Of a DNA stretch of 64,000 nt, positions 1 through 64,000 are shown one piece after another. The stretch comes from Rhodocyclales bacterium (GTDB taxonomy: Bacteria; Pseudomonadota; Gammaproteobacteria; Burkholderiales; Rhodocyclaceae). The notes beneath the pieces were generated by a model. It was not told the origin of the DNA and made no database searches. It saw nothing but the letters and a program-made list of their open reading frames with translations. Location: positions 310,001 through 374,000 of the forward strand of contig JACRMV010000001.1 in the NCBI GenBank assembly GCA_016235025.1, in the 5' to 3' direction. Each line of letters begins with the position of its first letter. Positions within the stretch are counted from its first letter, which is position 1. A program made the position numbers and the translations under genes.

Positions 1-780
1 ATCCACTTCGCCGGGCTTAAGGCGGTCGGCGAATCGGTGGCAAAGCCGATACTGTATTACAGCAACAATGTCGAAGGCAGCATTGCGCTGTTTGAAACGA
101 TGGCCGCAACCGGAGTGAAGCACCTGGTGTTCTCGTCCTCCGCCACTGTCTATGGCGACCCCAGAGAGGTGCCGATCCGGGAAACGGCAGCACTCTCCGT
201 CACCAATCCCTACGGTCGATCAAAACTCATGGTCGAAGAGATGCTGCGTGACATTGCTGGCGCCGATCCGGAATGGCGCATTGCGCTTTTGCGCTATTTC
301 AACCCGGTGGGGGCGCATGTTTCCGGGGAAATCGGCGAGGATCCGAACGGCATCCCGAACAACCTGATGCCGTATGTGACCCAGGTGGCGGTTGGCAAGC
401 TCGAATGTCTCTCGGTCTATGGCAATGACTACCCGACACCGGATGGCACGGGGGTGCGCGACTACATTCACGTCGTGGATTTGGCCAAAGGCCATCTGGC
501 GGCGATCGAGACGATCAAGCGTCGACGCGGTGTGCTGACGGTCAACCTGGGCACCGGGCGCGGCTATTCCGTGCTGGAGGTCATCGCGGCATTCGGGGCG
601 GTCAGTGGGCGAACCGTGGCTTACCGCATTACCTCCCGCCGCCCGGGGGATGTGGCGCAGTGCTATGCCGATCCGGCGCTGGCCGAAGAACTGCTGGGCT
701 GGAGAGCGGAAAAAGGCATGGCTGAAATGTGCGCCGACGCCTGGCGCTGGCAACAGCAGAACCCGGAGGGGTTTGTTTAG
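1..780 (+). CDS. galE: UDP-glucose 4-epimerase, 3' part
   Basis: Interconverts UDP-glucose and UDP-galactose in the cytoplasm, feeding sugar nucleotides to polysaccharide synthesis. The frame is open from base 1 and encodes 259 residues that begin at the HFAGLKAVGES block, which lies about 80 residues into GalE, so roughly a quarter of the protein lies outside the window. The SSSATVYG strand and the YxxxK catalytic pair (codons 71 and 75 of this fragment) are present, as is the C-terminal substrate-binding region ending in QQQNPEGFV. It is convergent with the LolA-like gene downstream. A GTG at 37 is internal and is not the start. GalU, its pathway partner, is encoded at 37.9 kb. Confidence 0.95.
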   Translation: MHFAGLKAVGESVAKPILYYSNNVEGSIALFETMAATGVKHLVFSSSATVYGDPREVPIRETAALSVTNPYGRSKLMVEEMLRDIAGADPEWRIALLRYFNPVGAHVSGEIGEDPNGIPNNLMPYVTQVAVGKLECLSVYGNDYPTPDGTGVRDYIHVVDLAKGHLAAIETIKRRRGVLTVNLGTGRGYSVLEVIAAFGAVSGRTVAYRITSRRPGDVAQCYADPALAEELLGWRAEKGMAEMCADAWRWQQQNPEGFV

Positions 781-848
781 GGAAATTCCGGATAAGCCTT
801 CAGGCCGCCCGGGTTGTTACCGGAATGACGCGCTGAAACAGTGATGCC

Positions 849-1688
849 CTAATCGACTTTCTTCAGATACTCCTTGGTGAAAAACTTGTCTGGAATATCG
901 CGCACTTTCATGGCGTCGTATTCGAGCACTGATTTTTCGCCCGCACGGATCGAATCTTCCATCACCAGCCGCGTGGGGCGCATTTTTCCGGCCATCAACT
1001 TGAAGTTTTCATAGCGGGCGGTTTTCAGCAGCCGGTTGGATAACGAGTAGAACTCTGCCTTGTGCGGATAGCCGTTCTTTTGCTTGACCCAGTACATCAC
1101 CCGCGGGTAGGTGACGCTACGGTCGACGGCGATGAGCTCGAGCACCGTGTATTTTTCGCCTTCGATGCTGTCTGTGCGCAAGATGCGAGGCGTGTAATCT
1201 CCAGCGAAGTTCGCCCGTGCCAGATCGCCATTGGCGACCTGCCCGGTGAGGCGCTGGGCCAGGGAGAGCCGGACGGGTTGCGAAACCGATGGCAGGAAAA
1301 CCCAAAGTTCGCGGCCGCTCATCAGCATGGTTTGCCCGCGCTCGGAGGCGGGCTCGGTGACGATGACCACGGTTTTGTCATTGCCTTTGGAAAGCACCTG
1401 GTATTTTCGTGCTTCGGTGCTTTGGTCGGTCTTGGTGGACAGTATGGAAATGTCGACCTGGAAGCCTTCGGTCGGAAAGCGGATCTGGTCGGCTTTGCGC
1501 AGAATTTCCTGCGCTTGCGGGTCCGCCGGCGCAGATGCTGTGGCTGCCGTGGATTCGGCGGCGGCAGATTGCCCCCGCGTGAGTCCGGGGGCGGCAAGCC
1601 ACAGCATGGCGGCCAGCAGGATCAAGAATCCACCGCGATGAAGGCGAGGAATATCCTGTGAAACGGGATGTCTTTTGAGGTTTTGCAT
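849..1688 (-). CDS. LolA-like outer membrane lipoprotein-sorting protein
   Basis: A 279-residue exported protein of the LolA-like family (PF17131 type), which folds as an open beta barrel that carries lipids or lipoproteins through the periplasm. A hydrophobic segment at about residues 20-40 (LILLAAMLWLAAPG) is followed by an Ala/Ser-rich linker and then the domain, with blocks such as MLMSGRELWVFLPSVSQPVRL and YPRVMYWVKQKNGYPHKAEFYS that are typical of this family. It is transcribed divergently from the ABC ATPase that starts at 1788, with a 99-bp shared upstream region. Its role is inferred from family and neighbourhood: a periplasmic partner of the ABC/FtsX transporter and the DUF1302 barrel encoded nearby. 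Confidence 0.75.
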   Translation of the reverse strand: MQNLKRHPVSQDIPRLHRGGFLILLAAMLWLAAPGLTRGQSAAAESTAATASAPADPQAQEILRKADQIRFPTEGFQVDISILSTKTDQSTEARKYQVLSKGNDKTVVIVTEPASERGQTMLMSGRELWVFLPSVSQPVRLSLAQRLTGQVANGDLARANFAGDYTPRILRTDSIEGEKYTVLELIAVDRSVTYPRVMYWVKQKNGYPHKAEFYSLSNRLLKTARYENFKLMAGKMRPTRLVMEDSIRAGEKSVLEYDAMKVRDIPDKFFTKEYLKKVD

Positions 1689-1787
1689 GAGCTTATCCCT
1701 ATAGAATCGTATGAAATCGGGTTAATCTGGTTAACAACATACTGCCGTGTTGGCTGCGCCGGGATAGTTTATCGTCAGGGAGCAAGG

Positions 1788-2573
1788 ATGCCTATTGTGC
1801 GTGTCGAGGGAGTTTTCAAGGATTATTTCCTCGGCAATCAGATCGTTCAGGCGCTGTCGAATATCACGCTGCATATCGAGCAGGGTGTGTTTCTGGCGAT
1901 TTCAGGGCCATCGGGCAGTGGCAAGACCACGCTGTTGAATGTCATCGGTTGCATCGACCAGCCGACCGAAGGCAGGCTTTTTATCCATGACCAGGAGGTA
2001 ACACAATGGTCAGCCAACCAGTTGGCCGATCTGCGGTCGCACTCCATCGGGTTTATTTTCCAGACGTTTAACCTTTTGCCGGTATTGTCGGCTGCCGAGA
2101 ATGTGGAATACCCGTTGCTTTACCGTAAAGATGTTTCCAGTGCAGAGCGCCAGCAGCGCGTACATTACTTTCTGGAGATGGTGGGCTTGTCGAAATATGC
2201 CGATCATCGCCCCGGCCAGATGAGCGGCGGGCAGCGTCAGCGGGTGGCCATTGCACGGGCGCTGGCGATCAAGCCGGCGATCATCCTCGCCGACGAACCC
2301 ACGGCGAACCTTGATCGTGCAACCGGCACCGAAATCCTGCAATTGATGAAACAAATCAATCGCAAGCTGGGCACCACCTTTATTTTTTCGACGCATGATC
2401 AACGGGTGATCGACATGGCCGACCGGCTGGTGCGCATTGAAGATGGTGTACTGCGCGAGCTGGGTGTGCGGCGCGGCGGGCAATGGGCGACGGTGCGCCT
2501 GCACAGTGCCGAAGAGTCCGCCATGGATCGCGCGTTGTCGAACGAAAAGGAGAAAGCCCTTGTGCATGCCTGA
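1788..2573 (+). CDS. ABC transporter ATPase, LolD/MacB type
   Basis: Cytoplasmic ATPase of the LolD/MacB class that powers FtsX-type permeases in export or lipoprotein release. The start at ATG 1788 is chosen because GGGAGCAAGG precedes it and the protein then begins MPIVRVEGVFKDY as LolD homologues do; an in-frame ATG at 1668 would add 40 unrelated residues overlapping the divergent gene. Walker A is GPSGSGKTT (about residues 40-48), the signature is MSGGQRQRV (about 145) and Walker B is ILADEPT (about 166). The 261 residues are near the usual size, with a longer C-terminal tail. No permease is adjacent: the two FtsX permeases of the window lie 7.6 kb downstream and are its likely partners (inference). 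Confidence 0.88.
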   Translation: MPIVRVEGVFKDYFLGNQIVQALSNITLHIEQGVFLAISGPSGSGKTTLLNVIGCIDQPTEGRLFIHDQEVTQWSANQLADLRSHSIGFIFQTFNLLPVLSAAENVEYPLLYRKDVSSAERQQRVHYFLEMVGLSKYADHRPGQMSGGQRQRVAIARALAIKPAIILADEPTANLDRATGTEILQLMKQINRKLGTTFIFSTHDQRVIDMADRLVRIEDGVLRELGVRRGGQWATVRLHSAEESAMDRALSNEKEKALVHA

Positions 2574-4059
2574 TTACAAAAAAAGACGGATAGGCGGAAG
2601 TGCGCCGCGTTCTTGCCGGGTCGGAGAACGGATTCGGTCGGCGTTGCGTGTTTCCTTGGCTTGTGTTCCCTTGCTGCTCGTTCCCGGAGTGTCACAGGCC
2701 GAAAAAGTCGGCGATGGCACTATGGCGGCAGATGACGAAATGGAGGCCCTGCTGCGGCAGGCCGCCGAGGATGACGCGAAAAATGCGGCCGCTCCACAAG
2801 CTGATGCAGCTGCCCCGGCGCTTTCAGCGAACCAGGCGGCGACACCTGCCGCGCAGTCCTCCGGGGGCCTGCATGGCTCCGCCCAGTTCGAGCTGGCCCG
2901 TGCCATCAATGCCCCGAGCCATTGGTCGAAGATGCTGACGCGTGTTGAATTCGGCAGCAGCGGAAAATTCAGCGCAGGCTTGAAGTGGAAAATGAGCGCC
3001 CGCCTGGATTACGACGCGGTGTTCGATGCGACCCATTTCTATCCGGCGCAAGTCCGCGATGACCAGCGGCTGAATTTTGGCTTGCGCGAAACCTATCTGG
3101 ATGTCGATGCGGGCGACTGGGATATTCGCCTGGGCCGGCAGCATGTGGTCTGGGGCGAAATGGTCAGCCTCTTTTTTGCCGATGTGGTCTCGGCGCGCGA
3201 CATGCGCCAATTCATCCTGCCGGAATTCAATATCCTGCGCATCCCCCAGTGGGCGGTGCGTGCGGAATACTTCAAGGGCAATTTTCATGGTGAGCTGCTC
3301 TGGATTCCCGTGCCTACCTACGATGAAACCGGCAAGCCGGGGGCGGAATTTTTCCCTTTGCAGACGGAGTTTGCGGGGTTGTCCACCCGCTACCTGAATG
3401 AACGCAAGCCGTCGCGCAGTTTGTCCAACAGCAATTTTGGCGCACGTGGTTCATGGTTGCTGGGTGGCTGGGATGTGTCCGGCTTTTTTTATCGCAGCAT
3501 GGATGCGGCGCCCACGTTTTACCGGCAGGTTGTGCCGGGCGAGGTGATTTACGAAGCCCGTCATGATCGAATTTCGCAAGTGGGCGGCACGTTGGCCAAG
3601 GATTTTGGCAGCATGGTGCTGAAAAGCGAGATGGTGGCCACCCGTGGCCGACGCCTAAGCGTGCTGCGTCTGGGTGAGCCCGACGGCGTGGTAAGGCAGA
3701 ATACTTTTGATTGGGTGGTCGGTCTTGACGTGCCGCTGCCAGCCGAGGCACGCTTCAATGCGCAGGTGTTCCAGAGCATCATCACCAATCACGACCCGGA
3801 TGTGATTCCACGCAAGGTTGAAAGCGGCTACAGCCTTTTGCTCAATGGCAAGTTGTTGCCGCAGCTTGAGGCCGAAGTGCTGTGGGTGGCCAGTTTCAAC
3901 CGGACCGACTGGATGCTGCGGCCGAAGGTGAGCTGGACGTTTGAAAAGAACTGGCGCCTGGCGGCGGGTGTCGATGTTTTCCATGGCCCGCCGGAAGGCT
4001 TGTTTGGCCGATTTGAGCATCGCGACCGGGTATTTTCGGAATTGAAATATTATTTTTAG
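2566..4059 (+). CDS. DUF1302-type outer membrane beta-barrel protein
   Basis: Predicted 497-residue outer membrane protein. The chosen start (2566) overlaps the end of the ATPase gene by 8 bp and gives a basic n-region, a hydrophobic stretch (SLACVPLLLVPGVSQA) and then a low-complexity Ala/Gln-rich linker. The rest shows barrel-like alternation, with the family-typical blocks RLGRQHVVWGE and FNILRIPQWAVRAEY, and ends in KYYF, an aromatic C-terminus expected for BAM-assembled barrels. Translational coupling to the ATPase suggests a joint transport or secretion role. The substrate is unknown. A one-mismatch copy of the dispersed repeat lies at the signal-peptide cleavage region (2701). Confidence 0.7.
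   Translation: MPDYKKRRIGGSAPRSCRVGERIRSALRVSLACVPLLLVPGVSQAEKVGDGTMAADDEMEALLRQAAEDDAKNAAAPQADAAAPALSANQAATPAAQSSGGLHGSAQFELARAINAPSHWSKMLTRVEFGSSGKFSAGLKWKMSARLDYDAVFDATHFYPAQVRDDQRLNFGLRETYLDVDAGDWDIRLGRQHVVWGEMVSLFFADVVSARDMRQFILPEFNILRIPQWAVRAEYFKGNFHGELLWIPVPTYDETGKPGAEFFPLQTEFAGLSTRYLNERKPSRSLSNSNFGARGSWLLGGWDVSGFFYRSMDAAPTFYRQVVPGEVIYEARHDRISQVGGTLAKDFGSMVLKSEMVATRGRRLSVLRLGEPDGVVRQNTFDWVVGLDVPLPAEARFNAQVFQSIITNHDPDVIPRKVESGYSLLLNGKLLPQLEAEVLWVASFNRTDWMLRPKVSWTFEKNWRLAAGVDVFHGPPEGLFGRFEHRDRVFSELKYYF
2701..2720 (-). repeat. dispersed 20-bp repeat, divergent copy
   Basis: AAAAGTCGGCGATGG differs from the repeat core (complement of CAGCGCCGACTTTT) at one base. It lies just after the signal peptide of the DUF1302 protein and encodes EKVGDGT. 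Confidence 0.45.
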
Positions 4060-4114
4060 TTTCATTCTCATTCCCCTGTGCAGCATCCTTGCAAGGGGCA
4101 GGTAAAAGACTGCG

Positions 4115-4939
4115 ATGATTTTTGATTTGCTTCTCGGCCGCAACAAACGTGACCCATTAACCCCGAATTTCAAGTTTTTCGGCGGGGCATGTGCTCGCGC
4201 CAAGGAATCGCTGTGTCTGGATATTTTGCGATTACGGTATGAAGTGTATTGCCGTGAATGTCATTTTCTTGATGCCGAGGATTACCCGGACGGGTATGAA
4301 TCCGATGCCTATGACGCCAGTGCTTACCATGTGGCGGCGCGCAATGAGGCGGGGCAGGTCGTCGGGACGGTACGGCTGGTCTTTGCGGATGCTGCGGGGC
4401 GTTTTCCGTTTGAAGACCATTGCACCACCTTTGCCGAGTTTGCTTTTCCGCCGCGTGTCGAGTGCGCTGAAGTTTCGCGTCTGGTTGTGAGCAAGGGATA
4501 CCGCCGCCGCCCGGGCGATACCATGCAGGGGGTGTCCAGGGATTTTGTGGAAAAGGGGCGGCCCGACGCCATTCCCATTGATCCGAACGACCCTGAAGGA
4601 AAGCACCGGCGGCGTATCAGCCCGCAGATATTGATGGGCATGTTTCGCCAGATGTATCTCCACAGCCGCAACAATGGCATCCATTACTGGTTTGCTGCGA
4701 TGGAGAAGGGATTGGCCCGCTCGCTCGACAAAATGGGCTTTCATTACACCCAGGTTGGACCTGAAATGGATTACTACGGGCCAGTGGCGGTTTATTTTGC
4801 CGACTTGAGGGTGTTGAGCAGAGACTTGCGGGAGTCCAGTGAATTTCTTAGTCGCTGGTTTGAAGGCGAGCCCATTACCCTGTGGCTCACGCTCAAGACC
4901 TGGGTTCACTACAAACGCCTTGCGCACAGAAAAAGCTAG
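4115..4939 (+). CDS. PEP-CTERM/exosortase system-associated acyltransferase
   Basis: A 274-residue GNAT-fold protein resembling autoinducer synthases and matching the exosortase-associated acyltransferase type. Characteristic stretches are LRLRYEVYCRECHFL near the N-terminus (about residues 38-52), ECAEVSRLVVSKGYRRR in the middle and DKMGFHYTQVGPEMDYYGPV near the end. In family terms it would transfer an acyl group from acyl-CoA or acyl-ACP; the acceptor is not known for any member I can recall. It is followed after 21 bp by the PaaK-like adenylate-forming gene, suggesting a two-step activation and transfer. The start ATG at 4115 has a moderate purine-rich site (AAGGGGCAGG). Confidence 0.85.
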   Translation: MIFDLLLGRNKRDPLTPNFKFFGGACARAKESLCLDILRLRYEVYCRECHFLDAEDYPDGYESDAYDASAYHVAARNEAGQVVGTVRLVFADAAGRFPFEDHCTTFAEFAFPPRVECAEVSRLVVSKGYRRRPGDTMQGVSRDFVEKGRPDAIPIDPNDPEGKHRRRISPQILMGMFRQMYLHSRNNGIHYWFAAMEKGLARSLDKMGFHYTQVGPEMDYYGPVAVYFADLRVLSRDLRESSEFLSRWFEGEPITLWLTLKTWVHYKRLAHRKS

Positions 4940-4960
4940 CGTGGCGAAAAAGATTTTCGT

Positions 4961-6409
4961 ATGAAACAAGCCTTCGCACGACTCGAGCGACGCCTGATCA
5001 AGGCGAAACTGGCTCGCAGCAAACCCGATGAGTTGATTGCCCAGGGCGAAAAGCGGCTGCTGGCTGTTTTCCGGCGTGCTGCCACGCAGTCGGCGGCTTA
5101 CCGGACAGTGCTGGCCGAGGCCGGTATCAAGGTTTCCGACATTCAGACCCCGCAGGATGTGCTTGCCCGGTGCCCGGTACTGAACAAAGCCAACACCTTC
5201 CACCGTTTCTCTGCCGACCAGTTGCTTTGCAGCGACATTCCAGCCACGGAACTGGCCTCGGTACTGACCAGTTCCGGCCAGGGGGGCAGCGGCTTTGCGC
5301 TCGGCCTGATTTCGCGGCGACAGGCGCGCAACGCGGCCTGGCTGATCGACTTGGGATTGGAGTTGGCCTTCGACATCGATAAACATCGCAGCTTGCTGGT
5401 CAACTGCCTGCCGATGGGCGTGACGTTTGCTTCCGAGGCCGTTTGCGTAGCCAACGTGAGTGTGCGTGAAGACATGGCCTGCGCCGTGATTCAGCAAGCC
5501 GGGGCGTTGTTCGGGCAGATTATCCTCTGCGGCGACCCCTTGTTTCTCAAACGGCTTTGCGATCATTCACAGGACATCGGGCTGGATTGGCGCCGCCATC
5601 GCGTGCATGTGATTATTGGCGAAGAAACCTTTCCTGAAACTTTTCGCGATTACCTCGCGCAGGTGCTGGGTATTCAGCCGGACGATCCAGCCAGCGGCCT
5701 GATCGGCAGTTCGATGGGCATGGGCGAACTGGGTCTCAACCTGTTCAATGAAACGCGCGAAACCGTCGCCCTACGTCGCGCCTGCATCCGCCGCCCGGCA
5801 TTGCTCAAACAGCTCACCGGCGTTGATCTCGCCGTATCGCCAGCGCCGACTTTTCTGGTGTTCAACCCGTTGCGCACGCTGGTCGAGATATCTTCTCCGG
5901 ACGCACATGCAACGGGCGATCTTTTGCTCACGATGCTCGACCGCCAGGCGCCCATCCCGCTGATCCGCTACGCCACCGGCGACCGCATGCAGCGCATCCT
6001 GCCGGAAGCGCTGGCTCGTGCACTGGCTGACGGCGGGCTCTCCTTGGCGTTGCCCACCTTGCCTGTCGTTGCACTTCATGGCCGCGCCAAAGACCTATTG
6101 CCCGGTGGTGGACATACCGATCTGTTCAAGGCCGCGCTCTATCAACACCCTGCATTGGCCCGGGAAATGAGCGGCGCCCATCGGATCGTGCAAACCGAAG
6201 GCGGAATCCGCTGGGAAGTGCAGGCAGGGAAGGGCCGACCGCTAACCCAGGAGCAGGCACAGGATATGGTGGAAACCCTGCATGACACACTTGCCCCGCA
6301 GTTGCCTGGCCAGGCGCTGGAGGTAACCGTACATGCTTACGACGCCTTCTCGCACGGCAAAACCATCGACTACGAACGGAAGTTTGCGTACTGGCAGCCG
6401 GCGCAGTAA
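4961..6409 (+). CDS. PaaK-like adenylate-forming enzyme
   Basis: 482 residues resembling the phenylacetate-CoA ligase branch of adenylate-forming enzymes. The TSSGQGGSGFALG segment (about residues 105-118) matches the P-loop-like SSGTTG region of such ligases, and RYATGDRM (about 336) matches the conserved Y.TGD motif. The C-terminal segment with HGRAKDLLPGGGHTD corresponds to the hinge. It probably activates a carboxylate to an acyl-AMP or thioester. Substrate unknown; context (acyltransferase immediately upstream, PEP-CTERM protein and ATP-pyrophosphatase-like enzymes downstream) suggests modification of a surface or secreted product. A perfect copy of the dispersed repeat core at 5834-5854 encodes VSPAPTF in a linker. 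Confidence 0.75.
   Translation: MKQAFARLERRLIKAKLARSKPDELIAQGEKRLLAVFRRAATQSAAYRTVLAEAGIKVSDIQTPQDVLARCPVLNKANTFHRFSADQLLCSDIPATELASVLTSSGQGGSGFALGLISRRQARNAAWLIDLGLELAFDIDKHRSLLVNCLPMGVTFASEAVCVANVSVREDMACAVIQQAGALFGQIILCGDPLFLKRLCDHSQDIGLDWRRHRVHVIIGEETFPETFRDYLAQVLGIQPDDPASGLIGSSMGMGELGLNLFNETRETVALRRACIRRPALLKQLTGVDLAVSPAPTFLVFNPLRTLVEISSPDAHATGDLLLTMLDRQAPIPLIRYATGDRMQRILPEALARALADGGLSLALPTLPVVALHGRAKDLLPGGGHTDLFKAALYQHPALAREMSGAHRIVQTEGGIRWEVQAGKGRPLTQEQAQDMVETLHDTLAPQLPGQALEVTVHAYDAFSHGKTIDYERKFAYWQPAQ
5834..5854 (+). repeat. dispersed repeat, exact core
   Basis: Exact core CAGCGCCGACTTTT preceded by GTATCGC. It is read in the PaaK-like gene as VSPAPTF. Confidence 0.75.
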
Positions 6410-6448
6410 CACCGGGAAAATCCTGCACCAAAGTTCTTAAAGAAAACA

Positions 6449-6468
6449 TGTCGGAATTTTTTACATTC
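6449..6468 (+). promoter_or_regulatory. candidate upstream activating site (PrsR?)
   Basis: TGTCGGAATTTTTTACATTC lies 62 bp before the -24 GG of the PEP-CTERM gene promoter. A closely matching element (14207-14226) lies at the equivalent place before the other sigma-54 promoter of the window. The ends TGT...ACA form an imperfect dyad. Assignment to PrsR is inference. Confidence 0.55.
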
Positions 6469-6529
6469 AGCCAAAGCCAAACTTCGGTCTCAAATAGAAA
6501 TAACAGTATTATCATGATGTTGCATGTTA

Positions 6530-6545
6530 TGGCACGGCATCTGCT
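6530..6545 (+). promoter_or_regulatory. sigma-54 promoter of PEP-CTERM gene
   Basis: TGGCACGGCATCTGCT matches the -24/-12 consensus TGGCACG-N4-TTGCW with one mismatch and the exact GG-N10-GC spacing (GG 6531-6532, GC 6543-6544). It lies about 70 bp upstream of the ATG at 6613. PEP-CTERM genes of Zoogloea are reported to depend on RpoN with PrsK/PrsR, and both regulator genes are in this window. Confidence 0.8.
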
Positions 6546-6612
6546 TTATAAGGCTCGGGCGGTGTCTTTGATGTGCTCGACAACGAATGTCTAATCTTTG
6601 AAGGAGTGGATA

Positions 6613-7506
6613 ATGAAGAAATTTACAAAACTGGCCATGGTTGCTGCTGTCGCCGCGGCTACCAGCTTCAGCGCAGCCGCAACACCGGTGACCGAGTTTT
6701 TCTTTTCGCAATCAGCCGGTATCGTCAATCCGACGACTGATGCGGATGCAGGCACTTTCTTCAATTCAGGCAGCGGACTGACCTTTGGCGGTACCTCGGC
6801 GTTATTGTCTAACCCTCAGTATCCGACGGGAACAGCCACCACCATGAGCTGGAAGGGTGCAGGCGCCAATTCGCTGAACCCGACTGATGCCTCGAGTTCC
6901 TTGTCCGTCAACACGTACACGAGCAATACCAGCGTGGAAGTTTCGGGGAATGGGGATGCCTCGTGGAATGAGGGCGAAGTCTGGAGGATTACCAATCTTC
7001 ATCATCACAATGAAGCCTTGTTGCTTGCCCAAGGCGGCGACATCGCTTTGCTAAGCCCGCTCTGGGTTGCCGATATCGTGGCCAATTTGCGTATTTTCAG
7101 TGACTCTGTGGGCGGAACGTTGGTTCATGATGAGTTGGGCAGCACAAACCGGATTTCCTTCAATGAAACGTATAACGCAGGCGGAAGCTGTCCTTTTGGC
7201 AGCCCCCACACTACAGTTTGCGATGATATCTACACGGACTTGGACCCATTGGCTTTCGCACCCACAACGTTCTGGTACAACGGCATTCTGTATGAACTGA
7301 CTTTTGGCTTGGAAGCGGGCCCGGGAGCGATTATTGTCTTCGATCCGTTGTTGCGGGTGTTCACGGCAGAAAACTTCCCTGGTGACAGCGATATTTATGT
7401 CACCATGGCATGGCGTGCCGTACCGGAGCCGGGCTCCCTTGCTCTAGCCGGTCTTGGCCTCACCGCATTGGCTGCTATGCGCCGCCGTAAAAATACGGTT
7501 TCCTGA
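6613..7506 (+). CDS. PEP-CTERM sorting domain protein
   Basis: A 297-residue exported protein that an exosortase would process. It has a signal peptide (MKKFTKLAMVAAVAAATSFSAAA), a Gly/Ser/Thr-rich body and a C-terminal tripartite sorting signal: VPEPGS (about residue 270), a hydrophobic helix LALAGLGLTALAAM, and the basic RRRK. A segment RITNLHHHNEAL resembles the signature of THxN-type PEP-CTERM proteins, though this subfamily call is uncertain. The start at 6613 is preferred over 6598 because AAGGAG lies 7-8 bp upstream. Transcription is predicted from the sigma-54 promoter at 6530 and ends at the terminator after 7534. No exosortase gene (xrtA/epsH) is in the window, so it must lie elsewhere. 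Confidence 0.93.
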   Translation: MKKFTKLAMVAAVAAATSFSAAATPVTEFFFSQSAGIVNPTTDADAGTFFNSGSGLTFGGTSALLSNPQYPTGTATTMSWKGAGANSLNPTDASSSLSVNTYTSNTSVEVSGNGDASWNEGEVWRITNLHHHNEALLLAQGGDIALLSPLWVADIVANLRIFSDSVGGTLVHDELGSTNRISFNETYNAGGSCPFGSPHTTVCDDIYTDLDPLAFAPTTFWYNGILYELTFGLEAGPGAIIVFDPLLRVFTAENFPGDSDIYVTMAWRAVPEPGSLALAGLGLTALAAMRRRKNTVS

Positions 7507-7533
7507 ACGCTGGATTTTCAGTCAGTAAATTCA

Positions 7534-7562
7534 AGGGCTGCTCATCGGGCAGCCCTTTTTTA
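7534..7562 (+). terminator. rho-independent terminator
   Basis: AGGGCTGC and GCAGCCCT form a strong stem with a short loop followed by seven T residues, 27 bp after the PEP-CTERM stop codon. It separates this gene from the PP-loop pair. Confidence 0.9.
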
Positions 7563-7616
7563 TTGCCTGAAACATTAGAATCAAAAAATACAAAAGATAA
7601 GCAGGCTGGAGAAAAA

Positions 7617-8858
7617 ATGCGGTTTTTGAAGGGTGACGTGTTGCCTTCTCCCGAAACATCAGGGTATGTGCGAACTTCTGGCGAACTAGTCTGGGGGCGC
7701 GGGAAGACATTCCAGCTTTGGGTTGACGTCCCTGAAGCCTATGCAGAAAGTCTTTCCGATACGGGGAATCCGTGGTTGTTGGCGATGCTGCCGATGGCAG
7801 CGAGTCTGGGTGAAGACATTGAGTTGGCGCTTCCTGTGGATGCGCTGCTTCTTGAGAACGTCAAAGGGGTGCTGGCAATTTGGCGGGAATGGTATCCGGA
7901 ACTGCATGATGTCCGTATCCATTGCCCGGTACAGTCTTATCAAGCGCAAGGTCAAGTACCCTCTGCCAGGCGCACGGCGGCATTCTTTTCGGGCGGGATC
8001 GACTCTTATTTCACCATAGCGAGGCGCATGCCGGGGAACGAGTTCGGGATACCTGCGGTGGGGAAGGTGGATGATCTGCTGACCGTCTGGGGCTTTGATG
8101 TCGGAGTGTATGACGAAGCCCAGTTTCGCCCGCTGGCGAATATGCTGGCGACAAGTGCGCGGCAACTAGAGTTGCGACAGATTGTTTTTCGAACCAATCT
8201 GCGTGCCGCAGAAAAATTGATCCCTTTCAAAGATATGTGGCGACGGTTGAGTCATGGCGCTGGATTGGCTTTCATCGGTTTAATCCTTGAGAAGGCCTAT
8301 AAAGAAGTGATGATTGGTTCTTCATATACCTATGGAAGCTTATTCCCATGGGGGTCGCATCCGCTCCAAGATGTCCTTTTTTCTACATCGGTGCTCCAAA
8401 TCGTACATGATGGCGCGAGCTTTACCCGCGTCGAAAAAACCGATGTGGTGGCCAGGCTGCCGGTCGCACAAGCCGCGCTGCATGTGTGCCTTGCGCAGGG
8501 TGATAGCAACTGTTCGCGGTGTGATAAATGCTATCGAACCATGATGACGCTTGATTTGCTGGGGCATCGTGAGCATGCCGGTGAGCTATTTGATTGGTCG
8601 GGTTATCGGGTAGAGGCTATCCGCAAACTTTTTATACGCAGCAAGGGTGACAGGATTTTCAGGAGCGACATCATTGCGGCAGCAAAAAAATACCATCGCC
8701 AGGATATTGTGGATGCACTCAAGGCTGCCGAACGTCGCTCAAAAGTGCTTCGGCCGCTGGTTAAAATAAGCGAGTGGTTAATGACCTGGCCCGGAATATG
8801 GCGTCTGGGAATCAGCGCCAAAGCTTTTTTGCTGCGCGGCCCGATTCGCAAGATTTGA
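7617..8858 (+). CDS. PP-loop ATP-pyrophosphatase-like protein, copy 1
   Basis: 413 residues. The nucleotide-binding PP-loop motif SGGIDS (about residues 124-129, in FFSGGIDSYFT) is that of N-type ATP pyrophosphatases such as QueC and asparagine synthetase, which adenylate a carboxylate or similar group before nucleophile attack. A CSRCDKC cluster (about 298-304) followed by YRTM looks like the Zn-binding CxxCxxC of QueC-like enzymes. No QueC function is implied; the rest is unlike QueC and the family is unknown to me. The start at 7617 follows GGAGAAAAA; a TTG at 7563 lies in the terminator. A paralogue begins one base after its stop. Possibly modifies a secreted peptide or glycan made by this locus (inference). 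Confidence 0.75.
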   Translation: MRFLKGDVLPSPETSGYVRTSGELVWGRGKTFQLWVDVPEAYAESLSDTGNPWLLAMLPMAASLGEDIELALPVDALLLENVKGVLAIWREWYPELHDVRIHCPVQSYQAQGQVPSARRTAAFFSGGIDSYFTIARRMPGNEFGIPAVGKVDDLLTVWGFDVGVYDEAQFRPLANMLATSARQLELRQIVFRTNLRAAEKLIPFKDMWRRLSHGAGLAFIGLILEKAYKEVMIGSSYTYGSLFPWGSHPLQDVLFSTSVLQIVHDGASFTRVEKTDVVARLPVAQAALHVCLAQGDSNCSRCDKCYRTMMTLDLLGHREHAGELFDWSGYRVEAIRKLFIRSKGDRIFRSDIIAAAKKYHRQDIVDALKAAERRSKVLRPLVKISEWLMTWPGIWRLGISAKAFLLRGPIRKI

Positions 8859-8859
8859 T

Positions 8860-10119
8860 ATGCAGCTGATTGATCTGGAAACGGGTGTTTCGCCGGAAAC
8901 CACGAAAAGTATTCGACAAACGGCGAAAATTTCTCACGGCGACAATCAAACGATAATTTTGTGGGTCGACGTTCCGGAGGCCTATGCCGAGGGTCTTTCC
9001 GATACAGGGAACCCGTGGCTGTTGGCGATGCTGCCGATGGCAGCGAGCCTGGGTGAAGACATTGAGTTGGCGCTTCCTGTGGATGCGCTGCTCCTCGAGA
9101 ATGTCAAAGGGGTGCTGGCACTCTGGCGTGAATGGTACCCGGAACTGCACGATGTTCGCATCCATTGTCCCGTACTGTCTTATCGGCCATCGCAGACCAC
9201 TCGCACGGCAGCCTTTTTCTCCGGCGGCATTGACTCTTATTTCACCATAGCGCGGCGCATGCCGGGGAACGCGTTCGGGATACCCGCGGTGGGGAAGGTG
9301 GATGATCTGCTGACCGTCTGGGGTTTTGATGTCGGAGTGTATGACGAAGCCCAGTTTCGCCCGCTGGCTGACAAACTCGCGGGAAGCGCCGCCGCCATGA
9401 ACTTGAATCACATCATTGTGCGTACCAACTTGCGCGAGGCCGCCGAAGTCTTCAAAAAAAGCTGGGGCCCGCTGACCTTTGGGGCGGGATTGGCATTTAT
9501 TGGCGCCATATTGGAGAGACGCTTCGGTGAGGTTGTGCTGGGCTCTTCCTACCCTTATGGCGGGCTCATGCCGTGGGGATCGCATCCCATGGTCGACATC
9601 CTTTTTTCAACATCATCACTTGGCATAGCGCATGACGGTGCGAGCTTTACCCGTATTGGAAAGACCGAGATTATGGCGAGGCTTCCTGAAGCTGAAAAGT
9701 CACTACATGTTTGCCAAGCCGCAGGTATTGAAAATTGCTCCCAGTGCGAGAAATGCTATCGCACCATGATCGCGCTGGATATTTTGGGGAAAAGGAAAGC
9801 TTTCACAGGGGTTTTTGACTGGACGCTCTACGTTGTGGAAAAAATTAAAACACTCTATATCGGCGGGGGGGGCGCACAGATTTTTTATCACGAAATGGTG
9901 AGCGTTGCGAAAGATGCGGGACGGACTGACATTGCAACTGCGCTACTTGCGGCATCGCGGCGCTCAAGCAGAATGGCGCCCCTGGTGCATTGGGCGGATT
10001 GGCTCGCTCGCCAGCCTGTGGTGTGGAGATTCGGGGTTGCGTTACGTGCCTTGGTTTTAAGCGGCTCTATTGGGCCACAATATATCCGTCATGCGGCAAA
10101 AGCTTCCGTGTCAGGGTAA
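8860..10119 (+). CDS. PP-loop ATP-pyrophosphatase-like protein, copy 2
   Basis: 419 residues, paralogous to the gene ending at 8858, with the same order of features: SGGIDS at about 120-125 and CSQCEKC at about 293-299. The N-terminal halves of the two proteins are nearly identical (for example LSDTGNPWLLAMLPMAASLG and the segment from GKVDDLLTVWGFDVGVYDE), while the region after about residue 175 diverges, as does the first 35 residues. Tandem placement with one base between genes implies co-expression and possibly a heterodimer. Function unknown; the enzyme class is inferred from the PP-loop and cysteine cluster only. Confidence 0.75.
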   Translation: MQLIDLETGVSPETTKSIRQTAKISHGDNQTIILWVDVPEAYAEGLSDTGNPWLLAMLPMAASLGEDIELALPVDALLLENVKGVLALWREWYPELHDVRIHCPVLSYRPSQTTRTAAFFSGGIDSYFTIARRMPGNAFGIPAVGKVDDLLTVWGFDVGVYDEAQFRPLADKLAGSAAAMNLNHIIVRTNLREAAEVFKKSWGPLTFGAGLAFIGAILERRFGEVVLGSSYPYGGLMPWGSHPMVDILFSTSSLGIAHDGASFTRIGKTEIMARLPEAEKSLHVCQAAGIENCSQCEKCYRTMIALDILGKRKAFTGVFDWTLYVVEKIKTLYIGGGGAQIFYHEMVSVAKDAGRTDIATALLAASRRSSRMAPLVHWADWLARQPVVWRFGVALRALVLSGSIGPQYIRHAAKASVSG

Positions 10120-10205
10120 TGCCCTTTTAATGAGTCTATTTTCACGATCGGGGGGTTATCTGCACGCAGTATGATTGCTTCCAGGTTGTCCTGAATAAAA
10201 TCAAT

Positions 10206-11429
10206 GTGATCCTATCCGCGCTGACGAAACTCGCCCTCCGTAACCTGCTGCGCCATCGTCGTCGCGCATTGATCGCCATATTTTCGGTGGCTTTGGGAAC
10301 AGCGGCGCTGGCAGTGGCCAGCGGTTTTATCGCCGGGATGTTCGCCGACTTTCGCGAAGCGACGATCGAGTCGCAGTATGCGCATATCCAGATCACGCGG
10401 CCGGGTTATCACGAGAATGGCCTGGCGGATCCTGCCCGGTATTTATTGCCGAATGATGCAGCGGCAAAAATGTTAAGCACGCTGCCGCATGTTCGTGCCT
10501 GGGGGCCACGACTTGGACTGACGGGTTTGATCAGTCATGGCGAATCCACACTTTCTTTCGTTGGCGAGGGATTTGATCCTGCGCATGATTTGACGGGCGA
10601 CCGCTCTTTGAAGATTGTCCAGGGGCATCGTCTGGGCGCCGCCGACCATGACCGGATTTTGCTGGGCAAGGGGTTGGCAACGCTCCTGGGGGTTCAGGCG
10701 GGCGATGCCGTGGTGGTGTTGGTGGATACGCCTGCCAGTGGCTTGAGCGCCATTGATGCAAAAGTGGCCGGGGTGTTCGAGTCTGTGAGCAAGGCGTATG
10801 ACGATAGTGCGCTGCTGGTTCACATTCAAGCCGCGCGCAAACTGCTCAAGGTGGAGGGTGCGCATGGCTGGCTGGTTTATCTGGATAAAACAGAGAATAC
10901 CCCGAGCGTGGCGGAAGACTTGCGCACGCGCTTTGGCGCCCCCGGATTCGAGGTGCGCACCTGGGATCAGCTGGCGGAGTTTTATCGGCGGGCGGTGGAT
11001 CTGTTCCAGCAACAGCTGGACGTAGTTCGTTTTATCGTGGTGGCGATTATCTTGCTGGGGATCAGCAATACGATGATGATGAGTGTGATGGAGCGCACCG
11101 GAGAAATCGGCACCGCCATGGCGCTTGGGGTGCGGCGACGCATTCTGCTCGGGCAGTTTTTGTTGGAAGGCGCGTTCATTGGATTGCTGGGCAGCCTGGC
11201 CGGGCTTGCGCTGGCTGTCATGATCGGGTGGGGTATCGATGCGCTGCATATTGATATGCCGCCGCCGCCGGGGCTGACGCGGGGCTATCTTGCGCATCTG
11301 GTCTTTACGCCGGCGACAGCGGTGGAGGCGCTGCTGGTGGGCCTCGGCACTACGACGCTGGCGAGTCTGTATCCGGCCTGGCGGGCATCGCGCATGGTGA
11401 TCGTGGATGCGATCCGCCATAACAAATAA
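10206..11429 (+). CDS. FtsX-type ABC permease, copy 1
   Basis: 407 residues with the MacB/LolC topology: one N-terminal membrane helix (ALIAIFSVALGTAALAVASG, about residues 22-41), a large periplasmic domain, and three C-terminal helices (from VVRFIVVAIILLGISNTMMM onward). FtsX permeases pull lipoproteins or peptides out of the inner membrane using a LolD-like ATPase. The start is GTG at 10206. It is followed by a second permease after 9 bp, so the two may form a heterodimer. The best partner ATPase in the window is at 1788-2573. A short AT-rich gap of 86 bp precedes it and no promoter stands out there. Confidence 0.85.
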   Translation: MILSALTKLALRNLLRHRRRALIAIFSVALGTAALAVASGFIAGMFADFREATIESQYAHIQITRPGYHENGLADPARYLLPNDAAAKMLSTLPHVRAWGPRLGLTGLISHGESTLSFVGEGFDPAHDLTGDRSLKIVQGHRLGAADHDRILLGKGLATLLGVQAGDAVVVLVDTPASGLSAIDAKVAGVFESVSKAYDDSALLVHIQAARKLLKVEGAHGWLVYLDKTENTPSVAEDLRTRFGAPGFEVRTWDQLAEFYRRAVDLFQQQLDVVRFIVVAIILLGISNTMMMSVMERTGEIGTAMALGVRRRILLGQFLLEGAFIGLLGSLAGLALAVMIGWGIDALHIDMPPPPGLTRGYLAHLVFTPATAVEALLVGLGTTTLASLYPAWRASRMVIVDAIRHNK

Positions 11430-11438
11430 GGGGGCGGT

Positions 11439-12659
11439 GTGTTCGGGCTCTTCAAGTTAGCCAGTCGCAATGTTTTTCGGCATCGTGGGCGCACGCTGAT
11501 GACGCTGGCGTCGATTGTGTTTGGCGTGGCTGCGCTGATTCTGGCGGGCGGTTTCATCGAGGATACGATCGTGGAGACGGGCGAATCCATGATTCGTTCA
11601 AGCACCGGCCATCTTCAAGTTGCCCGTCAGGGGTATTGGCAATACGGGGTGCGCAGTCCGGAAAAGTATCTGATGGAGAACCCGGAGACCCTGCGCCGTG
11701 AATTGGCTGCGGCCCCCGGGGTAGAGGATGTGATGCTGCGCATCGGATTTTCAGGGTTGTTGGGCAACGGCCGGACGGATTGGTCGATTGTTGGCGAAGG
11801 GGTGGAGCCATCGCGTGAGAAAAGGTTGGCCAGTTACATCACCGTGCTTGCTGGTCGTCGGCTGGAGGACAGCGACAGGTTCGGCATGATGATCGGTCAG
11901 GGTGTTGCAAGGGCACTGAAACTGCAACCGGGCGATCCTGTTACCTTGCTGGTCAGCACCGCCGGCGGGGCGACTAATCTGCTTGAGTTTCAGGTGACTG
12001 GAGTATTCCAGACTTTTTCCAAGGATTACGATGCACGCGCTGTACGCATTTCCCTGGCGGCAGCCCAGGAGCTGCTGGCGACTTCGGGGGCGCATACTGG
12101 GGTGATATTGCTCAAGAATACGGCAGATACCGATCGCGTCGCGAGCTGGATACAAGACAAACTGGGTAACCAGGCGTATGAAATAAAAACCTGGGTTGAG
12201 CTGAATGTGTTTTATACCCAGACGGTCACGCTGTATCGGCAACAATTCGGCTTTCTGGTGGTGATTATCCTGGCCATGCTGCTGATGAGTGTTTCCAATA
12301 CCGTGAATATGGGCATTTTTGAACGTGTCAGTGAGTTTGGCACCATGATGGCAATGGGGGATCGGTCGTCCCATATTTTCTCGCTGATTGTGTTCGAGAG
12401 TCTTTGGCTGGGCCTTTTGGGTTCGCTCGGCGGGGTGTTGCTTGGTATCGTGTTGGCTCAGGTAATTTCGATGGTGGGGATTCCCATGCCGCCCCCGCCG
12501 AATGCAGACCAAGGTTATATTTCCCATATCTTGGTGGTACCCAAGGTCGTTGCCTTGTCATTTATTGTCGGAACGGCGGCGGCTGTGCTGGCATCTTTCC
12601 GGCCGGCGCGAACGGTCAGCCGCAAACCGATTGCCGATGCCTTGCGCGAAGGAGTCTGA
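11439..12659 (+). CDS. FtsX-type ABC permease, copy 2
   Basis: 406 residues, homologous in layout to the preceding permease: helix at about residues 20-40 (LMTLASIVFGVAALILAGGF), periplasmic domain, then QFGFLVVIILAMLLMSVSNT and two further helices with the MPPPPNADQGYISH loop that parallels MPPPPGLTRGYLAH in copy 1. The GTG start at 11439 follows AAGGGGGCG, 9 bp after the stop of copy 1. Together with the ATPase at 1.8 kb, the LolA-like periplasmic protein and the DUF1302 barrel, it could form a route across the envelope (inference). Confidence 0.85.
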   Translation: MFGLFKLASRNVFRHRGRTLMTLASIVFGVAALILAGGFIEDTIVETGESMIRSSTGHLQVARQGYWQYGVRSPEKYLMENPETLRRELAAAPGVEDVMLRIGFSGLLGNGRTDWSIVGEGVEPSREKRLASYITVLAGRRLEDSDRFGMMIGQGVARALKLQPGDPVTLLVSTAGGATNLLEFQVTGVFQTFSKDYDARAVRISLAAAQELLATSGAHTGVILLKNTADTDRVASWIQDKLGNQAYEIKTWVELNVFYTQTVTLYRQQFGFLVVIILAMLLMSVSNTVNMGIFERVSEFGTMMAMGDRSSHIFSLIVFESLWLGLLGSLGGVLLGIVLAQVISMVGIPMPPPPNADQGYISHILVVPKVVALSFIVGTAAAVLASFRPARTVSRKPIADALREGV

Positions 12660-12812
12660 ATCGGGCGGGCGCTGCAACTTCCGTGGCACTGTCACACAAG
12701 GTATCATGGCCCCTTTATGCAGCTGGATTCACACAAGTTATTTTATGGCCACGATTACTTGTTGTTATCACGAATGCCTTCGTGACATTCTCACGCTCTC
12801 GTCGAGGCATTC

Positions 12813-14198
12813 ATGATCAAGACCGTGCTGGGGCATACACTGCGGACGGCAACTTTGCTGCAGATACTCATCGATTTCAGTTTTATTTTCGTTGGCATCC
12901 TCATCGCAGCCATGTGGGTCAGGAGCGGTTTGCCAATTGATACGGTCTTGCTGGTTTCCTATGCGGGGATTCTCGCCCTGACTTCACTGGTGGTTAATAG
13001 CTGGCTGGGGTTTTATCAACGGATTCATGATCGGACGGTTGAAGATTCGCAGGCGCGGGCGGTGCTGGCGCTTCATCTTTCAGTGCCGATCGCCTATCTG
13101 ATTTTTCTGCTGCTGCCGATTGCGGAAGCAGATCGGGTGTTTCTCGAACTCAGTGGCATGGCTGCGCTCTTTGGCATGTTGTCCCACCGGGTTTTTGCTT
13201 CGCATCGTAAAAGCAGGGCACGTGTCGTTCATCGTATCCTTGTGTTCGGGGTGGGCAAGGAAGCGGCGAAAGTGGCTGCCTCGTTGAACCAGGAAGACCC
13301 GACCATTCAGATAGTGGGCTTTTATCCCGGGCCAATGTGCAAGGAAATAGCGGTCTCTCAAGATCGGGTGCTGCCACAAACGATGCCTTTGGCGGATACC
13401 GCCGTTTTCCACCAGGTTGATGAGATTGTTGTGGCCATAGATGACCGTCGCGGGGGGCGTTTGCCGCTGAGGGAACTGCTTGATTGCCGGGTATCGGGTA
13501 TTTTGGTTCTGGATATGTCGAGCCACTTTGAGCGCATGCTGGGACAGATTCGGCTCGATGCCTTGCGGGCGGGCTGGCTGATTTTTGGCGACGGGTTTCG
13601 TCAGGGGGTGCGACGCTCGTTCATCAAACGGAGCTTTGACATCATTGCGGCTGTGATCCTGCTGATTGTTTTCTCTCCGTTGATGTTGATTACGGCTTTG
13701 CTCATTTTTCTCGAGGATGGCGCTCCGGTGCTTTACCGCCAGGAGCGGGTTGGGCTTAATGGGCGGTTGTTCAATGTGATCAAGTTCCGCAGCATGCGGC
13801 GCGACGCGGAAAGCGACGGGAAGCCGCGCTGGGCGGCTGCGAATGATGATCGCACGACACGTGTCGGGCGCTTTATACGCAAGTTGCGCATTGACGAATT
13901 GCCGCAGCTTTTTTGCGTACTCGAGGGCACCATGAGTATGGTGGGTCCTCGACCGGAACGCGCTTTCTTTGTGGATCAGCTAACCAAGGAAATCCCTTTT
14001 TACGCCATCCGGCACAGCGTGAAACCCGGCGTAACGGGTTGGGCCCAGGTGAGATACCACTATGGTGCTTCGGTCGAAGATGCTGTGCAAAAGCTGCAAT
14101 ATGATCTTTACTATGTCAAAAATCATACCCTCTTGCTGGATCTGGTGATTATCTTTGAAACCGTCGGTGTTGTTGTGGGCGGAAAAGGGGCGCAATAG
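12813..14198 (+). CDS. epsB: PEP-CTERM system-associated sugar transferase
   Basis: 461-residue polyprenyl-phosphate glycosyl-1-phosphate transferase that would attach the first sugar phosphate to undecaprenyl phosphate in exopolysaccharide synthesis. Four N-terminal membrane helices are followed by a nucleotide-binding-like domain (RILVFGVGKEAAKVAAS), then a fifth helix (FDIIAAVILLIVFSPLMLIT) and the catalytic sugar-transferase domain with YRQERVGLNGRLFNVIKFRSM, KLRIDELPQ and MSMVGPRPER. The overall form fits the EpsB-type transferase that travels with exosortase systems. The symbol is given on that basis. Products are likely used with the glycosyltransferases at 27-30 kb. The 153-bp gap upstream holds no promoter that I would call. 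Confidence 0.88.
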   Translation: MIKTVLGHTLRTATLLQILIDFSFIFVGILIAAMWVRSGLPIDTVLLVSYAGILALTSLVVNSWLGFYQRIHDRTVEDSQARAVLALHLSVPIAYLIFLLLPIAEADRVFLELSGMAALFGMLSHRVFASHRKSRARVVHRILVFGVGKEAAKVAASLNQEDPTIQIVGFYPGPMCKEIAVSQDRVLPQTMPLADTAVFHQVDEIVVAIDDRRGGRLPLRELLDCRVSGILVLDMSSHFERMLGQIRLDALRAGWLIFGDGFRQGVRRSFIKRSFDIIAAVILLIVFSPLMLITALLIFLEDGAPVLYRQERVGLNGRLFNVIKFRSMRRDAESDGKPRWAAANDDRTTRVGRFIRKLRIDELPQLFCVLEGTMSMVGPRPERAFFVDQLTKEIPFYAIRHSVKPGVTGWAQVRYHYGASVEDAVQKLQYDLYYVKNHTLLLDLVIIFETVGVVVGGKGAQ

Positions 14199-14206
14199 CC
14201 AAAAAG

Positions 14207-14226
14207 TGTCAGGTTTTCTTACACTC
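14207..14226 (+). promoter_or_regulatory. candidate upstream activating site (PrsR?)
   Basis: TGTCAGGTTTTCTTACACTC matches the element at 6449-6468 at 15 of 20 positions. Its distance to the -24 GG is 10 bp (one helical turn) shorter than in the first case, so both sites face the promoter on the same side of the helix. Confidence 0.55.
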
Positions 14227-14277
14227 TATCTTTCTGGTATTATGGTTTCAAGATATAAATCAGCTTGTTATATGTAT

Positions 14278-14293
14278 TGGCGTAATATTTGCT
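14278..14293 (+). promoter_or_regulatory. sigma-54 promoter of Tat-type secreted protein gene
   Basis: TGGCGTAATATTTGCT has the GG-N10-GC spacing (GG 14279-14280, GC 14291-14292) and the TTGCT of the -12 element. It lies 127 bp before the ATG at 14420. Confidence 0.7.
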
Positions 14294-14307
14294 TATACTT
14301 TGGTGTT

Positions 14308-14361
14308 GCTGCCTATGTGTGGTTTTCTGGCAAAAAATATTTTTCAAACAACACAGGCAGC
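14308..14361 (+). other. leader mRNA stem-loop
   Basis: GCTGCCTATGTGT (14308-14320) pairs with ACACAGGCAGC (14351-14361) with a two-base bulge and a 30-base AT-rich loop. It sits in the untranslated leader between the sigma-54 promoter and the ATG at 14420. No T-run follows, so it is not a classic terminator; a role in mRNA stability or translation is possible. Confidence 0.5.
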
Positions 14362-14419
14362 GAGATAATTCATCAGCTTGCTAATGATTAAAGCGGCAAA
14401 TTTGCAGAAGGAGCAAACC

Positions 14420-14998
14420 ATGGACTTACCCGGTCGTCTCGCCAGTTCTGAGAGTCAGCCCAAGGAAAACAAGCAGCATACCCGTCGGCGCTTTATCCGT
14501 GGCGTTGGAGTGGCTGTACCCGTCATCATGACGATTCGCTCTTCTTCGGCTTTGTCTGCGCAGTGTTTTGCGCCCTCGGCTGCAGCCTCGATTGCGCTGT
14601 TGCACAGCCGCCTGGATCGCGAGCACGCGGACTGTCTGGGCCGGACGCCGGGGTTCTGGAAAAATGCTGCCAAGCCAGACCATCCCAATCATAATTTTTG
14701 GGTAACTGCGGGCGGGGAAGGCGTTCTATTCTCTACCATATTTGGTAGCGGCTTTCCTGGGAAAACGCTGAAAGATGTCTTGGGCCTTGGGGGGAATCAA
14801 AATTACGAGGCTCTTGGCAGACACTTGGCAGCGGCTTATCTCAACCATCAAATTGGCTGGGTTCCTGATACCGTGCTGAGCATACAAGACCTGATCGACA
14901 TGTGGAACGGTCGTGCAGGTTCGTATTCGCCGACGGCGGGTGTGACATGGAATGCAGATCAAATCGTTGCCTACCTGCTAACGACCATGCCGCTCTGA
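14420..14998 (+). CDS. Tat-type secreted protein with TPGFWKN motif
   Basis: 192 residues, function unknown. The N-terminus has TRRRFIRGVGVAVPVIMTI, a twin-arginine-like signal, followed by SSSALSAQC. The mature part carries CLGRTPGFWKNAAKPDHPNHN, a motif seen in several secreted or cell-surface proteins, and no membrane anchor or sorting signal at the C-terminus. The start at 14420 is supported by GAAGGAG seven bases upstream; an upstream in-frame ATG at 14378 lacks a good site. It has its own sigma-54 promoter, upstream element and leader hairpin, and is followed by the PqqD-like/HprK-related genes, so it may be a product handled by that set (inference). Confidence 0.65.
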   Translation: MDLPGRLASSESQPKENKQHTRRRFIRGVGVAVPVIMTIRSSSALSAQCFAPSAAASIALLHSRLDREHADCLGRTPGFWKNAAKPDHPNHNFWVTAGGEGVLFSTIFGSGFPGKTLKDVLGLGGNQNYEALGRHLAAAYLNHQIGWVPDTVLSIQDLIDMWNGRAGSYSPTAGVTWNADQIVAYLLTTMPL

Positions 14999-15040
14999 TC
15001 TTTCATGTCATAGTCCAGATGTTGCTATTTTGCTGACAAT

Positions 15041-15310
15041 TTGTTCGAAAGCAACTTGTTCTCTGTGCCCCGTTTGAATCTCGATGTACGCCCCTGCGAG
15101 GATGGCATCTTGGTCTACGACCACACGGCACGTACAACACATTTGATTCATCCCGCAACGTGGGATTTTTTCGTTTCTCTATCACAGTCAAACCCCTTGG
15201 CGGCACAGTTTGATCTGGGCGAACTGGATGCCGAGATGCCGACGGATGGAAATAACCGTCTGGCAATGGTCAATGCGCTGGAGCGTGCGGGTCTCATCAT
15301 GCGATGCTGA
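15041..15310 (+). CDS. PqqD-like peptide chaperone of HprK-related system
   Basis: 89 residues with the PqqD fold pattern (a beta-rich segment LDVRPCEDGILVYDHTARTTHLIHP, then helical DFFVSLSQ). PqqD-type proteins hold a precursor peptide for a modifying enzyme. It overlaps the next gene, an HprK-related kinase, by 7 bp, which is the arrangement of the so-called HPr-rel-A system in exosortase-bearing bacteria. The start is uncertain: TTG at 15041 is the longest reading, GTG at 15065 is an alternative; neither has a strong ribosome-binding site. Confidence 0.75.
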   Translation: MFESNLFSVPRLNLDVRPCEDGILVYDHTARTTHLIHPATWDFFVSLSQSNPLAAQFDLGELDAEMPTDGNNRLAMVNALERAGLIMRC

Positions 15311-16224
15311 GGCTGGACGCTGTTACAGATGCCGACTTTGCACGTAGCTTGCGAGGCGGCACGTTCCGGCTCCAGGTAGGTGGGTTCGCAATACGCATTG
15401 ATAGCGACTCTGCGGCGCTTCGTTCCGGGTTGCGCCAAGTGTATGCCCATTATCCGGTATCACTTTCGGGTGGTTGCTATGATTTTGATCTCGCCATTCG
15501 ACCGGCATCTTTTTTGCGGCGTTGGTTCCGGCCGAATGTTGTTTTTTCCCTTTCCGGTCAAGCGCCTTTTCTGCCCATGGCGGCCGATCATGCGCATGCA
15601 TTGTTCGAATGGGGGCTGAACTGGACGATAGGCAGCTCGGTTCATCAATACCTTATTCTTCATTCGGCGGTTGTCGAGAAGCAGGGCAAGGGAATCATGC
15701 TGTCGGCTGCCTCGGGCAGCGGAAAGAGTACGCTGACAGCAGAACTGGCGCTGCGCGGCTGGCGGCTTTTCTCGGATGAACTGGCCTTGATTGACGGGCC
15801 GGCATTAAGGCTGACTCCTTTTCCGCGTCCTGTCAGTTTGAAAAACCAGTCGATCGATCTGCTGCGCAGGCGGCATCCCGGAGCGCAGTTTGGCCCATTG
15901 GCGCACGATACCCAGAAGGGGACGATTGCCCACCTGCGGGCGCCTGATGAGTCGATTGATCGTGCTACTGAAACGGCGCCGCCTTCATTGATTATCTTTC
16001 CCAAATGGACAACTGGCGCGCCGCTACGCGTGCAGCCCGTGGGTGCAGGGCAAGCGGCCATGCGCCTGATTGACCAATCCTTCAACTACCCCGTGCTGGG
16101 GCCGCTGGGGTTTTCACGGCTGGCTGATCTGGCGCAATCTGCTCCGGCCTGGGAACTTGAATACTCATCGCTGGACGATGCTGTCGCTGCACTCGATGAC
16201 CTGCTGGCCGACGTTGATGCCTAG
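15304..16224 (+). CDS. HprK-related kinase A
   Basis: 306 residues related to the C-terminal kinase domain of HPr kinase/phosphorylase. The P-loop is SAASGSGKSTLTAEL (about residues 134-148), followed by WRLFSDELALID, where the SDE segment matches the second acidic motif of HprK. The N-terminal part is unlike HprK regulatory domains. It is sandwiched between a PqqD-like gene (7-bp overlap) and a nucleotidyltransferase-like gene (8-bp overlap). Its phosphorylation target is not known; HPr itself is not encoded nearby. Confidence 0.85.
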   Translation: MLRLDAVTDADFARSLRGGTFRLQVGGFAIRIDSDSAALRSGLRQVYAHYPVSLSGGCYDFDLAIRPASFLRRWFRPNVVFSLSGQAPFLPMAADHAHALFEWGLNWTIGSSVHQYLILHSAVVEKQGKGIMLSAASGSGKSTLTAELALRGWRLFSDELALIDGPALRLTPFPRPVSLKNQSIDLLRRRHPGAQFGPLAHDTQKGTIAHLRAPDESIDRATETAPPSLIIFPKWTTGAPLRVQPVGAGQAAMRLIDQSFNYPVLGPLGFSRLADLAQSAPAWELEYSSLDDAVAALDDLLADVDA

Positions 16225-17290
16225 CCCATCTCCGTTGCTCAATTTTCTGGCTGACCACTCAAGCGCTACGCATCTGGATGCCGAAGGCTGGAGCCTGCTG
16301 CTGGCCGAGGCGCGGGCGTGTGGCGTGATGGCGCGGGTCGCCAAGGTGCTGGCGCAGGATTACCCGACGCTACTGTCATCTGATGCGCCATGCCAGGTGA
16401 TGCCGCATATTGTTTCGGCCATTCGGCAGAGTGATAGCCTGGCGCACGATGTACAGCGCGAGCTGGCTTTTTTGAGTGATGCGCTGGCAGATGTGGACAC
16501 GCCGGTATTGCTGCTCAAAGGCGCGGCGTATTGCGCGGCTGGGCTGCCCGCAGCGCGCGGGCGGATATTCTCCGATATTGATCTGCTGGTTGCGCGGCCT
16601 TTTCTTCCCCGGGCAGAGGCGGCCCTGATGCTGGGTGGCTGGGCGGTGAGCAAGCAGGATACATATGACCAGCGCTATTACCGCGAGTGGTCACATGAAA
16701 TACCGCCAATGACGCATTTGCAGCGGGGAACAACGATTGATTTGCACCACTCGCTGGCCATGCCGACTTGCCGTATTCACATCAATTCCGGACAAATGAT
16801 TGCAGCAGCCGTTCCCTTGCCCGGGCCGGGAAACTGGTTTCGTCTTGCAGACGAAGATATGGTTTTGCATGCCGCAAGCCACCTGTTATTGAATTCGGAA
16901 TTTGATCGCGGCTTGCGGGATTTGTGGGATATCGACTTGCTGATGCGGCATTTTGAAAACACAACGCCGAATTTTGCCCATCGGGTTCTGGTGCGCGCCG
17001 AGACTGTGGGTCTGGGGCCGATTACCCGTTGCGCTTTTGCGTTGTGCCACCGCTTCTTTCGCACGCCATTGCCGCAAGAGACATTGGCTGGTCGCAGCCT
17101 TTTGTCATGGCTATTGGCCAGTGCAGCCACTACGCGCCATCCACAGACGCGGCCGCGTGCCCAGGGGGTGGCCGATCAGTTGCTATTTGTGCGGGAAATG
17201 ACCTTGCGTTTGCCTGTGCATTTGCTGGTGCGCCATTTGTGGCACAAGACCACAGCGGGAATCAAACCGCGGGAAAATGTGCCGGTTTAA
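16217..17290 (+). CDS. nucleotidyltransferase family protein
   Basis: 357 residues of the NTP_transf_5-like family found beside HprK-related kinases. The core is LLLKGAAYCAAGLPAARGR then FSDIDLLV, where DIDLLV supplies the paired aspartates of a nucleotidyltransferase. The start at 16217 overlaps the kinase stop by 8 bp. The C-terminus is helical and basic. The stop codon (17288-17290) overlaps the stop codon of the convergent protease gene. Enzymatic activity and substrate are unproven for this family. Confidence 0.8.
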   Translation: MPSPSPLLNFLADHSSATHLDAEGWSLLLAEARACGVMARVAKVLAQDYPTLLSSDAPCQVMPHIVSAIRQSDSLAHDVQRELAFLSDALADVDTPVLLLKGAAYCAAGLPAARGRIFSDIDLLVARPFLPRAEAALMLGGWAVSKQDTYDQRYYREWSHEIPPMTHLQRGTTIDLHHSLAMPTCRIHINSGQMIAAAVPLPGPGNWFRLADEDMVLHAASHLLLNSEFDRGLRDLWDIDLLMRHFENTTPNFAHRVLVRAETVGLGPITRCAFALCHRFFRTPLPQETLAGRSLLSWLLASAATTRHPQTRPRAQGVADQLLFVREMTLRLPVHLLVRHLWHKTTAGIKPRENVPV

Positions 17291-18099
17291 TCTGTCGGCC
17301 CGTTTGATGGTGACGCCCGGGAAGTCAAGTCCAGCAGGAAACTGGCCGGAATGGCGTAGCTGATGCCAGAAGGCTTTTCAAGTGCCGACTCTTTCGTTCC
17401 CTTGACGAAAACCATGTTGAGGATGCCAACGACTTCACCGCTGTCTTCGTCAAAAAGCGGCCCGCCACTGTTGCCGGGATAGGCGGTGGCATCCAGCTGG
17501 TAAATGGAAAACGAGCCACTGCGCAAACGGCGAATGGGTTTTTCCTTGAGTTGGGCAGAGTTGCCTGCAGGCAGAGCGATTGGCGTGATTGAGGAAATTA
17601 TTCCGCGATGTGTCACCGGCGAAAACCCCAGTGCGCCGCCAAGGGGGAAGCCGATAAAGGCGACGGCTTGGCCTTCACGAACGCTGGCAGCCGGTTTTAT
17701 TTTCAGTGCAGGCAAGGGTGGGCCGGAAATCCGCAGCAGAGCCAGGTCGTGATCGGGATCGGCAACCTGGACCTTGGCGTTACGCCGATGCAGTTCATTG
17801 CCTTGCCGGATCAGCACGGCCAGGGTTTCCTGCTGGGTCGCGTCGAGCGTTTGTGCAATGACGTGCGCGTTCGTGGCAATCGTCGAGCCGTCGCCAAACG
17901 CAAATCCGGTGCCGCGCATCAGGAACGCTGGGCTGCGTAACTGGCTGAAGGTGCCCACAACAACGATGGATGGCTTGATGGCCGTTATGGTTTCAGGCAA
18001 ACCGGCTTGCGCCATAGGTGTTGTCAATGCCAGGGTCAAGGCGACAAAGATTGGCACATAACGATATAGCCTGGGTTCAGGCCATGGATTGCAGGTCAT
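17287..18099 (-). CDS. S1C trypsin-like serine protease
   Basis: 270 residues, exported (helix IFVALTLALTTPMAQA near residues 17-32). The HtrA-like catalytic triad is visible: His in ATNAHV, Asp in DPDHDLALLRI and Ser in GNSGGPLF. There is no PDZ domain, so it is shorter than DegP/DegQ. It overlaps the lytic transglycosylase gene by 4 bp and is the last gene of the minus-strand run that includes prsK-prsR-prsT. A periplasmic quality-control or maturation role for the PEP-CTERM/EPS system is inferred from position. Confidence 0.85.
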   Translation of the reverse strand: MTCNPWPEPRLYRYVPIFVALTLALTTPMAQAGLPETITAIKPSIVVVGTFSQLRSPAFLMRGTGFAFGDGSTIATNAHVIAQTLDATQQETLAVLIRQGNELHRRNAKVQVADPDHDLALLRISGPPLPALKIKPAASVREGQAVAFIGFPLGGALGFSPVTHRGIISSITPIALPAGNSAQLKEKPIRRLRSGSFSIYQLDATAYPGNSGGPLFDEDSGEVVGILNMVFVKGTKESALEKPSGISYAIPASFLLDLTSRASPSNGPTD

Positions 18100-19019
18100 G
18101 GCTTGGCGCTTGCCATGCGACGTGCAATTTGAGGCAGGCTGGGGGAGGGCTCGGTGATGGCCGAGTCAAATGGGTGTTCGCGTGAGGGAAATACGGCGTG
18201 AATTCGTTTTACGTATTCGCGGGTTTCCGCATAAGGCGGAATGCCAAGATACTGGTTGACTGCGCCTTCGCCGGCGTTGTATGCCGCAGCAACCAGCGCC
18301 ACATTGCCACGGAAATACGCCAGCAGCCAGCGCAAGTAGGCCAGACCGCCACGAACATTTTGTTCCGGGTCAAAGGGTTTCTTGACGTTGAACCGGGCCG
18401 AGGTTTCTGGAATCAGTTGCATGAGTCCCTGGGCATTCTTTGGGGAAACGGCACTGGGATTAAGGTTTGATTCGGTATGCGCAACGGCATAGGCCAGTCG
18501 GGGCGAGACACCGTATTCCGGCGCCAGGCGGCTGATCAGCGCTGCGAGTCGCCGCTGCTTTTCGTTACTGAAGACCCATGCGGCTTCGCCGTCGGCGAGC
18601 GCGTTGTCGGGCAGGCAGTCGGGCGCTTCAGCCACGGGCTGGCCGGCGTATGCCAGTATTTTTTGCGAAGGTTCATGACCTTGATCGGCCGCAAGCTTCA
18701 AAAAATAGGCCGCTATTCCGTCATCCCGTGGTACGCCGCGTCCGTTCATGTACATCCAGCCGAGGCTGTAGCGCGCCTCCGGGTCGCCGGACATGGCGCC
18801 CTGACAGTAGAGTGCGACGGCCTTCTTCAAGTCTTTTGGCAAGCCTTCGCCATGCTCGTAGGCCAGCGCTTTTTCGCGCAGGGCACGCCATTCTTCGGTG
18901 GGTTGATCCTGCCCGGCAAAAGTCGGCGCTGGCAATACGGCGAATGTAGTCAGGCCGAAGACCAGCGGTGCGATAGCACGCCGAAAAATGCCAATAGCAG
19001 GAATTTTCGCCGTGTCCAT
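18096..19019 (-). CDS. Slt-type lytic transglycosylase with Sel1-like repeats
   Basis: 307 residues. A signal peptide (ending VLPAPTFA) is followed by Sel1-like repeats (about residues 50-120, for example ARYSLGWMYMNGRGVPRDD) and a lytic transglycosylase domain with the catalytic Glu in AVAHTESNLNPSAVSPKNAQGLMQ and the downstream AAYNAGEGAV motif. It would cleave peptidoglycan glycan strands, perhaps making room for an envelope-spanning export machine. It lies 10 bp after prsT. The end of its signal peptide is encoded by an exact copy of the dispersed repeat (18918-18938). Confidence 0.87.
   Translation of the reverse strand: MDTAKIPAIGIFRRAIAPLVFGLTTFAVLPAPTFAGQDQPTEEWRALREKALAYEHGEGLPKDLKKAVALYCQGAMSGDPEARYSLGWMYMNGRGVPRDDGIAAYFLKLAADQGHEPSQKILAYAGQPVAEAPDCLPDNALADGEAAWVFSNEKQRRLAALISRLAPEYGVSPRLAYAVAHTESNLNPSAVSPKNAQGLMQLIPETSARFNVKKPFDPEQNVRGGLAYLRWLLAYFRGNVALVAAAYNAGEGAVNQYLGIPPYAETREYVKRIHAVFPSREHPFDSAITEPSPSLPQIARRMASAKP
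18918..18938 (-). repeat. dispersed repeat, exact core
   Basis: Complement of GTATTGCCAGCGCCGACTTTT. It encodes VLPAPTF at the signal-peptide cleavage region of the lytic transglycosylase. Confidence 0.75.
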
Positions 19020-19029
19020 GGCCGATTCT

Positions 19030-21804
19030 CTATAGACCTTTGCTCAGTTCAACAACTTCGGCGTGGGCCGGGAAGGTGTTCCCTAGCTTGGAGAGCGTAT
19101 CCAGTGCCTGTTTGGCCTCTGTTTTTTTGCCTGCCTTGATGAGCGCTTTGGCGTAACTCAAGCGAATGTCATTGTTTTGAGGTTCGAGCGCAACGGCCTT
19201 GGCGAGGAGGTCTACCCCTGGAGCAATATTTCCCTGCGCGACATAGAGCGAGCCCAGGGTTTCCATGATGGCGGGTTGGTTCGGCGCCAGCTTGTTGGCC
19301 TCTTCGGCATAGGATATTGCCTTCGGATCATGCAACTGCCCGAGCGACCAAGCCAGATTGTTCAGTACGGCCGGGTTTTTTGGAGCGGCCGCGAGTACGG
19401 CGCGGTAGTGGGTTACCGCCGTTGCGTAATCGTTACGCTTGTTTGCCAAATCGGCAATGAAGAGACGAAAGGCCTGGTCATTCGGATGCGCTTTGATCCA
19501 GGAGTCGGCTGTACCGCTGGCTTCTGCCGTCTGGCCACCCTGAAACTGGGCAATGTACAGACGGCCCGCCAGATCGCTGGTGGGCGCCGCCTTGAGGCCG
19601 GTACGGTAGGCTGCTGCGGCTTCTTTCCAGGCTTTCTGGGCAAGCTGGATGTCTCCTTCGAGAAGATATCCAGCGGCTTCCTTGGGCTGGGCCTTCTGGA
19701 TGGCGCGTGCGATAGTCAGTGCATCGTTAAAGCGTCCTTCTGCGACATTCAGCATGATCTGGGCGCGTTGCAGGGGAAGCGAATCTGGCTGGTTGGTCAG
19801 CCCTTTGGTCAAAGTGTCACGTGCGGCCTGGTTATTTTTGGCGGCGAGCTGGATTTCTGCAATCCGAAGATAGGCTTGCGGATTATTGGGCAGCAGGTTG
19901 GCGAGTTTGTTATAGGCTGAAAGCGCCTGGTTGGTGTCCCCTGCAAGTTGAAATACCTGCCCGGCGACGCCGAGAATTTCCGGACTGTTGGGAATGGCCG
20001 CCAAGGCTTCTTCTGTGGCAGCGCGCGCTTTATCTTTGTCTTTGGTACTGAGCAAGAGGCTGATCAATGCAAAACGTGGTGTTGCCTCATTGGGAGCTGC
20101 CGCAATAGCTTTCTTGAGCAGGCTGATGACCTCATCCTGGCTGGCTCCTGTACGCGCTTTCAGCTGGGCCAAGGCAAGCATGGCCTGGACATTTTTCGGG
20201 TCTTTGTCCAGTACGGCTTGATAACGCTGGCGTGCCTGGTCAATTTTCTTTTCGGTCAGGTCAATGAAGACAAGATTGGTGGCTGCAGGTAAATAGGTGG
20301 GTTCAATTGCCAGTGCTTTTTCAAAGTTTTTCCGTGCGGCTTCCAAATCCTTTTTGCCAAGCAGCGCCTGACCCCGCAGGTTATAGACTGCCGGGGTGTT
20401 TGGTTGCTTCTTTTCCAGCTGGGCAATGGCCAGGAGCGCCTTGTCGAAATTTTTCTGGCGCATGGCCGAAGCGATCAGCGCCATGTCGGCTGAGATACCC
20501 GTATCACTGGCTGCAATCTGCTCCAGATCGGAAAATGCTTCCTGGGTGTGGCCCAGACGCATTTGCGACAAGGCCAGAGCGGTCTTGGCCCGGTTATTTT
20601 TCGGATCACGCTGCGCTGCCTGGCTAAAAAGTTCAGCCGCACGCTCGGCATCCCCGCTTTGCATATGGGCTTCGCCAGCCAGCGCGAGCCAGACGGGAGA
20701 CGTCGTGGCTCCTTGCAATACCGGCGCTAATGCGGCCAAGGCTTTTGCCGCCTGGCCGCTGCGCAGATAGGATGTGACGAGTATGCGGCGGCTGTAATCG
20801 AGCCCCGGAGCGCTTTTCAAGGCTTTGCCGAGATATTCCTGAGCCTGAACATCCGAGCGGTTCTGATAAGCGATGGCGCCTGCCAGCTGCAATCCTTGCG
20901 GATTATCCGGCTGCATTTTTAACAAATTGCCCACGGCGCTCTGTGCGGCTGCGATATCTTTTTTGCTGAAGGCAAGCAGGGCTTCCAGATACACCGTTAA
21001 GGGCTGCTTGGCAGCGATTTTTTGCATCTCGGCCAGCTGTTTGGTTGCCAGATCGATCTTGCGATCTTGCAGCTGAAGCATGATGATATTGGCGTGTACG
21101 GAAGCGGAACGTGGTCTGAGTTCAAGCACTTTTTGGTACGCCGATAATGCATCAGGAAGCTTTTGCTCTGCGCGTTTGATATCTCCCTTGAAATGCCATG
21201 CATCGGCTTCCTGTGGATTTTTGACCAATACTTCGTCCACTATTTTGCTGGCGTCCGCCAGGTTGCCTTTCATGGCTTGCAGACGGGCCAGTCCGAGTTG
21301 GGCGGGAGCATAGTCTTTCTTGGCGTTCAAGGCTTCATTAAATGACGCTTGCGCCATATCAGGATTGCCTAGCAGCACATAGTTTTGACCCAGTACGGTT
21401 TTTAGTTCAGCAAGTTCGTCGGCATTGGCAGTGGACGTTTTCGCCAGTTCGTCGATGACTTTCTTTGATTGCCCTTGCACCATCAAAGCACGTGCTAAAA
21501 GTGGGGCGACCTGCCCCGCAGGCGCTTTGAGTTCAATGGCTTTACGAAGCTCGACCTCGGCAGCAACAGGATCGCCGCTGTCCAGAAGCGCCCGCCCAAG
21601 CAGCAGGCGGGCCTCGGCTGAAGAAGGCTCCTTGCTGAGGGTATTTTTGAGCTGAATGATGGCTGCTGCCGGATCACCTTTTTCGAGATAATCTTTGGCG
21701 GATGCCATCATTTTTGCTGGCGAACCGTCACTGCATCCGAGGACGATCAATGTTGCGGTGAGTGCCGCCATTTTCGTGAGCCGGAGTTGAGTGTTTTTTC
21801 TCAT
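19030..21804 (-). CDS. prsT: PEP-CTERM system TPR lipoprotein PrsT
   Basis: 924 residues made almost entirely of tetratricopeptide repeats, preceded by a lipoprotein signal with the lipobox VLGC (about residues 21-24). PrsT-type giant TPR proteins accompany exosortase/EPS loci and are thought to act as scaffolds at the envelope. Repeats of the form A..GDYATA..YR..L...P are visible from about residue 35 to the C-terminus. It follows prsR after 127 bp, where a separate promoter could lie, although I see no GG-N10-GC match there. It is followed closely by the lytic transglycosylase gene. Confidence 0.92.
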   Translation of the reverse strand: MRKNTQLRLTKMAALTATLIVLGCSDGSPAKMMASAKDYLEKGDPAAAIIQLKNTLSKEPSSAEARLLLGRALLDSGDPVAAEVELRKAIELKAPAGQVAPLLARALMVQGQSKKVIDELAKTSTANADELAELKTVLGQNYVLLGNPDMAQASFNEALNAKKDYAPAQLGLARLQAMKGNLADASKIVDEVLVKNPQEADAWHFKGDIKRAEQKLPDALSAYQKVLELRPRSASVHANIIMLQLQDRKIDLATKQLAEMQKIAAKQPLTVYLEALLAFSKKDIAAAQSAVGNLLKMQPDNPQGLQLAGAIAYQNRSDVQAQEYLGKALKSAPGLDYSRRILVTSYLRSGQAAKALAALAPVLQGATTSPVWLALAGEAHMQSGDAERAAELFSQAAQRDPKNNRAKTALALSQMRLGHTQEAFSDLEQIAASDTGISADMALIASAMRQKNFDKALLAIAQLEKKQPNTPAVYNLRGQALLGKKDLEAARKNFEKALAIEPTYLPAATNLVFIDLTEKKIDQARQRYQAVLDKDPKNVQAMLALAQLKARTGASQDEVISLLKKAIAAAPNEATPRFALISLLLSTKDKDKARAATEEALAAIPNSPEILGVAGQVFQLAGDTNQALSAYNKLANLLPNNPQAYLRIAEIQLAAKNNQAARDTLTKGLTNQPDSLPLQRAQIMLNVAEGRFNDALTIARAIQKAQPKEAAGYLLEGDIQLAQKAWKEAAAAYRTGLKAAPTSDLAGRLYIAQFQGGQTAEASGTADSWIKAHPNDQAFRLFIADLANKRNDYATAVTHYRAVLAAAPKNPAVLNNLAWSLGQLHDPKAISYAEEANKLAPNQPAIMETLGSLYVAQGNIAPGVDLLAKAVALEPQNNDIRLSYAKALIKAGKKTEAKQALDTLSKLGNTFPAHAEVVELSKGL

Positions 21805-21931
21805 GTGAGTAACGAACCTTTTTTCAGCGTCAAGTTGCGGAGGGTGAAACTACCTTCTGTGCCCAAAGCCAGACCGGCGTCCTCGAGCCAGAATGAGGTG
21901 CAGTATTCCGGGTAAAGAGCCATCCAGCCAG

Positions 21932-23293
21932 CTAGGATTTCAGCCCGAACTTATGCATTAAATCATACAGAGTCGGGCGACTGATGCCAAGCAAGTCGGC
22001 TGCCCGTGCCAGATTGCCGTTACTGCGGCTGACAGCCGCGATGATGGCCTTGCGTTCGGCTTCGTCGCGGATTGTGCGCAGGTCAAGTGTCATCGTGTTT
22101 TCTTCTGATACTTGATCCAGTCCAACATCCTGTGCGGACAGGGCGGTACCTTCCGCCATGATGGTTGCGCGTTTGAGGCAGTTTTCCAGTTCGCGTACAT
22201 TGCCTGGCCATGGGTAGGCAGAGATGGCGTGTATCGCTTCTTCGCTGAGTGAAAGTGTGCTGCGATTTTGTTCGCGGGTAAACCGGCGAATGAGCGCGTG
22301 CGCAAGTAGCGCGGCATCGCCGATGCGATTCCTGAGAGGGGGGATCGTGATGACTATTTCAGCCAGGCGGTAATAAAGGTCTTCACGGAAGCGGCCTTCG
22401 CGAATCAATGTCTTCAAGTCCTGATGCGTGGCGCAGACAACGCGTACATCAATAGGGATTTCTTGTCGGCCGCCGACCCGCTCGATGACCCGTTCCTGCA
22501 GGAAGCGCAGCAGCTTGGACTGCAACGTCAAGGGCAGGTCACCAATTTCGTCCAGCATCAGCGTGCCTTTATGTGCCATCTCGATTTTCCCCGGGGTGGT
22601 TTTTGCTGCACCCGAGAAGGCTCCTTTTTCATAGCCGAACAGTTCGCTTTCAAGCAGGTTTTCCGGAATCGCTGCGCAATTGATGGCGACGAACCGGGTG
22701 TCGCGCCGGGGGGATGCATTGTGCAGGCCGCGCGCAAGCAGCTCTTTGCCGGTACCGCTTTCCCCCAGCAGCAAGACTGTCGCATTGGTGGGCGCCACTT
22801 TTTCTATGGTGCGGCAAATTCGCAGCATTTCCGGATCGCGCGTGATGAGTGCGCCCAGGGCGTCAGGCTGTTGCATTGCTTGCAAGCGGTGGTTTTCTTG
22901 CTGTAAATCGTAAAAACGGAAGGCGCGTTCAACCGTCAGATTGAGTGTCTCCGGTTCAAAAGGCTTGACGAAAAAATCATACGCACCCAGTGCTACGGCG
23001 CGTAGCGCGTTGGCCTGTTCGTTTTGCCCGGTCAAGACAATGACTTTCGTGTCCGGGGCGATGGCCATGATTTGCTCCAGCAGCCTGAAACCTTCGGAGA
23101 CCGAGTCTGCGTCCGGAGGCAAGCCAAGATCCATCGTGATAACCGCTGGCGTGTAGCGGCGGATTTGCGAGAGGGCACTTTCGCGGTCACCGGCAAGCAG
23201 CACATCATATTGGTCAAACGACCAGCGTATCTGTTTTTGTAACGCAGGATCATCTTCTACGACCAGTAATTGACGTAATTTTTCTGTTGTCAT
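21932..23293 (-). CDS. prsR: PEP-CTERM response regulator PrsR (sigma-54 activator)
   Basis: 453 residues: receiver domain with the phosphoacceptor Asp in TMDLGLPPD (about residues 50-58), AAA+ domain with Walker A GESGTGKELL and the sigma-54-contact loop GAFSGA (GAFTGA in most activators), Walker B region GTLMLDEIGDLP, and a Fis-type helix-turn-helix at the end (LARAADLLGISRPTLYDLM). It activates RpoN-dependent promoters; the PEP-CTERM gene (6530) and Tat-protein gene (14278) promoters are likely targets. Its start overlaps the prsK stop by 4 bp. Confidence 0.95.
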   Translation of the reverse strand: MTTEKLRQLLVVEDDPALQKQIRWSFDQYDVLLAGDRESALSQIRRYTPAVITMDLGLPPDADSVSEGFRLLEQIMAIAPDTKVIVLTGQNEQANALRAVALGAYDFFVKPFEPETLNLTVERAFRFYDLQQENHRLQAMQQPDALGALITRDPEMLRICRTIEKVAPTNATVLLLGESGTGKELLARGLHNASPRRDTRFVAINCAAIPENLLESELFGYEKGAFSGAAKTTPGKIEMAHKGTLMLDEIGDLPLTLQSKLLRFLQERVIERVGGRQEIPIDVRVVCATHQDLKTLIREGRFREDLYYRLAEIVITIPPLRNRIGDAALLAHALIRRFTREQNRSTLSLSEEAIHAISAYPWPGNVRELENCLKRATIMAEGTALSAQDVGLDQVSEENTMTLDLRTIRDEAERKAIIAAVSRSNGNLARAADLLGISRPTLYDLMHKFGLKS

Positions 23294-25404
23294 TTGAGCT
23301 CCGGTTGTTGCAGGTCGGATGTGGTTTGAATTTCCAGCAAGGGTAACCTGACGCGAAAACGTGTGCCGGCATTTTCTTCGCTTTCCACCTGAATGTCCCC
23401 ACCCAATTCCTGAATGTATTGTCGGCTTTCGTAGGCGCCTATGCCCATGCCTGCCTGCTTGGTTGTCTGGAATGGCTTGAAGAGGCGTTCGTGAATGAAG
23501 TCTGCAGACATGCCCTGTCCGGTATCGCCGACTTCAATTTGCGCCATGCCTGCCTCGCGCCGTACAGTCATCCAGACCCGTCCATCGGCAGACGTTGCGT
23601 CAATTGCATTTTGAACCAGATGGCCAATGACGCGCTCAATCCGTTCTTCATGTCCGCGGATAGAGACAGTCTCATGAATTTCCAGATCGACCAGCGGCAG
23701 CATGCCTGCCTTTGATTTTTGTACCCGACGCGCAATCTCATCCAGGCTGACGCCACTGAAACTGTCCGCAGGCGTTGCTCCTTCGCGCAGCTGGAGCATG
23801 AGTTGACGCATCCGGTCAACCGAATGACGAACCGTCAATAGCATGTCTTTCTGGAATTCAGCATTGTCGGCGTGGCGCTCGGCATTACGCACCATGAGCG
23901 AGAGCTGTGTCAGGATGTTTTTCAGGTCGTGCACCACAAAAGCGGACATGCGATTGAACGAGTCAAACTTGCGGGACTCAAGCAAGGCTTCGGTGGCCTG
24001 CATCTGGGCAAGAAAAGTGGCTGCCTGACGCCCTGCTGTCTTCAGCAGGTCATTGACTTCCCAATCGAGGTCTACCGGTGTTCGCGAGGTGGTCAGGAGA
24101 ACAAATCCCACCATGCCGGCCGACGTGCGTAGCGGAATCAGCAGCCAGGCATTGGGCATTTCAAGCAGCCATGCGGGAGGTGTCATGCCCCCGTAGCGCC
24201 CCGGACGGGAACGAAACTCTTCCAGACTCAGCACCCATCCAGTTGCATCCAGCGAGGCGATCATCGGGCTGTTAGTAGGCTCCGTGATATCGGAAACCGG
24301 GAAATTCCAGCGCGCACTTTGAACAAATTGATTCCCTGAGGCATCCTTGGTCCACAAGGAGCCGGCCGGGCTTTCGACCATATCGCCCAAGCCGCGAATG
24401 ACCTGCTGTCCTAGCTGAAGCACGCTGTTTTCGGAACACAGGGCGTTGGTGAATTTAAGCCACTCTTCCCGATAGTCGTAACGGTAACGAAAGAAGTTTT
24501 TTCCGATCAGCACCTTGAGGCGGGAACGCATCGATCCTGAAAATCCAAGCAGCATGAGCAGCAGCAAGGCGACAAACAAGACCACGAGTTGCAACGCACC
24601 GCCCCAGCTGCCCCCCAGATAACGCACGTAATAGCCGGCTGCAGAAGCAGCTATCAGATACAAGCCAACCAGTGCCAGGGTGGTGGTTTGAAATGCTGCG
24701 GTTTTCGATAGAGTGACGTTCAGCGGGCGCGCACGAGTGCGGTAAACCGTAAGAATTAGCAGGGGAATGATCAAAAGGTAAGCAAAGCCCCGGATGGAAA
24801 AAGCGTCATCATCTATTTTCCTGAACATCACGGCGGCTGAATAGAAATAGAGATCGAACAGGAAAATGGCCACCAAACCGATGGCAAGTGGCTTGATGTT
24901 CCATCGTGAATCTTCAGTGGTGTTTCTGTACAGTTGTTCAAGCAAAACGATGCCAAATATCACCAACGCAAGCCCGGCGTAATGTGCGCTGTTCGCGGCC
25001 AGGGATGACATCGGATCGATGAGCCGGAGGCTCTGGCAAAACAGACTGATGAAAACGATGGTTCCACCGACGAACATCAAGCGGGAGGGGCGCCATTTAG
25101 GAGACGGGCTGCGGTCAGTCGGGGGCGGCAAGAGAAGCAGTGTCAGCAATGTAAACCAGGTCCCGTAGCGCAATGCATCCAGTGCTTCATGTATCGTTTG
25201 CAGGGCATCCGCATAGAGCAGATACACGCCAGCTCCCGTGATTGCCCAAATGCTCGATAGTGCAACTGCCGCTATCAAAACAAGGCTGGTACGGTCAGCC
25301 AGCGTTGCCTTGCGCAGGCGAATTAAATGCACTGTCAGGGCAAGGTAGCCCACAGCAGCCAATCCGTAACCCCAAAGAGAGAGGAGTGATAATTCGCTAT
25401 TCAT
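23290..25404 (-). CDS. prsK: PEP-CTERM system sensor histidine kinase PrsK
   Basis: 704 residues. The N-terminal third has about nine membrane helices, then a GAF-like sensing region, and then an NtrB-type kinase: H-box FVVHDLKNILTQL, N-box VQNAIDAT, and G boxes GDTGQGM and GMGIGAYESRQYI. It phosphorylates PrsR, encoded next with a 4-bp overlap. The signal is unknown. The gene lies 46 bp after the PAP2 gene within a same-strand run of polysaccharide genes, linking sensing to EPS synthesis. Confidence 0.94.
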   Translation of the reverse strand: MNSELSLLSLWGYGLAAVGYLALTVHLIRLRKATLADRTSLVLIAAVALSSIWAITGAGVYLLYADALQTIHEALDALRYGTWFTLLTLLLLPPPTDRSPSPKWRPSRLMFVGGTIVFISLFCQSLRLIDPMSSLAANSAHYAGLALVIFGIVLLEQLYRNTTEDSRWNIKPLAIGLVAIFLFDLYFYSAAVMFRKIDDDAFSIRGFAYLLIIPLLILTVYRTRARPLNVTLSKTAAFQTTTLALVGLYLIAASAAGYYVRYLGGSWGGALQLVVLFVALLLLMLLGFSGSMRSRLKVLIGKNFFRYRYDYREEWLKFTNALCSENSVLQLGQQVIRGLGDMVESPAGSLWTKDASGNQFVQSARWNFPVSDITEPTNSPMIASLDATGWVLSLEEFRSRPGRYGGMTPPAWLLEMPNAWLLIPLRTSAGMVGFVLLTTSRTPVDLDWEVNDLLKTAGRQAATFLAQMQATEALLESRKFDSFNRMSAFVVHDLKNILTQLSLMVRNAERHADNAEFQKDMLLTVRHSVDRMRQLMLQLREGATPADSFSGVSLDEIARRVQKSKAGMLPLVDLEIHETVSIRGHEERIERVIGHLVQNAIDATSADGRVWMTVRREAGMAQIEVGDTGQGMSADFIHERLFKPFQTTKQAGMGIGAYESRQYIQELGGDIQVESEENAGTRFRVRLPLLEIQTTSDLQQPELK

Positions 25405-25450
25405 GCTTTCTTTTCATTGCGACTGTTGTGCTGCGATAGGTACTGGGCGG

Positions 25451-26251
25451 CTACCGCTTTGAAAACAGGCTGATACGGTTTAGGCCGGGTAGCCTGCCCA
25501 AAGGGTCCAGTATGGGGGCACCCCAGCGTTCCAGCAAGCTTGTTACCCTGGCCGCATAGGGGCTGTATAAACCCCAGCTGAGCGTGACCAGGCTGAGAAA
25601 AAGACCACCGACAAAAACATCCGATGCCCAATGGGCGCCGGCGACCAGTCTGGGCAGCATGAAAAGACAAAGCAGGACAGCGACAACAAGCCGTCGTAGT
25701 CCTCGGGCAAAGGGCCAGAGAAACAAGGCCCACAGCAATAAAACAGCGCCATGATCGCCGGGAAAGCTCTGGTTCGATCTATCCTTCATGTGCCATTTGT
25801 TTTCCCAGTCCGGAAAGAGTGTGCTTAGCTGAACGGCGCCATCAACGGTGATCGATGGACTGGAGTGCTGCCATTGCATGAGGTCGACGACTTTGGAAAA
25901 CAGGCCGACACGGAACAAGGTCAGCAACAGGAGCAGTGAAAGAAAGCCAAACAATGCGGTTCTAACCTGCGTGCCGGAGAAGATCAGGTTCCTGCCGATC
26001 AGGAACAGCAGCATGACAAGCGCGGCGCCTGCGTCCGCAGGGCGCATGCTGCCGATCGCCCAGATATGGGCCCAGAGCGGATGAGTGGCCAAGGGCGAAT
26101 TGAGTATATTGAACACGGCATGATCGATCTGCTCCCACAGTTGCCTTGTCGGTTGCCATAACCAGCTGCCCAGGATTCCGAAGGCGATCGCGTTGCAGAG
26201 GGCGAGTCCGCGCCAGCGCCATTCAGGACGAAACAGTGTTGCCTGGTTCAT
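25451..26251 (-). CDS. PAP2 superfamily membrane phosphatase
   Basis: 266 residues with six predicted membrane helices and the phosphatase motifs KDRSNQSFPGDH (about residues 160-171, equivalent to the PSGH motif) and RLVAGAHWASDV (about 203-214). Such enzymes act on lipid phosphates, for example undecaprenyl pyrophosphate recycling or lipid A phosphate transfer (LpxT-like). Its position between a flippase-like gene and prsK suggests recycling of the polyprenyl carrier in EPS or lipid A modification. Substrate is inference. Confidence 0.82.
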   Translation of the reverse strand: MNQATLFRPEWRWRGLALCNAIAFGILGSWLWQPTRQLWEQIDHAVFNILNSPLATHPLWAHIWAIGSMRPADAGAALVMLLFLIGRNLIFSGTQVRTALFGFLSLLLLLTLFRVGLFSKVVDLMQWQHSSPSITVDGAVQLSTLFPDWENKWHMKDRSNQSFPGDHGAVLLLWALFLWPFARGLRRLVVAVLLCLFMLPRLVAGAHWASDVFVGGLFLSLVTLSWGLYSPYAARVTSLLERWGAPILDPLGRLPGLNRISLFSKR

Positions 26252-26292
26252 GGGTGTGGATTCCTTTTATCTCATGTCTTGCGGGACAAGTC

Positions 26293-27240
26293 TCAACCGG
26301 GTTTGTGCTGGGGGTGGCGGCCACGCATGAATACGACCAGTCCCGGAAGGCTGACGATGATCAGCATGAGCCCATACAGCAGCGACATCATCAGGACGGC
26401 TGACTTGTTGGCGCCGATCAGACTGAACAGGCCGACCAGAGCGCCTTCGCGCACACCCCATCCGGCGATCGAGATCGGGATGATGGTCAGCATCAGGGCC
26501 GGGGGAACGATGGCGAAATAAGTCATCAAATCGAAGGGAAGGCCGAGCGCCTTGCCGGAAGCGAAAAATCCCAGCATGGCAAACAGGGGAACCAGCAAGG
26601 AGGATACCAGGAGCTGAAAGCGTTCCTTGGCGAATGCCTGATGCGTTTTTACGGATATGAGTTTGATGAAAACCAGTTTCGGGTAGCGATCAAGCCATGC
26701 CATTCGTCTCGGCAATGAAATGCCCAGCAGGCCGGCCAGGCTGGCTGCAGTCAGTATCAGAATCGGCTGGTAGGCCTCCTGCGGTAGCAGCGATGGATTC
26801 AGCACATAGGCCATGAAGGCCAGGGATACCAATGCGCCAAGACCGGCCAGGCGATCGATTGCAACGCCATAAAAGGCATCACGCTTGCGGAATCCGCGCC
26901 GTGCGACATCGAGTACACGTACTGCATCGCCGCCAATGCTGGTAGGCAGGGCCTGGTTGAAGAACATACCCTTGAAATAACTGTTCCAGTAAAACCTGAG
27001 AGGCTGGCCAAAGTCCAGATTGTGCATGAGCAACTGCCAGCGATAGGCCGCTACGGCGGTGCTGCCGAATTGCATGAGCAGGGCAACAAGCAGCAGGTCG
27101 TGCTTGGCCTGCCTGAATGTCGTCAAAGCCTCCCCGGCATCGATCGAGCGCAGTATGAAAAACAGCATCGAGGCAGTGACCACGATACGGATCAGCGCGC
27201 TGGCGATTCCTGAATGCTTTTTTTTACTCGGCGATGTCAT
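26293..27240 (-). CDS. lysylphosphatidylglycerol synthase TM-like flippase protein
   Basis: 315 residues of the YbhN/UPF0104-type membrane family (PF03706-like). Recognisable blocks are YWNSYFKGMFFNQALPTSIGGDAVRV (about residues 75-100) and ISIAGWGVREGALVGLF near the C-terminus. The start at 27240 (MTSPSKKKH) overlaps the upstream glycosyltransferase stop by 17 bp. The reading frame stays open for about 150 codons upstream but that stretch is antisense-type sequence over the neighbouring gene and is not translated. Probable lipid or lipid-linked-sugar translocation. Confidence 0.8.
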   Translation of the reverse strand: MTSPSKKKHSGIASALIRIVVTASMLFFILRSIDAGEALTTFRQAKHDLLLVALLMQFGSTAVAAYRWQLLMHNLDFGQPLRFYWNSYFKGMFFNQALPTSIGGDAVRVLDVARRGFRKRDAFYGVAIDRLAGLGALVSLAFMAYVLNPSLLPQEAYQPILILTAASLAGLLGISLPRRMAWLDRYPKLVFIKLISVKTHQAFAKERFQLLVSSLLVPLFAMLGFFASGKALGLPFDLMTYFAIVPPALMLTIIPISIAGWGVREGALVGLFSLIGANKSAVLMMSLLYGLMLIIVSLPGLVVFMRGRHPQHKPG

Positions 27241-29245
27241 TCTTGTTGTCGGTCTGGCCGGGAATTGTCGAATCCTGTGGTGCTGGACTATTGCGATAGC
27301 CTCTAGCCAGCCGGTAGAAAAACTGCCCGGCGGGGCGTCCATTTTTTCTGATCTGGATCGATTGAATGGGGCCGAGTTCGCTGACGCGTGAGCGGATTGT
27401 TTCGCGCTCCAGCACAGCGGCATTCTCGGCAACCAGCAGCATGGTTTTCCCGGCTTGCTGGTCAACCGGGAACCACATTTCGTACATGAGGCCAACGGCA
27501 TCGAATAGATGCTCGCTGGCTGTAGTGGAGGCAGGGTCGCGATCTGGTTTGCTGTCGGTGGCATCCCGGCCGTAGGTGCGGTAAAAGGCAAGCCCGCTGG
27601 CAATCCGGTTTCTGTCGAAACCGACGACGAGTATTTGCTCGCCCGTCTCGCGCTCAAGTTGGGTGACGACAGCTTCGATTTCACGGCCGAAATCCTGCCA
27701 GCCGATCAGATGCACATTGCTGGGGTAGCGCATGCCGGGCAAGCCGGGGCCGAGATAGTGAAAAGCGGCAGCGTAAAAGAGCAGGCAGATGATTGCCGTG
27801 TTGAGCCAGGCACGTCGGCACCACTGCAACAATTTTCCGGCCCCCGAGAGGGATTTTTCCGTAACAAGCAAGGCCATGAAGGGCATCAAGGGGAGCCATG
27901 CCGGTCCGGTCCAGTTCAGCTTGCTGGCCTTGAACAGACTGAGTGAGGCAAAGACAAACACCGGGAACAGCGTCAACCACGCCAATAAACGGTAACTCTG
28001 CCGCAGCGTTTGAGCATCCTGCTGGCTGTTGCCCACCCCGGCGGATAAAAGTTGTTTGTGGCCCCGCAGGAGTGCAACCACGGACAGGACTCCGATGGGG
28101 GTCAGCAATAAAAGGGCGTTGAGGAGGAGGCGTGGCAGCGAGAAGACAGATTTGCTGACCAGGCGTCCCTGGCTTTGGAAGGCAAATGAAGCCCATTCGT
28201 GCTGCATGTTCCAGATGAGCACCGGCGAGCACAGCAACAGTGCAATGAGCAGTCCGATGTAGGGCTCCGGCCGCGTCAGCCACTTTCGTGATCGCTGATC
28301 GAAAATGACATATAGAACAATCGCCGCGCCGAGGAGGGCGATCGTGTATTTGGAGATCATGCCCAGCCCGAGGGCCACACCCAGGCCGAGCCAGGCTTTG
28401 CGCTCATCCTTGATGATGATCCGGTAAGTGAAGTAAGTCGCCATCGACCAGAAGGCCGTCAACGGCGCGTCCGGGCTGATGAAAAAGCCGAATGAAAAGT
28501 AGGCGGGCAGCACTGAAATCAGCAGCACGCTACGCCAGGCGATGGCCTTGTCAAAAATCTCGCGGGCCAGCCGGTAGGAAAAATACGCCGTGACGAACCA
28601 GAACAGAAAGGCTCCGCCACGGACGGCCAGTTCAATGTTTCCCAGCAGGACGATAAAGGGCTTGATCGTCCAGGCGACCATCAGGGGATGGTCCAGGTAG
28701 CCGATATCCAGATGCTTCGCGTAGTTCCAGTAGTAGGCTTCTTCGAACAGGAGTTCGGGCACGCCGAGATACGCCAGCCGCAGAAGAATCGAATAAGCGA
28801 TCGCGCCCAGCACGAAATGGCTCCAGCGTACTGCGGCGGGCAGCCCGATGCGCCGTGAGTAAATGAAGAAGACGCTGGCAGCGTGAAAGACCGCAGCAGA
28901 CAGCAAGGCGGAAATGATCTGGGCCGTAGTGGCGGAAAGGGCGCCGATGTGCATCAATGAAGCGAGCATGCCGCCGCGCAAAAACAGTGTCAGCAAGGTA
29001 ATGACCAGCAAAGACGGTAGCTGGCGCCAGCCCAGGGCGTGATTGCCGCGCAAGGGGCCGAAGGAGGCGAGCACGGAACCGCCGCTGGCGGCGACCAGGA
29101 AGCTGGCAATGTGGGCTGCTGCCAGTGCTTCCGGGTGACTGTAGAGCAAGCCGAACAGCGAGATATCGATTCCAGCCGTCAGCAGGACCAGAGCATAGAG
29201 CTGGTTTTTTTGTGACGCAGAAAGCGCGATGCTCGGGCAGTTCAT
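27224..29245 (-). CDS. GtrA-like/GT39 (ArnT-like) fusion glycosyltransferase
   Basis: 673 residues. The first about 130 residues contain four helices resembling a GtrA-type flippase module; the rest is an ArnT/PMT-like GT39 enzyme with the catalytic acidic pair in the first periplasmic loop (LLFEEAYYWNYAKHLDIGYLDHP), a later FFISPDAPLTAFW motif, about nine helices, and a periplasmic C-terminal domain. GT39 enzymes transfer sugars from polyprenyl-phosphate donors. The fusion would combine donor flipping and transfer. It lies 19 bp after the GT9 gene and overlaps the flippase-like gene. Confidence 0.82.
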   Translation of the reverse strand: MNCPSIALSASQKNQLYALVLLTAGIDISLFGLLYSHPEALAAAHIASFLVAASGGSVLASFGPLRGNHALGWRQLPSLLVITLLTLFLRGGMLASLMHIGALSATTAQIISALLSAAVFHAASVFFIYSRRIGLPAAVRWSHFVLGAIAYSILLRLAYLGVPELLFEEAYYWNYAKHLDIGYLDHPLMVAWTIKPFIVLLGNIELAVRGGAFLFWFVTAYFSYRLAREIFDKAIAWRSVLLISVLPAYFSFGFFISPDAPLTAFWSMATYFTYRIIIKDERKAWLGLGVALGLGMISKYTIALLGAAIVLYVIFDQRSRKWLTRPEPYIGLLIALLLCSPVLIWNMQHEWASFAFQSQGRLVSKSVFSLPRLLLNALLLLTPIGVLSVVALLRGHKQLLSAGVGNSQQDAQTLRQSYRLLAWLTLFPVFVFASLSLFKASKLNWTGPAWLPLMPFMALLVTEKSLSGAGKLLQWCRRAWLNTAIICLLFYAAAFHYLGPGLPGMRYPSNVHLIGWQDFGREIEAVVTQLERETGEQILVVGFDRNRIASGLAFYRTYGRDATDSKPDRDPASTTASEHLFDAVGLMYEMWFPVDQQAGKTMLLVAENAAVLERETIRSRVSELGPIQSIQIRKNGRPAGQFFYRLARGYRNSPAPQDSTIPGQTDNKNDIAE

Positions 29246-29264
29246 GGCGTGAGGGAATCCGGCG

Positions 29265-30494
29265 TCATGCCGCAGGCGGCTGTTTTGTCAGCGCCTGGCG
29301 CAACTGTGCCAGCACGGTGGCGGGTTGGATGACCTGCAGGCAGACGTTATTGGTGCAGGGTGTTTTGCGATGATTGGTAGCGCTGACGCAAGGAGAGCAG
29401 GCGAGACCGGCATAAATGGGCGTGCTGTTGCCGAGCGAGCCGTAGAGTTTCGGAGTTTCGGGACCGAACAGAACGAAGGTGCGCAGCTGGGTGACGGCGG
29501 AGAAATGACCCGGCCCCGAGTCGTTCGTTAACATCAATTCCGCGATTCGATAGAGCGCGGGAATATCCTCCAGGCGATGGCAGCCGGCGAAGTTGATGCA
29601 CCGCATGTCACCGACCTTCTGCCGCAACCCGGCCGCACCCTCGCGCTCCGCCGGAGCACCGGTAATCAGGATCAGCAGGTTCGGATCATCGGTCAGCAAT
29701 CCCTTCATGACGGTGACGAAATGTTCGGGCATCCAGCGGCGTTGCGGCAGCAAGTCGCTGGCATTCGGGTTGATGAGCACGATGCGATGCCGGTGCTCGC
29801 CATACGCCGGATATTCCTGGCGAATCCGCGCGCGCATGGCTTCTATCGCATTCGGGTCGATTTCTGCCTGCGTCAGTTTGATTTCATCGTCAGCGACAGG
29901 CGTTTTCGAGAACGGCACTTCTTCCTTTGCGGCCAGTGTGGCGTTGACCAGCGCAATGAAGTTCTTTGCGATATGCAGGTGCGGGTTGTAGGCGACACGG
30001 CGTGTCAGCATCGCGCCGCGATACAGGCCTTCGTCGTTGAAGGCATGGAAGCCGATGCGGTTGGCGGCCAGCGTCAGTCCGGTCAGCAACGCGCTGTAAC
30101 GCGAAAACAGTTCGAGGTCGATGACGGTATCGATCCTGCGCCGGCGTGTCCAGAAGAGAAAACGCAGGCTGTCGAAGGCGAGGGTGAGGAAACCTTCGGC
30201 GCGGATGGTGAAGATATTGTCTTCCGGAACCGTCTTCAGCAGACGCAAACTGGCGATGTTCGATTTGAAGATTACAAAATGCAGTTCGGCGTCACGCTCG
30301 CGCTGGATCTTGCGCATGGCCGGATCGACCAGAATGGCGCTGCCCATTTCGGACAACTCGACAAACAGGACTTTTTTCGGCCGGGTTGGCTGGCTGCCGC
30401 TGAAAAAACAGATAAGACGAACCAGCAGCGTGGCCACGAAACACAGCGGAACACCGGCCAGATGGTCGATCCTGCGCATGGTGCCTATCTTCAT
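29265..30494 (-). CDS. glycosyltransferase family 9 (heptosyltransferase-like)
   Basis: 409 residues. After a membrane-interacting N-terminus (PLCFVATLLVRLICFF) come the Rossmann halves typical of ADP-heptose:LPS heptosyltransferases: KKVLFVELSEMGSAIL near residue 41, VLINPNASDLLPQRRW and LTNDSGPGHFSAV with the LFGPETP loop. A cysteine-rich tail (ACSPCVSATN, PCTNNVCLQ) is also usual in GT9. Likely adds a sugar in LPS core or exopolysaccharide. It is the first gene of the minus-strand run that reaches prsT. Confidence 0.85.
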   Translation of the reverse strand: MKIGTMRRIDHLAGVPLCFVATLLVRLICFFSGSQPTRPKKVLFVELSEMGSAILVDPAMRKIQRERDAELHFVIFKSNIASLRLLKTVPEDNIFTIRAEGFLTLAFDSLRFLFWTRRRRIDTVIDLELFSRYSALLTGLTLAANRIGFHAFNDEGLYRGAMLTRRVAYNPHLHIAKNFIALVNATLAAKEEVPFSKTPVADDEIKLTQAEIDPNAIEAMRARIRQEYPAYGEHRHRIVLINPNASDLLPQRRWMPEHFVTVMKGLLTDDPNLLILITGAPAEREGAAGLRQKVGDMRCINFAGCHRLEDIPALYRIAELMLTNDSGPGHFSAVTQLRTFVLFGPETPKLYGSLGNSTPIYAGLACSPCVSATNHRKTPCTNNVCLQVIQPATVLAQLRQALTKQPPAA

Positions 30495-30527
30495 TTTGGT
30501 ATCGGGCGAAGGAGATTACGGTTGCAG

Positions 30528-30548
30528 AAAAGTCGGCGCTGATACTAC
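30528..30548 (-). repeat. dispersed repeat, exact core, intergenic
   Basis: AAAAGTCGGCGCTG followed by ATACTACGGCA, with one extra base relative to the extended consensus. It lies in the 91-bp gap between the GT9 start and the queF stop. Confidence 0.7.
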
Positions 30549-30585
30549 GGCAAACTTGCGCCCGCCACGGTTCGGTGGGCGGGAG

Positions 30586-31017
30586 TCAGCCGCGTGTATT
30601 CGATTGCGGCGGGAAATTTTCCAGTTCCACCCTGGGCAGCGGCTTCCAGCCTTTCTTGCGATGTTCGGCGACGACGTTGGTGAAAATTCCGCCGCGCACG
30701 TAGAACCTGGCGGTGAGGCGCATGTAGCGCGGCTTCACGGCGCGCACCAGGTCGTCGAGGATGCGATTCGTGACATCCTCGTGGAAGTGTCCTTCCGCGC
30801 GAAAGCTCCAGACATAAAGCTTGAGACTTTTCAGTTCGACGCAGAGTTTGTCGGCGATGTAATCCAGTGTCAGTACGGCAAAATCCGGCTGGCCGGTTTT
30901 GGGGCACAGGCAGGTGAACTCCGGAATTTCCATGTGAATCCGGTAATCCCGGTGCGACGCCGGATTGGCAAAGGTTTCCAGCGTTTTTTCGGCAGGTTTC
31001 GGGGATGGAGTCGGCAT
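30586..31017 (-). CDS. queF: NADPH-dependent 7-cyano-7-deazaguanine reductase
   Basis: 143-residue short-form QueF, which reduces the nitrile preQ0 to preQ1 in queuosine synthesis. The nucleophile is the second Cys of [14 protein letters not shown] (about residues 33-46), and [13 protein letters not shown] and GHFHEDVTN carry the substrate- and catalysis-linked residues. The start at 31017 (MPTPSPKP) is preferred to an in-frame ATG at 31104 that lies only 5 bp from the divergent smc start. Queuosine is unrelated to the neighbouring polysaccharide genes. Confidence 0.93.
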
Positions 31018-31109
31018 GCTGTTTGTATTCAGGGAAGACAAGTGGGAGCGATTATAATGGCGCGGCTTGAAACTACTTCCTCGATCATCCTTTTTTCGGT
31101 TCATTCCTT

Positions 31110-34100
31110 GTGCGCCTGACCAAGCTGAAAATTGCCGGCTTCAAGTCGTTTGTCGAGCCCACCACGGTTGTCTTCCCCGGACAACTGGCCGGCGTGGTCG
31201 GCCCCAACGGCTGCGGCAAGTCCAACATCATTGATGCGGTGCGCTGGGTGCTGGGCGAATCGAAGGCGTCCGAGCTGCGTGGCGAATCCATCCAGGACGT
31301 GATTTTCAAAGGCTCGGGCAACCGCAAGCCGGTCTCCCGCGCCAGTGTCGAGCTGTATTTCGACAACCCGCATGGCCGCGCTGCCGGGCAATGGTCGCAG
31401 TATGTCGAAATCACGGTCAAGCGCGTGCTCGACCGCGAAGGCAACTCCAGTTATTACATCAACAACCTGCATGTCCGCCGCCGCGACGTGATCGATCTGT
31501 TCCTCGGCACTGGCCTTGGGCCGCGCGCCTACGCCATCATCGGCCAGGGCATGATCTCGCGCATCATCGAGTCGAAGCCCGACGAGTTGCGTTTCTTCCT
31601 CGAAGAAGCCGCCGGTGTCACCAAATACAAGGAGCGACGCAAGGAAACCGGGCACCGCCTCGATGACGCCCGGGAAAATCTGGCCCGCGTCGAGGATATT
31701 CGCAACGAACTTGAAACGCAGGTCGCCCATCTCGCGGTGCAGGCGGAAGTGGCGCAGAACTACCATGGCCTGCAGCAGCAGATGTCGCGCAAGCAGGCGC
31801 TGTTGTGGCTGAAAAAGCGCAACGATGCCCGTCATGAGTCGCAGCGCCTGGCGCAGCAGGTGGACGCGGCCGTCAATCGTGTCGAAGCGGAGACGGCCCG
31901 CCTGCGCGAGCTCGAAGCGCACACCGAACATGCACGTGAGGCGCACTTCACCGCCTCCGACACCCTGCATGCGGCGCAGGCGGAGATGTACGCCGCCAAT
32001 GGCGAGGTCGCCCGCCTGGAGGCCGAGATTACCCATATGCGCGAGGCGCGGGCGCGCCTTGCGGCACGCCTGGCGCAACTGGCGAGCGAAGAGACGCATT
32101 GGGGCGCGCAGCGCGATGAGCTCGAGCGTGAGGCGCTGCGTTGGCAATCCCTGTTTGAACTTGCCCTGCAGCGCGTCGCCACGGCGGCGGCACGGCATGA
32201 AGAAGCCGCCGCGCGCCTGCCGGAAAGCGAAGCCCTGATGCAGGCGACGGCCAGCCAGGTTGCCGAGGCGCGGCGCAGTGTGGGCGAGAGCGAGCAGGCC
32301 TTGCGTTTGGCCGAAGCCGACCGTGGACATGCCGAACGGGCGCTGGGCGCACTTGCCCAGCAGCGCGCCCGGCTGGAACAGGATCGACAGGCACTGGATG
32401 CGCCTGCTCCGGCGTTGCTGGCGACGGCCCGGGAAAACGAGCTGCGTACCGCAGAGGCGCTGGCCGTGGCGCAGGAGCGGCTGGCGCAGCTGCAGATCGT
32501 GGTGCCGGAAGCCGAAGCGCAGTTACGGGTTGCGCGCGAAGAACTGCAGGCGGCGCATCGCCGCCTGGCCGAAACCCGCGCCCGTCATGAGGCGCTGGTG
32601 CACTTGCAGTCCAAGGTGGCCCAGCGCGGCGAAATCGGCGCCTGGCTGACGGCGCACGGGCTGGCCGACGCCAGGCCGCTGTGGCAATCGATACAGGTCG
32701 AGAGCGGTTGGGAGACAGCGGTCGAGGCGGTGTTGCGCGAGCGGTTCTCGGCGCTCCTCGCCGACGCCACGACGGCGACGGCGGTACTGGCCGATCCGCC
32801 GCCGTCGATTCTGGCCCTGGCGCTGCCTGCTGCAGCGGGTGCTCAGGCGGTCGCTGCGGATTCCCTGCGCGCCAAAGTGAAGTGCTCCGATGCGCGCTGG
32901 TCGTCCGTGCTGGACGCGTGGCTGGCGAATTGCCATGTTAGCGAAGACCTCGCCGCCGCGCTGCCTCTGGCGACGGACAGGGTTGCCGGCATGCACGTTT
33001 CGCGCGCCGGTCACCTGCTCGGCCCGGCCGGTTTGACGCTGTATGTGCCGGATGCAAAGACGCATGGCGTGATCGAGCGGCAACGCGAGATTGACGAACT
33101 GGCCGTGCAACTCGCATTGCATGCCAGCGCGGAGAACGTCGCGCGCGAAGCGCAGCAGGCCGCCGAACGGCGCCTGAATGAACTACAAATCCAGCTCGCG
33201 GCGGCCCGCCGCAATCAGCAGGAAAGCCAGCAGGCCTCGCATGCGGCGCACGTCGAGGCGCTCAAGCTGACGCAGGCGCAGTCCCGCTTCGAGGAGCGTT
33301 CGGCGCGGCTCGATCAGGATATGGGCGAACTCACCCGGCAACAGGAAAACGAAGCAGCGCGACAGGCGCGGGCGGAACAGGATGCCGAGGTGCAGCGCGA
33401 ACGCCTGGCGGAGTGCCGGCAGCGGCTGGAACTGGCGCTCGATGTCCAGCGCCGGCACGAGGCGTCCCTGCGCGAGGCGCGCGCGCTCGAGAGCCAGCTC
33501 GCACGTGACGCACAGGAGGCCGGTTTTTCCGAACGTGAATGCCGCTCCAAGCTGGACGACAATGCACGCGCCACGGCCACGGCCAAAAGCCAGCTCGAGC
33601 GCATCGCGGCCGAACTCGCTGCCGCGCAGGCCGAGATCGCCGGCATCAGCGACACCGTGCTGCAGGAACAGTTGCAGAGTTCGCTGGAGACGAAGCAGGG
33701 CAAGGAGTCGGCGCTGGCGGAACGGCGCAATGTACTGGAAGCCGCCGCTGCCGAGCTGCGCAGCCTCGACGAGCAGCGCATGAAGCTGGACCAGAGCGTC
33801 GGGCCGTTGCGCGAGCGCATCAACGAGCTCAAGCTCAAGGCGCAGGCCGCGCAACTGGGCGAAGAGCAGTACCAGCAGCGGCTGCTCGAAATGCAGATCG
33901 TGAATGAAGCCGATGAAGCCTCCTTCGCGGCGGAACTCGCCGGCAATCTCAAGGACAGCGTGCTGCAAGCTGAAATTACGCGTCTGGCAAATGAAATCGA
34001 GGCGCTGGGGCCGGTCAATCTCGCGGCGCTGGAAGAGCTTGCCAGTGCCGCCGAGCGCAAGGGTTTTCTCGATGCGCAGTCGGGCGACCTGGCCGCGGCC

Positions 34101-34618
34101 ATCGGTACCCTGGAAGATGCGATCCGGCGCATCGATCGCGAAACCCGCGCGCAACTGCAGGACACGTACGACATCGTCAATGCCCGTTTCGGCACGCTGT
34201 TTCCGGAGCTGTTCGGCGGCGGTGAGGCGCGCCTGGTGCTGACCGGCGAGGAGATTCTCGATGCCGGCATCCAGATCATGGCGCAACCGCCAGGCAAGAA
34301 GAATTCCACGATCCACCTGCTCTCCGGCGGCGAAAAGGCGCTGACCGCCATCGCCCTGGTATTCGCCTTCTTTCACCTCAACCCGGCGCCCTTCTGCATG
34401 CTCGATGAAGTCGATGCGCCACTGGACGATTCGAACACGGTACGATTCTGCGACATGGTGAAGCGCATGTCGGCGCAAACCCAGTTCATCTTCATTTCAC
34501 ACAGCAAGATCACCATGGAAATGGCGCAGCAGCTGATTGGCGTGACCATGCAGGAGCAGGGCGTTTCACGCGTGGTCGAGGTCGATATCGGCGAGGCGCT
34601 ACGACTGGCGGAGGCCGC

Positions 34619-34622
<4 letters not shown>
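31110..34622 (+). CDS. smc: chromosome segregation ATPase SMC
   Basis: 1170 residues. Head motifs: Walker [10 protein letters not shown] (about residues 32-40), signature [14 protein letters not shown] and Walker [14 protein letters not shown] near the C-terminus. Two long coiled-coil arms rich in Ala/Glu/Arg/Gln flank a hinge at about residues 500-670. It condenses and orients sister chromosomes together with ScpA/ScpB. The start is GTG at 31110. The stop overlaps the zipA-like start by 4 bp, the usual smc-zipA-ligA order in betaproteobacteria. Long antisense frames within it reflect codon bias only. Confidence 0.96.
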
Positions 34623-38722
<4,100 letters not shown>

Positions 38723-38726
<4 letters not shown>

Positions 38727-39268
38727 ATCCGCAGGAAGCCAGGAAAATCCTCGCCGAGGCGGACCTGATCTGCCCGGCCGAAAAGTCGGCACTGGCGGTA
38801 CGGCGCGTGGCAGGCGAAATCACTGCCCGCCTGGCCGCAACCAACCCGCTGCTACTGGCCGTGATGGGCGGCGCCGTGGTGTTCGCCGGCCAGTTGCTGC
38901 CGCAACTGGCTTTCCCGCTCGATTTCGATTACCTGCACGTTTCCCGCTACGGCGATGCCACGGCCGGCGGCCGCCTGTCCTGGGTGGTCGAGCCGCGCAG
39001 CGATGTGGCCGGGCGTGTCGTGCTGGTGGTGGATGACATTCTCGACGAAGGCGTGACCCTGGCGGAAATCCGCAAGCGTTTGCTGGCGCAAGGCGCCGCC
39101 GAGGTGCTGACTGCTGTCTTTGCCGACAAGAATCTCGGCCGCGCCAAACCCATTGTCCCCGACTTCATCGGCATCGAACTGCCCAACCGCTACGTCTTCG
39201 GTTTCGGCATGGATATCCGGGGTGCCTGGCGCAACCTGCCGGCGGTGTATGCCGTCAAGGACATGTAG
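38723..39268 (+). CDS. hpt: hypoxanthine-guanine phosphoribosyltransferase-like
   Basis: 181 residues. The PRPP-binding motif is [15 protein letters not shown] (about residues 95-109). The flexible-loop region [13 protein letters not shown] and the C-terminal [20 protein letters not shown] match bacterial HPRTs. It would salvage hypoxanthine or guanine. It is coupled to galU by a 4-bp overlap and is the last housekeeping gene before the integron region. A one-mismatch copy of the dispersed repeat is at 38781-38800. Confidence 0.88.
38781..38800 (-). repeat. dispersed repeat, one mismatch
   Basis: AAAAGTCGGCACTGGCGGTA on the plus strand. In hpt it is read as EKSALAV, a different frame from the copies in ligA and mfd. 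Confidence 0.6.
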
Positions 39269-39294
39269 CGAGTAGGGACGTTATCCGTTTTCCT

Positions 39295-39438
39295 GATTAG
39301 CCACAATGTTCAGCGTCATTCCGGCGCACGCCGGAATCCAGTCGGTGCCTGTCCTGGACACCGGCTTTCGCCGGTGTGACGGACGAAAAGACCTGCTAAA
39401 TAGCGCATTTCAGGGCTGGCTGAGTTTGGTGGCTAATC
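39295..39438. repeat. REP/MITE-like unit with terminal inverted repeats
   Basis: A 144-bp unit bounded by perfect 10-bp inverted repeats GATTAGCCAC (39295-39304) and GTGGCTAATC (39429-39438). Inside are two near-perfect palindromes, ATTCCGGCGCACGCCGGAAT (39318-39337) and ACACCGGC-TTTC-GCCGGTGT (39358-39377), themselves between CGTCA and TGACG. The inner palindromes are of the GTCATTCCGGCG REP class common in proteobacteria. It directly adjoins the truncated end of the integrase stub. Confidence 0.7.
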
Positions 39439-39472
39439 AAGTCCATTTTGGGTTGCCTTCACACTGATTAGA

Positions 39473-39648
39473 ATAAATCGTTTAATCCACTTCGGATATG
39501 TCGCCTCGGTACGCATGCTGTAATGCAGGACGCGAATCCGGTCGCGCACCTGATCCAGCAAACGCGGCGATGGGTTTGGCAACACACCGGGCAACATCGT
39601 GGTGTCTTTGGCGGAAGTTTTAGGGGATGTTGTGATCATTCGATTCAT
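39473..39648 (-). pseudogene. intI: integron integrase gene stub
   Basis: About 58 codons from ATG 39648. The translation contains LLDQVRDRIRVLHYSMRTEA then TYPKWIKRFILI, the N-terminal SAM-like DNA-binding domain of integron integrases, and then homology stops at about 39475. The catalytic domain with its R/H/R/Y residues is absent on the left, where the REP/MITE-like unit lies instead, so the integrase is deleted, not just interrupted. A reading frame continues upstream to 39747 but that part is not IntI-like. Orientation is divergent from the cassettes, as in functional integrons. Confidence 0.8.
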
Positions 39649-40128
39649 TGAAAAACAAGGAACTAAAAAATTCCATCCCGAATTAGGCACCTGTCGGGTG
39701 CATTTATCAGTAAATTTTGGGGTGTCTACTTTACGTTCTTCGGTCATAGAGCGCTAGCGAGCAAACTGCTGATGATAGCCAGAGATGAGGCCATTTATAC
39801 AGGCGGGGGAAAATGCTAAAAAGCGAAGCGCACTTTACGCGCCGCATAACACGCGTTGATGCGGACGCGAAAGCCTGCGCTTCGTGGAAAGACAAAAAAA
39901 CCGTGCTGATTTTTGGGCAGAAGGCCATAACGAACGGGTTCACAGAGTGCCGCTCTCTACGCCGTAGAACCGCTCGTTCAAGCGAACACCGCCCACTGCG
40001 TGAGCGGCTACGCCCCACTGGTCTGGCTGCATGCCTGTCGCGAAACCGCAGGATCACACTTGCAACCCAAATTGACGCGACAGCCATCACCGCAGCCAGC
40101 CTGCGGGGGTGTCGCTTAACTCGTAAAC
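39649..40128. other. attI/first-cassette region without confident gene
   Basis: This region should contain the attI site and the first cassette. I could not place an attI core: no GTTRRRY box here is complementary to the R''-like GCTTAAC at 40114-40120. A 112-codon plus-strand frame starts at ATG 39813 after GCGGGGGAAA, but its product (MLKSEAHFTRRITRV...) resembles nothing I know and the opposite strand is equally open. The half-site TTTATACAG at about 39797 recalls the LexA box of integrase promoters, but only half is present. Confidence 0.4.
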
Positions 40129-40346
40129 TACAAGGGCTTCCCCAAAATTAGCAAGTGCTTTTACGGTTTTCAGTTCATGGCTGTTTCCTGATCGGGTTTC
40201 TGTTTCACTGCGCGTGTCGAGTAAGAAGATGGAGGACTGCGAAACTACAACCGGTCATGTTGGGCATCTCGCCCGGACCCTGATGAAAGACGCGCGCCGG
40301 GACCTCAATCGTTAGTCGGGAATGACGTCTTCCCCTTGAGCTAATC

Positions 40347-40436
40347 AGGCACTTCCGACGCGGGTCCAACCCGCTTCACATCAACGCTTGCAGTGCATCG
40401 GTGATTCCTGTCCACCGGTCCTTCGGTGGTGCCTGT
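40347..40436 (-). ncRNA. candidate IS110-family guide RNA of element A
   Basis: Downstream of the transposase gene. CAGGCA (40347-) pairs with TGCCTG (ending about 40435), enclosing two perfect hairpins GCGGGT-CCA-ACCCGC and CCACCG-GTCCTT-CGGTGG. IS1111-group elements encode their seek/bridge RNA in this position. The assignment is by location and structure only. Confidence 0.45.
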
Positions 40437-40479
40437 GTTCCTTTCGTAGTCCTTTCCTGCTGACGCATTTATCGGAGGT

Positions 40480-41505
40480 TCAGGCGGCGTTCGGATTCAG
40501 ACGAAACTCCTCGCCATACTTCAACACCGCCCAGGCCAGCCGCGCATTCTTCGCAGCAATGGCGATCACCGCTTTCCAGTAGCCGCGTCGTTCTTGCAGG
40601 CTGCGCGCCCAGCGACTGAAGCCGTCCTGCTTGTCGCCCAAGCCCGCCAGGACGGCGCGCGCGCCCATGACCAGAAGACTTCGCAGGTAGGGGTCGCCGG
40701 CCTTGGTGATGCGCCCCAAGCGGGCTTTGCCGCCGCTGCTGTATTGCCCCGGCGTCAGCCCGATCCAGGCCGCCACTTGGCGACCGTTCTTGAAGTCGTG
40801 GCCGCCGCCGATGCTGGCCAAGAGCGCACTGGCGCTGATCGGACCAATGCCCGGGCGTTCCATCAGGCGTTTGCTGCGCGCATCGTCCCTGGCGGCTTTG
40901 GCGATGATGCGGTCGTACTCGTCGATCCGGGCATCGAGCGCGTCGGCATGCGCCAGCAGGTCGCCGATGCATTGCCTGGCGTAGCCCGGCAGGTCGTCGA
41001 GATGCGCGCCGATCTCCCGCCGCAGGCAGGCAACCTTTTGCGGCAGGACGATGCCGAACTCACTGATCAGGCCGCGCAGCCGGTTATAGGTTGCGGTGCG
41101 TTCTTCGACAAAGCCATTTCGGGTGCGATGCAGGCACAGGATGATTTGCTGGTGTTCTTCCTTGATCGGGACAAAGCGCATGTTCGGCCGGGTGACCGCT
41201 TCGCAGATGGCGGCGGCGTCCGCCGCGTCGTTCTTGCCGCGCTTGCCGCTCATGCGATACGGCGTGACGAACTTGGGCGCCATCAACTTCACGGTGTGGC
41301 CGTACTGGCGGAACAGCCGCGCCCAGTGGTGGGCGCCCGAGCAGGCTTCCATGCCGATCACGCAGGGTGACAGCTGCGCTACCAGCGGCAGCAGGTGCTC
41401 CCGCGATACTTTCGGCTTGACCAGCGCGGCCTTGCCGTTATCATCAACGCCGTGTACTGCAAAGACGTTCTTGGCGAGATCGATTCCAATGGTGATAATG
41501 CTCAT
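40480..41505 (-). CDS. IS110-family transposase (element A)
   Basis: 341 residues. The N-terminal RuvC-like DEDD domain shows GIDLAKNVFAVHG (first Asp), MEACSGAHHW (Glu) and GKNDAADAAAI (two Asp), and the C-terminal domain has MERPGIGPISASALLASIG and YSSGGKARLGRITKAGDPYLR with the conserved Ser region. This is distinct from the two attC-borne transposases further right (only family-level similarity). IS110 enzymes act with a structured RNA encoded in the element to choose the target. Confidence 0.92.
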   Translation of the reverse strand: MSIITIGIDLAKNVFAVHGVDDNGKAALVKPKVSREHLLPLVAQLSPCVIGMEACSGAHHWARLFRQYGHTVKLMAPKFVTPYRMSGKRGKNDAADAAAICEAVTRPNMRFVPIKEEHQQIILCLHRTRNGFVEERTATYNRLRGLISEFGIVLPQKVACLRREIGAHLDDLPGYARQCIGDLLAHADALDARIDEYDRIIAKAARDDARSKRLMERPGIGPISASALLASIGGGHDFKNGRQVAAWIGLTPGQYSSGGKARLGRITKAGDPYLRSLLVMGARAVLAGLGDKQDGFSRWARSLQERRGYWKAVIAIAAKNARLAWAVLKYGEEFRLNPNAA

Positions 41506-41622
41506 GGACTTCCCCTTTCGTGGTTTTGATGTGATTGCGAATTCCCATCATGGCACTCGTTGCCGTTCGCGGCTTCCGCCGCAGCCTCGGGACGGGGAAG
41601 TCCCTTTCATTCGTTAGGCAAC

Positions 41623-42192
41623 ATGACATTAAGAAAAAAATACTTTGTGGAGATGCAAAACTCGATTCACCAAGAAAACAGCCAACATGTTCTATTGGCT
41701 CTTACAATTCTTGTACCCGAAGCTGACTCTGTTGTTGGTGAATGGCGTCGGCAATATGACTGGTCAGCGGATCGTGGTCTCAGTGCGCATATAACCATTC
41801 TATTCCCGATCGACAGTTCTGTTTTTTTGGAGCAACGGTGTCACAGGCTCGAATCTGTTTTTTCTAAACATGCTTCGTTCAATTTTATGCTGCGTGAACC
41901 ACGTAGATATGGAAATTATGTCTATTTCGCTCCAGAGCCGATTGAGCCTTTTTTGATGTTAACTGAAACTGCGATGGCCGTATTGCCTGAAATTGTTCCA
42001 TATACGGATGTGTCTGGTTGCGTAACTCCCCATCTCACGGTGGCTTATAGTCAAGATGACAACATCCTTCAACGTATTTTTGCTGGCTTAACTGATGTGA
42101 CAATTGAGTCTACCGCTTTGAGCATTGAACTGATGGAATACAGAGACAACGCGTGGACACCACATATGCGGTTTCCATTGGGCGTTTCTTGA
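41623..42192 (+). CDS. cassette gene: 2H phosphoesterase (2'-5' RNA ligase-like)
   Basis: 189 residues, cassette starting at 41614. The two catalytic HxT motifs of the 2H superfamily are present: AHITIL (about residue 57) and PHLTVAY (about 144). Members hydrolyse 2',3'-cyclic phosphates or ligate RNA 2'-5'. The DNA is markedly AT-richer than the host genes, a sign of transfer. The ATG at 41623 lies four bases after the core box GTTAGGC; ATG 41653 is an alternative directly after GGAG. A host thpR of the same superfamily is at 59.6 kb but is not closely similar. Confidence 0.8.
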   Translation: MTLRKKYFVEMQNSIHQENSQHVLLALTILVPEADSVVGEWRRQYDWSADRGLSAHITILFPIDSSVFLEQRCHRLESVFSKHASFNFMLREPRRYGNYVYFAPEPIEPFLMLTETAMAVLPEIVPYTDVSGCVTPHLTVAYSQDDNILQRIFAGLTDVTIESTALSIELMEYRDNAWTPHMRFPLGVS

Positions 42193-42251
42193 CGTGAGCG
42201 CACGGTGTGCTTGCCAAATCCAAAATAGTCCTGACGGTGTCAAGAAAGCAT

Positions 42252-42338
42252 GCCTAACAACGCCATCAACTCGGACAGTGTAAAACGGCGCGAAAAGCAT
42301 GCGCCGCTTTACACTGCCGGTTATGGCGAACGTTCGGC
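42252..42338 (+). other. attC: attC site of 2H-phosphoesterase cassette
   Basis: R'' box GCCTAAC (42252-42258), R' box GTTCGGC (42332-42338). R'' is complementary to TTAGGC at the start of its own cassette (41614), as required for a circularised cassette. The arms pair: CGCCA with TGGCG, and GTGTAAA-CGGCGC with GCGCCG-TTTACAC. Confidence 0.88.
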
Positions 42339-42347
42339 CCCAAGACC

Positions 42348-42908
42348 ATGAGGCGCTTTCAATTTCTGCTTGCTCTTGTGTTGGCCCCGGCTGCCGCTGG
42401 TGCTATTGCTGGAGACCTTCAACTCCCGCAGGGCGCCGTTTGTTGGCCCCTCCACTTCGCCGGCATTACGTTGGGTATCTCGACAGACTCGCATGTGCAA
42501 CGTCTTCTCGGGAAGGGCGTCTTCCGTGCTACCGAAGGTGATACCGGCGGTCGCTATTACATTGACAAAAACGCCAAGGCTACATTGCATGTCGTGGCCT
42601 TCACGGATTCAATCATCGGAGAGGTAACGATCTCTGAAGGAGTCAGTTCGGAGGTTGGTGCTACCGAACGAACGAAAGCTGTAACGCCTTGGTTCAATCC
42701 AAAAGAGGGCTTTGGTAATTGGCATGCCCTGCGCCTGGGCGCGCCTAAGAGCGACGTACTGAAGAACCTTGGAAAGCCGGAGAAAGAAATTTCCCCTGAC
42801 GAGTGGCAGTATTCGGTGGCATGCACCTGCGAACTGCCGGAGTATTTCACTTTGTCGTTTAGGAACGGTCGCCTTGTCAAAATCATTCTCTCTGCACCAC
42901 CCGGCTAG
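42348..42908 (+). CDS. cassette gene: secreted protein of unknown function
   Basis: 186 residues with a signal peptide (MRRFQFLLALVLAPAAAGAIAG). I recognise no domain. Visible features: two similarly placed GI.LG/RLG. motifs (AGITLGISTDSHVQRLLGKG and HALRLGAPKSDVLKNLGKPE), which look like two repeats of a small SmpA/OmlA-like fold in which a protein scores ligand-binding loops, but this is weak. The coding frame fills the cassette (42333-42971). No clear ribosome-binding site, common for cassette genes. Confidence 0.65.
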   Translation: MRRFQFLLALVLAPAAAGAIAGDLQLPQGAVCWPLHFAGITLGISTDSHVQRLLGKGVFRATEGDTGGRYYIDKNAKATLHVVAFTDSIIGEVTISEGVSSEVGATERTKAVTPWFNPKEGFGNWHALRLGAPKSDVLKNLGKPEKEISPDEWQYSVACTCELPEYFTLSFRNGRLVKIILSAPPG

Positions 42909-42910
42909 GG

Positions 42911-42977
42911 GCCGAACCCATCATTCCACCGGACCTGCGCGAAAAGCCGCGCAGGCCGGTGAATTCAAACGTTAGCG
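42911..42977 (+). other. attC: attC site of secreted-protein cassette
   Basis: R'' GCCGAAC (42911-42917) is complementary to TTCGGC at the start of its cassette (42333). R' is GTTAGCG (42971-42977). The stem CACCGG-A-CCTGCGC pairs with GCGCAGG-CCGGTG, leaving the extra A that orients integrase binding. Confidence 0.87.
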
Positions 42978-42986
42978 ATCAAAACG

Positions 42987-43427
42987 ATGTCATCGCACAA
43001 ATCAGATTCGACCGAACAGCAAACCGCAGAAAGTCACATGCTGCGTGCCATTGAGATGAAGCTTGGTCTCCATTTTGTCGCGGGGGCCACGTTGGGTATT
43101 GGCGTTCAACCCGATGGAATCGACCCGGAAAACAAAGTGGTTGTTGAAGCCTATGCGCGCGTCGGTGAACTCAAAGGTGCGCAGCTTCACAAGGTAAAAG
43201 CCGACATCTTGAAGTTGGCCTACATCGATAAGAAGCTTGGCCCTGGCTGGCGAAAGATTATGTGTTTTGGTAGCGCTGAAGCCGCTGCCTTCTTATTGGG
43301 TAGTTCGTGGGCTGCGGAGGCCGCCAGAATCTTTGGCGTAGAGGTTTATGTGGAACCGCTTTCAAGTGAGCAAACAACGCTGGTCAAGGCCGCACAGGCA
43401 CGCCAGCGCATGGTGAATCCGCCGTGA
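42987..43427 (+). CDS. cassette gene: protein of unknown function
   Basis: 146 residues, cytoplasmic, no signal or membrane segment. The sequence has ordered alpha/beta character (FVAGATLGIGVQPDGID, KVVVEAYARVGELKGAQLHKVKADIL, WRKIMCFGSAEAAAFLLG, ARIFGVEVYVEPL). The beta-strand with a carboxylate and later K residues is reminiscent of nuclease-like folds, but I do not assign one. It occupies a whole cassette (from 42972) whose attC is interrupted by IS1111 element 1. Confidence 0.65.
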   Translation: MSSHKSDSTEQQTAESHMLRAIEMKLGLHFVAGATLGIGVQPDGIDPENKVVVEAYARVGELKGAQLHKVKADILKLAYIDKKLGPGWRKIMCFGSAEAAAFLLGSSWAAEAARIFGVEVYVEPLSSEQTTLVKAAQARQRMVNPP

Positions 43428-43468
43428 TCGCTAACCCGGCGTATATGGACTCCCCCCAAAGTCAAGAC

Positions 43469-43582
43469 TGACCGATAGGTTTGGCTGGTAGGAAGCGCAT
43501 GCAGTCGTATATCCGGCATCGTAAGTGGGCTCTATGTGGCCCGTGCCGACATGGAATCTGCGCACGTCGTGCCAATCGGTCA
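43469..43582 (-). ncRNA. candidate seek/guide RNA of IS1111 element 1
   Basis: Closed by the perfect inverted repeat TGACCGAT (43469-43476) / ATCGGTCA (43575-43582). Inside, GCGC(AT)GCAG pairs with CTGCGC, CGGCA with TGCCG, and GGGC with GCCC around a TCTATGTG loop. It lies between the transposase stop and the element end, where IS1111-group guide RNAs are encoded, and is identical in element 2. The internal CGTATAT (43506-43512) repeats the left insertion junction. Confidence 0.6.
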
Positions 43583-43623
43583 AGCGCGGGGAGGTGGAAC
43601 TCAAGATGTTTTCTCCTTACAGA

Positions 43624-44709
43624 CTACGCAGCGACAGCAAAGGTCTGGCGCTCGATCTTGCGCTGCGCCCTGGGCGACGGCTGACCATACGGTGTCGCAT
43701 CGCGCAAGGTGGCGTAGCAGATGCGCGCCATCTTGTTGGCCAGCGCACAAGCCGCTTTGTTGTGATTGGTGCGCGCCTGCACCGCGATGGCCCAGGACCG
43801 CAACCCATCCAGCTTGCGCCCGACGTTTCTCGACGTACTGGCGGCGCGCAGCACCGAACGCGCTCCATGCGTTAGCAACATCCGCAGGTAACGGTCGCCC
43901 TTCTTCGAGATGCGCCCGAGGACGCGACTGCTGCCGGAGCTGAACTCCCGCGGCGTCAATCCGAACCAGCTCGCAAAGTGTCGCGCATCCTTGAAATGGC
44001 TCACCGATCCGCCGGTGGCGGCCACCATCGCCGTGGCCGTCAGCAGGCCGACGCCGGGAATCGTCAGCAGCGTGGTGCAGGCCGGGCTGTGTTTCGCCAC
44101 CGCGGACAACTCCCGCTCCAGTTGTGCGATGCGGGCTTCGAGCAGGCGGATCTCCTCGACCAGCAGCTTCATCGAACTGCGGATCAGTCCGGGCACGGCC
44201 GTGTTCGGATCGGCCAGCACCCGGCTGATGGCTTCGACCCCGGTGCGCGCGCCTTGCGGTATGGCCAGGCCGAATTCGCGGCAGAAGCCGCGCAGGGCAT
44301 TGATGCGCGAAGTCCGTGTGCCCATCCACAGCGAACGGGTGCGGTGCAGGCTCTGCAGCGCCTGTTGCTCGACCGATTTCACCCGCACCGGCTGAATGTC
44401 GGAGGCCCGGGCCGCTTCGATCAATGCGCAGGCATCGGCAGCATCGGTCTTGTTGCGCTTCACATAAGCGCGGATGTAGGCGGCGGGCAAAAGCTTGACC
44501 TCGATGCCCAGGCCATTGAGCCAGCGACCCCAGTGGTGGGCAGAGCCGCAGGCTTCCATGATGACCAGGCGGACATCGCGGTTCTGGAACCAGCGCTCGA
44601 ATTGGCTGCGGGTAAGACGGTGCGATTCGATGACCTTCCACGAGCCATCGGCGACGGCCAGCTGGAAGACACTTTTTGCGAGATCGACGGCAACGGTAGT
44701 AGCATTCAT
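43624..44709 (-). CDS. IS110-family (IS1111 group) transposase, element 1
   Basis: 361 residues. DEDD residues appear in VDLAKSVFQLA, VIMEACGSAHHWGRW and NKTDAADACALIE, and the C-terminal domain has LTIPGVGLLTATAMVAATGG and FSSGSSRVLGRISKKGDRYLR. It starts at ATG 44709 after GAGGAGGAATCC. About 85 % of its residues match the transposase of element 2, with the first about 46 residues almost identical and most differences in the middle and at the C-terminus. Confidence 0.93.
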   Translation of the reverse strand: MNATTVAVDLAKSVFQLAVADGSWKVIESHRLTRSQFERWFQNRDVRLVIMEACGSAHHWGRWLNGLGIEVKLLPAAYIRAYVKRNKTDAADACALIEAARASDIQPVRVKSVEQQALQSLHRTRSLWMGTRTSRINALRGFCREFGLAIPQGARTGVEAISRVLADPNTAVPGLIRSSMKLLVEEIRLLEARIAQLERELSAVAKHSPACTTLLTIPGVGLLTATAMVAATGGSVSHFKDARHFASWFGLTPREFSSGSSRVLGRISKKGDRYLRMLLTHGARSVLRAASTSRNVGRKLDGLRSWAIAVQARTNHNKAACALANKMARICYATLRDATPYGQPSPRAQRKIERQTFAVAA

Positions 44710-44899
44710 TTTGGATTCCTCCTCGGAGTTGTTGAGTGCTGACCTCCACGCCAAATGAAAGACAGCTGCGCGTAATTTGCGCCTACAAAGAGGGGGAGTC
44801 CATCCCATCAGTCGACCCCGCTCCTTTCAGTCGCTGGACGCTGCGCGATAAAGCCGCGCAGCGCCGGTCACCTCTAGAGCCATATCGAGACTGCCACCA

Positions 44900-45227
44900 A
44901 TGAGATCACTATTTGTACTTGTGTTGTTGCTTTGGGTAGGAAGAGCCGAAGCTGCTCCGCCAGCTGTGGATTTTTCCTACAATGAATCTCTTGATGGGAT
45001 ATGCAGTTTGGTGCGCGGCTCGGCTATCGAAGAGAAATGGAAAACAGAGCTAAAACGCGATCTGCCTGATTTTGAGCGACAGTGGGTCGCCCTCGGCCCA
45101 AAGATGATGGCGACAACCGAGAAAATTACTGGCAAGCAATTCACTCAGAAAAACATCACGGCGCGTCTGACACTTTGTGATATACCTTCTGACTCGTTCT
45201 TGGGGGTGGTTGTGAACATCCCCCTGC
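44900..45227 (+). pseudogene. cassette gene for secreted HEXXH protein, 5' part
   Basis: The first 109 codons of a cassette gene broken by an IS3 element. It begins with a signal peptide (MRSLFVLVLLLWVGRAEA) and is open to 45227. Joining it to 46871 restores one frame across PLRADMRYAL, giving a protein of about 226 residues whose second part (46871-47220) carries HEILH, the HEXXH zinc-protease motif. Function unknown; presumably inactive now. Confidence 0.75.
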
Positions 45228-45284
45228 GTCAGAATAGTTGTCGCCCCGATATGATCTTGAACTTGGGGGCGATAAGGACGAAAG

Positions 45285-45758
45285 ATGGCACGGTACGGAG
45301 AAGCATTCAGGAACAGAGTGGTGGCGCGGTTACTGCCGCCGGAGAGCGCGAATGTTGGCGCGGTGGCGAAAGAAATCGGAGTGTCGGTGCAAACATTGGA
45401 ACGATGGCGTGAGGACGCGCAGTCCAGGCCCGCCCGAGGGCGGGCCTGGACTGCGGGCGCCCGACTCGAAGCGGTAATCACTGCGGCGGCGATGGACGAA
45501 GCCGGCAAGAGCGCGTGGTGCCGCGAGCACGGCGTATACCCAGCCGAATTGGACAAATGGCGATCAAGCGCCACCACGGCGCTGGCGGAGCCCGAGGAAG
45601 CTCGCGCCAGCCCGCAAGCCACGCGGCAAGACAAGAAGCGCATCAAGGAACTCGAACGCGAGCTGCTGCGCAAAGATCGGGCCTTGGCCGAGACAGCCGC
45701 ACTGCTCGTACTGTCAAAAAAAGTCGCGGCGATCTTCAACAAGGGAGAGGACGAATGA
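45285..45758 (+). CDS. IS3-family OrfA
   Basis: 157 residues. N-terminal helix-turn-helix (YGEAFRNRVVARLLPPE ... VAKEIGVSVQTLERWRE) and a C-terminal leucine-zipper-like coiled coil (KKRIKELERELLRKDRALAETAALLVLSKK). It binds the IS ends. The gene overlaps orfB by 4 bp (ATGA) and contains an A7 slippery run at 45716-45722 in the overlap of the frames. Confidence 0.88.
   Translation: MARYGEAFRNRVVARLLPPESANVGAVAKEIGVSVQTLERWREDAQSRPARGRAWTAGARLEAVITAAAMDEAGKSAWCREHGVYPAELDKWRSSATTALAEPEEARASPQATRQDKKRIKELERELLRKDRALAETAALLVLSKKVAAIFNKGEDE
45716..45722 (+). other. candidate -1 frameshift site
   Basis: Seven A residues in the orfA frame (TC AAA AAA AGT). OrfB is in the -1 frame and is open across this point from 45515, so a slip of A_AAA_AAG would make an OrfAB fusion, the active transposase in most IS3 elements. 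An independent OrfB start at 45755 also exists. Confidence 0.5.
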
Positions 45759-46846
45759 TCGGCCTCGAAGATCGCCAGGCGTTGGCCCGAAACATTGATG
45801 TGGCGCATACCGCCGGCGCCCGGCTCAAGCCGGCCTGCGAGATTGTGGGCATCGACCTGCGCACCCTCCAGCGCTGGCAGGCCGCCGATGGCCTCGTCAG
45901 CGCTGATCGCCGACCGCAGGTCGTGCGCCCGCCACCGCCCCATGCCCTGAGCGAGGCCGAGCGTGCGCACCTGCTGGCCGTGGCCAATGAGCCGCGCTTT
46001 GCTGCGGTGCCACCCGCGCGCATGGTGCCCATGCTCGCCGACGAGGGCGTCTATCTGGCCAGCGAATCCACCTTCAGCCGTGTGCTGAAGGCGCACGGGC
46101 AAACCGCCCACCGCGGACGGTCCAAGACACCCAAGGCCGTCCGGCCGCCGACCACACATATCGCCACCGCACCGCGCCAGGTCTGGTGCTGGGATATGAC
46201 CTACCTGCCGGCACAGATGATGGGGCGATGGTTCTTCTTGTATCTGATCCTGGACCTGTACAGCCGCAAGATCGTGGGCTGGGAGGTGCATGACAGCGAC
46301 CACGCCGATCATGCCGCGCACCTGGTGCGCCGCACCGCGCTGGCCGAGGGCATTGCGGCGATGGGCACCAAACCAGTCCTGCACGGCGACAACGGCTCCA
46401 CGCTCAAGGCCACGACGGTACTGGCGATGCTCAACTGGCTGGGCATCAAGCCCTCGTACTCCCGGCCTCGCGTCAGTGATGACAACGCCTATGCCGAGTC
46501 GCTGTTTCGTACGGCCAAGTACCGGCCGGAGTTCCCCGTCAAGGGCTTTGCTGACCTCGATCAAGCCCGTACCTGGGCGGCTGGTTTCGTGCGCTGGTAC
46601 AACTTCGATCACCGTCACAGCGGCATTCGCTACGTCAGCCCCGCTCAGCGCCACGCAGGGGACGATCATGCGATTCTGGCGGCACGACATGACTTGTACC
46701 TCAGGGCGCGCGAACTCAACCCGGCACGCTGGTCTGGCGACACTCGAAATTGGGCCCCCATCGGCGCCGTGACGCTCAATCCAGAACGTGACTCCATCAT
46801 AAAGACGCATTTGGCTGGTAACGATATTCAACCGTTGGCTGCATGA
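45755..46846 (+). CDS. IS3-family OrfB transposase
   Basis: 363 residues with the DDE integrase core: Asp in WCWDMTYLPA, Asp in VLHGDNGSTLK and Glu in NAYAESLFRTAKYRPEFP. Later WYNFDHRHSGIRYVSPAQRH is the typical C-terminal block. It catalyses strand transfer of the element. The proposed independent start is ATG 45755 inside ATGA; translation by frameshift from orfA is the alternative. Confidence 0.92.
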   Translation: MIGLEDRQALARNIDVAHTAGARLKPACEIVGIDLRTLQRWQAADGLVSADRRPQVVRPPPPHALSEAERAHLLAVANEPRFAAVPPARMVPMLADEGVYLASESTFSRVLKAHGQTAHRGRSKTPKAVRPPTTHIATAPRQVWCWDMTYLPAQMMGRWFFLYLILDLYSRKIVGWEVHDSDHADHAAHLVRRTALAEGIAAMGTKPVLHGDNGSTLKATTVLAMLNWLGIKPSYSRPRVSDDNAYAESLFRTAKYRPEFPVKGFADLDQARTWAAGFVRWYNFDHRHSGIRYVSPAQRHAGDDHAILAARHDLYLRARELNPARWSGDTRNWAPIGAVTLNPERDSIIKTHLAGNDIQPLAA

Positions 46847-46868
46847 CTGAGGCGACAACTACCTTGAC

Positions 46869-47220
46869 GCGCGCCGACATGCGGTATGCCCTCGCAAGCT
46901 TTATACCTACTCCCGTGCCACTTCGTTATAAAGTTAATGTGCTTTTCCATGAGATTCTTCACAAATTTCTGAATGACCATATGCCAATTCACTCCCGTCT
47001 TTTGTCCGAACATCAAAACGAGAGCAAACGCGTAAAAAAACATCTACATCTCTTTGCGCTCGAAAAGGCGGTTTCTTTGGAACTGGGACTTACATCGGAG
47101 CTTAAGGAAGTAATCGATATTGATGGACAACTGCCCGGTGGATCCTATAAAAAAGCTTGGGAGATCGTCAATCAGACAGATGGCGAATATCTAAAGTATG
47201 TGGACGAAATTCGGGAATAG
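46869..47220 (+). pseudogene. cassette gene for secreted HEXXH protein, 3' part
   Basis: About 117 codons, in frame with the 5' part once the IS3 element is removed. It encodes VNVLFHEILHKFL (HEXXH at 46948-46962), then SRLLSEHQNESKRVKKHLHLFALEKAVSLELGL, where a Glu two helices on could be the third zinc ligand. This suggests a small secreted metallopeptidase-like cassette protein. The stop at 47218-47220 abuts the R'' box of the following attC. A frame starting at ATG 46843 in the IS end could still express it without a signal peptide. Confidence 0.7.
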
Positions 47221-47260
47221 CTCTAACTTTACGTATATGGACTCCCCCCAAAGTCAAGAC

Positions 47261-47374
47261 TGACCGATAGGTTTGGCTGGTAGGAAGCGCATGCAGTCGT
47301 ATATCCGGCATCGTAAGTGGGCTCTATGTGGCCCGTGCCGACATGGAATCTGCGCACGTCGTGCCAATCGGTCA
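47261..47374 (-). ncRNA. candidate seek/guide RNA of IS1111 element 2
   Basis: Same 114-bp hairpin-forming segment as 43469-43582, without a single difference, between the transposase stop and the element end. Confidence 0.6.
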
Positions 47375-47415
47375 TGTTTTGCCTTTCCTTGAAGACGGGT
47401 TTGAATGTTGGTTGA

Positions 47416-48498
47416 TCAGGTCGCCAGCGCAAACGACTCGCGCTGAATCTTCTTCGCTAGGCGCGCCGGTTCGCCATAAGGCGTTGCATCCCTGAGCGTG
47501 GCGTAGCAAATCCGCGCCATCTTGTTGGCCAGCGCGCAAGCCGCCTTGTTGTGATTCGTCCGCCCCTGCACCGCCATTGCCCAGGTGCGCAGACCATCGA
47601 CCGAGCGACCAACCTCTCGCGCCACCGACGCAGCACGCAGAACCGAGCGCGCCCCGTGGGTGAGCAGCATGCGCAGGTAACGATCCCCGCGTTTTGAAAT
47701 ACGCCCCAGCGTTCGCGTACTGCCGGAACTGAACTCTCGTGGCGTGAGGCCAAACCAGCTAGCGAAGTGCCGCGCATCCTTGAAATGACTGACACTGCCA
47801 CCCGTCGCTGCAACCATCGCCGTGGCCGTGAGCAGGCCGACGCCGGGGATCGACAGCAACGTGGTACAGGCGGGGCTCTGTTTGGCCAACTCGGACAGTT
47901 CCCGCTCCAGCTGAGCAACCCGGACTTCAAGTAACCGAATCTCTTCGATCAGTAACGACATCGAGCGCCGGATCAGGAGGGGAATCCCAGAATCCGGATC
48001 GGCCAGGGCACGGCTCATCGCTTCGACACCGGTACGCGCGCCTTGGGGTACCGCCAGACCGAACTCACGGCAGAAACCCCGTAGCGCATTAATGCGTGAG
48101 GTACGGGTACTCATCCACAAGGAACGGGTTCGATGCAGCCCCTGCAAGGCCTGCTGCTCCAGCGACTTGACGCGTACCGGCACGATGTCGCTGCAACGCG
48201 CCGCTTCAAGCAAGGCACAGGCATCAGCGGCATCGGTCTTGTTGCGTTTGACGTAGGCGCGGATATAGGCAGCGGGCAGGAGCCGAACCTCGATGCCCAG
48301 GCGATTGAGCCATCGCGCCCAGTGATGAGCCGAACCACAGGCTTCCATGATGACCAGCGAGACATCGCGGTTCTGAAACCAGCGCTCGAATTGGCTGCGG
48401 GTAAGACGGTGCGATTCGATGACCTTCCACGAACCATCGGCAACGGCCAGTTGGAAGACGCTTTTTGCCAGATCGACAGCAACGGTAGTAGCATTCAT
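47416..48498 (-). CDS. IS110-family (IS1111 group) transposase, element 2
   Basis: 360 residues with the same DEDD and C-terminal motifs as element 1 (VDLAKSVFQLA, MEACGSAHHWARW, NKTDAADACALLE, LSIPGVGLLTATAMVA, FSSGSTRTLGRISKRGDRYLR). Start at ATG 48498 with GGGGAATCC upstream. Intact, so both elements may be active. It differs from the element 1 transposase at scattered positions, mostly in residues 75-190 and at the C-terminus (IQRESFALAT against IERQTFAVAA). Confidence 0.93.
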   Translation of the reverse strand: MNATTVAVDLAKSVFQLAVADGSWKVIESHRLTRSQFERWFQNRDVSLVIMEACGSAHHWARWLNRLGIEVRLLPAAYIRAYVKRNKTDAADACALLEAARCSDIVPVRVKSLEQQALQGLHRTRSLWMSTRTSRINALRGFCREFGLAVPQGARTGVEAMSRALADPDSGIPLLIRRSMSLLIEEIRLLEVRVAQLERELSELAKQSPACTTLLSIPGVGLLTATAMVAATGGSVSHFKDARHFASWFGLTPREFSSGSTRTLGRISKRGDRYLRMLLTHGARSVLRAASVAREVGRSVDGLRTWAMAVQGRTNHNKAACALANKMARICYATLRDATPYGEPARLAKKIQRESFALAT

Positions 48499-48665
48499 TT
48501 TGGATTCCCCTTCGGAGTTGATGAGTGCTGACCTCCACGCCAAATGAAAGACAGCTGCGCGTAATTTGCGCCTACAAAGAGGGGGGAGTCCATCCCATCA
48601 GTCAAGCGGGACGCGCCAAAAGCGGCCGGCCCCTTAGTTCGTTGGGCAACAAAGGAGATGGCATC

Positions 48666-49631
48666 ATGAACAACCACTATCGGAAACCGGCATTCCATCT
48701 TGCCCGTATTGTCGCGTTTTGCTTCCTATACCTCTTTTTTTCCGCCTTGCTCCAACCGGCACGGGCACAGACAGATGAAGGGACAGGGTCGCGATGGCAA
48801 CGTCTCAAGCAGATTCGGGAAACACAACGGGTAAATAAGGAAGCCGTTGTTAGCGAGGAATCATTGGGCGCAATGACGGCGAACATTCACGATGATGCGT
48901 TCGGTGGGCGCGAAATGCTGGTATATGTTCCCCGTTCCTTACCGGCAGCGGGGCGGCGCTCATTGCTGGTGGCATTGCATGGCGGTGGCGGCAACGCGCG
49001 CTTCATGCTGAATCACCTGAAAATCGACGGGGTAGCAGAGAAGAACGGCTTCATTGTCGCCTATCTCAACGGCTCGGCGGCAACCCGCATCGGAGGCAAT
49101 AGATTAAAGGCTTGGAATGCTGGTAGCGGCTGCTGTGGTGAGCCTTATAGCGCCAAGGTGGATGATGTCGGCTACATCACCGGCGCCGTACGTTATTTGC
49201 AACGAAAATATGCCGTTGCGCCAGAGCGCACATTTGGCGTTGGCCACTCCAACGGTGCCATGATGATGCAAACCATGTCTTGCCTGACCGATTTATTCAG
49301 AGAGGTTGCCACGCTGGCGGGCACTCTGATGGCCGAAGTGCGCTCCTGCCCAGCATCGTCGAACCACACGATTTACAATTACCACGGCGCATTGGACGTA
49401 AACGTGCCGATAGTCGGCGGCTTCGGTTCTAAGGGCGTGACCAACATCAATTTCACCTCACAGGCCAAGGCCAAGGCGCTTTTTGAACACTCAGGTGGCC
49501 GCTATCTTCTGCACGTGATTCCCGACGCCGATCACTCCATAGAGCATCTGAGCTTGTCATCGCAGAAGCAGGATGGCCTCACCATAGGAGAACGCCTGGC
49601 ACGCGACCTCCGCCTGGTGACAGTAAATTGA
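48666..49631 (+). CDS. cassette gene: secreted PHB-depolymerase/feruloyl-esterase-like hydrolase
   Basis: 321 residues, the largest product in the array. Signal peptide (IVAFCFLYLFFSALLQPARAQ), then an alpha/beta hydrolase of the LpqC/PHB depolymerase type: oxyanion loop ALHGGGGNARFM, nucleophile in GVGHSNGAMM (GxSxG), and a C-terminal catalytic His in DADHSIEHL. It would cleave ester bonds in polyhydroxyalkanoate oligomers or aromatic esters outside the cytoplasm. Start 48666 follows AAAGGAG; an upstream frame to 48525 runs back into the IS and is not used. The cassette runs from 48642 to the attC at 49686. Confidence 0.85.
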   Translation: MNNHYRKPAFHLARIVAFCFLYLFFSALLQPARAQTDEGTGSRWQRLKQIRETQRVNKEAVVSEESLGAMTANIHDDAFGGREMLVYVPRSLPAAGRRSLLVALHGGGGNARFMLNHLKIDGVAEKNGFIVAYLNGSAATRIGGNRLKAWNAGSGCCGEPYSAKVDDVGYITGAVRYLQRKYAVAPERTFGVGHSNGAMMMQTMSCLTDLFREVATLAGTLMAEVRSCPASSNHTIYNYHGALDVNVPIVGGFGSKGVTNINFTSQAKAKALFEHSGGRYLLHVIPDADHSIEHLSLSSQKQDGLTIGERLARDLRLVTVN

Positions 49632-49685
49632 TCGGGATATTGTCCACTTGCAGATTCACGCTTGCTTCTGTTGGTCGAAGTGCAA

Positions 49686-49741
49686 GCCCAACAAATCAAT
49701 CCAGCCGACGCCTTCGGCGCGGCTGATTTCAAACGTTGAGT
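49686..49741 (+). other. attC: attC site ending the cassette array
   Basis: R'' GCCCAAC (49686-49692) complements TTGGGC at 48642. R' GTTGAGT (49735-49741) fits GTTRRRY. The stem AGCCG-CGCC pairs with GGCG-CGGCT around TTC. This is the last attC; the stop codon of the host gene on the other strand is 16 bp further. Confidence 0.9.
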
Positions 49742-49757
49742 GTCATAGCAAGCCTTA

Positions 49758-50780
49758 CTAAAAAGGCGCCCAAGCGCCGTTTTGAAAGACGACGTGATCG
49801 TCAAGGTAGACGGCCTCGGTGATGGCGAAGACATCCACATGATGCCTGGCGCTGGCGCGCCGGATCTGGGGTTTGTTGTACATGTGTTTGGCGCCGAGCG
49901 ACAGATGAATGCCGCACATGCGCTCGAAGGTGCCGATATCACTGACCGTTCGATCGGATGTAAACGTGCGGTTCATGCCAAAGCCCAGTTCGCGCACCCA
50001 GATTTCGCCTTCGTCGGCGCGGATATTGGCGAGTACCTGGTCGAACTCCGGCGTGGAATCGACCACTCCGGAAACGCGTCCCCCGGTGACAATCAGCGTG
50101 ATGGGCTTTTCCGGCCGATTGATTGCGAACGAAGTGTCGCCAAAAATGAAAATCCGCACGCGGCCGTTGACCGATTCCAGATCCCGGGCTTCGGTGAATA
50201 CTTCGCCGATGGGGAACTGCCCGCCCACGTTTTTCATGTCACGGTAATCGCCCACATTCAGCTTGGCCGGTTCGAAGGCAGAGGCAAAGACCAGGCGTTC
50301 GCCGCCGCTGTCGAGCACGCCGGACTGCGCCCGGTCGATGCGTTCCTTGAGCGCATGGCCGACATCGCGGTAATACGCCGGGTCATAGGCAAGCGAGTCG
50401 ATGTAGTGCAGCGCCTCGATTCCCGGCATGCGGGAAAGATGCGGGTGTTCGATCACCTTGAGCGAGCGTTTGAAGAGCTCGATGCGAATGCGGAAAGCCT
50501 CAAGACGAAAGCTGGTGGATTGAATCAAGACCACCAGATCGTCCGGTGAAAGCTGATCGATGGCCGCGAGAATCTCCTCCGGTGATACCGCATCAAAGTC
50601 GATGAAACAGTCTTCTGGAAGACAGTTGCGGTAAGCCTGGGTCAAGGCAACCGCAAGATCGCAGTGCGCATCCGATACGACCAGGGCAGCATGCGGAGTT
50701 TGATGTTCAATCGCCAGTGACAGAATATCGCGCAGATGCTTTGTTGCAGTATCAACAGTTGCCTGAGGGATGGACAGCAT
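49758..50780 (-). CDS. aminopeptidase-like protein
   Basis: 340 residues resembling M29-type leucyl aminopeptidases (aminopeptidase T). Blocks: RLVFASAFEPAKLNVGDYRDMKNVGGQFPIGEVFTEA, a probable metal ligand set in GEIWVRELGFGMN, and MCGIHLSLGAKHMYNKPQ with ASARHHVDVF near the end, which match the Glu and His metal ligands of that fold. Activity is inferred. The start at 50780 (MLSIPQATV) avoids overlap; ATG 50816 would overlap the upstream DUF1015 gene by 20 bp. The gene borders the integron array with no intervening gene. Confidence 0.65.
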   Translation of the reverse strand: MLSIPQATVDTATKHLRDILSLAIEHQTPHAALVVSDAHCDLAVALTQAYRNCLPEDCFIDFDAVSPEEILAAIDQLSPDDLVVLIQSTSFRLEAFRIRIELFKRSLKVIEHPHLSRMPGIEALHYIDSLAYDPAYYRDVGHALKERIDRAQSGVLDSGGERLVFASAFEPAKLNVGDYRDMKNVGGQFPIGEVFTEARDLESVNGRVRIFIFGDTSFAINRPEKPITLIVTGGRVSGVVDSTPEFDQVLANIRADEGEIWVRELGFGMNRTFTSDRTVSDIGTFERMCGIHLSLGAKHMYNKPQIRRASARHHVDVFAITEAVYLDDHVVFQNGAWAPF

Positions 50781-50796
50781 GGGGGCAGGTGTTGTT

Positions 50797-52050
50797 TCAC
50801 TCAATCCAGAGCACATGCGACACCAGCCCGTCGGCGAGTTTGGGTTCGAACCAGGTGGATTTGGGCGGCATGACCTGGTTGCTGTCGGCGACCCTCATCA
50901 ACTGCTCCATGCGCGTCGGATAGAGGGCGAAGGCGACGGCCATTTCTCCGGAGTCGACGCGGCGTTCGAGTTCGGCGAGGCCGCGGATGCCGCCGACGAA
51001 GTCGATGCGCTTGTCGCGGCGCAGGTCGGCGATGCCGAGCACCGGGCCGAGTAGATGGTCGGAGAGGAGCGATACATCGAGGCTCGCCACCGGGTCAGCG
51101 GGGATCAGCCCGGGTTTGATGGCAAGCTTGTACCACATGCCATCGAGATACATGCCGAATTCGCCGGGGCGTGAAGGCGTGACGCGGGCGGTGCTTTCTT
51201 CGACCGTGAAAGCATCGGCGCAGCGTGTCACCAGCGCCGACTTTTCGAGGCCGTTCAAATCCTTGACGATGCGGTTGTAGTCCATGATCTGCATCTGGTG
51301 ATGGGGAAAGATCACGGCGAGAAAATAGTCCGACGCGAGTTCGTGCCCGGCCTGGCGGCGGGCGGCGGCGACGCGCGAGGCGGCGGCGGAGCGGTGGTGG
51401 CCGTCGGCGATGTAGAGCGATTCCATGGCGTCGAAGGTGCGGGTGATGGCGTCGATCGTCTGCGCCTCGCGCACTGCCCATATCTGGTGGCGGATGCCGT
51501 CGCTGGCAGTGACGTCGGCGTCGGGCGCTGCCGCTGCCGCTGCCGCTGCCGCTGCCGCAATCAGGGCGTCGGCTTCGGTGCAGGGCGGATAGGCCAGCAG
51601 CACCGGGCCGGTCTGGGCGTTCAGCGCCTCGATCTGGCGCACGCGGTCGTCTTCCTTGTCCGGGCGGGTGAGTTCGTGCTTTTTGATGCGGTTGGCATCG
51701 TAGGCGGCGACGCTGGCGACGGCGACCAGGCCGGTTTGCACATGTGCGCCCATGGTCAGCCGGTAGGCGTAATAACAGGCCGTTGCATCGCGCTGCAAAA
51801 CGCCGGCGGCGAGCATTCTGGCCAGGTTTTCGGCGCCCTTGGCATACACCGCCGGGCTGTAGGGATCGGTGTCTTGCGGCAGGTCGATTTCCGGTTTCGA
51901 GATGTGCAGGAAGGACCACGGCTGGCTGGTCGCGCCATGAACCCTCTGGCGCGCCTCGTCGCTGGTGAGCACGTCATAGGGCGGAGCGGCGACTTCGGCG
52001 GCGCGGTCGGGCGCGGGACGCAAGCCGCGCAGGGGCTGGATGAGTGGCAT
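50797..52050 (-). CDS. DUF1015 family protein
   Basis: 417 residues beginning MPLIQPLRGLRPAPDRAAEVAAPPYDVLT, the hallmark start of DUF1015. Other family blocks are SFLHISKPEIDLP and LYIADGHHRSAAASR, which suggest a nucleotide- or kinase-related HipA-like fold, but the function is unknown. A hexanucleotide repeat at 51525-51558 encodes a run of 11 Ala residues. A further exact copy of the dispersed repeat (51225-51245) is read as EKSALVTR in the complementary strand. It lies between the aminopeptidase-like gene and mfd. Confidence 0.88.
   Translation of the reverse strand: MPLIQPLRGLRPAPDRAAEVAAPPYDVLTSDEARQRVHGATSQPWSFLHISKPEIDLPQDTDPYSPAVYAKGAENLARMLAAGVLQRDATACYYAYRLTMGAHVQTGLVAVASVAAYDANRIKKHELTRPDKEDDRVRQIEALNAQTGPVLLAYPPCTEADALIAAAAAAAAAAAPDADVTASDGIRHQIWAVREAQTIDAITRTFDAMESLYIADGHHRSAAASRVAAARRQAGHELASDYFLAVIFPHHQMQIMDYNRIVKDLNGLEKSALVTRCADAFTVEESTARVTPSRPGEFGMYLDGMWYKLAIKPGLIPADPVASLDVSLLSDHLLGPVLGIADLRRDKRIDFVGGIRGLAELERRVDSGEMAVAFALYPTRMEQLMRVADSNQVMPPKSTWFEPKLADGLVSHVLWIE
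51225..51245 (+). repeat. dispersed repeat, exact core
   Basis: TGTCACCAGCGCCGACTTTT preceded by G, inside the DUF1015 gene (minus), read there as EKSALVT. Confidence 0.75.
51525..51558. repeat. GCCGCT hexanucleotide tandem repeat
   Basis: About five and a half CTGCCG units in a row. In the DUF1015 gene they encode an Ala tract. Six-base slips keep the frame, so only tract length would vary. Confidence 0.85.
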
Positions 52051-52058
52051 AGGTCGGT

Positions 52059-55505
<3,447 letters not shown>

Positions 55506-55637
55506 GGCAGAACGGATTTCAGGCAGCGCAGACAGCGGCGAAGCGCGCGATTATACCTGCCGGGTTTCGACCTCATTCGGGCTGGAAGCCGCCGCGACAG
55601 ATGGCCATCTGTCACGGCGGAAATGGGAACGACGGGC

Positions 55638-56165
55638 TTATTTCGACTCGGAAACAGCTTTCAGGTTGTCCAGGCCGGCGCGAAACACGGCATGGATGGT
55701 CTTGGTGGCAGTTTCGTCATCTTCGCCCGCCTTGGGCGCGTCGGAGATGTCCTTGCGTTTGAAGTTGGCATGCCAGACGACGATGCTGCTGTCTTTCGTT
55801 GGGCCCTGTTTCACCTTGAGGGTGGCGCTGTAGCTGCTGACCGGCAGGACGCCGCCGAGGATGGCGTATTTCATCATGCGCTGTGCGGCGGAATACTTCA
55901 GCAGCTTTTCCTTGACTGTGCCGCCGTCCTGGGTCGTCAGCAGGCGCACGGCGCCGACAGTGTTGTCCTTGCCTGCAACGATCTCAGTGGTCTTGATGGG
56001 GGGGAGCCAGGCGCCGAGATCGCCGAATTGACCGGCCTTTTCCCAGACCTTGGCGGGCGGCGCCTTGATTTCGACGCTTTCTTCGACCGACAGTTTTTTT
56101 GCGCCATGGGCGAAAGCCAAGGCAGGAAGCGCGCGGGCGAGCAGTGCGATATGACGAATTTTCAT
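55638..56165 (-). CDS. SRPBCC family exported protein
   Basis: 175 residues with a signal peptide (HIALLARALPALAFAHG) and a START-like/polyketide cyclase fold: VEIKAPPAKVWEKAGQFGDLGAWLPP at the start of the domain and WHANFKRKDI followed by the terminal amphipathic helix. Such proteins bind small hydrophobic ligands; a periplasmic version is unusual. It is monocistronic between mfd and the DUF2189 gene, 36 bp after the latter. Confidence 0.8.
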   Translation of the reverse strand: MKIRHIALLARALPALAFAHGAKKLSVEESVEIKAPPAKVWEKAGQFGDLGAWLPPIKTTEIVAGKDNTVGAVRLLTTQDGGTVKEKLLKYSAAQRMMKYAILGGVLPVSSYSATLKVKQGPTKDSSIVVWHANFKRKDISDAPKAGEDDETATKTIHAVFRAGLDNLKAVSESK

Positions 56166-56201
56166 TGATTCCTCCGTGAGTGAGTTGATGGCCCCTGATT
56201 A

Positions 56202-57026
56202 TTATTGGCGTGGGGAAGGCGAAGAATAGCCTATTTTGCTGGCGTCGGCAGATGGTGGCGGGAGCGGTTCAATCAGGGCGCGATAGGCGTGCCACGTCGC
56301 ATGGCCAATCAGTGGCATCAGGACGATATGCCCGACAAACGCAGTGGCAATGCCGATCAGGCCCAATGCCGCGATCAGGGCTCCCCAGACCAGTATGACG
56401 GGGAAATTACGGACAAAGGCGAGAAAGCTCGCGAGCATCGCCGTGACGGTGTCCTCGTTGTGGTCAAGCATCATTGGAATCGATACCACCGACAAGGCGA
56501 AAACCAGGCCCGCGAACATTCCGCCGATGGCAAGGTAAACCAGCAGGAAATCGATGTTGTCGAACTTCATGATTTGGGCAATGAAACTTTCCACGCTCGG
56601 CATGCCTCCCTGATAAAAAAGGGCAAAAGCCACCAGCGAAGCGCGTGCCCAGAGCAGATACAACACCACCAGAATCAATGAGTACAGACTATTGGAGGAA
56701 AGGTTGCGCCGCCATATGACGAGCGTTTCTTTCAGGCTTGGACGCTTCCCGTACTCATGCTGGCGCGATATTTCATACAGGCCGATGGCAAGGAAGGGGC
56801 CGGCGAGCATGAATCCGGTGGTGAGTGCCGTCAGCAACTGGACCGCATGGCGAAATACAAGAAAAAACAACAGCCCGCCTGCCGCGAAGCAAAGCCCATA
56901 AAACAGGCTGGGAAAGCCGCTGGCTTTCAGGTCGCCCCAACCCAGCCTTAGCCACTCGAAGGGGGCTGAAAGCGGCAGGCCGGAGCGAATCACCGGGAAG
57001 TGCTTATCCTGATTTTGAGTTTCCAT
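56202..57026 (-). CDS. DUF2189 membrane protein
   Basis: 274 residues with about six helices and the DUF2189-typical features: WLRLGWGDLKASGFPSLFYGL near the N-terminus, GLYEISRQHEYGKRPSLKE in the cytoplasmic loop and HATWHAYRALI at the C-terminus. Often found beside cytochrome oxidase genes in other bacteria; here there is no such neighbour. Function unknown. Confidence 0.85.
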   Translation of the reverse strand: METQNQDKHFPVIRSGLPLSAPFEWLRLGWGDLKASGFPSLFYGLCFAAGGLLFFLVFRHAVQLLTALTTGFMLAGPFLAIGLYEISRQHEYGKRPSLKETLVIWRRNLSSNSLYSLILVVLYLLWARASLVAFALFYQGGMPSVESFIAQIMKFDNIDFLLVYLAIGGMFAGLVFALSVVSIPMMLDHNEDTVTAMLASFLAFVRNFPVILVWGALIAALGLIGIATAFVGHIVLMPLIGHATWHAYRALIEPLPPPSADASKIGYSSPSPRQ

Positions 57027-57090
57027 GTTACCTCTGCACCTGGGTTCTAGCCGACGAAATCAACGGATTCAACTGATTCTTCCCTGCGCT

Positions 57091-57111
57091 GTGTCACCGG
57101 CGCCGACTTTT
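57091..57111 (+). repeat. dispersed repeat, one mismatch, intergenic
   Basis: TGTCACCGGCGCCGACTTTT with a leading G. It lies in the gap between the MgtC/DUF4010 and DUF2189 genes (57027-57143), which otherwise has no recognised signal. Confidence 0.7.
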
Positions 57112-57143
57112 TATACCGTGAGCCCGAATCCGGCAACCCTTGC

Positions 57144-58400
57144 TCAATGGGCAAGGAGCAAGCCGCCGAGCAAGCCCAGCGCGATCGCTGCCATGCCCGG
57201 CAGGGTGCGTCGGGCCAGCGCGCCGCCGCCGATGACCAGCACCAGGCCGGATTTGAACACCAGATTGGAGCAGATCGCCAGAACGATGGCCGTGACGGCC
57301 TGCGCGGCATCGAGTTGCGCCGCATTGAACAGGCGCAGTGTGGACAGCGTGATGGCATCGACATCGGTCAGCCCCGAGGCCAGGGCGAGCAGGTACAGCC
57401 CCTGGCTGCCGGCAATATCCTGCAGCCAGGCGGAAAGCACGAGGATCAGCGCATACAGGGCGCCAAAGCCGAGCGCGGCGCGGATCTCGGTCGGATTCTT
57501 GATTTCGGGCATTGGCAGTTCGCCCGCGTCATCGAGTTGCCGCCAAGCCCACAACACCGCCGGCAAGCCGAGGGCGATGCCGGCGCCGAAAACCAGCAGC
57601 AGCGGGCCGGTGATGACTGGCGCGATGATGAGGGAGAGGAAGCCGATGCGTGCCAGGACCACCAGGCTGGCCAGCAGGACAATCAACACTGCCGTGCGCA
57701 CCAGCCCTGCACTTGCGCGGGCATGGCGCGAGAAAATCATCGTGGTCGCCGTCGACGACACCAGCCCGCCGAAAAATCCGAGCAATGCCGCGCCGTGACG
57801 GGCGCCGACAAAACGCAGGGCAGCGTAGCCGGCGAGCGAGACGCCGGAGATCAGCACCACCATCCACCAGATATGCCGCAGATTGATCGCATCGTAAGGG
57901 CCGAAGCTGCGGTCGGGCAGGATCGGCAGGATCACCATCGAGAGCACGCCGAACTGCAAAATCGAGATGACATCGGTATGTGTCAGGTTGCGGCTGGCGG
58001 CGTGCAGTTGCTGTTTGAAATAAAGCAGCACGGTGGTGATGACCGCCAGCATCACGGCCAGCGAGGCGTAGCCGAACCAGACGGTCGCGCCCAGCAAGTA
58101 GCAGACCATCAGGGCGATGACCGAGGTGGTGCCGGGGTCGCCGTTTTCCAGCGGATCGGCGACGATGGCGGCGATCATCATGGCGGCGACGCTGACCAGG
58201 CCGGCGGCAAGAATCCAGCTGCTGGCGGTTTTCTGGGTGAGGAGGGCGGCCAGGCAGCCGAGCAGGCCCACCAGGGCAAAGGTGCGCAGTCCGGCCTTGA
58301 CGTCGATCTGGCGCTCGCGCTCGAGGCCGATCAGCAGGCCGATGCCGAGGCTGATGGCAAAGGCTTGCAGGGTTTCGATCGAAGGTTCTGCGATGAACAT
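57144..58400 (-). CDS. MgtC/SapB-DUF4010 membrane protein
   Basis: 418 residues with about twelve helices. The N-terminal part is MgtC/SapB-like (SLGIGLLIGLERER, DVKAGLRTFALVGLLG), and the remainder is DUF4010 (for example GALLGFFGGLVSSTATTM and GLTDVDAITLS). Members are linked to cation or Mg stress. It is divergent from ispD, with a 54-bp gap. A 432-codon plus-strand frame in the same region is an antisense shadow. Confidence 0.85.
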   Translation of the reverse strand: MFIAEPSIETLQAFAISLGIGLLIGLERERQIDVKAGLRTFALVGLLGCLAALLTQKTASSWILAAGLVSVAAMMIAAIVADPLENGDPGTTSVIALMVCYLLGATVWFGYASLAVMLAVITTVLLYFKQQLHAASRNLTHTDVISILQFGVLSMVILPILPDRSFGPYDAINLRHIWWMVVLISGVSLAGYAALRFVGARHGAALLGFFGGLVSSTATTMIFSRHARASAGLVRTAVLIVLLASLVVLARIGFLSLIIAPVITGPLLLVFGAGIALGLPAVLWAWRQLDDAGELPMPEIKNPTEIRAALGFGALYALILVLSAWLQDIAGSQGLYLLALASGLTDVDAITLSTLRLFNAAQLDAAQAVTAIVLAICSNLVFKSGLVLVIGGGALARRTLPGMAAIALGLLGGLLLAH

Positions 58401-58454
58401 GCTTTATCTCGCTCTGGCGCGAATACCGTTGGCGCGATTGGTTAAAATCATGTC

Positions 58455-59150
58455 ATGACATATTACGCGCTCGTTCCGGCAGCTGGAAGCGGTTCCCGCA
58501 TGGGGAGCGCCGATCCCAAGCAGTATTTGCCCCTGGCCGGCCGGCCATTGATCTGGCATGCCGTGTCCACGCTGTGTGCAACGGCGGCGATTGCCCGTGT
58601 GTTTGTCGTACTGGCAGCGGACGACGCGTGCTGGCCTGCCGCTGTGATGGCTTCACTGGAGCCGAAGTTGCAGGTGTTGCGTTGTGGCGGCGTGACGCGG
58701 GCGCAGAGCGTGTGCAATGGCTTGCAGGCAATGGCCGATGACTACAGCGTGGTCGCCGAAGACTGGGTGCTGGTGCATGATGCGGCGCGGCCCTGTTTGA
58801 CCGTAGCCCTGGTCGAGAAGCTGATTGCCGAGGCCGGAGCCGATGCGGTGGGCGGGCTGCTCGCGGCACCGGTGGTCGATACCTTGAAGCGTGCCGATGC
58901 CGACGGCCACCTCATGGCCACCGTGTCGCGCAAAGGCTTGTGGCAGGCGCAAACGCCGCAGATGTTTCGCCACGGCATGTTGCGCACTGCGCTGCGCCGC
59001 ACGCCCGATGTGACGGACGAGGCTGGCGCGATCGAGGCGCTCGGGCTCAAGCCGCTTCTGGTGGCGAGTCCGGCAACGAATTTCAAGGTGACCTATCCGG
59101 CCGATCTGCAACTCGCAGGCTGGATTCTGCAAAATCGGGGACAAGCATGA
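58455..59150 (+). CDS. ispD: 2-C-methyl-D-erythritol 4-phosphate cytidylyltransferase
   Basis: 231 residues; CTP-dependent activation step of the MEP isoprenoid pathway. The CTP-binding signature is [27 protein letters not shown], with VHDAARP and the later QTPQMFR and [11 protein letters not shown] motifs. It is the first gene of an ispD-ispF-thpR operon; its stop overlaps the ispF start (ATGA). Confidence 0.96.
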
Positions 59151-59650
59151 GCATTCCATTCCGTATCGGCCAGGGCTTCGATGTGCATGCCCTGGTGCCT
59201 GGCCGCAAGCTGATTCTCGGCGGCGTGACGATTCCTTACGACAAGGGCCTGCTGGGACATTCCGATGCCGACGTGCTGCTGCATGCGATTACCGATGCCA
59301 TCCTCGGCGCAGCGGGGCTGGGCGACATCGGCCGGATGTTTCCCGACAGCGATGCGCAGTGGTCCGGGGCCGACAGCCGCGTGCTGTTGCGTGCGGCGCT
59401 GGCGCGGGTACATGCGGCGGGCTGGCGGGTCGGCAATGTCGATGCCACCATCATCGCCCAGGCGCCGCGCGTGGCGCCCTTCGTTGCGGCAATGTGCGCC
59501 CATGTTGCGGCCGATCTTGCGCTGCCGGTGGCGGCGGTGAACATCAAGGGCAAGACCACCGAGCGGCTCGGTTTCACCGGACGCGGCGAAGGCATCGCCG
59601 CCGAGGCGGTGGCGCTGCTGGCACGGGTGGATGGAGCGGCGGCAGAATGA
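59147..59650 (+). CDS. ispF: 2-C-methyl-D-erythritol 2,4-cyclodiphosphate synthase
   Basis: 167 residues. Metal ligands are in GQGFDVHAL (Asp, His) and LLGHSDADV (His); the C-terminal block is [26 protein letters not shown]. It cyclises the CDP-ME 2-phosphate made after IspD. The start at 59147 is fixed by the ATGA overlap and the family start. Confidence 0.96.
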
Positions 59651-60264
59651 GTACGGCACAAAAGCATCGCGTCTTTTTTGCGCTCTGGCCCGACGCCGAG
59701 ACGGCTTCGCATCTGGCGGCGCTGGGGGAAAATCTTGTCGGTGATTGCGGTGGCCGTGTGATGCCCGTTACCAATCTGCACATGACCCTGGCTTTCATCG
59801 GCGCGGTGACGCCGGCGCAGATTGAGCGACTCGTCGCGCTCGCTGCCGGGGTGCGTTGCGAAGCCTTCGATCTGCGGCTCGACCGCCTGGGTTTCTGGCC
59901 GCAGGGCGGCATCCTCTGGGCGGGCTGCCGCCAGGTGCCTTGCTCTGCACTACCTTCGGGTCGCCGTCAGCACCGACTTTTTGCGGAACTGGCGGCCGGC
60001 GTCCGCGCAGCCGGATTCGCGCTGGATGCGCGTCCGCCGGTGCCGCATGTCACCCTGGCGCGGCGTGCACGCTGCGCTTCCCTGCCGCGGCTGGGTACCC
60101 CCGTCGGCTGGCGGGCGGATGAGTTTGCACTGGTCGAATCGATCGCGCAGCCTGTTGGCGTGCGTTATCGGGTGCTTGAAACCTTCACGCTTGATCTGCC
60201 TGATATCCCGATTAGTTCGCTGCCGCATCATGGCGGTTGCGCATGTGCAACGCCAGTTCGGTGA
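59647..60264 (+). CDS. thpR: RNA 2',3'-cyclic phosphodiesterase
   Basis: 205 residues of the 2H superfamily with both catalytic motifs, LHMTLAF (about residue 44) and PHVTLARR (about 136). It hydrolyses RNA 2',3'-cyclic phosphate in vitro. The start overlaps the ispF stop. Its last 17 codons ([16 protein letters not shown]) overlap the end of the convergent haemoglobin gene by 53 bp, and a mutated dispersed repeat (59959-59981) lies inside. Confidence 0.9.
59959..59981 (+). repeat. dispersed repeat, variant
   Basis: CAGCACCGACTTTTT with one mismatch in the core, preceded by GTCGCCGT. In thpR it is read as GRRQHRLF. Confidence 0.45.
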
Positions 60265-60622
60265 GCGCCTGGTCGAGCCGGGCGCGCAGGTTTTCATCCG
60301 GAACCTGTTCCGCCAGGGCCTGGCGCATGCAGATCATCCATTGCGCGGCTTCCTCGATGCCGATGGAAAACGGCATGTGGCGCCGGCGCAGCATCGGGTG
60401 GCCGAACTTCTCGATGAACAGTTGTGGCCCACCCAGCCAGCCGGAGAGGAACATGAAAAGTTTTTCTTCCGAGCCGGCAAGGTCGGCCGGATGCAGCGTG
60501 CGGATGCCGTAGGTTTCGGGCAGCGTATCCATCAATTCGTAAAAACGTTTTACCAGCGCGCGCGTGCCGGTTTCGCCACCGATTTGGGCGTAAGGCGTGA
60601 GGGGTTCGGAGGTATCGGTCAT
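60212..60622 (-). CDS. group II truncated haemoglobin
   Basis: 136 residues. The GG motif (YAQIGGETGTRALVKRFYE), the tyrosine-rich B-helix region, the proximal haem His in FIEKFGHPMLRRRH and the following helices match trHb-II proteins, which bind oxygen or detoxify NO. The start overlaps the stop of the histidine kinase gene (ATGA, 60619-60622), so it is likely expressed with the two-component pair. It overlaps thpR at its 3' end. Confidence 0.9.
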   Translation of the reverse strand: MTDTSEPLTPYAQIGGETGTRALVKRFYELMDTLPETYGIRTLHPADLAGSEEKLFMFLSGWLGGPQLFIEKFGHPMLRRRHMPFSIGIEEAAQWMICMRQALAEQVPDENLRARLDQALTELALHMRNRHDAAAN

Positions 60623-61932
60623 GGTGCGATCAGTGTGATACGGGCAATCAACCCGCCTGCGGGGCGGGGAAGAAGATCAAGCCGGCCGCCATGCGCGCGT
60701 GCGATGCGTTCGACGATGGCGAGGCCGAGGCCGGCGCCGACGGTGTTGCTGCGTGCCGCCTCGAGGCGGGTGAAGGGGCGTTTCATGCGCTCCACCGCTT
60801 CTGGCGGAATGCCGGGACCGTGGTCGCAAACGTCGATGACAGTCATTTTCCCCGCCTGCGTCAACGTCAGTTCGATCGGGCTGGCGCTGCCGGCATAGCG
60901 CAGGGCGTTGTCGACCAGGTTGGTAATCGCGCGGCGTAACGTCTGCGGGCGAATCAACGCAAAAGCCGGCGCTGGCAATTCGGTGGTGGTGACGTTAAAA
61001 CCGCGTCGCCGGTATTGCACGGCAAGTTCGGCGAGAAGGGCGGCGAGATCGGTGTCGCACGCTGCTTCGCCACCTTCGGTGCGGGCGAAATCGAGGAACT
61101 GGCCGATGGTCTTGTCCATTTCCTCGACGTCGGCGATCATGCCGTCGCGCATCGCGGCATCGGCCGCCATTTCGATGCCCATGCGCAGGCGCGTCAGCGG
61201 TGTGCGCACGTCATGCGAAATGCCGGCGAGGATCAGGGCACGATCCTGGTCGAGTTGCGCCAGATCGGCGCTCATCTGGTTGAAGGCGCGGCTGACGGTA
61301 GCGATCTCGGTCGGTCCGTCTTCCGGCAGGTGGGGCGGCGTTTCGCCGGCGCCGACTTTATTCGCGGCGTGCTCCAGCTGCTTGAGCGGGCGGGTAATAC
61401 GGAATACGATCAGCCATGCGCCTGCCAGTGAAAGCAGCAGGGCGGCGGCCCCCCAGCCGATCCAGCTCAGAGGCCAGACGCGTTCCATGCGCTCGCGCGG
61501 CAAGACCAGCCAGTATTCGCCATCGGCCGAATCGTCGATGCGAAAGCTGACGAACAGCGCTTCTTCGCCTTCACGCTCGAGCGTCAGTCGTGCTTGCGGC
61601 CCCATGGCCTGTTGCACCAGCTCTTTCACGCGCTGCAGGAAAACGTTGTCCGGCAAAGGTTCGATGCGGTCGTCGGCTTCGGCGGGATAGATGCGGATGC
61701 CTTCGCGGTCGGAGAGCTCGCGCAGTACTTCAAACCGTGCCTCGGGCCGGGCCGAGATGAGGGCGACGCGCGTCAGGTTGGCGACGCTGACCAGTGTCTG
61801 CGCCAGTTGCCGGGCGCGTGGCTCGCGTTCGTAGCTGCGGAAAATGGCGAACCAGGCGGCCACCGACAGCAGCATCAGCAGCGCGACAAGCAGGAACGTG
61901 CGCCACAGCAGCGAGCGGGGCCAAAGCTTCAT
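60619..61932 (-). CDS. EnvZ-type sensor histidine kinase
   Basis: 437 residues: two membrane helices (about residues 10-28 and 152-172) around a periplasmic domain, HAMP (about 173-225), H-box ILAGISHDVRTPLTRLRM, N-box NLVDNALRYAG, G boxes DHGPGIPPE and GAGLGLAI. The architecture fits EnvZ. It is preceded by an OmpR-like regulator (12 bp gap) and followed by the globin gene. Two repeat copies lie inside: KVGAGET in the HAMP region (61340) and LPAPAFA in the ATPase domain (60960). Confidence 0.92.
   Translation of the reverse strand: MKLWPRSLLWRTFLLVALLMLLSVAAWFAIFRSYEREPRARQLAQTLVSVANLTRVALISARPEARFEVLRELSDREGIRIYPAEADDRIEPLPDNVFLQRVKELVQQAMGPQARLTLEREGEEALFVSFRIDDSADGEYWLVLPRERMERVWPLSWIGWGAAALLLSLAGAWLIVFRITRPLKQLEHAANKVGAGETPPHLPEDGPTEIATVSRAFNQMSADLAQLDQDRALILAGISHDVRTPLTRLRMGIEMAADAAMRDGMIADVEEMDKTIGQFLDFARTEGGEAACDTDLAALLAELAVQYRRRGFNVTTTELPAPAFALIRPQTLRRAITNLVDNALRYAGSASPIELTLTQAGKMTVIDVCDHGPGIPPEAVERMKRPFTRLEAARSNTVGAGLGLAIVERIARAHGGRLDLLPRPAGGLIARITLIAP
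60960..60980 (-). repeat. dispersed repeat, one mismatch
   Basis: AAAAGCCGGCGCTGG on the plus strand; the kinase gene reads LPAPAFA from it. Confidence 0.65.
61340..61360 (+). repeat. dispersed repeat, two mismatches
   Basis: GTTTCGCCGGCGCCGACTTTA; the kinase gene reads KVGAGET from the complement, within the HAMP segment. Confidence 0.6.
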
Positions 61933-61944
61933 CGGCAGTACGGG

Positions 61945-62685
61945 TCAGTCCGTTTTCTTGCCATCGGGAATGAATACATAACCCAGGCCCCAGACGGTCT
62001 GGATGTAGCGTGGCTTGGCCGGGTCTTCCTCGACCAGTTTGCGCAGGCGGGAAATCTGCACATCGATGGCGCGATCGAAAACTTCGTATTCGCGGCCGCG
62101 CGCCAGTTCCATCAGCTTGTCGCGGCTCATTGGCTGGCGCGGGTGTCCCAGCAGGACGCGCAACAGGCTGAATTCGCCAGTGGTGAGGAGGATGGTTTCG
62201 TCACCGCAGCGCAGTTCGCGCGTACCCAGATTGACTTCGCTGCGGCCAAACCGCACAACTTCCTCGACCAGCGCCGGGGCGCCGGCCGGCGGCGGCGCGG
62301 CGCGGCGCCTCAGCACCGCATGGATGCGCGCCACCAGTTCGCGCGGGTTGAAGGGTTTGGGCAGGTAGTCGTCGGCGCCCATTTCAAGTCCGACGATGCG
62401 GTCGACTTCGTCGCCCTTGGCGGTGAGCATGATGATTGCAACCGGATTTTTCATGCCGCGCAGGCGGCGACAGATGGCCAGGCCATCTTCGCCCGGCAGC
62501 ATCAGGTCGAGCACGATCAGGTCGTAGAGCTCACGCTCCAGCGCGCGATCCATGGCCGCCGCATCGGGCGCGGCCCTGACGCTGAAGCCCTGGTCGGTGA
62601 GGTAGCGTTCCAGTAACTGGCGCAGACGAAGATCGTCGTCGACGACGAGAATTCTGCTGTTGCGGCTGTCTTTGTCTTCGTTCAT
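61945..62685 (-). CDS. OmpR-type response regulator
   Basis: 246 residues. Receiver domain with phosphoacceptor Asp in VLDLMLPGEDG (about residue 61) and Lys in LPKPFNPREL, then an OmpR/PhoB winged helix with YEVFDRAIDVQISRLRKLVE and the ending TVWGLGYVF. It is probably phosphorylated by the kinase encoded next. Promoter control: an upstream region of 127 bp separates it from the divergent small gene. Confidence 0.93.
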   Translation of the reverse strand: MNEDKDSRNSRILVVDDDLRLRQLLERYLTDQGFSVRAAPDAAAMDRALERELYDLIVLDLMLPGEDGLAICRRLRGMKNPVAIIMLTAKGDEVDRIVGLEMGADDYLPKPFNPRELVARIHAVLRRRAAPPPAGAPALVEEVVRFGRSEVNLGTRELRCGDETILLTTGEFSLLRVLLGHPRQPMSRDKLMELARGREYEVFDRAIDVQISRLRKLVEEDPAKPRYIQTVWGLGYVFIPDGKKTD

Positions 62686-62812
62686 GGTGCAAATCGTAGC
62701 GGTATCGCCGTCTGCCCGCTAGTCTGTTTTACAAACGATTACAAAGCGGGCATCGTCAAAACGCGTTACCGGGCCTAGAATTTCAGCAAATCATCTTTGA
62801 TGGAGAGTCGCG

Positions 62813-63124
62813 GTGAAATCAGCGGGGCGTGTTTTCTGTCTGTCTGTAGTGTGTTCCTGGCTTTGCCTGGCGGCGCCGTTTGCAGCGGCGGAGCGAGGAC
62901 ACCGCTGGGCGGACAGTCGCGACCTGCGCGAGCGCGGGCAACAGGAACGCGCCGGGGACCAGGGATTCGATCGTCGCGCCTTCGAGCAAGGCGAGGCGCG
63001 TCCGGATCAGCGCAACGAGCGTCTTTCGCCGGAAGACCGGTTGCAACTGCGCCGCGACGTGCGGGATGCCGGCCGCGATATTTACCCGGAGCGATCACGC
63101 CGGCACGGCTTCCGCCGTCATTGA
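62813..63124 (+). CDS. small Arg-rich exported protein
   Basis: 103 residues. Signal peptide (FCLSVVCSWLCLAAPFAAA), then a very hydrophilic mature part with many Arg, Glu, Asp and Gln (SRDLRERGQQERAGDQGFDRR, LQLRRDVRDAGRDIYPERSRRH). GTG start at 62813 after GGAG. It is divergent from the OmpR-type gene and might respond to it. No family recognised. Confidence 0.6.
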   Translation: MKSAGRVFCLSVVCSWLCLAAPFAAAERGHRWADSRDLRERGQQERAGDQGFDRRAFEQGEARPDQRNERLSPEDRLQLRRDVRDAGRDIYPERSRRHGFRRH

Positions 63125-63149
63125 GGCGCTGTGCGCTTACCTGCACCCT

Positions 63150-63599
63150 TCAGCCGCGCCGGTCGCGCATGACGCGCGCCTTCTCCCGCACCCAGTCGCG
63201 TTCCTTTTCGGCGTCGCGCTTGTCATGCTGCTTCTTGCCCTTGGCCAGGCCGATCGACAGTTTCACCCGCCCTTTGCTGTAATGCAGGTCCAGCGGCACG
63301 AGGGCATAGCCGGCGCGTTCCACCTTGCCGATCAGCTTTTCGATTTCATGGGCATTGAGCAGCAGCTTGCGCGTGCGCACCGGATCGGGCTGGACATGCG
63401 TTGAGGCCGACAGCAGGGCGGTAATATGCGCACCAATCAGGAATACCTCGCCGTTCTTGATGACGACATAGGCTTCCTTGATTTGCGCGCGACCGGCACG
63501 AATTGCCTTCACTTCCCAGCCTTCGAGCACCAGACCGGCTTCGTAGCGCTCTTCGATGAAATAGTCGTGAAATGCTTTCTTGTTGTCGGCGATGCTCAT
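63150..63599 (-). CDS. smpB: SsrA-binding protein
   Basis: 149 residues. It binds tmRNA and brings it to stalled ribosomes. Family blocks: [48 protein letters not shown] and the basic C-terminal tail [17 protein letters not shown]. The start is ATG 63599, preceded by an 80-bp divergent gap to ratA, the standard smpB/ratA arrangement. Further upstream codons in the same frame cover the ratA gene and are not used. Confidence 0.95.
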
Positions 63600-63680
63600 G
63601 GGGCGATACAGGGACGGTGCGCTAAAATGATGCGCAATTCTACTGTACGCTACTCCCTGACCCCGCCCGTTTTTCCATCC

Positions 63681-64000
63681 ATGGCCCTCGTCGAGAAATC
63701 CGTCCTGATCGAACGCACACCGGCGCAGATGTTTGATCTGGTCGATCGCGTCGAGGACTACGCCAGCTTTCTGCCCTGGTGTGGCGGCGCCGAGCTGCAC
63801 GAGCGCACGGCGACGCATACGGCGGCCACCATCCGCATCAACTACCACGGCATCAAGTCGCATTTTTCGACGGAAAACACCAAGGAAGCGCCGCGCTTGA
63901 TGACAATCCGCCTGACGGACGGGCCGTTTGCCCACATGGATGGCCACTGGCGCTTCACTCCGCTGGGCGAGACCGCCTGCAAGGTCGAGTTCCGGCTGCA
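63681..64000 (+). CDS. ratA: RatA/Coq10-like START protein, 5' part
   Basis: 106 residues visible, cut off at the window edge. It begins [22 protein letters not shown], then [19 protein letters not shown] and [14 protein letters not shown]. The family is the Coq10/RatA START-fold group; it binds ubiquinone-like lipids or the ribosome in different reports. Divergent from smpB. Confidence 0.92.

Follow-up and report, generated by a model that had tools for sequence, protein, structure and literature searches.

The two related elements that precede sigma-54 promoters in a 64,000-nucleotide stretch of a Rhodocyclales genome (the whole of which is called the window here) can with good confidence be explained as PrsR boxes acting as phased enhancers of those promoters, with a bend in the DNA between. 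Judged by pattern, both are predicted boxes for PrsR, a known regulator of proteins of the surface and matrix; they are 17-bp imperfect dyads of the form TGTCGR-N5-YTTACA -- an assignment that is part of the same explanation and shares its confidence -- and the sequences of many bacteria indicate that such a site probably stands a whole number of helix turns from its promoter, often with a probable bending site between them. The elements at the two sites, with the gene behind site A, are:

6449..6465, + strand: predicted PrsR box A, TGTCGGAATTTTTTACA, a 17-bp core with 13 of 13 fixed positions matched
6530..6546, + strand: sigma-54 promoter A, TGGCACGGCATCTGCTT, GG at 6531-6532 and GC at 6543-6544
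6613..7506, + strand: gene of a THxN-family PEP-CTERM protein, the target of site A (NF038125, 86.9 bits; TIGR02595, 20 bits; PF07589, 27.8 bits)
14207..14223, + strand: predicted PrsR box B, TGTCAGGTTTTCTTACA, core with 12 of 13 fixed positions matched
14278..14294, + strand: sigma-54 promoter B, TGGCGTAATATTTGCTT, GG at 14279-14280 and GC at 14291-14292

A sequence-only reading had placed two 20-mers at 6449 and 14207, identical at 15 of 20 bases, with GG-N10-GC promoters 63 bp (A) and 53 bp (B) past their ends, and this was confirmed at both sites. Counted from where the 17-bp core stops, the -24 GG lies 66 bp away at site A and 56 bp away at site B; the corresponding gaps from core to TGG, 64 and 54 nt, are both inside the 32-92 nt range of Haft et al., 2006 (PMC1569441). 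The 3' end of box A is TTTACA, as in motif 1 of those authors, and that of box B is CTTACA, a variant found at 18% of 51 strict sites. When no more than 1 of the 13 fixed core positions may differ, the two strands of the window together give boxes A and B and no others, and TGG-N10-GCT is found downstream of each. The pattern of the earlier reading, allowed up to 2 mismatches, occurs at 6 places in the source genome and at 4 in a reversed control. Of these 6, the 3 that differ at no more than 1 base each have a good promoter, while at all 3 two-mismatch places (L004, L005, L006) it is absent or poor and these were rejected as boxes; from the promoters and the reversed control together, two-mismatch matches were put at noise level. 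That noise level is what might be said for a chance resemblance between A and B, a notion of almost vanishing probability that is already refuted: 200 first-order Markov windows averaged 0.04 boxes each and held no box-promoter pair, and reversed controls gave 0 in the genomes searched.

Searched more widely, the strict pattern was found at 32 places in the class (369 genomes) and at 71 in the order (300 genomes), with 0 for its reversed control among the matches listed in both searches; merging the two leaves 96 places in 61 genomes. The targets of the 51 strict pairs for which sequence was at hand include 23 PEP-CTERM genes by C-terminal expression, 4 truncated genes, 2 Tat genes by expression, 21 others and 1 case without an ORF. 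By eye, 8 of the 21 others have a PEP-CTERM-like tail (L054, L056, L059, L063, L072, L159, L161, L169), and another 2 look Tat-like (L057, L165). The leftover targets are either false or without explanation, among them the GGDEF-type proteins of L050 and L051, which are truncated. A search upstream of PEP-CTERM genes, which the sequence-only reading had proposed, found box and promoter at 5 of the 7 genes that score over the cut-off in the source genome, and no box at the other two (L010, L013). The same reading had implied PEP-CTERM targets at both sites; family matches bear this out for site A, while the gene behind site B has no PEP-CTERM match. A PEP-CTERM target is taken as the usual but not a strict feature, because Haft et al. 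report that a few extra motif 1 sites precede other genes (PMC1569441).

That the two boxes lie on the same helix face is not something that two distances alone can decide, and it was tested on 105 distinct box-promoter pairs. Their distances cluster near 54, 65, 76, 87 and 97 bp, with a period of 10.8 bp (bootstrap 10.55-11.05), and 93 of the 105 are in register, so that the claim holds; as a statistical feature of these sequences, the helical phasing of box and promoter is real. When the spacings were collapsed by family, the 77 remaining gave R 0.676, matched by 0 of 20,000 jittered sets, and with the main peak left out the other 39 gave R 0.676 as well, reached in 0 of 20,000. A further class of loci, the HprK-related-kinase cassettes to which the target of site B belongs, was judged against the phase of the strict set's main peak: 19 of 21 loci in one set and 31 of 35 in another are in register (expected 46%). 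The grid is fitted more poorly by a spacing of 62 in the source genome (L009) and by site B, which is 2 bp off. One might suppose instead that a few ancestral spacings have simply been passed down lineages, without selection for a helix face, and related genomes do have spacings in common (71, 72 and 74 in one genus, g186, for example). This is very improbable, since the period survives both the collapsing and the use of a single pair from each of 31 families (200 draws, p at its floor of 1/501 for median and 95% quantile), since several spacings of the series (56, 66, 76) occur within the source genome, and since one phase is common to two gene classes with different spacings.

The spacers between box and promoter are the likely seat of the bend. 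The consensus for IHF is WATCAANNNNTTR, and a match at 8 or more of its 9 positions was called IHF-like. Both sites in the window have one, in the same place relative to the promoter:

6510..6522, + strand: IHF-like site A, TATCATGATGTTG, agreeing with the consensus at 8 of 9 positions and centred 13.5 bp ahead of the T in TGG
14258..14270, + strand: IHF-like site B, AATCAGCTTGTTA, agreeing with the consensus at 8 of 9 positions and centred 13.5 bp ahead of the T in TGG

Such sites occur in 63 of the 105 spacers, as against 9 upstream and 6 downstream flanks; by subset, the spacers give 30 of 50 and 33 of 55, the upstream flanks 4 and 5 and the downstream flanks 1 and 5. Minus-oriented centres are phased to the -24 element (R 0.789, 0 of 20,000), as is the box to the IHF-like site (R 0.85, 0 of 20,000). 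Of the 42 spacers without a site at this threshold, 37 are in register and are phased equally well, from which it follows that the phasing signal does not require IHF. This independence, the higher A+T of the spacers (0.67, against 0.52 and 0.58 in the flanks), and the source assembly (95% complete), in which two IhfB-type genes but no IhfA score over the cut-off, would all suit a different view, in which the matches are merely A/T-rich curved or UP-like DNA, bound nonspecifically or by the alpha subunit of polymerase. We consider that a minority possibility: dinucleotide-shuffled spacers of the two subsets give means of only 7.9 (max 13) and 6.5 (max 14) where the real ones give 30 and 33, and the orientation and position of the sites are fixed (minus strand, 25.5 or 36.5 bp). 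Of 12 further genomes in the family, 11 have IhfA.

The enhancer reading is supported by boxes accompanied by promoters and by the presence in the source genome of both RpoN (457.5 bits) and an NtrC-type activator, all as predicted from sequence. The claim that PrsR is encoded in the window proved correct, within this group of genes:

19030..21804, - strand: PrsT (TIGR02917, 861.6 bits)
21932..23293, - strand: PrsR, NtrC-type activator with receiver, sigma-54 AAA+ and Fis-type HTH (TIGR02915, 738 bits; Pfam domains)
23290..25404, - strand: PrsK (TIGR02916, 821.8 bits)

PrsR is found in 21 of the 24 genomes with a strict box-promoter pair, versus 106 of the 369 examined (Fisher p 8e-10), a co-occurrence that, along with publications, argues for PrsR as the regulator. 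Some other NtrC-type sigma-54 activator might bind the boxes in its place, given that their 6-5-6 dyad layout is of a kind used by NtrC-type activators and that a PrsR match is absent from 3 of the 24 pair-bearing genomes. In Desulfovibrio, moreover, two further response regulators have a few targets in common with the PrsR-type one (PMC3333781). Against this very unlikely substitution stand the association just given, the five predicted PEP-CTERM targets enriched in vitro by the Desulfovibrio regulator DVUA0057 (PMC3333781), and the presence of PrsR in 20 genomes, all but 1 of the 21 whose HprK cassette carries a box, which as a test of association is weak, 7 of 9 without the box having it too. 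The further statement that the binding site of PrsR is undefined was wrong in that form, as Haft et al., 2006 predicted a 17-nt motif 1 ending in TTTACA and named PrsR as its likely binder (PMC1569441); the motif fits theirs in length, 3' end and spacing and is not itself new. No published PrsR footprint on the box was found in the accessible parts of the literature.

Site B precedes a cassette of four genes:

14420..14998, + strand: Tat-signal secreted protein (TPGFW variant), first gene past promoter B, no Pfam or NCBIfam match
15041..15310, + strand: ORF for a small protein, presumably PqqD-like (so named from its position rather than by family search), with counterparts in related loci
15304..16224, + strand: HprK-related kinase A (TIGR04352, 343 bits, cut-off 200)
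16070..17290, + strand: nucleotidyltransferase as listed (PF14907, 142.7 bits), its true start probably downstream of 16070

Box and promoter are conserved before 21 of 30 such cassettes in the first set and 35 of 72 in the second, with 0 of 80 in an opposite-strand control; the thresholds used did not find them at 9 of 30 and 37 of 72. A Tat-like ORF lies upstream of the TIGR04352 kinase at 71 of 74 second-set loci and at the source locus, its paired arginines being a product of the search criterion and hence no evidence. The first gene had been taken for a TPGFW family; that motif is found upstream at only 3 of 80 second-set loci, so the target was redefined as a looser Tat family. A weak CasB match of one permease ORF was set aside as spurious. 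In literature searches whose coverage leaves out most subscription papers, none of the matches listed joined an HprK-related kinase to PEP-CTERM and none was found combining the parts of the cassette pairwise; papers naming both PEP-CTERM and integration host factor were, by title, off this question.

We lean slightly towards seeing the HprK-kinase-A cassette as another conserved branch of the PrsR regulon, using its own step of a single phased PrsR-box/IHF/sigma-54 ruler. On that reading its step would put IHF at 36.5 bp and the box at 87 or 97 bp, the mostly PEP-CTERM set having IHF at 25.5 bp and the box at 65 or 76 bp; the PqqD-like carrier, HprK-like kinase and nucleotidyltransferase would serve a family of Tat-exported proteins in which one Cys is invariant and two Ser are nearly so (C49, S53 and S57 in the source); and the cassette products would be made together with PEP-CTERM matrix proteins.

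In the mechanism that we infer, boxes A and B would act as enhancers of sigma-54 promoters one to two hundred bases 5' of the target genes. Phosphorylated PrsR would bind the box, the DNA from there to the promoter would be bent by IHF or a different HU/IHF-family protein, and PrsR on the proper helix face would contact the closed sigma-54 polymerase and activate it. Because PrsR would have to reach polymerase from that face, the distance from box to -24 would be quantised in steps of about 10.8 bp, and the box-to-bend and bend-to-promoter distances likewise. Site A would, like the sites of the known regulon, drive a PEP-CTERM gene, and site B would place the Tat-protein/PqqD/HprK-related-kinase-A cassette under common control with it.

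If this is true, the PrsR regulon gains a definite rule, namely that box, bend and promoter are set apart by whole turns of the helix, which could be used for promoter annotation in many genomes, and the 31 families would provide evolutionary evidence that a promoter-near bacterial enhancer must keep one helix face, with a repeat of 10.55-11.05 bp. It would also connect the biology of exopolysaccharide and flocs with a Tat-protein/kinase cassette that is so far uncharacterised; flocs have been reported lost in PrsK/PrsR mutants.

Among known systems, nif promoters have a NifA site, an IHF bend and a -24/-12 sigma-54 promoter in a row. The order proposed here is the same, with a different box, regulator and genes. 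Haft et al., 2006 predicted motif 1 before 99 of the 167 PEP-CTERM genes of proteobacteria, at a mean of 62.8 nt (SD 10.6) ahead of the sigma-54 motif (PMC1569441). Our sites resemble that system in the 17-nt motif, its TTTACA end, its placement tens of nt from a -24/-12 site, the presence of PrsK and PrsR, and the PEP-CTERM target of site A, and differ in the target of site B, which is not PEP-CTERM. For the spacer their section 7 gives mean and spread with no period, where a period of 10.8 bp is seen here, and their main text does not contain "IHF", "integration host" or "HprK" (PMC1569441). As far as the accessible text of the cited papers goes, the helical phasing, the IHF-like spacer sites and the HprK cassette as target of site B are additions. 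Rajeev et al., 2011 used DAP-chip to enrich the five targets of DVUA0057 in Desulfovibrio vulgaris, its binding motif being described in the paper itself as not validated (PMC3333781); this too is a predicted PEP-CTERM regulator, though from a different class of bacteria. For pepA of Aquincola tertiaricarbonis a start site has been mapped, with TGGCAC and CTGCTT, RpoN1 dependence and a predicted upstream enhancer, and CTGCTT also stands at the end of promoter A (PMC9850573). A parallel for the spacing is in the LuxO/sigma-54 qrr enhancers, where insertions or deletions of 10-11 bp were predicted to be tolerated and those of 5-6 bp not, as tested on 61 qrr genes; regulator and genes are different, and what was at issue there was a property of the looping sequence, while here it is the box-promoter distance itself (PMC4740811).

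A 20-bp element common to two sigma-54 promoters had been picked out by a sequence-only reading, and the two 20-mers are present at 6449 (site A, before the THxN-family PEP-CTERM gene at 6613-7506) and 14207 (site B, before a cassette encoding a Tat protein and an HprK-related kinase A), agreeing at 15 of 20 bases. Within each lies a 17-bp core, TGTCGNNNTTTNTTACA, whose 13 fixed positions are all matched in A and 12 of them in B. These are the sole boxes of the kind within the 64-kb window, and no box-promoter pair occurred in 200 Markov windows. The promoters and the first gene after site B are:

Sigma-54 promoter A, TGGCACGGCATCTGCTT: a good -24/-12 element 3' of box A; core end to GG, 66 bp
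Sigma-54 promoter B, TGGCGTAATATTTGCTT: a good -24/-12 element 3' of box B; core end to GG, 56 bp
14420-14998: first gene after promoter B; Tat signal
Following the Tat gene, in order: small PqqD-like ORF, HprK-related kinase A (343 bits), nucleotidyltransferase

PrsK, PrsR and PrsT are all encoded in the window, as are an EpsB2-type glycosyltransferase and an exosortase-associated acyltransferase. Tandem LolC/LolE-like permease genes lie at 10206-12659, between the PEP-CTERM and glycosyltransferase genes, accompanied by a DevA/LolD-like ATPase at 1668-2573.

The same reading had proposed an enhancer for one activator, suggesting PrsR, and a search of PEP-CTERM upstream regions in the source genome agrees with it: TIGR02595 has eight matches there, seven above cut-off, and five of the seven are preceded by box and promoter, spaced 62, 66, 66, 66 and 76 bp. 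The PEP-CTERM matches L010 and L013, the latter a 47-residue frame, have none; site B is the genome's sixth pair. A strict pattern requiring the core, a gap of 41-101 nt and then TGG-N10-GCT was matched at 32 places in the class (24 of 369 genomes) and at 71 in the order (39 of 300 genomes), with none for the reversed control among the matches listed in either search. Of the 369 class genomes 106 have PrsR, as do 21 of the 24 bearing a pair (p 8e-10); the converse is weak (21 of the 106 PrsR genomes have a strict pair) because the pattern is strict. At least two PrsR copies occur in genomes G377, G506, G320, G354, G434, G556 and G014, with four in G377. Strict pairs also precede genes whose products, judged by eye, are of GGDEF type (L050 and L051, from two genomes in the same genus) or resemble a multihaem cytochrome (L048); these are possible further PrsR targets. 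Alignment of 51 sites on the box gives TGTCGRnWTTTYTTACA, the pattern having left only core positions 6, 7, 8 and 12 free; the terminal TGT and ACA, with R at position 6 and Y at position 12, form a 6-5-6 dyad, the layout of NtrC sites.

The target of site B is a conserved cassette (14420-17290 in the window, also loci L076-L155). Its first product has no Pfam or NCBIfam match, and the next, small ORF is presumably PqqD-like. Of 200 genomes in the order, 32 have a TIGR04352 match above cut-off, and in 21 of the 30 such loci examined box and promoter stand 860-1270 bp upstream of the kinase frame; PrsR is found in 20 of 21 genomes with a boxed cassette and 7 of 9 without. The scans of both cassette sets, allowing up to 3 mismatches in 13 plus a promoter score, were looser than the strict pattern. 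Among the best 80 of 340 relatives, 35 of the 72 named loci with at least 1500 bp upstream have box and promoter, and none of the 80 has them on the opposite strand. Inspection by eye places a Tat-like ORF between the box and the kinase gene in these 35; such an ORF is found in 71 of the 74 named loci with 1400 bp upstream, 64 of the 71 having further motifs in common with our own, and in an alignment of 65 Cys49 is invariant, with Ser53 at 0.95 and Ser57 at 0.97. From the neighbourhood, our guess is that kinase and nucleotidyltransferase act on the exported Tat protein. At L025, L032 and L034 (three genomes, family f43) box and promoter, 53 bp apart, lie about 2.0-2.2 kb after the kinase-frame start, not before it.

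That both boxes lie on the same helix face was a risky guess from two distances, and it proved right on a large set. Merging leaves 96 places from 61 genomes and 31 families, and their spacings form groups at 53-55, 60-67, 71-78, 84-89 and 94-99 bp; a single spacing is 43 bp, and 68-70, 79-83 and 90-93 bp are empty. After family collapse the 77 spacings give R 0.676, reached by 0 of 20,000 jittered sets (up to 8 bp); reducing each family to one pair leaves the p-value at its floor, 1/501, and spacings outside the main peak, taken alone, are equally well phased. When the main peak alone sets the phase, 19 of 21 and 31 of 35 HprK-cassette promoters fit the grid to within 2.5 bp, where 46% would be expected; the two sets have one promoter in common, and a few members are also in the strict set. 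Of 105 distinct pairs pooled (50 + 55), 93 are in register, with a best period of 10.8 bp (bootstrap 10.55-11.05); the pool's phase was fixed partly on its own members, which makes the HprK-cassette counts the cleaner test. Pairs of one family are not independent. A deviates from the grid by 1.1 bp, B by 2.0 bp.

Alignment on the -24 element brings out a YAA-N4-TT(G)-like signal some 20-32 bp upstream, resembling the reversed form of WATCAANNNNTTR, which we take to be the IHF consensus. At a threshold of at least 8 of 9 positions of this consensus, a putative site is present in 30 of the 50 spacers of one set and 33 of the 55 of the other, against averages of 7.9 and 6.5 in dinucleotide shuffles; equal-length flanks have 4 and 5 upstream, 1 and 5 downstream. 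In minus orientation the sites of the mostly PEP-CTERM set are centred some 25.5 bp from the -24 element, and those of the HprK set a helical turn further out, near 36.5 bp. Distances from box to site (44 sites, R 0.85) cluster near 29, 39.5, 50.5, 60.5 and 70.5 bp, apart from a single value of 54.5. In both A and B a site in plus orientation, matching 8 of 9 positions, is present at 13.5 bp. Counting against IHF, such a site is missing from 42 of 105 spacers, of which 37 are also in phase. The source assembly (95% complete) encodes RpoN and two IhfB-type proteins above cut-offs (128.8 and 120.3 bits) and has no IhfA above cut-off; IhfA is found in 11 of 12 other genomes of the family, and its absence here reflects either an assembly gap or an unusual IHF.

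From the measured position, phase and conservation of the boxes we infer binding and activation. Most likely, by analogy with NtrC-type activators, PrsK would phosphorylate PrsR, which would bind the dyad and be brought to the sigma-54 polymerase by a bent spacer of the right phase.

Within the literature searched, three things appear to be new: the 10.8-bp register, the candidate IHF-like element, and the regular occurrence of the HprK-related cassette as a target. The A/B pair itself belongs to a type of site already described. The text of Haft et al. 2006 (PMC1569441) reports, for 99 of 167 proteobacterial PEP-CTERM genes, an upstream 17-nt motif 1 that ends 3' in TTTACA and precedes sigma-54 motif 2 by a mean of 62.8 nt (SD 10.6, range 32-92), and it proposes PrsR as the binder of motif 1. 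In Desulfovibrio, DAP-chip with DVUA0057, a PEP-CTERM regulator predicted by Haft, enriched its five predicted PEP-CTERM targets, and the paper on this work gives no validated binding motif (PMC3333781). Zoogloea PEP-CTERM genes are described in a published paper as dependent on RpoN and PrsK-PrsR. Compared with the published text of motif 1 rather than its logo, A and B are alike in length, 3' end and spacing.
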